A stretch of DNA of 64,000 nucleotides from Zygnema cylindricum (taxonomy: Eukaryota; Streptophyta; Zygnematophyceae; Zygnematales; Zygnemataceae): NCBI GenBank assembly GCA_037447655.1, contig JBBHKE010001182.1, positions 135,272-199,271 on the forward strand. The letters are read 5' to 3'. Under the pieces are notes generated by a model, which made no database searches, was not told the DNA's origin, and worked only from the letters and a program-made list of their open reading frames with translations. Position 1 is the first letter of the stretch, and each line of letters opens with the position of its first letter. The translations under genes were made by a program, and so were the position numbers. Positions 1 through 64,000 of the stretch are shown here, in pieces.

Positions 1-1060
1 TTCCAAGCATTATCTTGGTTAGGTGTGGCTAGGGGATGTGCTCACAGCTGTGATATAGCATTGCGAGTATAGCGTGGCATAGCGCTGATACGCATACCCT
101 AGCAGGATACTAATTGCCTGGGTGTTTAGTGGTGGTCCTGGGTACGATTATTCGGAACCGAGGCGGATCACGTTCTTGAGGACTCTGCAAAATCCGACTT
201 GCTTCAACCAAGTCCGGTTCACTTTTAATACTCACCAGAGTATTAAAGGTATTTGTAAGTATTCCGATGCCTTTTGGGTGCAGGAGCGTTACGATATAGT
301 GTCGACACTCGTGTAGGGGATCGGTGTGGATTGGTTCTATTACGAACCTTTCTTTTTGAGCATTTGCATTTTCCTTGCTTTCCTTGCATGCTATCCAGCC
401 GTGATTGGCCATGAGTTTTCCTGTGTCTATCTGATTGAATTTTCATTCATAGATCTTGCGGCGGGTGGCATTGTTTACACAATTTTCTCTCTGTGTCGCT
501 ATAGATCTACACCGAAAGGTGCCTGGATAGTTCTTTGTTTGTTTTTATAGATCTAGCCCTTCGGCCTTGCCCCATTGTTTGCAGGGAAGAGGTTTTGGTA
601 TTCCGACTTTTTGCTAGATCTAACCAACGGGTCTTGATAGAGACTTCGTGTGTTGACTTGTCTTGTGTGGTTTGGCCTTCCATTTGACGCACCTCGATTA
701 GGCCGTTCCGTGCTCTCATAGTCGTAATCGAGGGTTCTCTCTTCGTTTATGCCCACGGAGTGGGATAACTTACGTTATCAATCCGGATCTACCCGCAGCG
801 GGACAGTTTTCTGTCCACTACAGTTAAATCTTTCCAGTTTCTCCGAGTCTACGGTCGCACCATTTTCGGTTGCGGTCCCTGAATCTCCGTCAGTTCGGTC
901 GGTATTGACCACAGTCTCTTCATTATCATCGGTTTCCTCTAGGTCATACCTGGATAGAACCGAAGAAGATTTTTCAAAGGAAATATTTTCCTATCCTCTC
1001 ACATTTCAATTATTGGTTAATTCAAATTTGGAACCACCTCCGCATTCTTCCCTTGACGAC
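1..1060. other. Left-edge sequence upstream of Gypsy-1 gag
   Basis: No convincing gene is seen. The stretch precedes the gag of a plus-strand gypsy element and is probably its leader and perhaps part of its 5' LTR. No LTR end, primer-binding site or direct repeat could be identified because the matching 3' end is degraded. The open frames here are short and resemble nothing recognised. Confidence 0.4.
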
Positions 1061-2254
1061 ATGGCTTCCTCTTCAAAGGGGGGCATGGGAAAGATGCAAT
1101 TTTGTTTTTCAGGAATGAAAGACACCATGTCTCTTTCCCATTTTCGTATGCTTTATAATACCGAAATGCGTGACTTGACATTTCTTTATCAATAGCGCTT
1201 TGACCTTAAGGTCGCTTTCTCTCTCCTCGGCCGATACCTTTGGATTTGGCTCTCACTTTATACACACGGAAGTATGAGAGTATTGGTCAAATGACAAAGC
1301 ACTCTCCACCTTTTGCATGACTTTCAACAGTTTCCGACCAAGTAGAAATTCCCTACTAGGTAGTTGTTCCAACAGTATTGGACGTTAATGGCGATGCGCT
1401 ATATCGAGCCATCCTCCAGCCATCCCCGAGATTCCTCGGCAGTATGTTGTGGCTGCCCCTGCGGCAGTTCTAGCTAGATTAATTCTTAATTAAGCTAGTT
1501 CTGCAGGATTAATTCTTTTACGTGACCCGCTATAAGACATGTTCAATCTTCTCCAAGAAAAATACCGATGCAAAATCCATATCAAGTTAGGGACTTGATA
1601 AACTTAAAACGTAGGCTGGGTGAGACTGCTCTTGCTTTACGAGCTAGAATGGAAACCCATCGGGAAGTATTACCGGACTTATGTCGGATGCAGAGGATGT
1701 CCAAAAATTCGTGGGATAGTTTCCTCCTCAATCGAAAATATTCATTCAGACTCATCTCAGTCAAACATACAGGCTGAAATTTACCTTTGAGCAAGCGGTT
1801 GAACATGCGGTTAGGTATGAGATACAATCGTCGTGGTAGGATGCTCACAAAAACTTCGAATCTCAGGGAAACTAATTGACCAATCTCCACCACCTCCGAG
1901 GAACTTGTGGCCTTCTAATAGGCCTATAAGGACGTCCGCCAGGGGAAATTTGCCATTTAATTCCGGAGACCGATTGTGTTTCTGATGTGGAAACACGGGG
2001 CACGATGCCCGCATGTGCCCAGATAAATCGGCCACATGCACCCATTGCAACAAGAAGGGACATTATGTCCACCGTTGCCATGTGAAACACCCTAATTTTT
2101 CTAATCAAAATCAAATTCAGAACGGTGGAATTCCTACCCGTTCGGCCAAGCCAGGAACTCCTTCTTCCGAGACATACAAAAAGGCGACTCCGCCTAAGAT
2201 CCCTCGAAGAGAGAGGGAAAAGGCCGAGTTAGAAGTCATGATGGCCGCCATGAT
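1061..2254 (+). pseudogene. Gypsy-1 gag, 5' part, interrupted by Gypsy-2
   Basis: Remnant of a Ty3/gypsy gag (capsid and nucleocapsid). A likely start is the ATG at 1061, followed by a capsid-like stretch that stops at 1195; the same frame reopens at 1568-1777. A frameshift leads to two tandem CCHC zinc knuckles at 1977-2018 and 2037-2078. The second (CTHCNKKGHYVHRC) is a perfect CX2CX4HX4C. In the first, a TGA stands between the first two cysteines. The frame ends at 2254, where Gypsy-2 begins, and resumes in phase after 16,242, which proves one gag was split. Stops and shifts make it non-functional. Family assignment beyond gypsy-like is not possible from this part. Confidence 0.72.
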
Positions 2255-2536
2255 TGTCGAGCGTGCCCGAGAAACACAAGGGAAGGGCCCGCTGTCCGGA
2301 ATGGCCGGTCTCGGCGTCCTGCAGAGAACCCACCAATGCGAATGATTCCCATAATAATGATAATGCCCACTGCTGACCCCATCTCCCCAATAGGCATGCA
2401 TGATCAGATAGGAGAGGCACAAGGATAGGGAATAGGGATGAGTGCATGGGAAGGCGAAAAGATCTCCTCTCCCCCTTACTTTCCCCATTAAGCCGGAGAA
2501 AGGGGTTAAGTTCTAGGTAATTGGGTCGGTACCCCA
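2255..2536 (-). repeat. Gypsy-2 terminal segment d1
   Basis: About 282 bp, a near-identical direct copy of 3709-3991. On the minus strand it starts TGGGGTACC and ends CTCGACA, the outer 3' end of the element, abutting the TGAT target duplication. It could be the distal part (U5-like) of a composite LTR whose other part is c1. Confidence 0.75.
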
Positions 2537-2541
2537 ATCTA

Positions 2542-3708
2542 TGCTTCATCTACAGGAAGTCCATAGCATTCGTTCCCTTAAAACCCACTGTTTCGATGCC
2601 AGGAAATTGCAGTGTTACTCTGGGAAGTCCCCGCCAAAGCAAAAGAGACTACAAGTGAAGACACAAATGCACTACCACGTGCACATATAAAAATAAATAG
2701 GAATGGTTGTTTCAGATTTAACAATATCACCTTGACCACAGAAATAAAATATATGATGGAAGATATAAAAGATCGGGAAGCGAGCTTAACATACCCTGGC
2801 AATTTACGATGACAATGGGAGAAAGGCGAAATCTCTCCTGATGGCAGTGTAAATAGGTATGGCACTCCTTCAACCCTCGGTGTCCGCAGCTCAGAACCGA
2901 TAAGACTCTTCTCAGTTTCAAACAGCGAAAAATCCAAAAATCACCCAAAGGGACGGCAGTGCCAACCGCCAACCCGAACTATGATTCCCAAAATGGACAA
3001 TTCCAAAACAGAGATGGCAATAGAGTCAAACAACACAAATATTCTCCAAAAGAAGGTTTGTTGGAATTTCTGAGGGTTTTCACAGGAGATTGTACTTGTC
3101 TCCTTCGGCCCCAAGCGCCTTATACATCAAAGTTTGTCCAAAATCAGGTTCAAAAGTTAAACCTACGCTATTAGCCAATGAGCGACCAGCAACGGCAATC
3201 AAACTGACATAAGACAAAATAATGTGTACTACTCTTGGGGCAAAAAGTTGGACCTCTGACCACGGCTAGATCCGCCGCCGGAAGTTGTTATTTCTTCCAC
3301 AGTTTTTAAGACAAAGTCCTAAAAAGACACGGAAGTGCCACGCTTTGAGTTAATGTAATTAATTAACCACTGGTCAGCTGAATCTGAACTGAATTGCTAC
3401 AGACAGCTAACAGCAAAATCTAGATGACAGTCCGGAAGTCTACGTGGCAATCCACAATGTACCCTCCACTAGGGCTGGTGGAAGCTAGTACTAGGTGACG
3501 GGACTGCGATCTTTCAGACGATAGAACTTTGTCGTCCAGCCTCCGTTAGGCACGAAACAAAGTGCGTCTTGTTCAGTAGAGGAAATACCATTATCCTTCT
3601 GGCTGGTTGCTCTCACTTTTCCGTACTCTGAGAACAGTACGGGTAGGAAGAGTACGGAAATCCTCGGTAATATAGAAGTGTGCCTGAAAAGCACTTGAGC
3701 TTAAGAGC
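2542..3708 (-). repeat. Gypsy-2 long terminal repeat segment c1
   Basis: About 1.17 kb, closely similar to 15,064-16,238 in the same orientation, with an obvious 12-bp indel near 3097 and scattered substitutions. Acts as the body of the 3' LTR. On the minus strand it ends GATGAAGCA, followed by 5 bp and segment d1. Its outer start lacks the TGTC seen at the matching end of c2. Open frames inside it are shadows. Confidence 0.8.
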
Positions 3709-3991
3709 TGTCGAGTGTGCCCGAGAAACACAAGGGAAGGGCCCGCTGCCCGGAATGGCCGGTCTCGGCGTCCTGCAAAGAACCCACTAATGCGAATGCT
3801 TCCCATAATAATGATAATGCCCACTGCTGACCCCATCCCTCCCAATAGGCATGCATGATCAGATAGGAGAGGCAAAAAGATAGGGAATAGGGATGAGTGC
3901 ATGGGAAGGCGAAAAGATCTCCCCTCCCCCTTACTTTCCCCATTAAGCCGGAGAAAGGGGTTAAGTTCTAGGTAATCGGGTCGGTACCCCA
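3709..3991 (-). repeat. Gypsy-2 internal copy of the terminal segment, d2
   Basis: Second copy of the 282-bp segment d, directly downstream (minus strand) of the polypurine tract and upstream of c1. Like d1 it begins TGGGG and ends CTCGACA. Its presence both before and after c1, and its absence after c2, is not the usual LTR layout. Confidence 0.75.
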
Positions 3992-4006
3992 ATCTCCCCC
4001 CCTCTT
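3992..4006 (-). other. Polypurine tract of Gypsy-2
   Basis: On the minus strand AAGAGGGGGGGAGAT lies immediately before the TG that opens segment d2. A purine run just inside the 3' LTR is where plus-strand DNA synthesis starts in LTR elements, so it marks an LTR border at 3991/3992. Confidence 0.7.
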
Positions 4007-4310
4007 AGTCAAATGTGACTAAGAAAAATAAATAGTTACCCGCCCAATTCACAGTTCCCGCAGAACCATGGACTAGGGAATGGAGGGCATGGTTCCCATG
4101 AGGAGGGGAGAGAAGAGGGATGCCAGCACTGCCCCCACTGATGGCAGACCAAGATGTATTGCTGCGGGGAGGACAGGTGGCAGGATGATGAATAGGAAGG
4201 AGGATCGGCAAAGTAAGTCAAGTGGAAAGTCGGTTCGTCTTCTAATCCTCGGAGGTGACAAGGGGCCACATTGATTTGATTCTCTTTAATTCTTCGCCCA
4301 TCTTTCCCTC
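4007..4310 (-). other. Gypsy-2 stretch between pol stop and polypurine tract
   Basis: Minus-strand frames after the integrase stop continue for about 200 bp with proline- and serine-rich translations but no recognisable domain. No chromodomain is seen. Probably the decayed end of pol or 3' untranslated sequence. Confidence 0.4.
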
Positions 4311-5757
4311 CTAAGTCAGAACTCCCTTATTTGAAACTTCCACCACTTTCAAGATCACCCGCCCGGCAGAAATGTCAAGCGTGTCCTTTTTCTGTTGCAT
4401 GCGATACACAAAGTCTCCCGGCATAAATCGTCGCTGTCGGGGCACATAATCTTTGCTCCGGCGCTGGGAATACCACAATTGATCCCGGTGTTGTGCCGCT
4501 TGTAAATTCCCCATGGCGAGAGGCATCTGCCGGTGGAAAATTTTGGCACGGTCGGCGATCAGTTTTTCGACAGTTCCCTTGTCATCCATTGCCGGGAGGA
4601 CCACCGCTTGGGCAGAGGCAGCCCCGGGCAGAATGGGATGCCGTCCGAATAAAATGAAGTAAGGGCTGTAGGAGTGAAGAGAAGCCTGTCTGCTGAATCG
4701 GTATCCCATGGCAATCCAAGGCACCCTTTTGTCCCACTCTCCCAAGTCCTCTTCAACTGCATATTTCCGTAGTGACCGCTTCACTGTCTGTACGCACCTT
4801 TCGGCCAAACCGTCGGCTTGGGGGTGGTCGCGACTGGTAAGTCGATGGTCGATGAGGCATTTCTCCAAAAGATTGGTAAATTCTCCGGCGAATTCCGATC
4901 CCTGGTCTGTCAGAACCTCTGCTGGCGCCCCAAACTGTGACAGGACTCTCTGCAGAAAGGCGTCGGCAATGGACTTGGACTCCTTTCGGGGCAGGACCAC
5001 AAGCTCTATCCATTTTGAGAAATGTTCAATCATGACCAGAACGAAACGATTCCCACGTCTGCTGGTCGGAAGAGGTCCCAAAAGATCCAAAGACCACCGA
5101 TAAAACATTCCCCTGATGGGAAGAGAATGGAGCTCAGTTCCGCCCTTTTTGTCAAAAGCTGCCTTAACTCGATCGCAGGAAGAGCAAGTCTGTACAATTC
5201 GGTTGACTTGGGCCCGCAACCCGTGCCACCAGTAAGAGCCTGTAACCAAGGAAGTGGTTCGCTTCTGTCCGAAGTGTCCACATTGTTTATGGAGATTGGT
5301 AATCAGAGTTTCTCGATCTGAGGGAGGAGGAACCACTTTCCTAGTACCGTCTGTCCATTTCCGGAGGAGCACTCCTCGGTCCCATTCATATGCCGCCATC
5401 CTGGTCTGAACTCGGGATAATTGTATTCCAGCCAAGTGGGAAAGAGGGGATCCCTGCTGAATAGATTGGAGAGCTTCGGAGTCATTCCAGATGTCTTTCC
5501 GTCCGGCTCCTATGGGTGCCTGCCCCTCAACATCTGCTGCAAAAGTTGACAATTCCCCCCCAGATGGAAGAAGCCAAATGAAGGCGGAGGATGCTCGAAT
5601 GAGTCCCAAACTGATTTCCGAATCCTCGTTGTGACGAGCCCCGGTGGAATCCAGGGTAGAAGGATCGGGGTTTCGGCTCAGTCCGTCGGCATTCCCATGA
5701 ATTTCCCCTGCCCGGTGGACAATGCTGAAATCATATTCCTGCAGGATAAGAAACCAA
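4311..5757 (-). pseudogene. Gypsy-2 pol: RNase H end and integrase
   Basis: Integrase inserts the reverse-transcribed element into chromosomal DNA. The open frame 5609-4311 holds an HHCC zinc-binding region (His107, His112, Cys142, Cys145 counted from its first Met). It is followed by a D,D-35-E core: Asp175 in SLDLLGPLP, Asp235 in LTDQGSEF and Glu270 in GLAERCVQ, all present. Between 5757 and 5610 the same frame reads the usual gypsy RNase H tail (EYDFSIVHRAGEIHGNADGL). This frame differs from the upstream RT frame, so a frameshift lies near 5758-5765. Integrase itself is uninterrupted over about 430 codons; the break is only at its junction with RNase H. Confidence 0.9.
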
Positions 5758-7100
5758 TCAGGCGAGTTTGCCGGTCAACTTACTATTTTCCATGATCCAC
5801 TTCAAGGGTTGGTGATCGGTGATTAACGTGAAATGGACCCCGTACAAATAAGGTCTGAAATGCTGGATGGCCCAAACCGCGGCAAGAAGCTCCCAATGAT
5901 AACTGCTATAATTTCCCTCACCTCGGTTATTGCTCCGGCTGGCGTAAGCCACCACATACTCGGCACCTGCGTCGTCAACTTGAGCTAAAACAGCTCCCTG
6001 TCCAAACCTACTCCAATCAGTGTAAAGGAGGAAAGGCCTTTGGTGATCAGGCATCCGGAGCAGTGGGTGCTGCTTCAGGGCATCCTTCAAGAACTGGAAA
6101 GCGATCTGCTGTTCCTCGGCCCACAGCCATTCTTGATCTTTCCGTAATAGCTTATTTAGGGGCTGGGCGTGACTACTGAACTCAGGAATAAACGTGCGAT
6201 AGTAGTTGACCAGGCCAAGAAAGGTGCGCAAGGCAGAAATGTCCTGCGGGGGAGGAAGAGCGTCCAAGGCCGCAACTTTAACCATATGGGGACCCACTGT
6301 CCCAGGAGTCACCTCATGTCCGAGGTAAATGATTTTCTGCACCCCAAAAATACCCTTGCCCGGGTGACATTTCAAGCCCGCTACTTGAAGGGCCCGGAGG
6401 ACGATCTGGATGTGCTCTAGATGTTCCTCAAAAGTTTTTCAGAATATTATCACATCGTCGATGTAGCACCGGGCAAAATCGATTCCTCGGAGCGCTTCGT
6501 CCATGGCCCGTTGGAACTTGGTTGGTGCATTCTTCAGTCCGAATGGCATATAAAGCCACTCATAAAGTCTGGATCCGGCCCAGAATGCCGTTCTCTCCCG
6601 GTGTTTTGGTTCCATGGCAATTTGGTGGAAACCATTCTTCATGTCCTGTGTGGAGAAAATAGTGGCCCCAGCAAGGGAGTCGAATATCTCTCCCGGAGTT
6701 GGCATTGGGTACCGGTCAGGGATGGTGGCCGTGTTCAACATGTGGTAGTCCCCACACATTCGGAAGTCCACAGTTTTCCCGGTTGAATCCTTCTTAGGAG
6801 GGAGGACTGTGGGGGAAGCAAACCCATGGAGTCCGGTACTTTCATGAACCAACCTTGCGTCCACCAAAGTTTGAACCTTTGCAGTAATAAACTCTTTTTC
6901 TTTGAAGCTGAGAGGATATTGTTTCTGCCAGACCGTTGAGGTTTCGTCGATCAAATCTATCCGAAAGGGGGTTCCTTGGTAGATTCCGACATCTGTTTCG
7001 GACCATGAGAAAACCTGAGTGTTTCTAGCCAAGAGTTCTGTTAGCTGTCTTTTCTGCTGAGGGTCCAGCTGCTCCCCTAGAGTCCAGTCCATTTTTTCCG
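5758..7100 (-). pseudogene. Gypsy-2 pol: reverse transcriptase and RNase H
   Basis: Copies element RNA into DNA and removes the RNA strand. Gypsy RT blocks are clear: FRMCGDYHMLN, ATIFSTQDMKNGFHQI, MPFGLKNAPTKFQRAMDEAL, and the catalytic YIDD at 6451-6462. A TGA at 6436-6438, two residues past the YIDDVI core, replaces the serine usual there. The frame then continues into the RT thumb and RNase H (FLLYTDWSRFGQGAVLAQ with the first catalytic Asp; HWELLAAVWAI with Glu; LITDHQPLKW with Asp). It shares one frame with the methyltransferase and protease upstream, so the intact ancestor was a single polyprotein. Apart from the TGA and the shift near 5758, the domain is well preserved. Confidence 0.92.
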
Positions 7101-7369
7101 GCTCAACCGCAGCCCAAGCTTCTGGTGGTTTTCCCCAGAGGTTGATGTTGAATTCTAGCCCAACCTGTGGATCTGCCTTTATTCCTCCGGATAATACTTT
7201 ACTGCTGACAACTTCCGCTAAGCTGTCTCCTTCTGAGCTCCTGTTCCCCCCCACTGAAGGAACTCTCGGGTGTAGAATTTTTCTCTTTTCTCTCCCCCCC
7301 TCAAGCAACAAAGTTGCTTGCCTGGACAGTAACTGTGGAGCTTGAAGGTAATTTCTGCGGGAATCTGGA

Positions 7370-8550
7370 GCGTGGAGACTAGAATAGGCAAGAGCATGTT
7401 TGACAACCCATGTAATGGCATTTAAATCCATGCTTTGCCCTATGAGGCTGCACCGCTGTAGGTCTGAAATACCTGGTGCTGCCGTGGTGTCCGGTCGAAA
7501 TCCCATTGCCTTTTCTCGTTCCATTATTGTTGGTGCTGTCCAAAGTCTTTCCTTGCTGTCATAAATCATTCCAGCTGCTCCTTTCCTGTAGGCGTGACTG
7601 TAAGGAAAAGATACCAACGTGGGGAGTGCTTGACGTGGGAATCCAGGGATATTGCATCGGAAGAAAGGAGTTCGATCCGGTTTTGTTACAAGTGTCGCCA
7701 TTCTCCCTTTCCCAAGTATTTGCTGTACTGAAATCAGGGGGTCGGTGGTGTGTTTTTCCAACAGTTGCCGGAGGACTGAATGAGGGATCATATTGGTCCA
7801 ATATGCCCGGAGTCTGTGCGCTCGAGATCCCATTTGAGCAGCGTCAAAAACCAAGGGAGCTCCCAGGATACAGGTTACTTGATTCCAACTTTCTGCAACC
7901 TGCTTTCGTTTATCATCCCCCGGGTGGACATTCTTCAAAATGTACCCTACTGGTGTGTCTTGGAGCTGCTGAATCCACGATATCAATGTAATCATTTGAT
8001 GGAAGGTTCCACTTCGTTGGTCCTGATGCCCTCTTCCTTGTCCTGCTAGGGAGTATCCCTTACAAGGCCATCCCTCCACAACCAGATCTACTCTTCCCAG
8101 ACTAGCTAAATGAGGTTCCATTATATTATCCACATTCTGGGGAAGACTCCGGTGAGCTTAGGAGATGAAAGACACTAGAATCTGTTGAGGATATAAGCGG
8201 TGCAGTTGATGTAGGCGGTGTTCGCTGACAGCTCGCGCTTCCGGTGAAATTTCCAATGCTGTGTATGACTCCACTCCATACCCTGCCTTTAAAACTGCTT
8301 CCAAATCAGAATTGATTCCCGAAAATAAAGATAAAACCCGAAGTCCGGAGTTTGGGACTGTCAATGACACCACTTGTCGATTGAAGTCCCCGCTCCCAGT
8401 CTTGGTTTGGAAAACATCTGACTGGATCGTCGAATCTGTTTTCGGTAATTGTAAGGCTGAGAAGGTTTTATCCACTCCGCGTCGGAGTTTCGCCACCTGC
8501 AATAATCTGTCTGTGTATTCCCTTTCCCACCGCTTGGAAATCGGGAATTG
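7370..8550 (-). pseudogene. C5-cytosine DNA methyltransferase domain inside Gypsy-2 pol
   Basis: Would transfer methyl from S-adenosylmethionine to carbon 5 of cytosine in DNA. Motif I (VLSLFSGINSDLEAVLKAG, from about 8343) and the motif II acidic strand (ALEISPEA) bind the cofactor. Motif IV has the catalytic cysteine in GWPCKGYSLAG (Cys codon 8062-8064). The motif VI ENV reads KNV (7927-7935). Motif VIII is GSRAHRLRAYW (RLR near 7807-7815). Motifs IX-X appear as ALPTLVSFPYSHAYR, MEREKAMGF and LIGQSMDLNAITWV. The GSRAHR and ERE..MGF blocks are most like the DNMT3/DRM type. It lies in frame between protease and RT. A TAG (8551-8553) precedes it and a TAA (8158-8160) splits motif II from motif IV, so this copy is inactive unless read through. 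Lys for Glu in motif VI may be a further lesion. Confidence 0.88.
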
Positions 8551-9556
8551 CTAGATGTCTTCGGCAATATCTGTGGAACTGTCAAACAGCTCCGCCGGAG
8601 AGGTGGTAGAATACACGGGGTAACAGCCAGACACTGGAACATTTGTCTTTCCCCGGTTCCATAAATCCAAAGGAACCACAACTTTGGTTCCTTCGGGATT
8701 TCCTGGGTCCCGAACTGTACATTGTTCCTTCCAAACACTCAAACTCATAATCATGCGGGTCCAAGTTGCCATTCCCAACAGAATTTCAAACTGATTCCCT
8801 TCTACCACTAAGAAACGAAGTCCAATTTTCACCTTCTGTCCCGCATCATCTGCGAATTCAATGTCCATGGCTTTGATGATTCCATGGACTGGTTGATTGC
8901 CGCTGCTGACTGTGCTCAAGCAGATGTTACTCGGGCAGATCTGGGGTCTGAGTTCTTCCGGCATTTTTCTGCAATGCAGAAGTAGTAATAAGATTGGGAA
9001 GGGCTCCGGTATCAACCACAGCGTCTTGATACCCGCCGTACCCATTCAGTTTGAAATTCCCGGTCCGGTTCAGAATGAGTGCTACGGACAAAGTTTTGTA
9101 GTCCCTATCCGCCATAGGGGTCTTAGGATCGGAAGACCAGTATACCGCCGTGGGTGGTGTCACCCTGTCGACTTTGTCTTTTCCAGAATGGATCTCTTCT
9201 CCCAGGGCTTGAATGAGGATCTCTTCGGGCAGATTATGGGAGGAAGCAAGGGTCTTGACATGGGTTAAGGCATAAGGCATCAAATGCCGGACCAGCATAA
9301 CAGCAGGCTTGGAGGAATGGAGCGGAGCTTTTGGGGACGATGTAGGCAAAATTTGTTCCTGATCCGGTTCTATCTCTTCGTCGCCATCAGTTTCAGAACC
9401 GGAATCGGGTACGGGTGGAGGTTTTGGTGCATCCTCGTCCGAGCGTTTGGCCATAAACCGCTCAAACCAATCCTGAGTGCTCTGTTTGTCCTCTTCCTGT
9501 GATCTTGTCTCCGGCTGCAGTTTCTCTTTCCTGTAATTTTCGAAACCGGGAGGCAA
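8551..9556 (-). pseudogene. Gypsy-2 aspartic protease region
   Basis: Retropepsin that matures the polyprotein. The upstream frame (9556-8927) has an acidic, proline-rich leader and then the active site AVVDTGALPNLIT. A one-base slip in the A/T run near 8962 moves into the frame of 9045-8551, which carries the second half (FLVVEGNQFEILLGMATW, the typical ILG-like block). That second frame is the one shared with the methyltransferase and RT. The shift could be damage; a programmed shift inside the protease would be unusual. Confidence 0.82.
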
Positions 9557-10461
9557 TTTAGGTTAAGTAGGAAGAGAATGGGGTTGAGTGGGCTTGATCC
9601 CAAAGCCTATGTCACTGTTCAGAATGACTGCCCTGGGCGTGAAAGACAAAGGCCCGGTGGCCTTCCGGTTGTGGTCCTTTAGACCCATTTTCCGCCTGTC
9701 TCTCCTTTAATCCGAGGTTGAGGAGCGAAGTTGTCTACGACCATCTCCCACTCCAACATTCCAGGCTCGTGCAGAAAACTGCTTGCATGGTGGGCATTTA
9801 AGGGTTCCAAATCCCAACCCATCATATCGTCTTCGTTAGCCCCCGATGTACTTTGAAGCTCAAGCTCCGCTAGCTTTTGTAGTAACTTTTGCTTCTGTCT
9901 CTGGAGTCTTTGCGCTGCCGTAAGAGGAGCAGGCCGGTAAGTCGACCCCAAACGAAGTGCAGCCAATTCTGCAGCCATGGCAGCCATCTGCTGACTCTGT
10001 TGTTGGATTATTATCTCCGATCTAAGTCTGGCTGGAGCAGTCATTAATTGTTCTGTTGTCATTGGTGTAGACAGCACTGGGCGCTCCCAAGGTTAAAAGA
10101 GTTGTAGGGGAAGAGGGTTAACGGCAGTCTCTCCTCCTCCCGTGAACAGAGCAAATTGCATCATTTCCTTCGGGATCCCGTTCTTCCGAAAACATTGCCC
10201 CTCCTTGCGCCCCATAAAACCACAGGCCTCGCATTTGTGACCCTCGGTGGTATACTTGCTCCGAATCTCGTTGGAGATCTGAGCATCGTCAAACTTGGGC
10301 AGTTTGATTTGCCGTTGTTGGGACTGGGACATTTTCGAAGTTTCGCTCCGTGGAGTGGGTCGGTAATTGTTCTTAGTGACCGGTGTTCTCTCCCCCCCCC
10401 TAGCTCTTTTGAGTCGTTCTTCATGCTGCTTCTGGTTCCTTTTGAACGTTCTACCTCCCAT
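9557..10461 (-). pseudogene. Gypsy-2 gag 3' part with degenerate knuckle
   Basis: Two same-frame open stretches, 10,461-10,093 and 10,077-9,679, separated by one stop. The first is basic and ends with CEACGFMGRKEGQC, which has the spacing of a CCHC knuckle but Arg in place of His. The second is rich in Ala, Gln and Leu (likely helical or coiled) and then acidic. Position between capsid/knuckle and protease suggests the C-terminal part of gag or a gag-pol linker. No named family is recognised. Confidence 0.55.
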
Positions 10462-10478
10462 TCTTTCAACTTGAGGGC

Positions 10479-11483
10479 TAGCTCCGGTTTGAGTGTCCTA
10501 CTGCAGCGTTTCCATCCATGTCCAGGTTGTTGACAATTTAGGCAATTGTACAGGATCACCCGATCGTCGGCCCCAATTGCAGGTTCTGGCCGGCTGTCCA
10601 CAACTTGCTTCCCTTTAAGCTTCCGAAAAGCTTGAAGTTCCGCTTGTTCTTCCCCACTTAAGGAAGTTTCCCCGGCGAATCCTGAAAAATTCGCTCTTGC
10701 CTTGCCGGTCACGGCTTTTTCTCTCGCGTCACTGTGAACCAAGTGGTCGTATAACTTCATGGCCACCAGGGATATGTCCTTGGCCAAGGGATTTATGTCC
10801 TGGATGGCCTGTCTTGCGATCCAGTTATCCAAGGCAGTCTGCCCTGTCGGTCCGAAGGAATTACGGACAGCAATGAAATACTTGGTCGCCATTGCGGGAA
10901 GGTCAATGGTAGACAGCTTAGTCTTCTGACAAAGACTAGAGAGGCGGTTAAAAAATGTCTGAGGCGTCTCATTCTTCAAACACCGGAATTCCGTGAATTC
11001 CTTGATGGCTGATTCATTCCTCTCGGTGTAGAGGAGTCTCCAGATGTTTAGAAGAGTGGTGCAAAGGGTGGGGTTTGCCACCATACGAGTTCCAGCCCGA
11101 GCTGCCTGAATTGCTTGCAACTGGTTAACATAGGCCCTCCCTTGGGCCTGCAATTTCATATCATCGGTGAAGGTAGCTGTTAAAGGGGTCGGCGTTGCGG
11201 CAGCCAAATCTGCCTTCGCTCGTAAAACTTCTGCATCCATGGCCGGATCTGAGATTTTGATGCTTGGAGCCATCAAGAGAGGTTGACGCTCCTTATAATC
11301 TGCCAAAGCCCCTCCAAAGAGGTAGTTGACCATCATGGGGAAGAGAGTTGTTTCGAAGTCGTCCGGAATAGCTCCTCCCCTGTACTTATTGATTTCCGAT
11401 TGAGTGAAAGATTTCCACAACAACTCGAAATCTGAGAAAGCGATCCCTGAGCTGTCCCCTGTAAATATTCGAATATCCCCCAT
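10479..11483 (-). pseudogene. Gypsy-2 gag capsid and CCHC knuckle, copy B
   Basis: Begins at the ATG (MGDIRIFTGD) at 11,483. An alpha-helical capsid-like region of about 290 residues follows, including NIWRLLYTERNESAIKEF and TPQTFFNRLSSLCQKTKL. It ends with a perfect knuckle, CLNCQQPGHGWKRC, near 10,515-10,556. Past 10,479 the frame runs on into unrelated sequence. It is the coding-distal copy of a tandem duplication, and only this copy is contiguous with the downstream gag and protease sequence. Confidence 0.82.
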
Positions 11484-11766
11484 TTCTTTCTCTTCTTCCG
11501 CTGGTTGGGTGAACTAGGAAAAGGAAAGACTGGTGGGACTAACGAACTGTGCCGGCGAAGTAACCCCTTTGTCCTCTTCTTCGGGACCGGAACCGCCTTC
11601 TCCTCCGGTAGGAGATGCTGTTCTGCTAGGCGCGGATACTCCTTCCGCAGAGGAAGTACCAACCCCTGAAAGGATGGTTGGAGGAAGGGTATTCCTCACG
11701 AGAAGAATTCCTCCCCCCCGGTGAGCAGAGGGTATCTGCGTCTGAAGACTTGTCTGGCCTGGTGTC

Positions 11767-12771
11767 TAGCTCCGGTTTGAGTGTCCTACTGCAGCGTTTC
11801 CATCCATGTCCAGGTTGTTGACAATTTAGGCAATTGTACAGGATCACCCGATCGTCGGCCCCAATTGCAGGTTCTGGCCGGCTGTCCACAACTTGCTTCC
11901 CTTTAAGCTTCCGAAAAGCTTGAAGTTCCGCTTGTTCTTCCCCACTTAAGGAAGTTTCCCCGGCGAATCCTGAAAAATTTGCTCTTGCCTTGCCGGTCAC
12001 GGCTTTTTCTCTCGCGTCACTGTGAACAAAGTGGTCGTATAACTTCATGGCCACCAGGGATATGTCCTTGGCCAAGGGATTTATGTCCTGGATGGCCTGT
12101 CTTGCGATCGAGTTATCCAAGGCAGTCTGCCCTGTCGGTCCGAAGGAATTACGGACAGCAATGAAATACTTGGTCGCCATTGCGGGAAGGTCAATGGTAG
12201 ACAGCTTAGTCTTCTGACAAAGACTAGAGAGGCGGTTAAAAAGTGTCTGAGGCGTCTCATTCTTCAAACACCGGAATTCCGTGAATTCCTTGATGGCTGA
12301 TTCATTCCTCTCGGTGTAGAGGAGTCTCCAGATGTTTAGAAGAGTGGTGCAAAGAGTGGGGTTTGCCACCATACGAGTTCCAGCCCGAGCTGCCTGAATT
12401 GCTTGCAACTGGTTAACATAGGCCCTCCCTTGGGCCTGCAATTTCATATCATCGGTGAAGGTAGCTGTTACAAGGGTCGGCGCTGCGGCAGCCAAATCTG
12501 CCTCCGCTCGTAAAACTTCTGCATCCATGGCCGGATCTGAGATTTTGATGCTTGGAGCCATCAAGAGAGGTTGACGCTCCTTATAATCTGCCAAAGCCCC
12601 TCCAAAGAGGTAGTTGACCATCATGGGGAAGAGAGTTGTTTCGAAGTCGTCCGGAATAGCTCCTCCCCTGTACTTATTGATTTCTGATTGAGTGAAAGAT
12701 TTCCACAACAACTTGAAATCTGAGAAAGCGATCCCTGAGCTGTCCCCTGTAAATATTCGAATATCCCCCAT
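11767..12771 (-). pseudogene. Gypsy-2 gag capsid and CCHC knuckle, copy A
   Basis: Near-identical to copy B, from MGDIRIFTGD at 12,771 through the same CCHC knuckle. It then crosses the duplication junction, adds about 45 foreign residues and stops at 11,626. Amino-acid differences from copy B are few (for example Lys for Glu near the start, Ser for Trp in the DNxIARQ stretch), so the duplication is recent. Translated alone it would give a capsid-knuckle protein not joined to protease. Confidence 0.82.
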
Positions 12772-12983
12772 TTCTTTCTCTTCTTCCGCTAGTTGGGTGA
12801 ACTAGGAAAAGGAAAGACCGGTGGGACTAACGAACAGTGCCGGCGAAATAACCCCTTTGTCCTCTTCTTCGGGACCGGAACCGCCTTCTCCTCCGGTAGG
12901 AGATGCTGTTCTGCTAGGCGCGGATACTCCTTCCACAGAGGAAGTACCAACCCCTGAAAGGATGGTTGGAGGAAGGGTATTCC

Positions 12984-14862
12984 TCACGAGAAGAATTCCT
13001 GGCCCCCGGTGAGCAGAGGGTATCTGCGTCTGAAGACTTGTCTGGCCTGGTGTCGCAGAAGGAAGGGCCCACTACCCTTCGTCCACTCCTCGATTCCACG
13101 GGGATACCTTTCGTCCTGACGAACTGTCTCCTCTGAAGGGATGTGGATCCGAGGTTTTTTCAGAGGTTGATCTCCGGGCAGAGATGGAGAAAAAGACGAC
13201 GAAGGCCCGTTATGAGGAGAAGGAGTTTGTCTTCGGAAAGGAGTCTGTTTTCGGGGCCGTCTTCGGGAAGTTTCAGGAGGTGGAGTTCCGGAACTGGAGG
13301 AGGGGGGACGCCTGTGAGGAGGGGAGTATACGTCGTACTTATAGGGCAGATTCAGCGGACCTGGGGACCCACGGTCGGCTCCAGTAAGAGAAACTAAAGG
13401 AGATGGAGAGGAGATGGGATTGTCCCGGGGTTCTGCTACCGAAGCCTGAGAGTGGGAAGTAGGAGGATGAGGAGGGAAAAGAGGATGATCAGGGGAAAGT
13501 CTGGGTGGAGGAAAAGGAGGTGTAGACGGTCTCAAGGGGATATGAATTCTTTCGTCCGGTTGTAACTCCACTAAGGCCTCAACAGCTTCAGAAACCTCCA
13601 CCGAAACATAAGTAGGCTCTCCCCGCGGAGCCGCTTCGAGTTCAGACGGTAAATCTGCACCCAAACCCCCAATATTAGGTCTTATGTCTGTCCCCTCTTC
13701 CCGCTGAAGAGGAGGTTCCCGACCAATCTCCGAAAGAGGAGCCTGGGGTGGAGCTCCGGGCGGGGTTTCCGCTACAGGGGTTGGAGGGATACTGAGGATC
13801 CCACTGGTCCTCCGCCTAGCTTCCCGGATGAGATTCAATTCCTGCTCCCACAACTTTCTCCGTTCTTCCTCCAATGCTTCCGAATCTACTGTAACGGGTC
13901 CAGTCCCCGCCGTAGCCGATCCCTGAGATTTTAAAATTTCCACTAGTTCCTTAGCTTTTTCCACTACTCCGGTCAGATCTGCTATCCCTGCTTCTAGAAT
14001 TTCTGGATCTGTAGGCCTGGCTTGAAACAATCCCTCGGACAACTCTTCTGGTTTGGTTTACGGAACCTGTGGGTCAGTGGGTTCGGGTCGCCAGAACCCT
14101 CCATCAGGGCGGACCCGGGGTGCTGGAGGGGTAGATCTCTCGGTGGAGACTGGCACTGGTGTTGGGGAAGGTTCTTCCTTGGGAATAGATGCAAATCTAC
14201 CCTTGCTATCCCTGTGGTCAAACTTCTTCCCCCTCCCCGGCTCTGGAGCCCCGCTATTGCTGCCATCTGTTCTCCTACGAGACCTCAAAGTTGGGCGCCC
14301 TCGGAACGGTCGGCTTGCTGCAGTGTCTTGGGAAGAAGATGGAGGAGGGCGAGAAGGAGGAGCCCTCCTAGGCTTTCCTGCGACTGAGCCCTCTCGGCTG
14401 CCCACCACCCTGCTGGTTTGCGAGGTGATGTGGTCTCACACCCTTCCCTTGCCCAGTTCGAGAGTTCCTTGAAGTAAGGATCATTCAAGCTGGAGTCAAT
14501 TTGAATTTAAATACAGGAATCTTGATGGTGTAGGCAGACCTCGGAAGGGGACCCAAAAGGGGCTCCCGCTGAGCTTGCCTCTTTGGCCTGGCACGGGGTA
14601 TCACTCGATTTCTTTCTTGAGCATGTGCTCTGGACTCCTTTCTTTCCGCGGCAAAGGTTCTGGAGGCCTCCGCCAAGGAGGGAAAATGTTCAGGAGTGAG
14701 GCAGGGAGGAGATGGAGGCGAAGTTGGTGGTTCGGGTGATTTTGGAGGAGTCTCAGCCCTAACCCGCTCAAGCATCATCCCCTGGAGAAACCGCTCTATG
14801 TAGGCAGGCGAGGTGAAGAGGACGGATTCTTCGAGAACCTGTGACTCTTCTTCTAATACCAC
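12984..14862 (-). pseudogene. Gypsy-2 gag N-terminal region, proline/serine rich
   Basis: Open frames 14,862-14,485, 14,408-14,058 and 14,042-12,984 lie head to tail in two frames before the capsid. The last and longest (352 codons) begins with a helical stretch (EEERRKLWEQELNLIREARR). It becomes strongly Pro/Ser/Arg rich (RPSTPPFPPPRLSPDHPLF) and ends just inside the duplicated unit. Such low-complexity N-terminal segments occur in some gypsy gags; no domain is recognised. Whether the breaks are frameshifts in one ancestral frame or separate small ORFs cannot be settled here. Confidence 0.55.
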
Positions 14863-15063
14863 CGCTTCTTGATTCGCCCGTTCTTCCGGCCTGGCACCGG
14901 AGAGATTCTTATATTAAGCTTCACCTCAACCCATGATGACGAATGTCTCGAAAGAAGAATTAACGACAGGAAACAAATCTCGCTTCCGCCAAGAGAGCTT
15001 CTAAAGTCAAAAAGCTCCTATCCCCTCCAATCCGAAGGAGACAGGTTGGGCTTTTGAGTACTG
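14863..15063 (-). other. Gypsy-2 leader between 5' repeat and first ORF
   Basis: About 200 bp with no convincing primer-binding site directly after segment c2 on the minus strand (it starts CAGTACTCAAAAG). No tRNA 3'-end complement beginning TGG is evident at the border. This fits loss of the region that would have followed c2, including segment d. Confidence 0.45.
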
Positions 15064-16238
15064 TGCTTCATCCACAAGAAGTCTATAGCATTCGTTCCCT
15101 TAAAACCCACTGTTTCGATGCCATGAAATTGCAGTTTTAATCCAGGAAGTCCCCGCCAAAGCAAAAGAGACTACAAGTGAAGACACAAATGCATTACCAC
15201 GTGGACATATAAAAATAAATAGGAATGGTTGTTTCAGATTTAACAATATCACCTTGACCACAGAAATAAAATATATGATGGAAGATATAAAAGATGGCGA
15301 AGAGAGCTTAACATACCCCGACAATTTACGATGACAATGGGAGAAAGGCGAAATCTCTCCTGATGGCAGTGTAAATAGGTATGGCACTCCTTCAACCCTC
15401 GGTGTCCGCAGCTCAGAACGGACTAGACTCTTCTCAGTTTCAAACAGCGAAAAATCCAAAAATTACCCAAAGGGACGGCAGTGCCAACCGCCAACCCGAA
15501 CTATGATTCCCAAAATGGACAATTCCAAAACAGAGATGGCAATAGAGTCAAACAACACAAAGATTCTCCAAAGAAGGTTTGTTGGAATTTCTGAGGGTTT
15601 TCACAGGAGACTGTACTGAAAAGCAACCTGTCTCCTTCGGCCCCAAGCGCCTTATACATCAAAGTTTGTCCAAAATCAGGTTCAAAAGTTAAACCTACGC
15701 TATTAGCCAATGAGCGACCAGCAACGGCAATCAAACTGACATAAGACAAAATAATGTGTACTACTCTTGGGGCAAAAAGTTGGACCTCTGACCACGGCTA
15801 GATCCGCCGCCGGAAGTTGTTATTTCTTCCACAGTTTTTAAGACAAAGTCCTAAAAAGACACGGAAGTGCCACGCTTTGAGTTAATGTAATTAATTAACC
15901 ACTGGTCAGCTGAATCTGAACTGAATTGCTACAGACAGCTAACAGCAAAATCTAGATGACAGTCCGGAAGTCTACGTGGCAATCCACAATGTACCCTCCA
16001 CTAGGGCTGGTGGAAGCTAGTACTAGGTGACGGGACTGCGATCTTTCAGACGATAGAACTTTGTCGTCCAGCCTCCGTTAGGCACGAAACAAAGTGCGTC
16101 TTGTTCAGTAAAGGAAATACCATAATCCTTCTGGCTGGTTGCGCTCACTTTTCCGTACTCTGAGAATAGTACGGGTAGAAAGAGTACGGAAATCCTCGGT
16201 AATATAGAAGTGTGCCAGAAAAGCACTTGAGCTTGACA
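15064..16238 (-). repeat. Gypsy-2 5' long terminal repeat segment c2
   Basis: About 1.17 kb, closely similar to c1 (2542-3708). On the minus strand it opens with TGTCAAGCTC, the true 5' end of the element next to the TGAT target duplication, and ends GATGAAGCA. Unlike c1 it is not followed by segment d. Confidence 0.82.
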
Positions 16239-17245
16239 TGATGAAAGAGCAATTTGCTGCCTTCATGGCTGAAATGAAACCCCAGTTCACGGGGATGACA
16301 AAGACAATCCTCCACACGCCATCGTTGGTTGGTAGAATCCTCTTAGATTCCACTGTTCCACAACAGGCAACAAGTTTGGATAAGGGATCCCCTAATCAAA
16401 ATCGATACGGTAAATTACAAAATTCCCGTATTCCACTTTTTTTCGAGAAAGAATCTCTCTATCCTCTACCAAATACAGCTTCCTCTATTGTGGTTAAAGC
16501 TCTCACCATTCTTGATAGTACCATACATGATGCCTATCGAGTCAACAAACGACTAAACATCCTTCTTACCATGATTGATGAAGCACCTAGGGCTTCTCCC
16601 TTTCCTAATGAGGTTCGTAAAGCCTCTCCCTTTGTTGACGAGTTCGCTGCAGCCGCCCCTTTGAGGGCGTTGCAGCTGAACCGTAGTCTTTCAGTTATTC
16701 AACTAGTTATTGCGGATGAGCGCCGTGACCTTGATCCTCACATCAGTTTCCTGGAAAATTTCCGAATATCTTTCTCAGTTAATGGTCTTGCTCCTTCTCT
16801 CTCTCTCATAGACATTGGAGCCAAACCCGTGATCCTCGGATCTTGATTTGCGCTCAAGCTTGGTCTAACAACAAACAAGCTCGAAGCCACGTCTACTTGG
16901 CTTCTTACTTCAGCTGATACCACGGAGCCGGTGCTTTGAATTACCAAGGACCGACTTGTCTTTCGGTTTCACAACGGAACTGAAAGTGAGTCCGTGGTGG
17001 TTTCGGCACATTTCGCTTTTGCTCTCCCTGCATTTTCCAGTATAGACCTTAGGGAAGACAATGGCGACTGTCTTTTCTCAGAAAGGATCCTTCGAGGCAC
17101 CCCACCATTGCGAGATAGTTGTAGTGAGCCCAGTTTTCTCCTCGACTCTCTTTGTCTATTGGATACCATCGACACCAAGGTCTCTCCACACATTCTCCAT
17201 GTGGTAGATGGCTATTCCAATGGGATGTTGAGTTTGTAGAGGGGT
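16239..17245 (+). pseudogene. Gypsy-1 gag 3' part and protease
   Basis: Continues the gag frame interrupted at 2254. It is open from the ATG codon at 16,238-16,240 to a stop at 16,846 and then reads on in the same frame with stops. Around 16,780-16,830 the phrase LSLIDIGAKPVILGS matches a retropepsin active site, with Ile in place of the usual Thr/Ser of DTGA. It is followed by FRFHNGTE and VVVSAHFAF, typical of the second half of a gypsy-type protease. The frame is lost near 17,240 before any RT motif, so RT, RNase H and integrase have been deleted or lie beyond recognition. Confidence 0.7.
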
Positions 17246-17500
17246 TTATACATGCACAGGTGGTGATTAAGGGTTACACATGGAGTGCTCCACTTCTCCA
17301 TTATCTTTCAACTTTGTTGCCATGGATGTTCCTAGCTCTCGGTTGTGTTCACCTGCTCCTCTTTTGGCTAAGGAGCTGGGGGGGGAACTATCGGGTCCAC
17401 CTCACTCTAGGGGAGTATTCTTCCCCTTCTCTCTTTGAGTCATTTTCACCATTATTCCTTCTCATTGTGTATATAGTTTTTGTCTTTTCATAATTATGTC
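17246..17500 (+). other. Probable Gypsy-1 3' remnant
   Basis: Contains a purine run with eight G (ggagctggggggggaac near 17,370) that could be a polypurine tract, followed by pyrimidine-rich sequence. No catalytic motif is visible. Assigned to Gypsy-1 only by position. Confidence 0.35.
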
Positions 17501-17518
17501 CGTTTGCATATATGTTCG

Positions 17519-17948
17519 TATGCATGACTTTGGTGGTTGTGATGCATGTTCGCTTGCTTGCCTCTCATGCACCATAGTTGTCATGCCGCATCGTGTCAAT
17601 TGCTCGCGCGCACGATATCATGGTGGCACCCGCGTTATTTGGCGCGTGCGCACGATAAAGTGCACGCACGCACGATGTTATGAATGCACGCGCGGTATTT
17701 CTCATGCACGCGCGGTATTTCTAACGCGAGCGCAGTATTTTTCACGCACGCGCGGTATTTTGCACGCACGCGTGGTATTTTGCACGCACGCTAGGTATTT
17801 TGCACGCACGCACGGTATTTCGCACGCACGCGCGGTTTTGTGCATGCACACGCGATTTTATGCATGCACGCGCGATTTGATGCACGCACATTTGATTTTT
17901 GCATTCGCACGTATGCATGACTTTGCTGGTTGTGATGCATGTTCGCTT
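17519..17948. repeat. Minisatellite of about 21-bp CG-rich units with flanking direct repeats
   Basis: From about 17,600 to 17,895 there are roughly 14 degenerate units of 21 bp built from GCACGCACG and CGCGGTATTT. A 39-bp direct repeat (beginning gtatgcatgacttt) brackets the array at about 17,519-17,557 and 17,909-17,948. The open frames across the array are by-products of the 21-bp period. Confidence 0.85.
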
Positions 17949-18486
17949 TCCATGCATGACACCCTTTCCTTCTCCCTCTTACTCTCCCTCTTTCACACAC
18001 ACACACTAACGATAACATAATTCGTTAGAAACAACACTTTGTTGTTTCAAAATTTGCGTCGACACATAATCTTGTCAAAATCTCGTTGTTGCGTCAATCA
18101 ACAGAATTCTCGTAGTTTCCTCAAGCCACTCAAACGTCCAGATATATACATTGCGTGGTTGACGTGACTCGACATCCCCATTTGTGTAAAATTAAAAGCG
18201 GATTTTTTCCGCCTCTGTAATTTTTCACAGGCACCACCGATGTTGTGCTGCGTGGCACAGAATCTTAGGTGGAATTCCTGCGATTCGCCACAGGTATGCA
18301 GAAACAAATTTCCCCTCGTAATGTACCGTGTCTAGGGAGTGCATCTTTCGGTGTACTTCCCTACCATGTTACTGTCACTCTAAATTTGGTCCATATTGAA
18401 CAAGTATTCCTCAAGTTATTTTAAGTCTTGGTGTCTCTCTCTCCTCATATCTAATGCAAGGAGAGGACTAAGGCTTTTTAAACAAC
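17949..18486. other. Non-coding stretch left of a copia fragment
   Basis: Contains a short pyrimidine/CA microsatellite (17,960-18,006) and no gene. By position it may be the LTR of the adjacent minus-strand copia fragment, whose LTR start would be the TGTTG read leftward from 18,486. Confidence 0.4.
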
Positions 18487-18920
18487 ATTCCCCTAAAGCC
18501 TTAGACTCAGTCCATATACTTCTCTAAGAATTGTATTTAGGTGTAGGTACGTTTTAAGTCATCATATCTGCCACCATTTTCTCATCCGATAGATAGCTTA
18601 ACATAAGGATTGTTCCTATCACCCATCTCTTAAAAATGCAATTTTATATCGATATGGTTGCATTTTAAATGATGACTAGGATTGGATATAATGGCTATTG
18701 TAGCTTGATTGTCATACCACACTGATTTTAGATTTTTTGAGGTTTAGACTGCATAAAGTGAAGTTCTTGCAAGAATAAATATATGTTTTCTTTGAAAAGG
18801 TTGTTTCATCAATGCATAAGCAGGTCGTTTTTTGCACTTCGGTTGTAAACAAACGTCTCGGGTTAAGAAGGCTCATGCTACACTTAAGTCCTATTTGCAA
18901 ACTTTTACTGTTGAGTTTAT
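18487..18920 (-). pseudogene. Copia-5: fragment of a copia RNase H end
   Basis: The minus strand matches, with many changes, the end of Copia-4 pol at about 59,550-59,900. Shared blocks include the purine tract TTTAGGGGAA before an LTR-like TGTTG, the tctgccaccat block and the cagcttggttgtcacac block. This is the C-terminal RNase H of a copia element, heavily mutated and truncated at about 18,900. No other part is found to the right. Confidence 0.6.
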
Positions 18921-19133
18921 GTCTAGATTCTTTTATTTTTTTAACTTTTTATACAATCATTATTTGCAATTGATATTGTATCATCATTCTTCTCCATATA
19001 AGCTGTGAAATTGTTTTTGCGATTTTTATCAAAATCATGTGACAATTACATGATCATTAAATGAACAACCATTTTGGATTTACTTGTCATGTTTAGCAAA
19101 CTTTGTACCATTGTTTGGTGATTGAATGATTAT
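18921..19133. other. AT-rich spacer
   Basis: No coding potential, repeat or RNA gene seen. Confidence 0.4.
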
Positions 19134-19135
19134 TG

Positions 19136-19366
19136 TACACTACACTGCTAATCGTTATTAGTGTTACCGTTTTTTTTTCGACTTACGACATCTTTTCTTC
19201 GTGCACACTTGTCAGATTGTCAATCGAAGACCGTCGATAGGAAGGTGGGTATCTTTCCTTCCAATAACAATAATCGGATTGACAATCCGGCAAGTGTGCA
19301 CGGAGAAAAGATGTTTTAAGTGGCGAAAATAACTTTAGCTGTAATAATCTCTAGCAGTGTAGTAAT
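19136..19366. mobile_element. Foldback MITE of about 230 bp
   Basis: Nearly the whole unit is an inverted repeat. The outer ends share actacactgcta. The inner arms 19,188-19,229 (acatcttttcttcgtgcaca...) and 19,272-19,313 pair over about 40 bp with few mismatches around a loop of about 42 bp. No open frame. Superfamily is uncertain because no clear target duplication is visible. Confidence 0.7.
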
Positions 19367-19636
19367 GGTGGTGAAATGAATCGAATCTGCATTAGTAATG
19401 GCCATTAAATAAATATTATAAACACAAGTGGGTGATTGAATAAATATAATCCTCATTTGTAGCGGTGATCAATTGAATGTAAACCGCACTAGTTAATAGT
19501 GATTGGACAAGTACAACCTACAATAATTTAGGTGGTTGAACTAATAATCTCCATATTAGAGGGGAGAGAGGGAGAGAAAGGGGGGGAGACAACAAAAAGA
19601 GAGAGAGAAAAATTATGATGTTAATTAGATTCTTTG
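19367..19636. other. Spacer with short purine-rich microsatellite
   Basis: A GA-rich run lies at about 19,560-19,612. Nothing else is recognised. Confidence 0.4.
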
Positions 19637-20435
19637 CAGTGTTGGGTATCAGGTAAATTCATATCGCGAAAATTTTGATATTCGATATATAGAATATTGA
19701 TCGAGCAGAACCTTTGATATATCGTACCGAGACCAACATAAAATATCGCGATAAATAACATTTTTTCAATTTAATATTTTATATTTTTATATAATATATT
19801 ATTTTAGCGACAAAGTCAAATTGTCTGATACGCTATGTACCACTTGATTTTTGTTCCGGGACTTTAAGGTCGACGCCGCAAAATGTAACCGACAAAAAAA
19901 TAGTAATTCTGTAATTCATATAATTACTTATTTGGGGTATGGTTACATCAAGAGGTCTATGTAATAGTACGGACAGCAAAATTTATATGTTACAGAGGCC
20001 TCGGTTACATCATGTATTGTTTGTAAACAAGTTTTTACATACGTGTTTTGATCTGAGTGGTTCTTTGTAAGTTGACGATCAAATCTCTAATTGTCAAAAA
20101 TTTGAAAACCGACCATTTTCATATGTACTTGCGTATTATGTACGTGTACTTCGCAAGTGTACCGCGTCAATGAACCTCAGAAATCTCCTTCACTCTGCTG
20201 ACTTTCAAGAAAAAACAATATTTTTTTTCAGCAAAGATTTTACGGCCACCTTGTCCGAAGGCACGTGACTTTGGAGACCTGTGAGGATTTCCATTTTTTT
20301 TTAATGCTTCGATATATCGACGATATATCGCGGTATTTTAATTTTTAATATATCAAAGCGATATATCGATTATCGGTTACCTAAAATTCGATATAATATC
20401 AAATATTGGCAAACGGTCCTCGATACCCAACTCTA
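19637..20435. mobile_element. hAT-like small element, family T1, long copy
   Basis: Ends are inverted: left CAGTGTTGGGTATC, right reads GAGTTGGGTATCG on the other strand. The inner flanks share long blocks of cgatat/tatcg with the 374-bp copy at 48,768-49,141. It contains about 430 bp of extra internal sequence and no transposase. An 8-bp target duplication is not preserved here. Confidence 0.65.
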
Positions 20436-20876
20436 GTTTTTTTGATGGTGATTGTATGTGTTAAGTTTATTGGGTTGGTGAGATGTCGTAAACACAATGT
20501 AAAATTTTGTATCAACGGGATCTTGACAGGTATACGAGAGTTCCTTCTCTTTTTTATTTTGTTTTATTGACAACCATAATCAGACTTTTGCGATTCGCTT
20601 CAACCAAAACAATGCACGTACATGTACCTTATTCCCTCCCTTGATTTTTCGAGTGTAAACCATCATTATATCGCTATGGTTTGAAAACTCGTTGCAAGTA
20701 CATTACATCATGATAAGCATTATTTTTCTCTTTATATTTGTTTTCTTCTTATTTTTATCCATTTTTTTAGAGAAATGCCAAACTTTTGTCTCATAAAATT
20801 GTCGGGCGATTATCTTAAAATAAGAATAAATGTGTAACATTTTCTCACATCATGATACCCATAGTAGTGATAACGT
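20436..20876. other. AT-rich spacer
   Basis: No gene or repeat structure recognised. Confidence 0.4.
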
Positions 20877-21210
20877 TAGAGTTGTGTATTGGTAGCCATT
20901 TGACGATGATTGATATGTCCCTTTTTTTTGCCTACCGATAATCGATATATTGGCACGATATATCAATATTGGTGTTATCGCGATAAAAAACGGATAATAT
21001 CCTTTTTTTATCGCGATATCATAGGTTCGATAACTATCGACAATAATTACATACTATGGTACATAATAGATCTCCCGCCCGCTTTCGTGACATCTCCATA
21101 CTCATTTCGTTCACTATTTTTGTACCATAAATTATGTACTATAGGTACCTCTCACCGTTCGATAACCGATAATTCTAGGTATCCGTTTTATCGCAATAAG
21201 TGGAGTTAAA
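20877..21210. mobile_element. Fragment of hAT-like family T2
   Basis: Starts TAGAGTTGTGTATTGG, matching the TAGGGTTGTGTATCGG end of the 1.8-kb element at 51,622. It has the same tatcgcgataaaaaacggata block. No matching right end is found, so it is probably truncated. Confidence 0.5.
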
Positions 21211-21540
21211 AGTGCACGAGCTATTTATATTGGTAGTAAGTTTCATAATAAGATAATTTTTTTAAGGTTAAAACTGTCATGGACTTTTTATCTTGTAAAC
21301 AAGATAGCTATGGCCATACTGTATTTGAGTAGAAGACTTAAGACTACATAATTTATTACCCATTAACTAAGCAACATTCAAAAACTACTGAAAAACGAAA
21401 GCAATAACATACAAATATGTGTTGTGTTGTCACCTAACATACTTTTCCTCTTCTATGGCTTAGGTAGGTAAGCTACCTAATGACCAAAAAACAATACGAT
21501 ATTGACTGTGATGATCAAAACACAAGTAAAATTGCCTACA

Positions 21541-22100
21541 TGGTGTTGTTTTTGAAATGTTAGTTTCGTGCGTACGCCACATTTTGTGCGCACGCAACGT
21601 TTCGTGCTAAGATTATTACCGGAAGTAATGTGGTTGTACAAATAGAGGTTCGAATGGATTTGTGGATTGGGGGAGTAAATGTATGAGTAAAATTAAAGGG
21701 ACGTGATGGAGTAATTGAGTGGCGCGGAATGCGTTAAGAAATGGACGGCAGATTGCGACGCGATCCGACGTGAAATATACGAAATGTACGTCGCCGGTAC
21801 AGAGCATCTAATTTGGAAAAATGTACTTTATATACGACAGGCGATGTTTATGACAAATGACGTGTACCTTATTCGTGAAAATCCTCATTTAATGCAAAAG
21901 ACGCATCTGCGGTACGGAAATGATTTTGGTTGTACTACTTTTATATTGGCAAGTGTACGTGAATTCGCTTCTCGATGACGTGGGATATTTGACGACTCAC
22001 GTGGATTTCGTTTGGATTTTGTGACCACGTGGCGCGACATCAAGGGTGTCGGCTAAGAGCTACGGTCGGCGGAAAAAGGTCGCCGTTATTTTTCAATTAG
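21541..22100 (+). repeat. Diverged relative of the 1.3-kb insertion at 36,385
   Basis: The block cgaatggatttgtggattgg and the neighbouring gtgcgtacgc and atggacggcagattgcgacg words recur in inverted orientation at about 37,400-37,660. Probably two old copies of one dispersed element, LTR or MITE. Ends are not defined. Confidence 0.45.
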
Positions 22101-23529
22101 TGGGAAAGCGAAATCACGTCAATCACACGATATATATTTTTGCACGGCCCATATTATTTGACGAGATTCGTGGAGTCTTGTTTAGTTACACGCAATGACT
22201 CAGCATACAATTTTGTTGTCGGTGTAAATATTTAGTTCAACATTGTTTTGTCCTTTTCTGAATTAATATTAGTGTACGTTTACTTAATTTGACATACTTT
22301 GAAGTATTCGGGTATATCTACATTAATTAAGGTAGTTGGTAGATAGCGTACGGATTTTATGCCTCCGTACATTCAGCAGTAAGCTCTTGTATATATTTGT
22401 AGGACTTAGTCATTTCAGGACATAGGAACTTTTTGGACCAAAACTGTTTATGATGATTTTTGGTAATTTTATCTGAGGATTACTCTCAGATCTGTTGGCA
22501 GAATTATCTGAAATTCTGCATGTGTGTTCCTCTTTGTATTGTTAATATTGTCACAGATTTTCAGGTCTATTGTGATCCTGGACTGTGTTTTAATTCATTG
22601 TGAAGTTAGCCTGTTTTATCAAAGTTCTGGCAGACTGTTTTTTCTGCAACTTTGACTAGATGATGTAATCACTCTGTTTATTATATTTGTCTGAAACTTT
22701 GTGAGATTATTCTATATCCTAAATAGTATTTGCTAATGTAGTTTCATTTTTTTTTGTTGTTTCTGTAAAATTCTGTGTTGAGTCAAAGTAGGCTGTTTTT
22801 GGGTAGTCTGTGGTGCTTCAGAGGGTAAATCCATGGCTGAAAATGGCTATGGATAACACATGGTACCCGTTTTTCTCCTTATCAAGTGGAAATCAGTTTG
22901 TAACAAATGATATACGGAGAGAAGTACGACGGCCAGTATGCCGATTTTTACACTGTGCGTCTCGAAAAGTTGAGCTCCCACCCTCGCAAAAGTGATGCCG
23001 TATGCAAAAAATGGATTTAACGGAAAAGCAACCGTATCCATGGAACGAATTAAAAACACTTGTGGGAGGAAAAACATATCTTAAAGTAAACTCCCAAAAG
23101 TACCGATGATAACCCAGCTTGGTAAACTGTATTCACATAAACGTACTAATGAAAGTCCGAATGCAAATTTTCGGATACGATATCCCTACAATTTACCATG
23201 TTTTCATATGAACTTGACCTTCTTGCTTCCAACATTTGAAGAAAATCTAGAAACCACTAGGATAAAGTCCTCAAAGAAATAAAACCACCAGTAATATAGA
23301 GAGGAAGGCACAAAAGAAGGCTCCAATTTGGACCCCAATAATAAGCGGATGGACCCATAGAAGGTGTTTTGTTTTCATTACATAATACCCTTTGCGAATC
23401 AAATCCTCCTAAAACCTCTACCACCTCTCCTTCTTGCAAAAGTGAGCCCTCTCCCTCTCATACTTCTCGTCATTTAACCCATTTGCCTGTCGAGGCCTAC
23501 CCAGGACAAACCTTTCTTGTGACGCAATA
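22101..23529. other. No gene seen
   Basis: AT-rich sequence between repeats. A short frame at 23,369-23,529 runs into the left end of Copia-1 but matches nothing recognised. Confidence 0.4.
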
Positions 23530-24573
23530 TGTAAAAATTGATGGTTCTTTTAGTATTTTCTAGGTCTAAAATGAAATGCATAAAAGAAGCCGAGGTAGTC
23601 TGTCTCTAACTTTTCTCTCCAACTCCCACATTTGTTGCAATCACTGAGAAGTTGTAGAGGAAGCTAGAGACATGGCTGCCTATGCTATCCAGAGATTTAC
23701 GGGTAATAGATGATTTATTAAAAGGGGAGGTGCCGGATCAAGGATTTGATCCTGGTGCTTGCATTCCGTTAAAGCTACCGGTAGCCAGTTGACATATCCA
23801 TTACGTTTAGGACTAGTGTTAAGTGATAGAGGGTTTAATAATAATATAAACGTTACTATATAGGCTAAATCATATAGCGGCGATTATATACGGGATACAT
23901 AGAGTCAGTTATGAAAAGTACGGATTACGATTATTGAGAAGAAACAAGTACCGCGCATTTGTTTCGATAGCGAAACAAATACCGCGCAAGTATTTATGAC
24001 GGTTACAATTGAAATTGACATTAGATCAGACGGTCAAAAAGAATGTCGAGATCCCGCAAGAGGATTTCGGCGGTTTGTGGTCACCGCTACATCGAATGAC
24101 ACGTGGCACCATAACATTGGATTTCGCCGTCTCGAAGGATTACAGAAACGAATCCGGATATGACATGTGTCGACTTTTTGGCCATGTCGTATAATGCCCG
24201 TAAAGAAAGTACACTGGCAGCTGTACTTTTTTGTACGGCACAGTAATATGATGGGTGCCGTACGTCACTAGATAGACTTTTAAAGAGAGATATGACTTAG
24301 AAAAATTTGGTAGATAGGACCCTCTCTCCCTAAGAGTTTCTGTACAAAAGGTCAACTTTGACCCTCCATAACTTACTGCTTAAGGTAGCAAACTCAAAGA
24401 TTCTTTTTGCTATTGACTCATGGGAGTCTTGCCTTCACATAGATGAAGGTGGTCACAAATTTTATCAGCTAGGGTGGCAGTTATTGTTGCTGAAACACAA
24501 AGGGGTCAAGGTTATCCTACAAACTTCTTGCAAGTTGTCAATTTTTAGTACTTATTAAGGTCTCAGTGTTGTA
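23530..24573 (+). repeat. Copia-1 5' LTR
   Basis: Begins TGTAAAAATT and ends GTTGTA, probably from GTTGCA, directly before the primer-binding site. A tRNA-like segment lies antisense at about 23,731-23,795, with gatttgatcc as its T-arm loop. Confidence 0.88.
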
Positions 24574-24588
24574 GGTTATGGGCCCACC
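24574..24588 (+). other. Copia-1 primer-binding site (half-tRNA type) containing the gag ATG
   Basis: GGTTATGGGCCCACC is the complement of the anticodon arm of initiator tRNA-Met (GGTGGGCCCATAACC in plants, from memory). It directly abuts the LTR. Drosophila copia primes from the same internal region of a cleaved initiator tRNA. The ATG at 24,578 is the complement of the CAU anticodon and opens the gag frame. Confidence 0.8.
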
Positions 24589-25500
24589 CTCTAGGGTACC
24601 CATTTTTAATGGAATTGGCTTCATAAACAGGGAAAATATAATGAAAGGAGATCTATGCGAGAAAAGGTTCTGGGGGATAGTGAGTGGACGAGTGGAGCGT
24701 CCACAAGTCTTGGAACCCCTCCACGGTTTGGAGGAAGCTAATTCACCAAGAAAGCATATCCATATTTAACCGAGGAGAAAAAGGAAGGGGAGGTGGTGGA
24801 CAAAGGTAAGGAGAAGGAGACGACCACAGTAAAAGGAACTGATTCGACATTCATGTCACGTATTCCGAGGAAGGAGGAGAATGATACTGATACTTGGGAC
24901 TTGAACAATATGGCGACAAAGCACTTTATCTTGCGCCATCTTTCTCAACGGCTTACATCTCCTCATTTGCAGGTAGAAAGGGCATTCGATATTTAGATGG
25001 CTCTTCTACAGATGTACCGAAGTGGTACGATTCAACAACAACAATTGGCTGATAAAAAAATTAAAGAGTATGTACACAAAGGGGGGAAGATGTTGGATTT
25101 TTGCAATGGGCTTACTACAGTTTTCATGGAGCTAGAGAGTGCTGGAAAAGAATTTAGTGAAAAAGAAAATGTTAACTGTTTACTGATGAAGTTACCCAAT
25201 GAGTTCGATAAACATAGTCAACCGTGTGCAAGACTTGTCGGACTGAAGGTGAATATAAAACTCAGTGGTAGGGATGATTCCTGTTAAGGAGAATAAGATT
25301 GAGATTCGAAGGGGAGGAAAAAGTGGGCAAGCCTTGGCAACTGGAACGGATTGGAGGAACAACGATTCCCGGAAACTGGTCGGAAATTACGGAGGAGGGG
25401 AGTAGAAAAATCAGTTATACGAGTTCGAACCAAGGGCTCCCATGGGGTTATGTCATTTTTGTAGGAAATCAAAGCACTATATGGTGGAGTGCACTAAGCT
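24578..25500 (+). pseudogene. Copia-1 gag
   Basis: Starts at the ATG inside the primer site (MGPPSRVPIFNG). It continues with frame changes through a gag core at 24,997-25,287 (ending FMELESAGKEF then LLMKLPNEFDK) to an intact CCHC knuckle, CHFCRKSKHYMVEC, at 25,451-25,492. PIFNG and the LP...F spacing are typical of copia gag. Stops and shifts break it into at least four pieces. Confidence 0.78.
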
Positions 25501-26830
25501 AACCAAGCTTCGGTTAAAGGAGGGGCAAACCGGTGGAACTCCGAGAGGAAAGAAAAATGCCCTTGTTAGACAGGTACATGAGGTGGAATCCGAAGACAAG
25601 GACGATAAGCTCCTATTAGATAAGCAGTTGGAGGCACAAAACGAGGTCGAAATTCCACGAAAGCAGAAATGTGTTTTTGGTGGACTGAAAGGTGACGCAG
25701 GCTGAATTAAAGATTGAGGTGCCTCCATGCACATGTGTAAGGATAAACACGTGTTCACTAAGATAAAAAAGATTCCCACCGTAGAGATAGAGTACGACGA
25801 TGGGAGGATAGTCACTACTACTCTTGTAAGATCGGTAGATCTGAAAGTTTTAGTATAAGAAGAGACATCCATAGTTACATTCTCCGATGTATTGTTTATT
25901 CCGAAGTTGAACAAAAACCTCATCTCTACGTCTGTATTAGATGATAAGGGTTTTTATACTAGCACTAGGAAAGGAGTCTTTACTACAAGTTTTGAGGAGG
26001 AAGTTTATTTCACTGTTTTTAAAGGTAGCCAAGGGATGTTTAGGCTGAATTTAAGCAATGAAAAGAAGAAACTTTATTGTGCTGGTGATCATGATTTATT
26101 GATATGGCATAAGAGGCCTAGGCATGTGAATCCAAATAAGTTAAGAGAGATGAAGAGGATGGGAGTGGTTGAAGGGATTCAATTCGGTGAGAGTGGGAAT
26201 CTAAGTGATTGAAGTGGATGTGCTCAACTTAAAGCACACAGGTTACCTTTTCCCAACACAACTTCCTATAAGGGAGACAAAATTCTAGCATTAGTACACA
26301 TAGATATTTGGGGACCTACCAAAGTGCCCTTACCAGGGGAGAAGAGATTTATTAGGACTATCACTAATGATAGGTCACGGTATTCCCGGGTGTAATTTTT
26401 GAAAACCAAGTCACAAGCTCAGGAATGTTTTAGACAATTTAAAGCATGGAGCAAAAAACTCCATGAAACTCCAATCAAGAGAGTAAAGAGTGACAATGGT
26501 GGAGAGTATACTTCTAACCAATTTGAGGATTTTATGAGGGAAGATGGAGTCCATCACCAAAAGACAGTTCCAAAATACCCAGAACAAAATGGGGTAGCTG
26601 AAATGTTAAATAGGACACCTAGTGATAGTGCTAGAAGTATAATGTCAGATAAATAGATAGGAAAAAGATTTTGGGCAGAAGTAATGAACTGTGCTAATTA
26701 CCTTTTAAATAGAGTTCTTACTTCAGTTATAAAAAGTCAAACACCTTAAGAGAGATGGACCGGTCTAAAATCAGACATATCTCACTTAAAGGTTTTCGCC
26801 AGTCAAGTATTCAATCTAGATACAGATCGG
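25501..26830 (+). pseudogene. Copia-1 protease and integrase
   Basis: The protease active site near 25,705-25,725 is damaged by stops; the GASMHMCKDK that follows is intact. The pre-integrase zinc region keeps IWHKR and a CAQLKAHRLPF-like end. Integrase retains its three acidic residues in HIDIWGP, KSDNGGEYTS and PEQNGVAE. At least five stop codons interrupt the frame, including one at 26,392-26,397. Confidence 0.83.
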
Positions 26831-26835
26831 TCTAA

Positions 26836-28890
26836 TTGGAGCTAGATCCAGCAAGAAAACTAGGATACTTATTTGGATATGATGAGGATGTAAAAGGATA
26901 CAGAGTTTATGATTTGAAAAGGGAAGATATAATCTTAGTAAAGCATCTAGTAGTTATCGATGAAGGAAAGTCTGTGGATCCCTTCAAGTATACAAAGTCA
27001 GTAAAAATCAGATTTGCGACAGAGAATTCCGATGACTTTGAGCTTCCTAACTATCGAGGTTTTAAAGAAGATGACATTCTTGCAAGTGCAAATCAGACCG
27101 AAAAGGACTCGGCTGCGGAAACTCCAGTGACAACTCTACCCAAAGCAGATGACGTAGTGGAAATTGATTCAGAATTAAGGGACAGGGGAGAAGCCGAGAT
27201 TGTTCGAAAGAACCCACGAGAAACATCTATTCTGGCCAAAGATTTAGAGGGGGGAAGGAGAAGTAGCAAAAGGTTACAACAAAAACAGGTTAATAACAAG
27301 GTAACAAAACTATCTCATCAAGATGAACCTTAGACTTATGGGGAGGCGATAACATGTCTAGAAAAGATTCGGTGGAAGACAACCATCAATGATGAGATGG
27401 CCTCAATTATGGCAGCCGATACTTAGGAGCAGGTGGATTGTCCACCTAACCGAAAATCAATCGATTGTAAGTGGGTGTTCAAATTAAAATTGAACCCGGA
27501 TAACACCATTGAGCGTTACAAAGCTCAACTAGAGGCAAAAGGATTTACACAAAAAGAAGGAATCGACTGCGAGGAAACCTTTGCCCCAATCGTCTGATTT
27601 CCCTCCGTCCGCATACTTCTCACTCTAGCAATAGCGAAAGACATGGAGGTGCACCAGATGGACATCAACACAACCTTTTAGCATGGATTATTGGAAGAGG
27701 AGATCTTCATGCGACAACCCGAAAGATTTGTTGAGGAAGGAGAGGAGAGTAAGGTATGCCGACTAAATAAATCTCTTTATGGCTTGGAACAGGCTCCTCG
27801 ACAGTGGAATAAGAAGCTTGATGAGTTTCTTACTGGTTTGGGATATATCCGGATCATCCCAAATCACTCAATCTGTATTTTTGAAGATGAGGAAGGTGTT
27901 ATATTTATTACAATTTATGTTGATGATTTGCTTGCTTTAAGTAAATAAATAGAAAAAAGAAATAAACTCAAAACCGATCTTAAGGGGAGATTTGAAATGA
28001 AAGATATGGGGGAAGCAAAAAATATTTTGGGAATTCAAGTAGAAAGATACCAAGAAAGAAAGATTTTAATGTTGACTCAAAAGAAAGCAATAAGGAACAT
28101 GTTGGAAAAATTTCAGATGGATAAAGCTGATAGTTATACATTTCCAATGGAATTAAAAAAGGGAGTGAGGGGAGTGAGGAAGAAGGAGTCATAGTCTTAG
28201 ACGAGGAATTAAGTCCTGAAGAACAAAAGTTCATGTAGACTATTCCTTACGGGCAAGTAGTGGGAAGCCTAATCTATTTTATGAATTCTACCCGTCCAGA
28301 TTTAGCTGCATCTGTAGGTGTGCTGAGTAAAAGTCTAAATGCTCCCACTTAGAGGGATTGGGAGGTAGCTAAGAGAGTCCTTAGATATTTGATAGGAACT
28401 AGGAATCTATGACTGCATTTGGGTGGGGAGAATACTGACATCGCTACTAGGAGTGATGCCTGTTATGGTGATGCTCGGATGAGGGGATGTACTTCTGGAT
28501 ATGTATTATATGTGGGTGATGGGGCTTTTTGTTGGAGTAGCAAACATCAAAAGGTTATTGCTCAGTCCACTATGGAGGCAAAAATATGGCCTCTTGCTCT
28601 GTGATAAAAAAATTGATGTGGGTCAAGTCTTTGCTAGGTGAGCTAAGTTACCTTAAGAGTGGTGTGTCGATAAATTTTGTGATAATCAAGCAGCAATCGC
28701 TATTTCTCCCAATCCTAAGCCAAAAACATGGACATTAGAATTAACTTTGTTGGAGAGAAAGTAGAAAACAAAATAACCAGTTTAGAGTACTGACGAGATA
28801 TCTAGATGGTAGCAGATAGGATGACCAAACTTGTACCTTCCCATAAGCTAATTTTTTTGTAGGGAGAAGTGTGGTATGAAATTAAATATT
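26836..28890 (+). pseudogene. Copia-1 reverse transcriptase and RNase H
   Basis: A linker with DDFELPNYRG leads into copia RT ([35 protein letters not shown], catalytic YVDDLLALSK near 27,917-27,940). RNase H follows (RSDACYGDARMRGCTSGYVL) and becomes badly broken after about 28,190. There are stops in nearly every 200-bp interval. Closest relative in the window is Copia-3. Confidence 0.87.
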
Positions 28891-28909
28891 AACTAGAAAA
28901 TAACGGGAG

Positions 28910-29956
28910 TGTAGAAATTGATGATTCTTTTAGTATTTTCTAGGTCTAAAATGAAATGCAGAAAATAAGCCGTGGCAGTCTGTCTCTAACTCTTCTCTCC
29001 AACTCCCACACTTGTTCTAGTCACTGAGAAGTTGAAAAGGAAGCTAGAGCCATGGCTACCTATGATATCCAAAGATTTACGCGTAATAGATTAGTTAATT
29101 TGCGGGTAGTAGAATAGTTGATATACTAAAAGTAGAGTTGTTGGATCCAGGATTTGATCCTAGTACTTGCGGTCTATTAAAGCTGTCGGTAGCCGGTTGA
29201 CTTATCTATATGGTTTAGTACTAGTGTTAAGTGATGTAGGATTTAATAATTATATAAACGTTACCACGTAGGCTAATTCATTTAACGACGATTATATACG
29301 GAAAACATAGAGTCAGTTATGAAAAGTACAGATTATGAGTACTAAAAATGCATTTGTTTCGATAGCGAAAAAAATTCCGCGCAAGTATTTATGATGATTT
29401 CGAGTGACATCCACATTCTATCGGACGACCAGAAAGAATGCCGAGATCGCGAAAGAGGATTTTGGCTGTTTGTGGTTCGGATGACACGTGGCACCATGAC
29501 ATTGGATTTCGGCCACTCCAAAGATTACAGAAACGAATCCGGATATGACATGTGTTGACTTTTTGGCCATGTCGTACAATGATCGTACAAAAAGTATACT
29601 GGCATTGTACCTTTCTTTACGGCACAGTAAAGTGATTGGCGACGTACGACACTTGATAGAGTTTTAGAGAGAGATAGGACTCAGAAAAATTTGGTAGATA
29701 AGACGCTCTCTCCCAAAGAGCTTTTGAACAAAAGGACAACTTTGACCCTACATAGCCTATTGCTCGAGGAGCAAACTCAGAGATTCTTTTTGCTATCGAC
29801 TAAGGGGAGTCTTGCCTTCACAAGGATGAAGGTGGTTAGAGGCTTTATCAGCCAGGGTGGCAGATATTTTTGCTGAAAAACAAAGGGGTCAGGGTTATCC
29901 CAGAGTCTTCTAGCAAGTTGTCCATTCTGAGTGCCTATGGAGGTCTCAGAGTTGCA
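28910..29956 (+). repeat. Copia-1 3' LTR
   Basis: Begins TGTAGAAATT just after the purine run AACGGGAG and ends GAGTTGCA at 29,956. The tRNA-like segment recurs at about 29,140-29,200. Confidence 0.85.
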
Positions 29957-30453
29957 ATCTCAATCTTGTAGGGGAGGTAGTTAGGAGAGAGATATATCAC
30001 TAAAAATAGAGACAATACAGATGGAGAAATTGAAACTGAAAAGTTTACGTATACGACCTTGGAAAAAATGGCTAAACCTTGCAAAGAATTGTTCAATACA
30101 GATAAGACGATGGTGAGGAAAAGACCAAGAGTGATGGAGAGGGTAGTAATTAGGGAGAGGTTCTTGGCCTCATCCTCATGTTTTTTAAGATACCTACAAA
30201 ACCCAGACAACCCATTTCAACTCAGTAAAATCATTTTTAAAATTGGACCATAAATTACTCTAGATAGCATTGGCTGTACTGATCAAGAAAGATAAACAAT
30301 GATATTATTTAGTTTAGCTCTATGTGGAATAGATTTTTTTATAAAACCCATTTTAATAGAAGTGTCGCGAATGGCAGGAATTGACAAGAATACTGATGAA
30401 ATTAGTTCAATATACACCTATTGCCGCTTAGATCATACTCATAGGAAACGTAC
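29957..30453. other. Stretch between Copia-1 and Copia-2, unassigned
   Basis: A plus-strand reading with few stops (about 30,020-30,510) gives phrases such as YLQNPDNPFQLSK and VSRMAGIDKNTDEISS, which look protein-like but match no family I recognise. It could be a host-gene or element fragment into which Copia-1 or Copia-2 inserted. Evidence is weak. Confidence 0.3.
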
Positions 30454-30961
30454 TGTTGACCTTGATCAAACATTTCGAGTGACTAGGAAGATTCCTAAGA
30501 CCACGTGCACCTAATCATATTAACAAGGTGGGAAGAGTAAGGGCATTCACATGTAGTAAAGCATAGATTAGATAGACGATCAACAAGTAGATTCCATTAT
30601 AATAGAAAATGAATACAATGGTATTGAAAGGACAATGTTCGGTAATAAACAGATTGTGAATGCTAAAAATTGCCAAGCTTGATTTGTCTGTGAATGATAA
30701 TTCTTGCTGCTTGTCCTATGCTGTTTATTCTAATGCAAACAAAAGCAACTAAGTGGCGGTCGAATGATTAAGTGCCAAATGTACAATCCTGCTGACAATA
30801 ATGCATCGTGAAAACGTCCGCACGTCTGCCTAGCACCTGATTTAATGTTCCCAACGTGAAATTGATAATGATGTTGTGGTGATATGACTTCGTGGTGCCA
30901 ATGAAGTCATACGGAAGAATGATGCACGAAATAATCGTCGGGAATCGCACTTAAAACAATA
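30454..30961 (-). repeat. Copia-2 3' LTR
   Basis: Plus strand starts TGTTGACCTTGATC, as does the 5' copy at 43,640. On the minus strand it is preceded by the purine run GAGTGGGAG, giving the inner border at about 30,961. It lacks about 60 bp found in the 5' LTR at about 43,710-43,770. Confidence 0.82.
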
Positions 30962-31432
30962 CTCCCACTCGATTCAAAGGGCGATATAAAAATTTCCGAT
31001 GATTAAAACTTCGTTTGACCGTGAACGTTCATAGTAATGGTCCACGGTCCACTTTGGTAAATCCCGATGGCGAACAACCGAAATCTTTGCCGTATATCAA
31101 TAGAATATAAACTTACGTGCGTCACTTCAAATAACATGTAAGTTTCGTCGTCAATTCCAAAAAAAAAAGTCGTCCGTACAGGACCGTTTAAAATCACCAT
31201 TAACACCTGTGGCGTGAATTGAATGCCAAGTATAAAATCAGGACCATTTCAATTTAACGCACCAGTTGTAACGCTATGATTCAATCGTGAAGATTCAAAG
31301 TGTGTGCGGCTGGTGCCAACGTGAGGATGCAACCTCGTTCATCGAAATCCAATGTTGGAGGATCTTCCTCCAATAGAGTCGCTGCAAAGCGACTGTGATC
31401 TTGCCGAGGTTCGGGAAAGTGCTCCAAGTACT
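30962..31432 (-). other. Copia-2 3' untranslated stretch
   Basis: About 470 bp between the end of RNase H and the LTR. No domain recognised on either strand. Confidence 0.4.
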
Positions 31433-32156
31433 TTAGGCGCTTGCGTCTTCCACTCCTCCTATTTTCCTTTTCTTGCTTTCCTTCGATGCACCCAAATTAG
31501 GCTCCTCTTCTTCCTCCATAGGGTTTGCTCCTTTCGCTTTGGAGAGTCCTGCTTTGTCTGCACAAAGTAGCAATTTTTCTTTTCCAATAGCCTTTGTGAG
31601 CATGTCGGCTGCGTTCTTGTTGTCTGGCAGGTACTCTAATGCCACGGCTTTAGCAATTATTGTGTCCCTAATGAAGTGGTACCGCATATCAATGTGTTTG
31701 GCCTTAGGATGGTTAATAGGATTTTTGATCAGAGCTAAGCAACTATGGTTGTCCGTATAAATAGTGGTCTTGGTTTTCTGTATGAACCCTAGCTCGTTCA
31801 TAAATGCTCTGAGCCATAAGACCTCTTTCACTGTGGCGGCGGCTGCCATGTACTCCGCCTCCATTGTTGAAAATGCCATTGTTTTCTAGAGTTTATTGCT
31901 CCAGCTCACGTACCTATCGCCAATGTTTACCAGGTTTCTTGTGGTTGATTTTCTGCTTTTAACATCCCCTCCACAGTCAGAGTATGTGAATGGATCAATT
32001 TTGATGCTTTCCTGAGTTCCCTCAAGGGTTAGAGTGTAGTCGAATGTCTCATTGAGGTATTTGAGTACTCTTTTTGTTGCTAACCAATGTTGTTTCCTTG
32101 GCTTGTTTAGGAATCGGCTGAGGATTCCAATGGCAGTGGCGATATCCGGACGTTTA
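31433..32156 (-). pseudogene. Copia-2 RNase H, C-terminal part
   Basis: An open frame at 31,879-31,433 reads the copia RNase H end: AFSTMEAEYMAAAATVKEV, IYTDNHSCLALIKNP, KHIDMRYHFIRD and a LPDNKNAADMLTK tail. Upstream to 32,151 the frame continues with damage to KRPDIATA, where the solo LTR interrupts it. Joining across 32,157-33,372 restores the usual NC-K-RPDIA junction. Confidence 0.85.
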
Positions 32157-33367
32157 TGTTGATATTTGAGTATTTTATAGGTCTGTATTAGGATAGAAAA
32201 AAGAGCTGAGGCGGTCTGCCTCTAACTCCCCTATCCAAGCCCCCACACTTGTTGTAGTCACTGAAGGCTGGATAGGGAGCTAGAGCCATGGCTGCCTAGG
32301 CTCTCTAGAGAAGACAGGAGGAGAATTAGGTAGACTTACCGAAAGTGAGCTGCCGGACGCAGGAATTGATCCTGGTACCTGCCGTCCGTCAACCTGCATT
32401 AGACGTTAGCTCTAGCCGTTAAGTCTAAGAATGATATTACGATATATACGGTTTGATAAATATATAAATCTTTGTATGTAGATAAATCCGTTTAACGGCT
32501 TATAGATACTTTGTACATAGATACAGTTTGATTTAGTACGAAGTACCGTATGGGGACAGAACGGATACCGCGCATTTGTTTCGATAGCAAAACAAATACC
32601 GCGCATTTGTTTCGATAGCGAAACGAATACCGCGCGTCGAATTTCAGCGGCTAGGATTATAGCCGGTTTTGATCGGAAGGCCGCGATAGGCGCCGCGATC
32701 ACGGAAATGTACTTTTGGCGTTTTACGGTCTTTGCCACGTCAGATAACACGTGGCGTAATAACATTGGATTACGGGAATTCCGGAGATTACAGGAGCTAA
32801 TCCTGATTTGACACGTGTCGACATTTTGGCCATGTCGTACAATGGCCGTACAGAAAGTACACCGGCACCTGTACTTTTCAGTACGATACAGTAATTTGAT
32901 TGGTGCCGTACTTCAGTAGATAGAGTTTTAGAGAGGGAATAGGACTTAGAAAATTTTGGGTAGGCAGCTGCCTCTCCCAGAGAGCACTCTGTATAAATGG
33001 CAAACTTTGGCCAGCCATATCTATCAATTTACTTGACCATTTTCAGTGATTCTTTTTGCTGCGGACTCAGGGGAGTCCAGGCTACACAGAGGTGTAGTCG
33101 GTCAGAGTTTTTGTCTGCCAGGGTGGCTGTGTTTCTAAGGGAAAGTCAAAGTGGGTGAATGTGTCCAAATCTCATATTCTAACTTTGCATTCTGTGGTGG
33201 AACTGAGCACACAGAAAGTGTTATTTCACAGGGGTGAATCTATATTGGGGTTCTGACTGTCAAGGGGTCAGTCATTTGGGTTTATATCATCTTGGAGTCG
33301 GCACTATCTAGATTAGCTTCTTTTGGATCTGCATACTCTGAGGGCCAATGGAGGTCTCAGAGTTTCA
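32157..33367 (+). mobile_element. Solo LTR (1.2 kb) inside Copia-2 RT/RNase H
   Basis: Begins TGTTGATATT, ends GAGTTTCA, flanked by a perfect 5-bp duplication gttta (32,152-32,156 and 33,368-33,372). It is a diverged relative of the Copia-1/Copia-3 LTR: same order of blocks, shared tgacacgtgtcgac and ggaggtctcagag words, and a tRNA-like antisense segment at about 32,350-32,428. A solo LTR is what remains after recombination between the two LTRs of an inserted element. Confidence 0.93.
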
Positions 33368-33372
33368 GTTTA

Positions 33373-34646
33373 CAATTCATCGCGTAGATGAAAGCTCCCA
33401 CTGCTTCACGATATGGAGCCTCTACTGGCTCATGTTGAATTTCGAGGTCCTTTATGAACTTTTCCCCTTGCTCAAGAGGTGAGGAGATTCCATTTGCATC
33501 TTGAAGCCGAAATCTGGTAAGGAGCTCCCCTATGTACTTTCTTTGACTAAGATGGATCTCTCTATTTTTCTTATCTCTATTCAATTCAATGCCAAGTACA
33601 TAGTTAAGCCCGCCTAGGTCTTTCATTTCAAAGGCTTGTGATAGCATCTTGTTAACTCTTGCTATCTCCTCTTTTGTTTTCCCTAATATCATCAGATAGT
33701 GTACATAGATTGCTATGATTATCTTGCTTTATGGATGAGAATATACTAAGTGATTTGACAGAATATTTTCAAATCCCTCTCCTTGCAGATATAAATCTAT
33801 CTTAATGTTCCATAATCTGGGGGATTGTTTAAGGCCATAAAGAGCCTTTGAGAGTTTGCAAACCTTTTGTGGGTTCATCGAGTCCTCATATCCTTCCAGT
33901 TGGGTCATGTAGAGTTCTTCTTTGAGCTCTCCGTGGAGGAAGGCCGTTTTCACATCCATCTGCTCCACTTCTAGGTCGAGGATGGCGGCAAACGCAAGGA
34001 GTGCGCGAACTGAAGTAAATTTCACAATCGGTGCGAATATCTCCTTGTAATCTATCCCCTCCTTTTGTGTGAACCCTTTAGCAACCAACCTTGCTTTGTA
34101 GCATTCAATTGTGCCATCTGCATTTCTCTTTATCTTAAAAGTCCACCTTCTCCCAATTGGTTTTCTCCCATCTGGCACGTCCTCCAATGCCCATGTGCAA
34201 TTTTTCAGAGTGGAAGCCATCTCCTCATTGGTGGCGGCCTTCCATTTGTCGTAATATTCACCTACCAGAGCACTTTTGAGATTTGATGGTTCCTCAACCT
34301 GTGCTATCCCAGCAAACTTTTTCCTTGGAGCCTTTGACGTTTCCAGCCAATCACCAAACTTGTTAGGTGGGTTCCTAACCCGGCTTGGTCGTTCTGCTGA
34401 TTTTGTTGTCGGCTTTGTTAGGACCTTTTTCTTTTCCACCATTGCTTCCGTTGCTTTCTTACTTTCGCTCCTCTTCGTTGATGTGATGATGTCCTCGATA
34501 GTTTTGGCAGTTTTAGACTCTAGCTCCTCTATTTGCGCTTGCATTTGTTCAGTAGTCCATGGTTCAGGGGCAGAATGATCTGCCTCCTCTTCTGAATCGA
34601 CATCTCGTGGCGGGATGTTTGATGGGTTAGGATACATGGGCTTCAC
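33373..34646 (-). pseudogene. Copia-2 reverse transcriptase
   Basis: Copia RT with a long N-terminal linker: [58 protein letters not shown] stop near 33,729 and a shift lead to the catalytic box at 33,696-33,707, which reads YVHY instead of YVDD, so both catalytic aspartates are lost by single-base changes. The thumb region (FEMKDLGGLNYVLGIELNRD) is intact to the solo LTR. Confidence 0.88.
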
Positions 34647-35753
34647 TTGTTCATCGAAGGTGAATGTCTCACCTCCTTGTTCACTCCCACTATTGTGAAC
34701 TGTGGTTTCTCGCCGAATCTTACATCTCTGCTGATGATGATTTTCTTTTTGCTGTTGCTTAGCACTCTGTATGCCTTGCTCTGCTCGTCATACCCAAAGA
34801 ATGTCCCCTCAATGGCCTTCGGTCCTAGTTTCCCTCCATTGTTGTTGTGGTTATAAACGTAGGCCTTGCTCCCGAACACTCTTAAGAGGGATAGGTTAGG
34901 TCTAAACCCATTCCACTTCTCGAACGGTGTGGAATTGTCTAATGCTCTGGTCAGACATTTGTTACGCAGGTACACGGCCGTGCTCATGGCTTCCCCCCAA
35001 TACTGCGGCTTGGTATTGTGGACAACCATCATGTTTCTCGTCATCTCGAGGAGTGTGCGATTCATCCTTCTGCGAAGCCGTTCTGTTCAAGTGTCGCTGG
35101 CGCTATCAAGCGGTTTTTGATTCCCTCAGATTTGAGGAAATCCTTAAACTCTTTCGAAAGGTACTCTCCCCATGTTTCTTTTCGACTGCTACCTTGTACA
35201 CCTTAAAGTGAGCGAAGACTTCGCTTTTGTGAGTAATTAGGAAGATGCGTGTCATTCTGGTGAAGTCATCGATGAATATAACCATGTATTTCTTGCCACT
35301 GCAAGAAGGAACTTTTGTTGGTCCCTAGACGTCGGAGTGCACAACCTCGAGTGGTCGGCTAGCTCGTTGTGCACTTGCTTGTGGAAATGGTAGTCGATGA
35401 GCCTTTCCCATTTTGCAATTGTGACATGGATCAGGTGAGTCTTTCACAGACTTGAGTCCGATCCCATGTGCCATGGTGCTTTTGATTATTTTCCTCCTCC
35501 CTTTTTTGTGTAGGTGACCTAGTCTGCAATGCCACAAAAATTGGTTTGATAGATTTTGAATTTTCATTTCAATAACCACCTTTTCGTTAGTACTTACTTT
35601 TGTGTCCTTTATATCTGCAGCAGGTGATGAGTTTGTGGCTTGGAGCGTGGATCTTGCGGCGAGTGCAATGGACTTTGCTCTTGGGTTGCACTTGAGACGG
35701 TACGTCCGATCTGCCATTCGTTCGCCCTCTGCAATTGTTAGCCCCTCTCGCAA
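34643..35753 (-). pseudogene. Copia-2 pre-integrase zinc region and integrase
   Basis: The zinc region is well kept (WHCRLGHLHKKGRRK ... CHNCKMGKAHRLPFP). The first catalytic Asp is in VVHSDV, followed by a TAG. The core then reads KKHGEYLSKEF near 35,160-35,190: the segment that normally carries the central Asp (RSDNGGEY in relatives) is missing by an in-frame deletion of about 11-12 codons. Downstream, with a shift, comes MNRTLLEMTRNMM and the C-terminal half. Deletion of the active-site Asp makes it catalytically dead regardless of the stops. Confidence 0.84.
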
Positions 35754-36378
35754 TAGTGTGATTTTTTCTCTTTTTTCCTATACCGGTAAGATATTGTTAT
35801 CCTCGGCTTAAGGGATAGAGTAGAGGTTTCTCTTAAATAATGAAAAAACAAAACATTCTTGATTGTGCGAAAGGTTAAATTTCCATCCACTAACGCCTCT
35901 ATCTCAATGTCTCCTGTTCCTGTTGCAAAGGTGGAGTGATTATCTCCCATGAAAATTCGAGATGGGTTTGTTTTTTGAAGTTGGTGAACCACTCGCGTCG
36001 ATAACACATGTGTTATGATGCGCCTGTGTTGATCATCAAGTCGTTGGAGCGGACTGCGAGAGAGGATACCATCATCTTCCGTGAGCTCACTATCTCCTTC
36101 CCTTTCCCCTTCCCCTTTTTCAGTTTTGACTCATCCACCTTTCCATTCTTTTTGTCTTGAGCATACTTCATGCATACTGAGATGAAGTGACTTGCTTTGT
36201 CAAAGTAGAAACACTTTCTATCATCCTTTGTGTCACGGTTCTGACCACCCTTTCTGTCTCTATTGTTTATTCTGCTCCCAGATGCAAATGCGGAGCTTTC
36301 GGAGTTTATATTGCAGTTCGTCCTGATTTTTATGTTAAACTCGTCTTTCAGGAGTGCCTCGACGACTTCGTTCTTTTG
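35738..36378 (-). pseudogene. Copia-2 gag knuckle and protease
   Basis: At about 36,170-36,210 a knuckle reads CFYFDKASHFISVC: CCHC spacing with Phe in place of the second Cys. The following protease-side frame, 36,007-35,738, has the conserved MGDNHSTFATGTGDIEI-like block that follows the active site in copia. The DTGA/DSGA box itself is not recognisable. Confidence 0.65.
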
Positions 36379-36384
36379 TTCTTT

Positions 36385-37677
36385 GGTCTAAAATACACCG
36401 CAGAAGCCACCTAAACTATCAGGCAAAAAGCTAAGCGAAGCTAGGCCCATGAGCAATCATTTGAAATGCATCCTCCACATGCGTACACAGACGCAACAAA
36501 CAACATTTAGGGTTTCATGGAATAATCAACATAAATAAACCCTATGACAACATCTAAGGTTCGATGGAATAATCGACATAAATAAACCTTAGGACAAATG
36601 CATAAACAATGCATATCAAACATATATAAAATAACATAAATAAATAATAACAAACAAATGCATCACACATAAACAAAAGTATAATCAAATAATCATTGTA
36701 TCATTCAAAGTGTATGACCTAATCGACAACCCTAAAATACTACATCTCTGGTCCCTACTTTTCTAACAAGCATTGATGAATTCACTAACAAAGCTCATAG
36801 CTATATATACACTTGTGAGCTGTCAACAAATCACTAACTGTCAAAATATCCAACATAACTTCCACTAAAACATAATATCCTATTACGACAAAATCCTATG
36901 TCGAAATTACGTAACAATCATTATATCCTATTTAAACATGATAACCTACTATTAAGAATAAACTAATCGTAAACGAACACCTGAAAGTCTAGCAATCGTA
37001 AGCGTACAGTTGTCTACAAATACGACACATAAATTAAAGTGTCGATATCCTCATTAATCACGTAAAATATAACTATTTTAATCAACACTAAATCATTAGT
37101 TTGCATGAAACAAAATATTGATGTTTCAAATAATTACACTGACGCATCCACAAATCCGCGTCATAAGTGACAACTTGCTTAGTCACTTGTTGATAAGTCC
37201 ACGCAGTAACCCGTCATCACATACGTACGACCCACTTGATAGTACATCCAAAAATAGCGCAAACCACTTGCTGAAATGAAATCGTACTTTCCAAATCTTT
37301 TCTGTACCAAAACCTCGTTTTTTTCATAAGTGTGCCTCTCACATTATGTTTCATACGGGCGACACACTTTTACAAAAACATTTCAAAATCGATTACATCG
37401 GATTGCTTCGCGATCCACCGTCCATTTCAGATTACGCAAACCGTACTCTCCGTGACTTGATTCGCGTCACTCAAATTTGATTTCGTACGCTTAAAAACAG
37501 CTCCTACCATTACTCCCCCAATCCGCAAATCCATTCGAGCTTCCACATTAAATTCAATTAGTATTCACGCATTACAAATCGCGTCGAGTACGCACGAAGC
37601 CTCACGTACGTATGAAATGTCGCGTACGCACAAAACTAAATCTTCAAAAAGAACACGTTCCACTTCTATGTGGATAC
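36385..37677 (-). mobile_element. 1.3-kb AT-rich insertion of unknown type in Copia-2 gag
   Basis: Flanked by ttcttt on both sides (36,379-36,384 and 37,678-37,683). Removing it joins the gag halves. Plus-strand ends are GGTCTAAAAT and GTGGATAC, which are neither a TG...CA LTR nor clear inverted repeats. It contains two diverged copies of a motif with tggaataatc and cataaataaacc at about 36,510-36,595, and it resembles 21,541-22,100. No coding capacity. Solo LTR or non-autonomous DNA element are both possible. Confidence 0.6.
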
Positions 37678-37683
37678 TTCTTT

Positions 37684-37842
37684 CTGATCCAACCAAGTGA
37701 GTATAGCTTTATACTCGATTTGTAAGGAAAGCACGAGAAGAGTAATTTTGGTGTCAATAGGGAGAGTGAAACCGACGGCGCGGGCTTCGGCTAAGAGGTT
37801 CGCATAGTTAGAGGTGTAAAAATCCATAGATGTGCCATCTTG
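37684..37842 (-). pseudogene. Copia-2 gag, middle segment
   Basis: Reads SMDFYTSNYANLLAEARAVG then PIDTKITLLVLSLQIEYK, the conserved copia gag helix that follows the part at 43,280-43,637. Separated from it by Copia-3 with the 5-bp duplication gtaga. Confidence 0.75.
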
Positions 37843-37847
37843 GTAGA

Positions 37848-38899
37848 TGAAACTCTGAGACCTCCATAAGTCCTCAGAGTGGACAGCTTCCAAGAAGCCT
37901 CTAAGATAATCCTGACCCCTTTGTGTTTAAGCAAAAATAACTGCCACACTGGCAGACAAAAACTCTGACCACCTGCACCCCTGTTAAGGCAAGACTCCCC
38001 TGAGTCGATAGCAAAAAGAATCTCTGAATTTGCTCCCCTGAGCAGTAAGTTATGGAGGGTCAAAGTTGACCTTTTGTACAAAAGCTCTCTGGGAGAGAGG
38101 ATCCTATCTTCTAATTTTTCTAAGTCCTATCTCTCTCACAGACTCTATCTACTGATGTATGGAACCAATCAGAATACAGTTTCGTACGCAAAAGTACAGT
38201 TGTCGGTGTACTTTATGTACGGACATTGTACGACATGGCCTAAATGTCCACACGTGGAATGTCCGGATTCGCTCCTCTAATCCTCGGAGATGCCGCGCTC
38301 CAATGTAACATCGCCACGTGTCATCACATGTGGGGATGCCCAGAAACGGTCGAAATATTCTTCCGCGATCTCGGCGGAATTTCCGGCCGTCCGATTAAAC
38401 TCGCATTTGATCGTAGCCGTAATAAATACATGCGCGGTATTTGTTTCGCTTACGAAATGAATGCGCAGTATTGATTTCTTATCTGTACCGCAATTCGTAA
38501 TTTTACACTACCATATCTATGTATCCCGTTAACAGTTATAGTTAAATGATTTATCCTATGTGTATTTGTTTAAATCATTATCGTACTATATACTATGTAA
38601 CACTACTTCTATACATAACGGCTAAGGCTACCAGCTATCTAAAATCTGACGGCCGGCAAGTACCAGGATCAAATCCTGTCGTCGGCACATACCTTTTAGT
38701 AATTAATTCCTTAGCTAAAATAAATTTCTCGTAAACCTCAGTATAGCCTACGTAGCCATGGCTCTAGCTTCCTCTCCAACTTCTCAGTGACTGTGACAAG
38801 TTTGAGAGTTGGAGAGAGAGGTTAGAGGTAGACTGCCTCGGCTTCTTTATTTCTATTCAGACCTAGAAAATACTTAAAAGTGAACCATTAATTTCTACA
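37848..38899 (-). repeat. Copia-3 3' LTR
   Basis: Complete 1,052-bp LTR, minus strand TGTAGAAATT...GAGTTTCA, preceded on that strand by the purine tract AATAAGGAAAG. tRNA-like segment on the plus strand at about 38,618-38,686. Confidence 0.9.
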
Positions 38900-38912
38900 C
38901 TTTCCTTATTTT

Positions 38913-39659
38913 CTAGTCAATCTTTAATTTCAGACCACTCTTCTCCCTGCAGAAAATTAGCTTAGGGGAAGGCACAAGTTTGGTCATCATATCTGCTACC
39001 ATCTCACTATCTGGTCGGTACTCTAAACTGATTATTTTATTTTCTACTTTCTCTCTAACAAAGTTGAGTCTAATGTCCATAAGTTTGGCTTTAAAATGAT
39101 GTTTAGGATTGGCAGAAATAGCAATTGCTGCCTGTTTATCACAAAATATTTTCTGCACACCACTCTTAAGATGACCAAGTTCACCAAGTAAAGACTTGAC
39201 CCACATCAATTCTTTTACAGCAGAGCAAGAGGCCATATACTCAGCCTCCATGGTGGATTGAGCAATAACCTTTTGCTGTTTGCTACTCCAACAGCAAGCC
39301 CCATAACCTATATATAATACATATCCAGAAGTGCATCTCCTCATCGGAGCATCACCATAACTAGCATCACTCCAAGTAGTGATGTCAGTATTCTCCCCAC
39401 CCAAATGCAACCATAGATCCCTAGTTCCTATCAAGTATCTAAGGACTCTCTTAGCTGCCTCCCAATCCCTCTTAGTGGGAGCATTTAGACTTCTACTCAA
39501 CACTCCTACAGCTGCAGCTAAATGCGGCCGGGTACAATTCATAAAATAGATTAGACTTCCCACTACTTGCCTGTAAGGAATAGTTTGCATGAACTTTTGT
39601 TCTTGAGAAGATAATTCCTCGTCTAAGACTATGACTCTTTCTTCCTCACTCCCCTCACT
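38913..39659 (-). pseudogene. Copia-3 RNase H
   Basis: An open frame of 225 codons with GSLIYFMNCTRPHLAAAVGV, WSDASYGDAPMRRCTSGYVL, STMEAEYMASCSAVKEL and FCDKQAAIAISANPKHH. It carries the acidic residues expected of copia RNase H, then the MVADMMTKLVPSPK tail. A stop near 39,660 separates it from RT. Confidence 0.88.
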
Positions 39660-39662
39660 TCT

Positions 39663-40475
39663 CTACTTCAACTCCATTGGAGTTGTACAACTATAATCTT
39701 TATCCATTTGAAATTTTTCAAGCATGTTCCCTATTGCTTCCTTTTGAGTCAGTCTTATAATTTTCCTTTTTCGGTCTCTCTCTACTTGAATTCCCAAAAT
39801 ATATTTTGCTTCTCCCATATCCTTCATTTCCAATCTCCCCTTAAGATCGGTTTTCAGTTTATTAATTTTTTCCATTGATTTACTTAAAACAAGCAAATCA
39901 TCAAAATAAATTGCAATAAATATAAAACCTTCCTCATTTTCAAAAACATAGATTGAGTGATCTGAGGTGATTCGAATATATCCCAGACCGGTAAGAAACT
40001 CATCAAGCTTCTTATTCCACTGTCGAGGCGCATGTTTCAAACCATAAAGAGATTTAATCAGCCGACATACCTTACTCTCCTCTCCTTCTTCCACAAACCC
40101 TTCCGTTTGTCGCATGAAGATCTCCTCTTCCAATTCTCCATGCAAAAAGATTGTTTTGATGTCCATCTGATGCACTTCCATGTCTTCCGCTACTGCCAGG
40201 CTGAGAAGTATGCGGACGGAGGGAAATCTGACCACCGGGGAAAAGGTTTTCTCGTAGTCAACTCCCTCATTTTGTGTAAATCCCTTTGCCACTAGTCGGG
40301 CCTTATAGCGCTCGATTGTGTTATCTGGGTTCTGTTTTAATTTGAAAACCCACTTACAACCGATTGGTTTTCGGTTAGGTGGACAATCCACCAGCTCCCA
40401 AGTATCGGCTGCCATAATTGAGGCCATCTCTTCATTGATGGCTGTCTTCCACCAATTTCTTTCTGGACAAGTCAT
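39663..40475 (-). pseudogene. Copia-3 reverse transcriptase
   Basis: 270 codons open: [59 protein letters not shown]. The catalytic box is YFDD at 39,897-39,908, with Phe in place of Val but both aspartates kept. It ends LGIQVERDRKRKIIRLTQK. Could fold as an RT domain, but the element lacks gag and a primer site. Confidence 0.9.
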
Positions 40476-41598
40476 CGCCTCTTCATAAGTTTGAGGTTCA
40501 TCTTGATAAGATAGTTTAGTTACCTTGTTATTAACGTGTTTTTCTTACAGTCTTTTACTACTTCTCTTTCCCCACTCAAAATCTGAGGCCGGAATAAATG
40601 GTTCTCGTGGATTCTTTCGAACAAACTCGGTTTCTCCCCTATCCCTTGATTCAGAATCAATTTCCACCATGTCTTCCGCTTCGGGTAGAGTTGTCACTGG
40701 AGTTTTCACAGCCGAGTCCTTTTTGGTCTGATTTGTACCTGCAAGAGTGTCATCTTCTCTCAAACCTGGATAGTTAGGAAGCTCAAAGTCATCAGAATTT
40801 TCTGACTCAAATCTGATTTTTATTGACTTTTGTATATTTGAAGGGATCCACAGACTTTCCTTCATCCATAACTACTAGATGTTTTACTAAGATTATATCT
40901 TTCCTTTTTAGATCATAAAATCTATATCCTTTAACATCTTCATCATATCCTAATAAGTATCTCGGTTTTCCTTTAGGATCTAGCTTCCAATTAGATTGAT
41001 CTGTATCTAGACTAATTACTTGACTGCCGAAAACCTTTAAGTGAGATATGTCTGGTTTCCGGCCTGTCCATCTCTCATAAGGTGTTTGATCATTTATAGC
41101 TGAAGTAAGAACTCTATTCTTGAGATAATTAGCACAGTTCATTACTTTTGCCCAAAATCTTTTTCCTATCTATTTATCTGACAACATACTTCTAGCACTA
41201 TCACTTAGTGTTCTATTTAACCTTTCAGCTACCCCATTCTGTTCCAGATTTTCTAGAACTGTCTTTTGGTGTTGGACCCCATCTTCCCTCAGAAAATCCT
41301 CAAACTGGTTAGAAGTATACTCTCCACCATTATCACTCCTTACTCTCTTGATTGGAGTTTCATGGAGTTTTTCGCTCCATGCTTTATATTGTCTAAATTA
41401 ATCCTCAGCTTCTGACTTGTTTTTCAAAAAATACACTCGAGAATACCGAGACCAATCATCGATTATAGTCATCATAAATCTCTTCCCCCCCGGTGAGGGC
41501 ACTTTTGCCGGTCACCAAATATCTGTGTGTACTAGATGTAGAAGTTTTCCTCCCTTATAGGTGGTTGTTTTAGGAAAGGGTAATCTGTGTGCTTTACC
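40476..41598 (-). pseudogene. Copia-3 integrase and integrase-RT linker
   Basis: Pieces at 41,142-40,807 (PDISHLKVFGSQVI, YLLGYDEDVKGYRFYDLK) and 40,865-40,545 (acidic linker, DDFELPNYPGLRED) follow a damaged catalytic core at about 41,160-41,560. There the minus strand still reads RVRSDNGGEYTSNQF-like sequence with stops. Related to 26,240-27,330 of Copia-1. Confidence 0.8.
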
Positions 41599-42411
41599 TT
41601 AAGCACACCCACTACAATCACTTATATCATCACTCTCACTAAACTGAATCCCTTCCACCACTCCCATCTTTTTCATCTCTCTTAACTTATCTAGATTCAC
41701 ATGCCCAAGCCTCTTATGCCACATTATAATATCATGAACACCAACATAATAAAGTTTCTTCATTTCATTACTTAAGATCAGCCTAAACATCCCATGGCTA
41801 CCTTTCTCAACAATGAAATAGACATCCTCCTCAAAACTAGCAGTAAAGACTCCTTACCTAGTGCTAGTGAAAAAACCCTTATCATCTAATACAGATGTAG
41901 AGATAAGGTTTTTGTTCAGCTCCGAATAAACAATACATTGGAGAATGTTAATATGGATGTCTTTCCTTCTACTTACACTTTCAGATCTACCGATCCTACA
42001 AGAGTAGTGGTGACTATCCTCCCATCCCCGTACTCTATCTCTACGGTGGGAATCTTTCTTATCTTAGTGTACAGGTGCCTATCCTTACACATGTGCATTG
42101 AGGCACCTGAATCTAAAATCCAACCTGTTTCACCTTTCAATCCACCGTAAGCACATTTCTGCCTTCGTGGAATTTCAACCTCAGTTTTCGCCTCCAACTC
42201 CTCATCCAAAAGGAGCTCATCGTCCTCGTCCTCGGATTCCGCCTCAAGTACCTGTGTGACAAGGGCCTTTTTGTTTCCTCTCCGGGTACCAGTGGTCTGC
42301 CCCTCCTTTAACCGAAGCTTGGTTAACTTAGTTCGCTCTGCCATATAGTGCCTCGATTTCTTACAAAAATGACATAAACCTTTGGGAGCCCTTAGTTCGA
42401 ACTCATGCTCC
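41599..42411 (-). pseudogene. Copia-3 knuckle, protease and pre-integrase region
   Basis: Starts in the gag knuckle CHFCKKSRHYMAER, where the last Cys has become Arg. An acidic linker and the protease active site ILDSGASMHMCKDRHLYTK follow (42,344-41,973). After a damaged stretch the pre-integrase zinc region reads MWHKRLGHVNLDKLREMKKM (41,790-41,599). The left border at about 42,411 is the deletion junction with the LTR. Confidence 0.85.
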
Positions 42412-43274
42412 CCTGAGCAGTAAGTTATGGAGGGTCAAAGTTGACCTTTTGTACAAAAGCTCTCTGGGAGAGAGGATCCTATCTTCTAATTTTTCTAAGT
42501 CCTATCTCTCTCACAGACTCTATCTACTGATGTATGGAACCAATCAGAATACAGTTTCGTACGCAAAAGTACAGTTGTCGGTGTACTTTATGTACGGACA
42601 TTGTACGACATGGCCTAAATGTCCACACGTGGAATGTCCGGATTCGCTCCTCTAATCCTCGGAGATGCCGCGCTCCAATGTAACATCGCCACGTGTCATC
42701 ACATGTGGGGATGCCCAGAAACGGTCGAAATATTCTTCCGCGATCTCGGCGGAATTTCCGGCCGTCCGATTAAACTCGCATTTGATCGTAGCCGTAATAA
42801 ATACATGCGCGGTATTTGTTTCGCTTACGAAATGAATGCGCAGTATTGATTTCTTATCTGTACCGCAATTCGTAATTTTACACTACCATATCTATGTATC
42901 CCGTTAACAGTTATAGTTAAATGATTTATCCTATGTGTATTTGTTTAAATCATTATCGTACTATATACTATGTAACACTACTTCTATACATAACGGCTAA
43001 GGCTACCAGCTATCTAAAATCTGACGGCCGGCAAGTACCAGGATCAAATCCTGTCGCCGGCACATACCTTTTAGTAATTAATTCCTTAACTAATATAAAT
43101 TTCCCGTAAACCTCAGTATAGCCTAGGTAGCCATGGCTCTAGCTTCCTCTCCAACTTTTCAGTGATTGCGACAAGTTTGAGAGTTGGAGAGAGAGGTTAG
43201 AGGTAGACTGCCTTGGCTTCTTTATTTCTATTCAGACCTATAAAATACTTAAAAATAAACCATTAATTTCTACA
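42412..43274 (-). repeat. Copia-3 5' LTR, truncated at its inner end
   Basis: Matches 38,035-38,899 nearly base for base but lacks the last 190 bp or so (present at 37,848-38,034). The short word gctcccctgagcag sits at the fusion point. tRNA-like segment at about 42,994-43,063. Confidence 0.9.
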
Positions 43275-43279
43275 GTAGA

Positions 43280-43639
43280 CAGTCGTCATGAGTGTCTTTC
43301 CGAGCTTGATTCTTGCTGTCATACTTGAGAGTTTGTGTGTTGCTTTTAGGGATTCCGAAAACTCTACTAAAGTTTTGAGTCTCGTCACATTTCTCAGCTG
43401 GTTGTCAACCAACCCACGAATCAAGCAATTTTTGGCTCTAATCTCCCGCATGTCCCAATATTTCATCGCTTTTGTCTCATCTATTTTCACAGTGTTTGCA
43501 TTCGCAGGAGTTGGACGCGTCTCTGCCTTGGTAAGAATTCCTAAGCAGTTTCTCTCCTCAAGAGGCGCCTTGGTCGACACCTCCATAGCTGAAATTTGAA
43601 CCTTCAAACTTATCAAGGGCGCCAAGCGGGCCCATGACT
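43280..43639 (-). pseudogene. Copia-2 gag start and half-tRNA primer site
   Basis: On the minus strand GTCATGGGCCC (43,628-43,638) lies against the 5' LTR and differs by one base from the half-tRNA site GTTATGGGCCC of Copia-1. Its ATG (43,633-43,635) opens gag (MGPLGALDKFEGSNFS). A shift leads to the frame 43,625-43,263, with NCLIRGLVDNQLRNVT typical of copia gag. Cut at 43,280 by Copia-3. Confidence 0.75.
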
Positions 43640-44203
43640 TGTTGACCTTGATCTGACATTTCGAGTGACTAAGAAGATTCCTAGGACCACGTGCACCTCC
43701 TCAGATTAACAAGATTTGCAAAAGCGACGAACTTGATAAGTCACAAAGGTAAGAAAAGACAGGGGTGTAGGTAGGAAGAGTAAGGGCATTCACATGTAGC
43801 AAGGCATAGATTAGATAGACGTTCAGCAAGTAGATTCCATTATAATAGAAAAGGAATACAATGGTATTGAAAGGACGATGTCTGGTAATAACTGATTATG
43901 AATGCTAAAAATTGCCAAGCTTGATTTGTTTGTGAATGATAAATCTTGCTGCTTGTCCTATGCTATTTATTCTAATGGAAACAAAAGTAGCTAGGTGGCG
44001 GTCGAATGATCAAGTGACACGTGTATAGTTCTGCTGACAATAATGCATCGTGAAAACGTCCGTACGTCTGCCTAGCAACTGATATAATGATCATAACGTG
44101 AAATTGATAATGATGCTGTGGTGATACGATTTCGTGGTGCCAATGAAGTAGTACGAAAAAAAAGATGCTCGAAATAATCGCCTGGAATCGTACTAAAACA
44201 ATA
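43640..44203 (-). repeat. Copia-2 5' LTR
   Basis: 564 bp. Plus strand TGTTGACC...AAAACAATA. Aligns with 30,454-30,961 over its length with about 10% differences by eye plus an extra block of about 60 bp. Confidence 0.83.
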
Positions 44204-44452
44204 CATACAAGTAAGGTATCCAAATGTAGGTGTAAGAGTGTAGTTTTTAGATCCATACATAACTTACTTTGCCTCTACAATTTGTTTTGGCGTAAAACCA
44301 TTTGTGTGCAAACATGACTCTACAATCTATCTGCTTTAAGTTTATCCTTTCAACAGACAGCTGAGGTTGTGTTCTCAAAACATGCGAAGTAATGTGAAGT
44401 AAACATTTACATTACTACATCTACATGTACATCGGTTATTGTAATTAATACT

Positions 44453-45341
44453 TGTTGAAAAGAGGTAATTAATAGTTCACTTCCCTATTTTAGTTTTGCT
44501 TTAAAGAATGAGAGTGAGGATCAAAGGCGCGCCATGGCTGCCGCCATATTTAGGAAGTGGCAGTTTTTGAAGTAAAGGGTATTTTTACTAAAGTGATACC
44601 TAAGTCTAGATTTGATCCTGCGACCTTTAGATTCTCTATAGCCTAACGCCTTAACCATTAAGGCGTTAAGAAACCATGCACGTGAAAAGTTTCATAAATA
44701 TAAAAACATTAACTTAACAGCTAATTAACAACGACTAACCAAAAGGACCAATTCTTGCATGTACGCGAATCTGAACCGTGTAAAAGATGTTTTGATCGGA
44801 CGGCCGACATTATAGCCGCCATGCGAAGTGTGCTTTTGGTGGCATACGGAGATAGCGTCACGCGGTGCCACGTGGCGCCACATTATTTGATACTGGAGAA
44901 GATAGGAGGAGGAACCATGGCATCCGATATGACAGGTGTCACCTTGTAAAACTTGTCGTACAATGGTCGTACAATAAGTACATCGCCCATTGTACCTTCT
45001 TGTACTATATAGTGTTCCTATTGCACTAGGTTTTAGTAGTAGGTAGTCGTGAGTAGGCAGACCGAGACTTAGTAATATTTAGGTACCTCTCTCTCTAAGA
45101 GAGCTTGTAACTATAAAGGTCATCTTTGACCAACCATATTTTACTGCTCAGAAGAGCAAGTTCAGTGATTCTTTTTGCGTTTGACTCAAGGGAGTCTTGT
45201 CCTCACAGGGCTGAGAGTGGTCAGAATATTTGTGTGCCTGGGCGGCGCTTATTCAGCGGGAAAGTAGAAGGGGCTAATATTATCCTAGAGGCTTTACATA
45301 GGCTGCTCATTCTGTGGGTCAATAGAGACCACAAAATTTCA
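44453..45341 (+). mobile_element. Solo LTR (889 bp) of the same copia superfamily
   Basis: Begins TGTTGAAAAG, ends AAATTTCA, flanked by a perfect 5-bp duplication atact (44,448-44,452 and 45,342-45,346). It shares block order with the Copia-1/3 LTRs (gacaggtgtcacc, cagtgattctttttgc, gagaccacaaa). It holds the best tRNA-like segment of the window, antisense at 44,600-44,672. Confidence 0.9.
44600..44672 (-). other. tRNA-like segment within a solo LTR
   Basis: The minus strand contains an A-box-like TTAATGGTTAAGGCG. About 30 bases further on, AGGTCGCAGGATCAAATC resembles the variable loop and T-arm of a tRNA; the ATC start of the loop is the initiator-tRNA variant. It is not a complete canonical tRNA, since the anticodon and acceptor stems do not pair convincingly by eye. 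Related but weaker segments sit at the same relative place in the other copia LTRs. Confidence 0.5.
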
Positions 45342-45346
45342 ATACT

Positions 45347-47120
45347 GAAAGGGTAGGCAATTTTGATTAGCTAAGCCACTTCTACATTGTCCTTTAGCTA
45401 TTATCAAATTCCGCGCCAAAATAGGCTATTCTCAAGTTTAGATAGGGAAAATTTGATTTTTGGATAAAAATGTACGCTTGTGACTATTGTATATGTTGAC
45501 AATACTTGTGACGGTTGTCAACGTCTACAATCTGTGTTGTCGTACGTTATTTTTTGGAACTGCTTGTGACGTCGAATGTCTTACCGTGACATAGTAGACG
45601 TACCGCATTCTAGCTTGTGTAGTTTCACGGTTGGAGAAGATGCGCTTTGCCTTCACGTCTCTTGTCCTGTCGACGTAAAATGGCATCGAAATTTTGAGAC
45701 CCCTGCAAAAAAAGAAATCCGTACTGAACGAAAAAGGACAAAACCAAACAAATTGTGTACATTTCGTCGTCGTAAAATTGTGTACTTTTCGTTGTCGTAT
45801 TGAACGCAAACAGACAAAACATAGCGAATTTTGTACTTTTCTTTGTCTTTGGAAATCGTATGAAAATTTTCGATAATTGCGGCACCTGCGAATATATGTT
45901 CCTATTTGTTTATCGAAAATACCTAGTTTTAAAACACATCGCGGATGTGTTTTAAACATAACTTTGAAGATGACGTTTTTTTTCGTGGAAATGGGTCAAA
46001 AAACACAAGACGACAAATTTTAGTACATCCAAAGTTCGAGGATGACGCAATTTGTACTCTACAAATTTCCTATTCCTTTGCCCAGTTGCGACTTAGGCAG
46101 TACGGCGCTAAGTTTCACAGGAAAACGACAGAAAAAAACCCTTACTTATGCACATGGGGACATACCCTTACTGCTCTCTGAGCGATTCTCCTATTGACAC
46201 CTTGTTCATACTTCATTGTCTAGTACAGACTAGGTTTCTTACATTTTGGCAGGCGGCGTGGACCGCGTGGACATATGTCCACAGGTTCAAAAAACGAGGT
46301 ATTCCCACACTTCGCAAAGTACTGCCCGGGTACCTTGCGATTTTAGGGTCATAGGGTTATTGGTGGTGTTTTTTTTTTAATAAAAAAAAACACGAATGAG
46401 AAAAAAACCCTAAACATATTTATACGCGGGACGTCCGCGCGGCGCGGCGCGTCGTAAAACGAAACGAGTGTGGACGTCGAGAGTAACACTCCCACACGTT
46501 GTCGTTAGCGCGAAAATCGCAAGGTTCAGTACATTACTGTAGAAATATTTTTGTGTCGTAACTTCGTACCATCTGTACGAATTATGTACGTATTTGTACT
46601 TGCGTAAGCGCTGCGCCGAGCAGAAATCGTGTTTGAGAAAATTACTGTACAGTTTTTTCCCGAATTGTATTGTATCGGCAACTTTCAAGTTTCAACGCAT
46701 GAAAATAAAGTACAATACTGTACAGTTCAGTATTGCATAGATCCACGGTCCTGTGATGAATTACATTGATGTCGGTTCCGTACCAAAATTGACCGTACAG
46801 TACAGTTCTATGTGCAAAATTGCAAGTCAGCGCTTTGTAGCTTTGCTTACGTCATTTCTTACGTCATCCTGTGCTATGCATGTAACTGCAGGTGCCATAG
46901 TGCCATACATACCTTTCCAGTATTTACTATTGCCGACTAGGTAAACAACTGGCTGTCTCTCTCTCTCCCCCTCCCTCTCCCTCTCCCTCTCCCTCTCCAG
47001 CTCTCCTTCTCACCACTGTAGAGATTTTTCCACACTTGTAACTGTAGCTGTTTTGGTATTATTTAACTCTGTATTATTTTATTGTAATGTATTCAGGTGA
47101 ATAACTGAATAACTGAATAA
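45347..47120. other. Intergenic sequence upstream of the CDPF1 homologue
   Basis: No gene recognised. It holds a short near-perfect hairpin (45,928-45,956, arms tttaaaacacatc with loop gcg), a poly-T/poly-A inverted run near 46,370, and a (CTCTCC)n microsatellite at about 46,960-46,997 about 190 bp before the gene. Open frames are short and unconserved in appearance. Confidence 0.45.
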
Positions 47121-47189
47121 CTGAACCAGTTCACAAATCTGTTTTTGACATTCATCAAAAAGGATGATGTCGAGTGGAGTGACGTCATC

Positions 47190-48336
47190 ATGCTGAACAT
47201 ATTCTGCTGCTCGAATTGCAACTTGGAGGCTCCGTACGACTATTTTGGACGAAGGCCTCCATATGCACCTAAGCTTATGTAAGATATATATTTTCATTTT
47301 TTTTTTTTTTTTTGGATTGTAGAGTGATTGATTGCTTTTTTGTACGTTGTTTCTTTAATTTACTGAAATTATGGGCTGATTTTATTTTTTTATTTGTTTT
47401 TTATTTCTTAAATCTCCTTATTTTTCGGAAAATATAGATTGATTTTTTTAGGTGTTTCTTCAGTTTTCTCCTTCTTTGGCGATTAAAGTTTGCTGATTAG
47501 CTTAGGAATTAGACAAAAAAATTATCATATTTTTTTTATTTTTTTTTCTTCCGGTGGCAAGTTTTTTCCATGTACGATCTACAGGGAGGAAACACATTTT
47601 TTTTTGCCTCAGTATTAAATATACCGCACCAGTTTTGCAAGAGGAGAAATTTAAATAAGGGGAACTGTTAAGATAAACTAATTTTGAGGCCATTTTTTTT
47701 TTTGATGTATTGAAGAAATTTCTGCATAGATTTCTAGGTTTCAACATTCTTAAAAATATTTTAAAAACAAATGTCATTTTGTTTACATTCCGTTACTAGG
47801 TGAAATATAATGTAACATAATCTATTTGAGAAATATTGTAAAAAGCTTAATAATTTTGTTAAATAATATGGAAGGCAAAATATGATAACAACGTGCAATA
47901 GTAAAAAAACTGATTTAGAGATTTTTTTTGAATATGAGTATGAAAGTGATGTCTTTTGAAGAAAGGTTTTTAAGCTGTTGGTAAAATCGTTTCGCCTTTA
48001 AAACTAAACTAAAAAAAAAATGTTTTTTTTTTTTGAATTTGAGGTTTTTTAACTGATGGTAAATCCATATTCCCTTTTTTGAATTTCTACAGATTTTTGG
48101 AGGATGCATTTGTGTGTAGGGATCCTTTTTCCGAGGTGGAGAGAGCTTTATTTCTAGGGGGGAGATGTTCTGTATGTGGAAAAACAGTTTGTCCTACAAC
48201 TTCTTGTAGTCTTTTTTATGCAAAAAGGTTTTGTATTCCATGTGCAAAAAAAGTATCCGATGCATTTCCATCAGAAGTTCGAAAAGAGGTCGTGGCTATG
48301 ACTTTTGATTCAAAGGAAGAGAAACCTAAAAATTAA
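47190..48336 (+). CDS. CDPF1: CDPF1-family cysteine-rich DPF-motif protein, two exons
   Basis: Small eukaryotic zinc-ribbon-like protein; molecular role not established as far as I know. Exon 1 (47,190-47,278) encodes FCCSNCNLEAPYDYFGRRPP, and exon 2 (48,093-48,336) encodes LEDAFVCRDPFSE, LGGRCSVCGKTVCPTTSC and SLFYAKRFCIPC. The DPF motif, paired CxxC sites and SLFY.KRFC.PC block are the family signature. The intron (47,279-48,092) starts GTAAGA and ends CTACAG; splicing after the second base of an Ile codon joins the halves in frame. The predicted length of about 110 residues fits the family. The start is uncertain: the frame is open upstream to 47,121, where an AG (47,128-47,129) could be an acceptor of an earlier exon. 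Codons look undamaged, so probably functional. Confidence 0.85.
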
Positions 48337-48759
48337 CCGTACTTTGGGAATGTTGGAAAATACATAATTTGTATAGTCATGTACATGATATTTTTTTGGG
48401 AAATTTTTACAAGTAAAATAAACATATTAAACCATGTATTCAACGTTTTGTGATAGATTATGGTGTCATACTTTGTCCGATGTTGATGGTTGACATTGTC
48501 TTTGACCAAGATTCATTACGTAATACTAAATTTCATGGGTTGACTTTCGACACACATTGGTATGGAAAATGATTTTATTGGGGTATTGCCATTGCTATCA
48601 GTGTTTATATCACACCAATACGGTCCGCAATCTCCGACCTAAAAATGTAAAATATTGTTGATGACACTCTTTAAGGGAGTGGACGACAATCCGTCGCATC
48701 ATGCTACCCGAAATTAGTGTTATTGATACTATTGCTTTTATAGTAATAGTTTTTATACA
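48337..48759. other. 3' flank of the CDPF1 homologue
   Basis: AT-rich. Polyadenylation-like AATAAA words occur (near 48,415). No further gene. Confidence 0.4.
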
Positions 48760-48767
48760 CTAATAGC

Positions 48768-49141
48768 TAGTGTTGGGTATCGGGTAAATTCATATCGCGA
48801 TAATTTCGATATTCGATATATCGAATATTGATCGAGCAGACTCCTCGATATATCGTACTGGGACCAACATAAATTATCGCGATATATATCGCAAAAAATG
48901 GGTGTCCGTACAGGTCAAGTACGAAAAATCGTATGGAAAATTGTATGGAACCCCCCTCCCCCACACTGTGCGCGCGCCACCGGGGGGGGGGGGCTTTTTG
49001 AAAAAAAAATCGGAAAAAAAAAATATTGCATAAATATCCGGATATTTAGCTTCTCGGTACATGGAAGCGATATATCGATTATCGGACTCAAAATTCGATA
49101 TATGTCGAATATCGGCAAAAGGTCCTCGATACCCAACGCTA
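48768..49141. mobile_element. hAT-type MITE, family T1, 374 bp
   Basis: Inverted ends TAGTGTTGGGTATCG and TAGCGTTGGGTATCG, with a perfect 8-bp target duplication ctaatagc (48,760-48,767 and 49,142-49,149). The 8-bp TSD and TAG-type ends indicate the hAT superfamily. Interior rich in tatcgcgata words plus C and G runs at 48,950-48,992. No transposase. Confidence 0.93.
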
Positions 49142-49149
49142 CTAATAGC

Positions 49150-51409
49150 GATGCGCGCATGTAGATCATATATTCTTGAAAACATTTGTGGAAATGCATG
49201 CAAAATATGGTTTTGTCTTGTTGCTCTATAAGTATGAAAAAGCATGGATGGACAAAAATGATATTGGCCACAAGAGAAGTGTTATTCAATGGAAGAAGGT
49301 CGGATCATATTTATTTCGAGGAAACAACATTGTAGTGGCCAAGTATTGGTTAAATATAGGGTGTTTCATAAAGCCCCAAACATATGGGCAACGCCAGATA
49401 TAACCGTTGTCATCTATGTACCTCTTTGTTTGTTTTTTTATTTATTTTGCTATCAGCCTTTTAATTCAGTTGTTAATAGATCTACATCCGATATTATAAA
49501 GTTTAGAGTCGTCCAAGCTGAAAATGGATACATCAAAATTGTGCGTGACAAACACAAATTAAAATTTCGAAAGCTTTTTGCAGGAACAATTAAAATCCTT
49601 TAGAAGATGCAAAAATTTGTGACTATTTGTTTTTTGTTGACATGTCGTGTGCTTTATACTGTTCCTTTCAGTCCAAATATTGGTAGAAGTTGAGTTGTAT
49701 GCAAGTTTTAAAGTGAACCGATTTTTTTGAGGTTTTCCACAATCTTTATTTTACAAGCTTACACAATATTTGCTAAATTTTTTCACAGCTTTACACTCTA
49801 ATTATATAGATTGCTTTAGAATACTACTCATTAATGTTTTAAATTTGTCGAAAAATTGTCCTCATTAACACTTCAATTAACAACATTTACTATGATTTAT
49901 CAAAAGTATCAATTGGTGAATTATGGGCTAATCACTAGAGGGTTACATTTAGCGAACCCTAAAACCCTAAAATAACCGGTCAAAAAGAAAAAGACGAGAG
50001 CCAAGATTTATGATTCTTTTCCATTACAACATATATTGTGGACAATATTGGATGTGGATGATACATAAAAATAGAGAGAAGTGGTGAAATACTGTCTACC
50101 GCAAATGGTGTGGAAATATTGGAGAGCTAAACACAATTGTAGAGTGTTTCTCACATACCATCAATAGAGTGAGTTGTACATTGAAAGAATGGAAAGAGGA
50201 GTGGGAAATAATGTTCACCATCTATGACGGTCCGGACAAGGTAGGAAAGACAGAACAGGAAAAGGAGAGAGAGAGAGGGAGGGAAACCAAGGGGTAAGAG
50301 CAAGAGTAGAGGGAGAGGGGGAGGGGGAGGGGGGGGAAGCGGAGGGGTAAGAGCAAGGAGAGAGAGAGAGAGGGAGAGGGAGGGAGGGAAGGAGGGGGGA
50401 AGCAAGGAGTTGGGCAGTTGTAACCATCCACCCGAAATAGTGTGAACTTTATTGACAATAATATAGGGTAGAACATATGCAGCTGGAGGACGCACATTAC
50501 GATTTTGGTTTGGAAGAGTTCGAGAAACAACATTGCCTGTTAATGCTTAAAGAAATGAAAAATGTCAAAATAAAAACGGTGAGGAAATAGGGGAGTGCAT
50601 AACTTTTTTGTTCTAAAGTTGGTTTAGGAATAACAACAAGAAAATATGTTTGTTCATGGCTCACTATGGATCACTTAAGCCAATTGATATTTCCTTTAAG
50701 AAAATCGTATTCAAATTCATGTCATTAAATCTAATCAGTGTTAATTATGGTTCGGTTTTGTTGAGGTAGGTTCCATTTTTGGTCAAAATCAATGTGAATG
50801 GTTTAATTCAAGTTTGGGAATTCTAAATTGAACAAAACCGTTAGACTTTGTCAATCGAGCCATTGAAATGGTTAAACCATAAAAAACCCTAGAAAATGAA
50901 AAAAAATGCTATAAACGGGTTAAAAAAGCCAAAAAACTCCTTTCTCAAATTTATAATAAGACTCTTTACACTTCATACACAAAAACGTTACGACCATTCG
51001 TATATATTTTTAGTACTTTAGCATCTCGAATGCTACATCCGTACATCGGTTCAAATAACAACTGGCTTGATTGAGTTGAACCAAACGGTTTTGAAATCGT
51101 CAAAACAAAACCAAAAAGTTAACCCTAAGAAAAAAAAATCGAATAAACCGAAAAGAAAAAATGGTTTCAGTTTGGTTTGTTTCGACTCGGTTTAGTATCT
51201 CTCTTTACTTGGTGAGTTTCAACACTTCTAGTACGTACAAGAATGATGTAAGGTCGGTTACCTTTGTCGAAACTCCATTACATTAGTTCTCAAGCACACA
51301 TAACTCATGTCATACAATAATTTTTGTCAAGAAATCACTCGTCCTGTTACTTTTACTATTTTTAATGGAAATTAGGGCACCCTCGAAGACCGTACAATCT
51401 AGTGTTGAG
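49150..51409. other. AT-rich region without recognised gene
   Basis: Frames at 49,176-49,603 are lysine/isoleucine rich and unrecognised. A strand-asymmetric purine run (GA/GGGGA) lies at about 50,255-50,405. Nothing else is supported. Confidence 0.4.
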
Positions 51410-51411
51410 TA

Positions 51412-51607
51412 CATTAGAACCTCTCTAAAACAATACTCTCGCGAGAGAGCGTTGGTATTGAATTAGACATGTTATTGAAATAGAAAGTTCATAATATACA
51501 AAGGCCCAACCTCAGGCCCGGGCGCAAGTATTGAAATTTGAAGGTTATTGAATTAGCCAGTTGCCCCTTCTTTGTTTTCTTTTTTGTTTTATAGAGAGGT
51601 TCTACTG
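51412..51607. mobile_element. Emigrant/pogo-like MITE, 196 bp
   Basis: Inverted ends CATTAGAACCTCTCTAAAA and CAGTAGAACCTCTCTATAA, flanked by TA on both sides (51,410-51,411 and 51,608-51,609). The end sequence resembles the CAGTAAAACCTCTATAA ends of plant Emigrant elements (pogo branch of Tc1/mariner; remembered consensus). The centre holds ctctcgcgagag, a self-complementary word. Confidence 0.8.
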
Positions 51608-51621
51608 TATTGGGAAAACAT

Positions 51622-53416
51622 TAGGGTTGTGTATCGGCAAGAAATTTATCGCGATAGCGCCGAAACCGATTGTTATCGGTTATCAAACGATCAAGGTCCC
51701 GATATATCACTCCGAGACCAACAATCCTTATCGGCGATAAATTGAAAAAATGTAGTACGCTATATAATAGTACTTTATAATATACTGTATTATATTTTTT
51801 ACTGAATATAACGTGTCATGTCACGTGTAACAAATTGTTTTGTAACCCGTGTAACGGCATAACGGCTATTCAGTATGACGAAATATACCGTACATTCGTA
51901 CAGGACGAACCGTACAATTATCGCCGATAGTTATCAGTAATGGTGATATCGCGATAAAAAACAGATATAATTGGTTTTTTAATGGTGACAAGTCAACGCC
52001 CGTTACACGGGCATGTACCCTGTCTAGTTTATCACACCCGTTTTTCATGCCCTTTTTTCATGCCAGTTTTTCATGCCCGTTACAAAAACGAACACTTAGG
52101 GTGTGTCCCCATGTACTTGTAACTTAGCGAAATTATTTTGTATTTTAGCGCGGATCCGCCGGACCCGGTGTTCAAGTGTCCCTATGTCTGTAAGGACGAA
52201 ATCGTAACTTACGCTTGTGACGATTGTATACGTCGACAGTACCTGTGACCGACAACGTAACATTGTGCCTGCGGTACGGCAATTTGTACTGCCGACGCAC
52301 AACGACGTAACCATAGTTCAAAAGTGGGTGAAAGTAGGCCCATACAATATGCCTATTGTATGCAAAACATACAATATGACCTTAAGACCCATATTGTATT
52401 CCGACCAAATGGGACCAATTAAAACATCTGGACCAGAAATTGGACCAATTAAAACATTCGGCCCATAATTATTTACACCGTCAGATTCGGACGATCGGAC
52501 GTTTGTTGATCAAAGTAGCGATCTAAGAAGATCACATGAAAAGCCCATAACACAACTTATGCTTAAGGCGCCGACCAAAGGCCTACTAAAAAACGCCTAC
52601 TTTTGAACTATGGACGTAACATTGTGCCTACGGTACGGCGGTATGTATTGCCGACGTATGACGACGTATCATTGTGCTTGCGGTACAACAATATGTACTG
52701 CCGACGCACGGCGACATAGCATTCTGCCTGCGGTACAAGCAATTTGTACTGCCGACGCACGACGACGTACCATTGTGCCTGCGGTACAACAATATGTACT
52801 GCCGATGCACAACGACGTAACCATAGTTCAAAAGTAGGTGAAAGTAGGCCAATACAATATGCCTATTGTATGCAAAACATACAATATGACCTTAAGACCC
52901 ATATTGTATTCCGACCAAATTGGACCAATTAAAACATTCGGACCATAATTTATTGACACCGTCAGATTCGGACGATCGGACGGTTGTTGATTAAAGTAGC
53001 GATCTAAGAAGATCACATGAAAAGCCCATAACACAACTTATGCTAAAGGCGCCGACCAAAGGCCTTACTAAAAGACGACTACTTTTGAACTCGTCACGTA
53101 ACATTGTGCCTACAGTACGGCGGTATGTATTGCCGACGCACGGCATCGTAACATTGTGCCAACCGTACGATAGTCTGTACCGCGACGGGCGGCAATGCTA
53201 CATCGTGCCAGCGGTACGGCGGTCCGTACTGCGGAAGGACAGAAAAATCGTGACAGACACAACGCCTATATAAAGGTTTCCAGAAAGGCGAACAAAGTTC
53301 TCTTATTTATATACTGATAACACCAGTTCGATATATCGTGCCAATATATCAATTATAGGCAAGCCAAAAAAAGGTACATATCGATTATTGGAAAACCCTG
53401 CCGATACACAACACTA
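51622..53416. mobile_element. hAT-like element, family T2, 1.8 kb, filled with repeats
   Basis: Inverted ends TAGGGTTGTGTATCGGC and TAGTGTTGTGTATCGGC; 8-bp flanks gaaaacat and gaaattat agree at 6 of 8. It contains no transposase. Interior has two copies of a block of about 280 bp and three clusters of 50-bp tandem units. Family T2 also has a fragment at 20,877. Confidence 0.75.
52240..53250. repeat. Compound repeat: 50-bp tandem units and duplicated 280-bp blocks
   Basis: Fifty-bp units built from cattgtgcctgcggtac and tgtactgccgacgcac recur at about 52,250-52,312 (one), 52,613-52,812 (four) and 53,093-53,245 (three). Between clusters the blocks 52,316-52,605 and 52,817-53,090 are near-identical (caatatgcctattgtatgca...). 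The open frames here follow the repeat period and are not genes. Confidence 0.88.
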
Positions 53417-54335
53417 GAAATTATCCATAGCGATATTTTTGATATCGGTTATCGTACGGCAAGGATGACTTACATATCGACCAAGATAAATAATAATCCC
53501 CTTGGACGTTTGGCTTTTAGCTCCACGACAAATTAGTATAATTACAAAGTATAAGAACTTTGTTATCATGGAGTTTCTCCACAATCTGAACGCTGTACGT
53601 TTTTTGTTTACAACGGTAGTACGGAAATTTATCCAGCGTCGTTACACCGTACGGCTATTGCTCCCAAATTATTGATGCCGTACGCTTCGTGTAAATGTAT
53701 TCGTAATTTCGTACGCTTTTTGTTACTACTGGACCTTAACCTTTATGACTTTATCCTTTCTACCGTTTGAAAAGATATGACGAACCGTTAAGCGTCACGT
53801 GGACAAATGATTTGAGTCGGGATCGTACGGAGAATCCTGCCCTTGTACTTTTTAAGGTCACTGTTACCTGATTGGTTATGGAGGTTTATTTTAAAGATTC
53901 TTGAGTTTAGGAACTGCAGTTCTGCACTGAGAGAACAAACGTCTCATTTTTGAATGTAGCTAAAAAATTTGCCACGTGTGACGGATGGTTTACATTTTTT
54001 ATTTTATTTTTTTATTTTTTAATATACGGCCGTACATCTATTTTACAATTGTACTGTACTTCAATACTTTTTACGTGTACGGTTTCGACACCGTACATCT
54101 GGTGAAGAATTTAAAAATGTCAGATTCGGCTGTTTCGTTCTAAAAGTGCGAACATTTCGTACGGATGCCGCAGGAAACCCGTACATGAATTTTGTCTTTT
54201 TTTCAAAGCAAGCTCTTGGATCAGAATTTTCATTTTTTTCTCATTTATTTTCAATTTGTTTACACTTATTTATTTATTTATTTTGGCTAAAAAAATTTAT
54301 CATTTTTTTGTTCTTCGAGTTATATTACAGCTATT
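53417..54335. other. 5' flank of the MopE-motif gene
   Basis: AT-rich with many gtacg words. Probable promoter region for the gene starting at 54,336. No defined element is recognised, and an additional 5' exon cannot be excluded. Confidence 0.4.
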
Positions 54336-57300
54336 ATGATATTTTCCCCCATTTTCGCACTTTTTTGGATCTCTTTTTTTTTTTTTTCAAATTATGTTTT
54401 TTCAAATCCTGTTTTTAATAATACCCAAAATTCTTCAAACCTAGTTCCTTCAGATTTGGGTGAAAATGGGGTCCCAACGGTAGTCAATTTATCAACAGCC
54501 TCAGAAAAAGAGACAAAAAAATCAACATTAAAAAATGGTATTGGTAAGTTTCTCAAAAATGTGTGCGTTTTTTTTTTTTTTTAAATTCAAGGTCTAAATT
54601 TTTGTTGTCAAACAAGTTTTTGGTCAATTTTTTATTTTTTTCTTAGTTTTTTTATTTTGCAACTAAACCCCAAATAATAGTAAACAAAGAAGTATATAAA
54701 TATATAAATATGTGGATAACTTCATATTTTTGTGTGAAAATTAAATAAAAAAGTAAAGAAATAAAAAGTACATAAATATGTCCGACGTAGATATATCAAT
54801 AACTATAATAGCTAAATAAATACATAACTACATAAAAAATTAATCAATTAATTAAAAAAAGAAATAAGTAGATAAATTAATGCATAAATAAATAGATAAA
54901 TAAATAAAAAGTATAAATAAATTGACAAGTCAACAGGTGTTAGTTGAGTTTTAGGATTAAAACATATTATCTATCCTTTTCTCTGGAAAAACCGTTTTAG
55001 CCGGTTTTTTTTTTAATAAACGTTTTTTCTATGTACAATTTGGGGAGGGTGCTCACGAAAAGAAGCATATGAGCAAAATAAAATAAAAGAAATAATAATA
55101 AAATAAAATAAAGAAAAAGAAAAAAGAAAAAAGGGTATATGCAGCATTGTGGTCCCCCCCCCCACTTTTTTTTTTCTTGTTCCTTTTTTTTTTTGTTTGT
55201 TTGTTTTGTTTTTTTTTTTTTTTTACATTTTTTTTGACTTTTTTGAGGTTTTTTGTTGCTATCCGCCTTTTGTTTTTTAAACGCATCTAGTTTTTGAATG
55301 TGTCACGGTATGTCTGAGATGAATAGTTCTAACTTTTTCCCGAGAAAGTTGTTAAATTGACAATAGCAAGCAGATTTCATTGTTTCATTATATTCTTCCA
55401 CATGATTTGCATCGATCTAGTTGTCAACAAATGTGTTTTTGTTTTTTTTTTTGTTTCTTTGTTTCTCTCATTTCTTTTCGCCCAAAAGTAAAACCCTCAT
55501 TGTACGTGGAACATAGAGACACATTGCTTCAGTTATGTAATTCAGTTTTTTTTTTTTTGATTGTGGGATGTAACAGGTAAAGTGGACGAGAGATCAAACG
55601 GAAAACTGTTGACACGAAACTGCAAAACGGCATGTGGAACGGGCATAGAAACATGCATTAGTGGAATTTTTCAAAACTGCACTGCTCCTCTTGTCAACCT
55701 CGAAATGTACGTTCTTCCTATTTCTAACTCTTTATCTTCATTAGTATTTGTCCAAAAGCTTCTCAATACTTGTTTTTTTTATTTCTGCATAAATTTATAA
55801 TGAGGCTTTACTGTGCCGGACCTCTGATGGATGTTGCTGTTACAGCTTATGGTGATTCTCCATTGCTTCAGTTCACCGTTCTCCGTTCAGTTCTCCGTTC
55901 TGCCATTCAGTTCTGCCGGATTTTTTAAACTGAACTCGGTTCTGTCCAAAAAGCAATTTTTTTTCTTTTCTATCAATATCTTTTTACATATTTTTTCCGT
56001 TCTTCTGCATTTCTCTTCCATGTCTGATTTCTTATTTGTCCTTCTTGGTATTTCATCATTTCTTTTTGTTTTGCTCCACTTTACATCTTTACTCTTGCCG
56101 CCAGTTCATTTCTTTTTGCCACTGTCATGTTGAAATTGTCAGAGAGAGGGAGCGTGAGCGGGAGGGGAAAGGCGAGGGGAGAGAGAGAGGGATTGAGGTC
56201 GAGATCAGGGAGGAAGAGGGAGCGAGAGAGAAGAAGAGATCGAATCGGAATTATAATCAGAATCGGGATTGGAAGAGGGAGAGGGAGAGGAAGAGGGAGA
56301 GACAGAGAGGGAGGCAGATCGAGAGTGTGATTGAGTTTGTATTGCGGTTTCCTTCCAGATGCAACAATGTGGACGATAACTGTGACGGATTTGTGGACAA
56401 CGGAATCGATCAGTTAGACTGTTCCAAGGGAAGTGTTTGTTTTCGTGGAAAATGCCTTCCTGTGGGAAACGCCACTTTACCTGTTTTAGTTTGGCCTCGA
56501 AATTCCTCCAGTTGGTCTTATTATGACAAAGGGGAAAATCTCGACGCTTTAAACCCGTTTTGGCGAAATGGGTATGTATATATATATCTATATATGTTGA
56601 CAAGTCTCAGGAGTATTATTTTTAGTTCATGATTGCAAAGGGATGAGGATGAAGTGCTGTGTTTCACCCTTTATGTGAAAGAAAAAGATAAATTGTGTTT
56701 GTGAATCACGTTGTTTACGATTGTAAAGTGGGAGTTTCTTTCATTTGTACTTCAAATATTTTGTTGAGATTGATTTTGAAAACCAATTGTGTTTATGAGA
56801 TCATATTTTGAGCAAATAGTTTAAGTTGTATGCATAATCCTGCTTTCAATCCCAGCGATGCTTTTTTTTTTCCATGTTAGAATATCAATGAACGGTTTAT
56901 CCAAATGGGTACAAATGTGTTTAATTCGAAAACGAACCACAAACCTTTTTTGCAGAAGCAACACCCAAAATTGGTCTCAAGGAGTTGGTCCTCTTGGTTT
57001 CAATTTGGACTTACCTTCTTGGGATACTTTCGGAACAACTTTAAATATGTATACCAGAAATAGTGTGACGTCGTATTTTCTCAAATCATTCAATCTCACA
57101 TCCACTCAACTCTCCTCCACTTTCAGTCTCGGTAAGTCATTTGAAAACCCTTAGGATTAAAAATTTCAGGAGTTTCAAATGTTTTCTTAAGAGGTCGGCA
57201 AAACAAAATGATCCTAGTGGTTCAAACCAAACCTTTGTCCGCTGTTTTTTTCCACCTCTATTATTATGGTCCACGATATTTTATGAATTTATACGTCTTC

Positions 57301-58464
57301 TCAGTAGTTTTTTTAAAGGGAATTATCTCAATTTTTTCGAAACGTGGTACAAAACAATAATGCGGAACAAGTTTTCTAACGCACATTAGTTTTAATGAAA
57401 GGAGTAGCGCATTATCGGAAGAGATATCGAGTGAATTCAGATAAGGATATGAATCAAAATTGCTGTAAATGAAAACTGTTTTAAAACGACATTTTGTCTA
57501 AGGCGTATTGACAAATGTCACTTTTTTTCTCGGTGGTTCTGTTCCAAAACCGAACAAACAAACAAACAAACAAAAATATCAAACAGATTTTAATATTCGA
57601 CGAGTCGATACTGTTTTAAAACAACATTTTGTCTAAGGCATTTTGAAAATGTTTGACTTTTTTTTCTCGGTGGTTGTGTTTCAAAACCGAACAATCAAAC
57701 AAATAAACAAAAATAACGAACAGATTTTAATATTCGACGAGTCGATGGAGCCGTGGTTTATGTAAATGGGGTAGAACTGTGGCGTCCTCAAATGCCCATG
57801 GGTATAATTAACTATACTACTTCAGCCACTTCACCATCCTATGTAGGAGCAAAAAATAACGAGCCCATGGATTATCACGATTGTCCAATATGTTCTTTTC
57901 GCAATTCGAGCCTTCCACTCAAGGTTTTACATTCTTTTCAAAAACCCTGAGAATCAATGCCTTTGATCTTCTCCTAATAGGTTTTTTTTGGTTGCAAAAG
58001 CTCTAAATTTGGTATCTCTTTTTTGCCGTTGGTCCTCCGCCTAAATTGTTGATAGGTCGCACCACTTTTTTTGTGTCCATTTTCTTAGAAATGGAAAAAT
58101 ATTGCTCCTTATTTTTTGACTGTTTCCCAAACTGATTGTCTTTCTGTGGTTGTTTTTCAACGCCTGACTGATATTTCTGTGTTTGACTGATTTTGTGTTT
58201 TGACATTTTTTGTGTTTAAACTTTTTGTGTCTGGCCGATTTTGGTGTTTGACCAATTTCTGTGTTTGATTGATTTCTATGGGAAGAGTTTCTATGGTTTC
58301 AGTTAGGAAGAAACTGGATAGCTGTGGAGCTCCATTCTTGGAAGAGTCCGAGAAGGAATGTGGCGTTTGACATGGATTTATCCCGAAACGTTATCGTTCC
58401 ATGTTCATCTTTTCCATTAGCACCGACAGTTTGTGTTCGACAAGTGGGACAAACGCTTTCTCCA
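54336..58464 (+). CDS. Secreted protein with MopE-type metal-binding motif and beta-sandwich domain (six exons, 3' end missing)
   Basis: Exons by GT-AG rules: 54,336-54,543; 55,577-55,706; 56,359-56,571; 56,956-57,131; 57,742-57,923; 58,303-58,464, together 357 codons with phases that all agree. Residues 1-24 form a signal peptide (very hydrophobic, ending VFSN), so the product is extracellular or in the secretory path. Exons 2-3 give paired CxxxC steps and then CNNVDDNCDGFVDNGID, the putative metal-binding motif of Pfam MopE type. Exons 3-6 form a carbohydrate-binding-like beta sandwich: WSYYDKGENL, WSQGVGPLGF, DGAVVYVNGVELWRPQMPMG, NWIAVELHSW, VAFDMDL. No catalytic site is seen. The frame meets a donor GTAAGG at 58,465, and copia DNA begins 62 bp later, so the end of the gene is displaced or lost. 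The donor at 57,924 (GTTTTA) is weak. Confidence 0.78.
55577..55706 (+). other. MopE-motif gene, exon 2
   Basis: Encodes CKTACGTGIETCISGIFQNC, the cysteine-rich run that precedes the DDNCDG motif in this family. Acceptor GTAACAG, donor GTACGT. Intron 1 before it (54,544-55,576) is AT-rich with long poly-T and a frame on each strand that is not real. Confidence 0.75.
56130..56330. repeat. Purine-rich (GA)n microsatellite in intron 2
   Basis: About 200 bp of degenerate GAGAGG/GAGGGA repeats between 56,136 and 56,330, inside the intron ending at 56,358. Frames across it (Arg/Glu or Ser/Pro rich) are artefacts. Confidence 0.8.
57475..57745. repeat. 135-bp tandem duplication covering a splice acceptor
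   Basis: Units about 57,475-57,610 and 57,611-57,745 share the words ctgttttaaaac, tttttctcggtggtt and attcgacgagtcgat. The duplicated unit includes the 3' end of intron 4 and the first bases of exon 5, so two acceptor copies stand in tandem; the second adjoins the coding exon. Confidence 0.85.
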
Positions 58465-58526
58465 GTAAGGTCCTTCTTCCTTTTTTCCTTTTTCCAGCAG
58501 AGAAAAGTTATACTTGGAAAAGTTTC

Positions 58527-59546
58527 TGTTGTTCTACAACCACCGTTGCAGGCGGAGAACCAGCAGTAGTAGTAGAAGTAGACATGAAAAACAACAGAAA
58601 CTATCAAAGTACCTACTCAACAACCAACTTTGAACTGACACAAAATATGACTCAAAACCCCAATATGTTTCAAATTTGATACAGTGATACAGAGTACAGT
58701 AAAATGACAATTCCCAAAATTTCAGCCCAAATGACCTAGTAAACCATAAGATATGATGTCTGGAAGTTTCCCAAAAACTGCCCTTAGAAAATCATATTCC
58801 CAAAACTGGATACTACAAAATTGGCTAAGTCCTAATTTATATACTCACAGTGTGTATCTACTGATCTACACTAATTCGGGTAACCGTTACTACGGTTATT
58901 ATCCTGACTAACGACAAAGCATCCTACCCGTACGTCACTGTACCTCAAAAACCCTAATTACTAATTTCTAAAAACCTGATTAATAGAACACTATTTTATA
59001 TCACACTAAACGACAAACTAATGTTATTCAAATATTTACAGAAATTGAACCGTACACAAAACGTTCTAACCGTACACAAAACGTTCCAAATGCTTAGTTA
59101 GCGGTGACCGCTAAAGTCCAGCCGAATGTGGTCGTGTAGTACGAAGCACCTGAGTGCTTCGTCACTTGTGGTCCCACGCGAATCACGCTTGTGGTCCCTC
59201 GTGAATCATGCTTGTGGTCCCAGGTGAATCGCGTCCGTTGAAACAGATTCGATTGACGGTGGTACCGTCGATCTGTATCATATGTTTCCGGAATACTCGG
59301 GACAGATCCCGTTCGTCCGATCATGTGAATCGCATCGTCAACTTTTTGACACGTATGCTTGATTGTCGGCGCTACTCCGAAAAACCTGCATACGTTCTTT
59401 CGCCAACACGTGTCCCTGCAAAAGTACAATACACTCTACTGTACCTTTTGCTACTCTAACACTTATTAAGGTAAGTATTACTAGAAAAAATATCCTAAGT
59501 TATTTTTACCCCTATAAATTGAAATAAAGATTTATAAATTCCAACA
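58527..59546 (-). repeat. Copia-4 3' LTR
   Basis: 1,020 bp; plus strand TGTTGTTCTA...AATTCCAACA. Its left 300 bp matches 63,703-64,000 with about 10% differences and small indels. It abuts the host gene sequence at 58,526. Confidence 0.9.
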
Positions 59547-59569
59547 CTCCCCTAAATCTTTAGACTCAG

Positions 59570-60304
59570 TTACTCTCTTAGTCCAACAGCATCTCTGCAA
59601 AACTGTAACTTAGGAGAAGGAAGGGCTTTTGTTAGCATGTCAGCCACCATCTTCTCATCTGGTAAATAACATAATTTAACGACTTTTGCAAGTACTTTTT
59701 CTCTAACAAAATGAAGTCTAACATCCATGTGTTTGCTCTTAAAGTGATGGCTGGGGTTAGAGGCAATTGTTATGGCAGCTTGGTTGTCACACCATATAGC
59801 TTGAGGGCCAGTTTGCATATACCGAAGTTCCTGTAGAATGGACTTGACCCATGGGAGCTCCTTCAGGGCGGAAGCTGCTGCCATATATTCTGACTCCATT
59901 GTGGATTGAGCTGTAACCTTTTGTAATTTGCTACTCCAGCAGCCATCTCCAATCTTCAGTACGAAGCCGATCGTAGATTTCCGGCTTGGCATGTCCCCAT
60001 AGCTAGCATCGCTCCATGTCTGGATTTTCACCTCTCCTCCTCCGAGAACAAGCTTGAGATTTCGAGTACCTGCAAGATATCTCAACACTCTTTTCGCTGC
60101 TTCCCAGTCTGCCCACACTCTTTTCGCTGCTTCCCAGTCTGCCCTTTTAGGATTTTGCAGACTTCTACTCAAGACTCCCACAGCTGCCGCAATGTCGGGT
60201 CTCGTACAATTCATAAAATATATAAGACTTCCAACAACCTGTCTATATGGCTTTGATGCCATAAACTCTTCCTCCCCTGTCTCTAGACTCTCACTGACAA
60301 TTAT
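59570..60304 (-). pseudogene. Copia-4 RNase H with 30-bp internal duplication
   Basis: 230 codons open: GSLIYFMNCTRPDIAAAVGV, WSDASYGDMPSRKSTIGFVL, STMESEYMAAASALKEL, WCDNQAAITIASNPSHH, ending KMVADMLTKALPSPK. All catalytic acids are present. A perfect 30-bp tandem duplication at 60,085-60,144 repeats ADWEAAKRV with one Trp at the join, inserting ten residues in frame. Confidence 0.9.
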
Positions 60305-60328
60305 GCGTGAATCTGTATCAATTCTTTC

Positions 60329-61267
60329 CTATTTTTGCCTATATTCCATGGGAGTTACGGATCCTTTCACATCTTTCATTTCAAATCTTTCTAGCATGTT
60401 ACCTATTGCTTCTTTCTGAGTCAACATAATCAGCCTCTTGTTTCTGTCTCTTTCTACCTGTATTCCTAAGATATATTTGGCCTCACCGAGGTCCTTCATC
60501 TCGAACCTAGACCTTAAAGCCGCTTTAATGCGGTTTATTTCATCCATTGACTTACTTATTAATAATAGATCATCCACATATACAGCAATGTAAATTACCC
60601 CATCTTCTCCTTGTAGAACATATACAGAATGATCTGAGCTAATTCTCTTAAAACCTAGCCCGGTTAAAAGCTCATCTAACTTCAGATTCTACTGACGCGG
60701 GGCTTGTTTTAGCCCATACAAAGATTTCATCAATTTACACAGTAATTCTTCCTTTCCCTTTTCAACATACATTTCAAGTTGTTTCATATAAATTGTTTCT
60801 TCTAACTCTCCATGCAAGAAAGCAGTTTTAACATCCATCTGATGTATTTCCATATTCTCTATAGCCGCTAGACTTAGCAAAATTCTGACAGTGGGAAATC
60901 TAACAATTGGGGAGAAGGTTTCCTCAAAGTCAATACCTTCTTTTTGATTATACCCCATGGCCACTAGTCGGGCCTTATACCTTTCGATGGTGTTGTTCGG
61001 GTTTAGCTTCACCTTGAATACCCATTTGCTGCCGATGGCTTTCTTGCCCGGAAAGAGATCCACTAGCTGCCATGTTTGTGCCTCCATAATGGACTTCATT
61101 TCATCGTTTGCCGCCTCGATCCACTGATTTCTCTCAGGTGATGAGAAAGCCTCCTGGATCGTTAGAGGTTCCTCTGTAGCTGCAGAAAAAGCAAAGTGAG
61201 AGCTTGCTTGCAGACGGCTGCTAGATCTCTTTCCCCCCGAAAATTCTGAGGCTGAGATTGTTAGCAA
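60329..61267 (-). pseudogene. Copia-4 reverse transcriptase
   Basis: Copia [56 protein letters not shown] then a TAG where relatives have Trp. The frame reopens with GVIYIAVYVDDLLLISKSMD near the catalytic YVDD and ends with ILGIQVERDRNKRLIMLTQK. One stop inside and one just after the domain. Confidence 0.9.
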
Positions 61268-61279
61268 CCTCTGATTTTT

Positions 61280-62342
61280 TTATTTAGTTTGACCCGTAAC
61301 TTGATCTGGGACAGAATGTGTAGTAGTTCCTTCCACCTGCGGTATAGCTTGTGGTGAAGCATCTTGTAAAGGCACCAAAGGAACTGAAGGAAGAGGTGCA
61401 CATGCCGGTGGAAAGTAGACTCGCTGCGTATGGTGAAAAATGACATATTCTTGCTTTTCCTTTGCCGGTTGATCTGGCACTTTAAAAAGGTCAACCGAAT
61501 CCTGTTCATCTTTAATCTGGATATTTCTAGAAACAATCACTTTCTGTTTCTCAAGTACAAAGACCCTATATCCTTTCGCATTATCATCATACCCCATAAA
61601 AATCCCAGGTAAGCCTTTAGCCTCCATTTTCCATCTATCCTGTGAAGTATCTAAAATAAAACACTTGCTGCCAAAGATCTTAAAGTGACTAACATCAGGT
61701 TTTTCCCCCGTCCAAAGCTCATAAAGTGTATTGCTAACAGATCTAGAAGCAATTCTATTTTTAATATAAACAACACAATTAAGCGCTTCAGCCCAGAATT
61801 TCAAATCTAGCCCTTTATCTGCAAGCATGGACCGAGCACTCTCTGTCAATGTCCTATTTAATCTCTCAGAAACACCATTTTTGTTCCGGTGTATATGGAA
61901 CTGTAAGATTGTGACTGATACCTTCCTGAAGGAGAAATTCTTCGAATTCCTTTGATGTGTATTCTCCCCCGTTGTCCGATCTTAGCGCCAATATTGGAAC
62001 CCCATGGAGTTTTTCCGCCCACGCTTTGTAGTGTTTGAAGTGCGTAAACACTTCACTCTTATGTTGCATGAAGTAAACTTTGGTGTACCTCGAGTAGTCA
62101 TCTGTGAATGTGACCATATAGTGGACACCTCTAGCCGAAGCCACTTGTGAAGGACCGAGAACATCAGAATGGATGAGCTACAGAACTTTTTCTGATCTAT
62201 GGTCTGTTTCCTGTGGAAATGGCAATTTGTGAATCTTGCCTAGTGAACAACCATCACATGTTTTTATAGGATGAGATGTGAGAGAAACTCCATCAACTTT
62301 TCCCGAGTTCACCATTTTCTTTAAACTATCATAATTCATGTG
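61280..62342 (-). pseudogene. Copia-4 integrase
   Basis: Pre-integrase cysteines at about 62,230-62,255 (CDGCSLGKIHKLPFP), first Asp in LIHSDVLGPSQV, second in LRSDNGGEYTSKEF. An extra A in an A-run near 61,880 then shifts the frame inside PEQNGVSE. After it comes LNRTLTESARSMLADKGLDL and the C-terminal half (FKIFGSKCFILDTSQDRW). An in-frame TAG stands just before LIHSD. Confidence 0.88.
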
Positions 62343-62971
62343 TCATAATCTCTTATGCCACAACTCATTATCAGATTCGACACTGGAGTAGAGAACATCA
62401 TTTTCTTTATATTCAGCCATGTCCATCCGATACATTTTGCTAGCATCTCTAGTTCCTGTTACTGCAACTTTCCCTTTCTTGCTAACAACCTCTCTCCCTC
62501 CTTTCAGAACAACTTCAAAGCCTTTGCTCTCCACTAATGATGTAGAAAAAAGATTTTTCTTGAAATCTGGAACATACAAAACATTGTGAAGGGTTCTCTC
62601 TACCGACTTCCCCCCCACATCTACCATCACTGATACATCACCCTGAGCTGAGGTTTGAACACTCATGCCGCAAGCATAGTAGATATTCTTTGGAGATGTT
62701 TGCTGCAGATTCGTAAAAGCCGCCTTGTTCCAACACATGTGGGCGGATGCTCCCGTGTCCATGATCCATCCCACATCCTTTGGACCCTCCATGGCAGCCG
62801 CCATAGCAAATAAATCCGCCTCCTCTTGCTCATTGAAGCTGAGAGACTCATCTGCATCAGTTGCAGAAGCTGAAAAAAAAGCATTTCCACGAGAATGGTT
62901 TCCAGAAAAACCTCTGTGATACTGACTCTGTTGCCAACCTGGCCTGTATAAACCTGTCTCATTAGCCTTCT
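62343..62971 (-). pseudogene. Copia-4 protease
   Basis: Open from about 62,960 with an acidic linker and VGWIMDTGASAHMCWNK (active site DTGA). VERTLHNVLYVPDFKKNL and the ELWHKRL block follow, and a TGA stands where Gly is usual (WHKRLGH). Well conserved apart from that stop. Confidence 0.88.
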
Positions 62972-63761
62972 TTAGTTTATGACAGTACCTGTATCCATAA
63001 CCCTTCTCAGAACAATAGAAACAAGTAGTAGTAGATGGCCTATTCTGCCTCTGATTATACTGATTCTGATTCTGGTTAAACTGAGTCCTATTCTGATTAA
63101 ACTGATTTCTTTTGTCAAAGTCTGTTGCAAGTGCCTCAACCTTTCCTTCTCCCTCAAAGAGTAACTTTTGTTTCTTCCTCCAATATAAGATTATACGCTA
63201 ACTGAAATGACCAGCTAGCTTTATTATGACTCTTTAATTGAACAGACACACCCTTCATGCTATTAGGGAGACCTCTAATAAGCAAAGCCGCCTGTTGAAA
63301 CTCAGGAAATGACCCCCCAGAAGAGTGAGCATCAATGAGTGCACGAAAATTGTCACAATACTCAACCATAGTTCCCCCCGTGTATTTGTATCCCCAAATT
63401 TTTCCAGCTACCCAAAGCTCCTCCTGAACATTCGCTTTCTCAAAAGCGGTTTTGAGGGATGTCCAAATCTCCTTGCCTTCTTCATTTTCAGTCGGGACAT
63501 GACCAAATTTTTTGAAATACAAAGAATTAGATTGTTCCTTGCCATTGAACTCTTTTTTGCCCAAGTTGGATCTGTTTCATCAAGGGAGCCATCCAAAACC
63601 CCCAATAAGTCAGCAGTTTCAAACGACGATTCAACCATTGCCGCCCAGTACGTATACTTTTGGCCATTGAAGATAGGAATTCTTGACGAAAGGCCCATAA
63701 CCTGTTGTTCTAAAACCACCGTTGCAGGCGGAGAACCAGCAGTAGTAGTAGAAGTAGACAT
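62972..63761 (-). pseudogene. Copia-4 gag
   Basis: The frame is open from an ATG at 63,759-63,761 within the LTR, through the primer site (second ATG 63,696-63,698), into SSRIPIFNGQKYTYWAAMVE. A one-base slip in a T-run near 63,555 shifts to the frame 63,564-63,154 (FPEFQQAALLIRGLPNSMKG, a copia gag core). Asn/Gln-rich sequence and a knuckle CFYCSEKGYGYRYC follow at about 62,975-63,020, where the CCHC histidine has become Tyr. Confidence 0.82.
63692..63702 (-). other. Copia-4 half-tRNA primer-binding site
   Basis: Minus strand GGTTATGGGCC, identical to the core of the Copia-1 site, directly after the LTR end ...GAACAACA. It includes the ATG that is in frame with gag. Confidence 0.82.
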
Positions 63762-64000
63762 GAAAAACAGCAGAAACTATCACAGTACCTACTCAACAGC
63801 CAACTTTGAACCGACACAAAATATGACTCAAAACACCAATATGACTCAGAACACCAATATGTTTCAAATTTGATACAGTGATACACAATACAGTAAACTG
63901 ACAATTAACAAAATTTCAGCCCATAAGATATGATGTCTGGAAGTTTCCCAAAAACTGCCCTTAGAAAATCATATTCCCAAAACTGGATACTACAAAATTT
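63703..64000 (-). repeat. Copia-4 5' LTR, partial
   Basis: Inner 298 bp of the LTR. It matches the left part of 58,527-59,546, including a 14- to 15-bp word ending gaacaccaatatg that is present twice here and once in the 3' copy. Continues beyond the window. Confidence 0.88.

Follow-up and report, generated by a model that had tools for sequence, protein, structure and literature searches.

Whether a cytosine methyltransferase (MTase) inside a Gypsy polyprotein is a working part of a retrotransposon or an accident in one dead copy, and how an element so equipped would be expressed and integrated, are the questions raised by this locus of Zygnema cylindricum. The initial annotation of positions 5758..9556 of the window (the whole 64,000-nucleotide stretch analysed here) had placed the MTase between the protease and the reverse transcriptase (RT), and this arrangement was borne out in broad terms, with Pfam matches to MTase and RT and a common order in other copies. 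The element extended beyond the region first flagged: a Gypsy-type retrotransposon of 13,984 bp was delimited on the minus strand, spanning 2255-16238 (Table 1), with the order, by sequence, of Gag, protease, an in-frame TAG (families A and B), MTase, RT, RNase H, DDE integrase and PHD finger. Judging from sequence, we consider it likely that the locus holds one decayed member of a Ty3/Gypsy-type lineage, of the same kind as KnitGypsy-Dnmt3, which would employ stop-codon readthrough, methylation of its cDNA, cutting at a joint between its B and A repeats, and steering by the PHD finger.

Layout and reading frames of the window copy

Table 1. Features of the element and its flanks, in window coordinates.
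Feature	Position	Strand	Evidence
3'-side target duplication, ATCA in element orientation	2251..2254	.	identical 4 bases beside opposite end
B2 repeat, element 3' end, ends GACA	2255..2540	-	96% identical to B1
A2 repeat, first bases decayed; 2-base spacer 3707-3708 separates A2 from B1	2539..3706	-	97% identical to A1, 1175 columns
B1 repeat	3709..3995	-	repeat comparison
Hairpin and G-run, polypurine-tract-like, adjoining B1	3996..4024	-	similar feature in 5/5 copies shown, three families
PHD-like integrase tail, degenerate, shifted frame	4036..4326	-	68% identity to family A tail, 96 aa; no Pfam match of its own
Integrase: H2C2 zinc finger and rve DDE core	4311..5774	-	PF17921 1.2e-15, PF00665 6e-13
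RT end and RNase H	5758..6438	-	PF17919 2.7e-33, PF17917 (RT_RNaseH) 1.8e-30
RT core, stop 6439-6441 inside	6154..6816	-	PF00078 (RVT_1) 1.9e-16 in 6439-8157; tblastn with family RT, 94%
DNMT3-class MTase, motifs I to X, approximate bounds, stop 8158-8160 inside	7390..8345	-	PF00145, relatives' alignment, profile against PDB
Conserved in-frame TAG, context TAG CAA TTC, upstream of MTase; probable readthrough site	8551..8553	-	TAG in 21/22 family A/B loci
Aspartic protease, two frames in window copy (ORFs 8551-9045, 8927-9562)	8551..9562	-	DTG by eye; relatives' Asp_protease_2 weak, below cut-off
Gag region, broken; tandem duplication 10478-11766 / 11766-13054 (98.6%)	9679..14057	-	ORFs, self-comparison
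A1 repeat, element 5' end, starts TGTC	15061..16238	-	repeat and end comparison
5'-side target duplication, ATCA in element orientation	16239..16242	.	matches 2251..2254

The minus-strand ORFs 8158-8550, 6439-8157 and 5758-6438 belong to one frame carrying the MTase, RT and RNase H, and ORF 6439-8157 matched both PF00145 (2.5e-5) and RVT_1 (1.9e-16) in Pfam. No Pfam match was obtained for ORF 8158-8550, which holds MTase motif I. The earlier claim of a shared frame held for these three domains and failed for the protease, whose DTG half (ORF 8927-9562) and second half (ORF 8551-9045) lie in different frames; the integrase and its PHD-like tail occupy further shifted frames. Three single stops had been read as the breaks in the frame. 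Those at 8158 and 6439 are private decay, other copies being open there (the latter had been put at 6436, the actual codon being 6439-6441), and, together with several frame breaks, they leave the window copy decayed. The stop at 8551 is a conserved TAG. Its probable leakiness had gone unremarked in the initial annotation, as had the split repeats, the target duplications and the PHD finger.

Copies, class and relatives of the methyltransferase

No MTase-less copy was seen among those scored: the domain was present in 76/76 genome copies scored, with at least 40 RT residues in 74/76, the count of at least 76 copies coming from an MTase-RT query that includes the MTase and is hence biased towards MTase-bearing copies. 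Three diverged families (A, B and C) had a common domain order, and protease (PR), MTase and RT were collinear in the loci reaching them (24 with PR and 25 with RT, of 29). One RT, at 39% identity, was found without an MTase nearby (L045, among L031-L050 and the window). Long open frames were retained in other copies, and pooled dN/dS values were 0.08-0.34 for the MTase and 0.075-0.28 for the RT; the MTase is under purifying selection, with a constraint somewhat weaker than that on the RT in families A and B. The window copy is dead, as would be expected had the MTase landed by chance, or through some accident, in a single defunct copy, but the 76 scored copies, the three families, the long open frames, the selection and the relatives in Closterium leave this explanation exceedingly improbable, and the copies in three families rule out a chance insertion. 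A copied host gene was also rejected, as retro-element MTase queries matched 29/30 loci, the exception being a chromomethylase-like exon (L007). Viral contigs gave a single weak match (L055, 29%). The RT tree was too weak to separate one MTase capture from several; from the MTase tree, in which row P0063 is an ENA record, host DNMT3 was left out.

As judged from profile and modelled fold, the element MTase is DNMT3-class. A profile of open relatives matched DNMT3A at 7e-25, first in the sequence profile search against PDB, and 50/50 of the listed fold matches to a model of relative P0003 (pLDDT 62) were of the DNMT3 family. Motifs I, IV, VI, VIII and X occurred in order in the alignment of open relatives, and the domain lies within the Pol frame and has no introns. 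One motif VI residue is altered in the window copy compared with this alignment, so that its own MTase is probably inactive. De novo methylation of CG is within the reach of retrotransposon DNMTs according to passages of de Mendoza et al. 2018 (PMC5890265), where self-methylation of new DNA copies was proposed already; methylation of new cDNA would be compatible with the make-up of the present element. CpG depletion was only moderate, which counts against the explanation that we favour. The MTase might instead be kept for another role, acting on RNA or on the host genome or serving as a non-catalytic structural part, as could be argued from the replacement of PC by EC in motif IV of family C, of Closterium P0002 and of P0003, and from the RNA role raised for LINE DNMTs in discussion passages of the 2018 paper (PMC5890265). 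Against this, the nearest class is DNMT3 and not DNMT2, the catalytic cysteine and the motif VI glutamate are invariant in 13 aligned rows, and de novo CG methylation is within the reported capability of such enzymes; we therefore consider another role rather improbable and retain methylation of the element's own cDNA as the preferred reading.

The precedent that had been credited to de Mendoza and colleagues proved apt. In text passages of their paper (PMC5890265), KnitGypsy-Dnmt3 of Klebsormidium nitens combines Gypsy domains, a DNMT3-class MTase in the Pol frame and DIRS-like repeats, with purifying selection, and the present element is of the same kind, in a different host and in different families. 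K. nitens is described there as having fewer copies than Symbiodinium; here at least 76 were scored. The passages on KnitGypsy-Dnmt3 contain no leaky stop, target duplications or PHD finger, this being a comparison by text. The domain order, which had been suggested as perhaps new, is not unique to this lineage, since Gag-Pol proteins of Closterium sp. NIES-53/54 (P0001, P0004-P0021) also carry an MTase, in the order protease-MTase-RT in P0009 and MTase-RT in P0005, P0010, P0017 and P0020. The Closterium relatives, known here from proteins alone, differ in an MTase only ~38% identical. The kind of element is already known; its unusual ends, the probably leaky stop and the PHD tail have received little description. 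MTase-bearing Gypsy elements are no Klebsormidium oddity, given their number and diversity in this genome and their relatives in Closterium.

The conserved TAG before the methyltransferase

A TAG at the 8551 position was conserved in 21/22 family A/B loci, mostly as TAG-CAA-TTC, and a lesion at this stop was therefore rejected. The bases after the TAG were conserved across families A and B, and family C had no TAG or other stop at the corresponding position. The TMV-type readthrough context consists of UAG followed by CAR YYA, from which TAG CAA TTC departs in its last base; this departure and the missing TAG of family C weigh against the explanation favoured here. The conserved TAG is a probable readthrough (leaky) site in a TMV-like context. 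It could also simply terminate Gag-protease, translation starting anew downstream, or be an amino-acid codon throughout in the host, and TAG is indeed a frequent internal stop in the copies; both readings are unlikely, however, given that all three stop codons occur among the internal stops, that 21/39 of these fit C-to-T decay, that family C lacks a stop there and that families A and B share the conserved bases following the TAG. Leaky stops are in themselves no novelty for Gypsy elements, as rice gypsy elements include readthrough candidates, according to passages of PMC2754532. Under readthrough, leaky reading of the TAG would yield a minority Gag-Pol product and bring the MTase into the particle together with the RT and integrase. 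There, the MTase may carry out de novo methylation of the newly made double-stranded cDNA, probably of CG sites, and copies would arrive methylated; passing as host DNA, protection of cDNA and self-restraint are candidate benefits.

Split repeats, integrase and a possible integration route

Ordinary LTRs were rejected, as the repeats run A-coding-B-A-B with no identical LTRs at both ends. This layout was observed in 6/11 copies (the window and 5/10 others) and was absent in its full form from 5/11, some of which were rearranged or incompletely covered by the DNA examined; in the DNA pieces examined for copy C412, neither A nor B was matched. The element ends are TG...CA, and the start, TGTCA..., fits TGTNR. 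Exact 4-bp target duplications were found in 3/6 testable copies (the window, C895 and C1344) and were absent in the other three; both A-coding-B copies lack them. The A and B pairs were equally diverged in 4/5 copies (0 and 0 in C1344), and GACAGCTGTC was present at the inner joint in 7/12 copies scanned. The layout could have arisen not from the mode of integration but afterwards, when ordinary LTR copies or tandem elements recombined, as the copies lacking it or lacking duplications would allow, and copy C1374, with an extra B and ~3.8 kb inside the layout, looks recombined. Such an origin is nonetheless improbable, as one layout with TG...CA ends recurs in three diverged families, duplications are exact in 3/6, A and B divergence is equal in 4/5, including the zero values of C1344, and the same layout appears for K. 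nitens in passages of PMC5890265.

DIRS/PAT elements and SymbioDIRS-Dnmt3 are likewise arranged A-coding-B-A-B, the latter also joining DNMT3 with RT (passages of PMC5890265). Those elements use a tyrosine recombinase, whereas the enzyme here is a DDE integrase (rve), with TG...CA ends and 4-bp duplications, and no phage-integrase (tyrosine recombinase) domain was detected in the proteins scanned. In the portions of the literature searched, no account of split repeats accompanied by a DDE integrase was found beyond the 2018 legend (PMC5890265), and none of a DNMT combined with a PHD-bearing integrase. In families A and C the integrase C-terminus bears a PHD finger, that of family A scoring below the Pfam cut-off (18.2 vs 24 bits). 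Chromoviruses carry a chromodomain at this C-terminus, which the PHD finger replaces here.

The B-A joint GACA-GC-TGTC may be the integrase cutting site in circular or otherwise B-A-joined cDNA; the integrated form would run from A to B with one inner joint because the integrase cuts there, and the PHD finger might steer insertion by reading the H3 tail. A complete integration route of its own can be proposed only tentatively, and we lean against it: the co-packaged DNMT3 domain would methylate B-A-joined cDNA, and a DDE integrase would open this cDNA at the palindrome GACA-GC-TGTC, its PHD finger recognising unmodified H3K4. If true, the DNMT3 logic of H3 reading and DNA methylation would have been rebuilt in one polyprotein, with copies born methylated in chosen chromatin. 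With its split repeats and target duplications, the element allows the use of a joined, circle-like substrate by a DDE integrase to be tested, and its MTase with a PHD finger makes a transposon's reason for methylating its own DNA accessible to experiment. Ordinary Ty3/Gypsy and Ginger elements share the Gypsy-type integrase and TGTNR ends, with 4-bp duplications in Ginger1 (passages of PMC2836005), but differ in that the present element has split repeats instead of terminal LTRs and an MTase. In the same passages, one of the Ginger1 families listed has a PHD in its transposase.

Extent and decay of the element in the window

The span noted first (5758..9556) was found to be the middle part of a larger minus-strand element, which covers 2255-16238 (13,984 bp) and carries between its repeats, in order, a Gag region, protease, a TAG codon, the methyltransferase (MTase), RT, RNase H, integrase and a PHD-like tail. 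The Gag region contains a tandem duplication with a unit of ~1.29 kb (10478-13054), the copies of which are 98.6% identical. The K2P divergence within the A and B repeat pairs of this copy was 0.028 and 0.036, respectively.

Repeats and TAG codon of the element in window coordinates
Feature	Position	Strand	Location
A1 repeat	15061-16238	minus	5' end of element
B1 repeat	3709-3995	minus	3' side of element
A2 repeat	2539-3706	minus	3' side, between B1 and B2
B2 repeat	2255-2540	minus	3' end of element
TAG codon	8551-8553	minus	between protease and MTase

Decay is evident in the window copy: stops fall at 8158 and 6439, the reading frame is interrupted within the protease as well as around 5758-5774 and 4311-4326, and the MTase has a changed motif VI. 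The description of one shared reading frame interrupted by single stops in the initial annotation held for these two stops, as decay, and failed for the protease, whose frame is broken, and for the TAG, which is conserved in families A and B. Several broken Copia-like pol frames were also seen by eye in ORFs at 26800-43000 and 59500-63200.

Conservation and class of the methyltransferase

A DNA_methylase search of the assembly (352.8 Mb, 2689 contigs) yielded at least 123 scored places among 782 candidates, and, in the search for intact copies of the frame that the initial annotation had proposed, several of these places were seen to lie in open frames >1000 aa, the longest of 2395 aa. Retro-element MTase queries matched 29 of 30 fetched loci; within the fetched flanks, protease lies upstream in 24/29 and RT downstream in 25/29, collinear where present. 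By identity to the window MTase, the 29 loci fall into three families, A (~70%, 16 loci), B (~50%, 7) and C (~35%, 6). With the window MTase-RT segment as the query, 83 rows among 3898 candidates represented at least 76 copies including the window, a lower bound, and those other than the window showed 62-93% identity. RT of at least 40 residues was present in 74 of the 76, while C665 and C1042 end before or just inside RT. No copy lacking the MTase at this position, the finding that would have spoken against the initial reading, occurred among the 76 scored copies, although this query favours MTase-bearing copies and close relatives without the domain may exist outside that count. A chance insertion of the MTase is ruled out by its presence in all these copies, in three families and in long open frames.

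In an alignment of eleven MTase domains from the genome with the related proteins P0002 and P0003, motifs IV, VI, VIII and X were kept in all 13, and motif I in all except P0002, whose sequence begins later. Motif IV reads PC, as in most C5-MTases, in families A and B, and EC in family C (L015, L016, L025, L029), P0002 and P0003. Against PDB, the MTase profile matched DNMT3A first (7e-25), followed by DNMT3C (3.5e-23) and DNMT3B (1.3e-22), with lower matches to HhaI (1.2e-10), DRM2 (4.2e-9), tRNA MTase and DNMT2 (~2e-7) and DNMT1 (0.25). For a predicted model of P0003 (mean pLDDT 62), all 50 matches listed were DNMT3-family.

Pooled dN/dS, summed over the pairs that could be corrected, was 0.13 (69/91 pairs), 0.34 (20/21) and 0.08 (5/15) for the MTase and 0.075 (56 pairs), 0.28 (10) and 0.12 (3) for RT in families A, B and C, respectively, indicating that constraint on the MTase is clear and somewhat weaker than that on RT in A and B. 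The pooled family A value is lowered by inclusion of the window pairs, which are near saturation (dS >2.4); the unsaturated family A MTase pairs shown gave 0.11 to 0.25. The MTase would be packaged together with RT and would methylate the cDNA. In de Mendoza et al. 2018 (PMC5890265), retrotransposon DNMTs are described as able to methylate CG de novo, and cDNA methylation by such DNMTs has already been proposed.

Among the internal stops of family A-C copies (L001-L030 and the window), 21/39 are compatible with C-to-T change on one strand or the other, a pattern such as methylation-driven decay would leave. Separately, L007:1498-1797 is a chromomethylase-like host exon, whose best PDB matches (3e-29) we take to be maize chromomethylase, and L055:3001-3378, on an 81-kb IMG/VR contig, gave a weak MTase match (29%). 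The L007 exon, together with the relatives in Closterium and Klebsormidium, suggests a streptophyte alga as host.

The TAG codon, methyltransferase position and PHD finger

Of the 23 loci in families A and B, 22 allowed the beginning of the MTase segment to be placed. The codon immediately ahead of it is TAG in all of these except L017, which has TAA, so 21 carry TAG; this contradicts the earlier reading of the 8551 stop as a break in the frame. TAG is followed by CAATT in 20/22 and by CAATTC, the window sequence, in 19/22; TAGCAATT is unvarying across 12 rows selected from both families. This conservation suggests that the TAG is a programmed leaky stop in families A and B, readthrough of which would supply the downstream part. 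TMV UAG readthrough in plants requires CAR YYA downstream, according to a passage of PMC2754532, from which the element departs at the sixth base after TAG. In family C, protease, MTase, RT, RNase H, integrase and PHD lie in one uninterrupted frame (2395 aa in C1344).

Eighteen more proteins related to P0001 were found in Closterium sp. NIES-53/54; the MTase profile matches 16 of them, and P0009 holds protease, MTase and RT in one protein. Four of the best 120 of 205 integrase relatives (P0062, P0063, P0077, P0086) have the tail of this MTase at their start, followed by integrase, and P0003 has a similar order by eye. In these five proteins, the MTase thus stands directly ahead of integrase and the PHD finger, not ahead of RT, indicating two MTase places in Pol among the relatives.

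Where the frame is intact in families A and C, it encodes H2C2, rve and, at the C-terminus, a PHD finger (Pfam), whose E-value is 2.5e-10 in family C and 0.0026, which misses the Pfam cut-off, in family A. The solved structures nearest the family C finger are PHF12, lid, BAZ2B, WSTF and PHF21A, several of which read unmodified H3K4; the finger would direct targeting. Within the best 120 of 205, the relative ranked first for the window integrase comes from Klebsormidium nitens and carries a PHD (55% across half of the query), and lower named relatives include Calypogeia, Closterium, Riccia and Haematococcus.

Repeat layout, ends and target duplications

Repeat layout was scored in the 11 copies, among them the window, for which sequence on both sides was fetched. 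A1-coding-B1-A2-B2 was observed in six: the window, C895, C1100, C1344, C1374 (which has one more B and ~3.8 kb in between) and C2526 (repeats more diverged). C1974 stops inside A2 in the fetched sequence; C1407 shows B-A-B with a shortened A2, A1 not being found in the fetched sequence; and neither A nor B layout was found in C544b. In small pieces, the additional copy C449 fits the layout, and C412 gave no repeat match. In 4/5 copies, divergence within the A pair is close to that within the B pair, indicating that the layout arose at insertion.

The element ends in TGTC and GACA, which fits the TGTNR of Gypsy and Ginger elements reported in a passage of PMC2836005. Leaving C2526 outside the count, exact 4-bp duplications outside A1 and B2 were present in three of six testable copies (window ATCA, C895 AAGT, C1344 TTGG), the computed chance of at least three being ~1e-6; the flanks of C1100 and C449 agree at 3/4 bases, those of C1374 at one. 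The inner B-A joint reads GACA-GC-TGTC in 7/12 copies scanned and is decayed in the window copy. The integrase would open this joined B-A substrate.

Domain order, conservation, selection, layout and ends are shown at the level of sequence. The features of KnitGypsy-Dnmt3 given in main-text passages of PMC5890265 are Gypsy domains, DNMT3 in Pol, purifying selection and DIRS-type repeats; because the element has every one that can be tested, its sequence places it with KnitGypsy-Dnmt3-like elements. Those passages describe no leaky stop, no target duplications with a palindromic joint, and no PHD finger or second MTase position, which figures or supplements may show.

C544a and C1920 have A-coding-B only, without an inner repeat or target duplication (pieces L033/L034 and L037/L038), and are possibly recombination products or the result of another insertion route. 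A hairpin and G-run lie directly ahead of B1 in all five copies printed.
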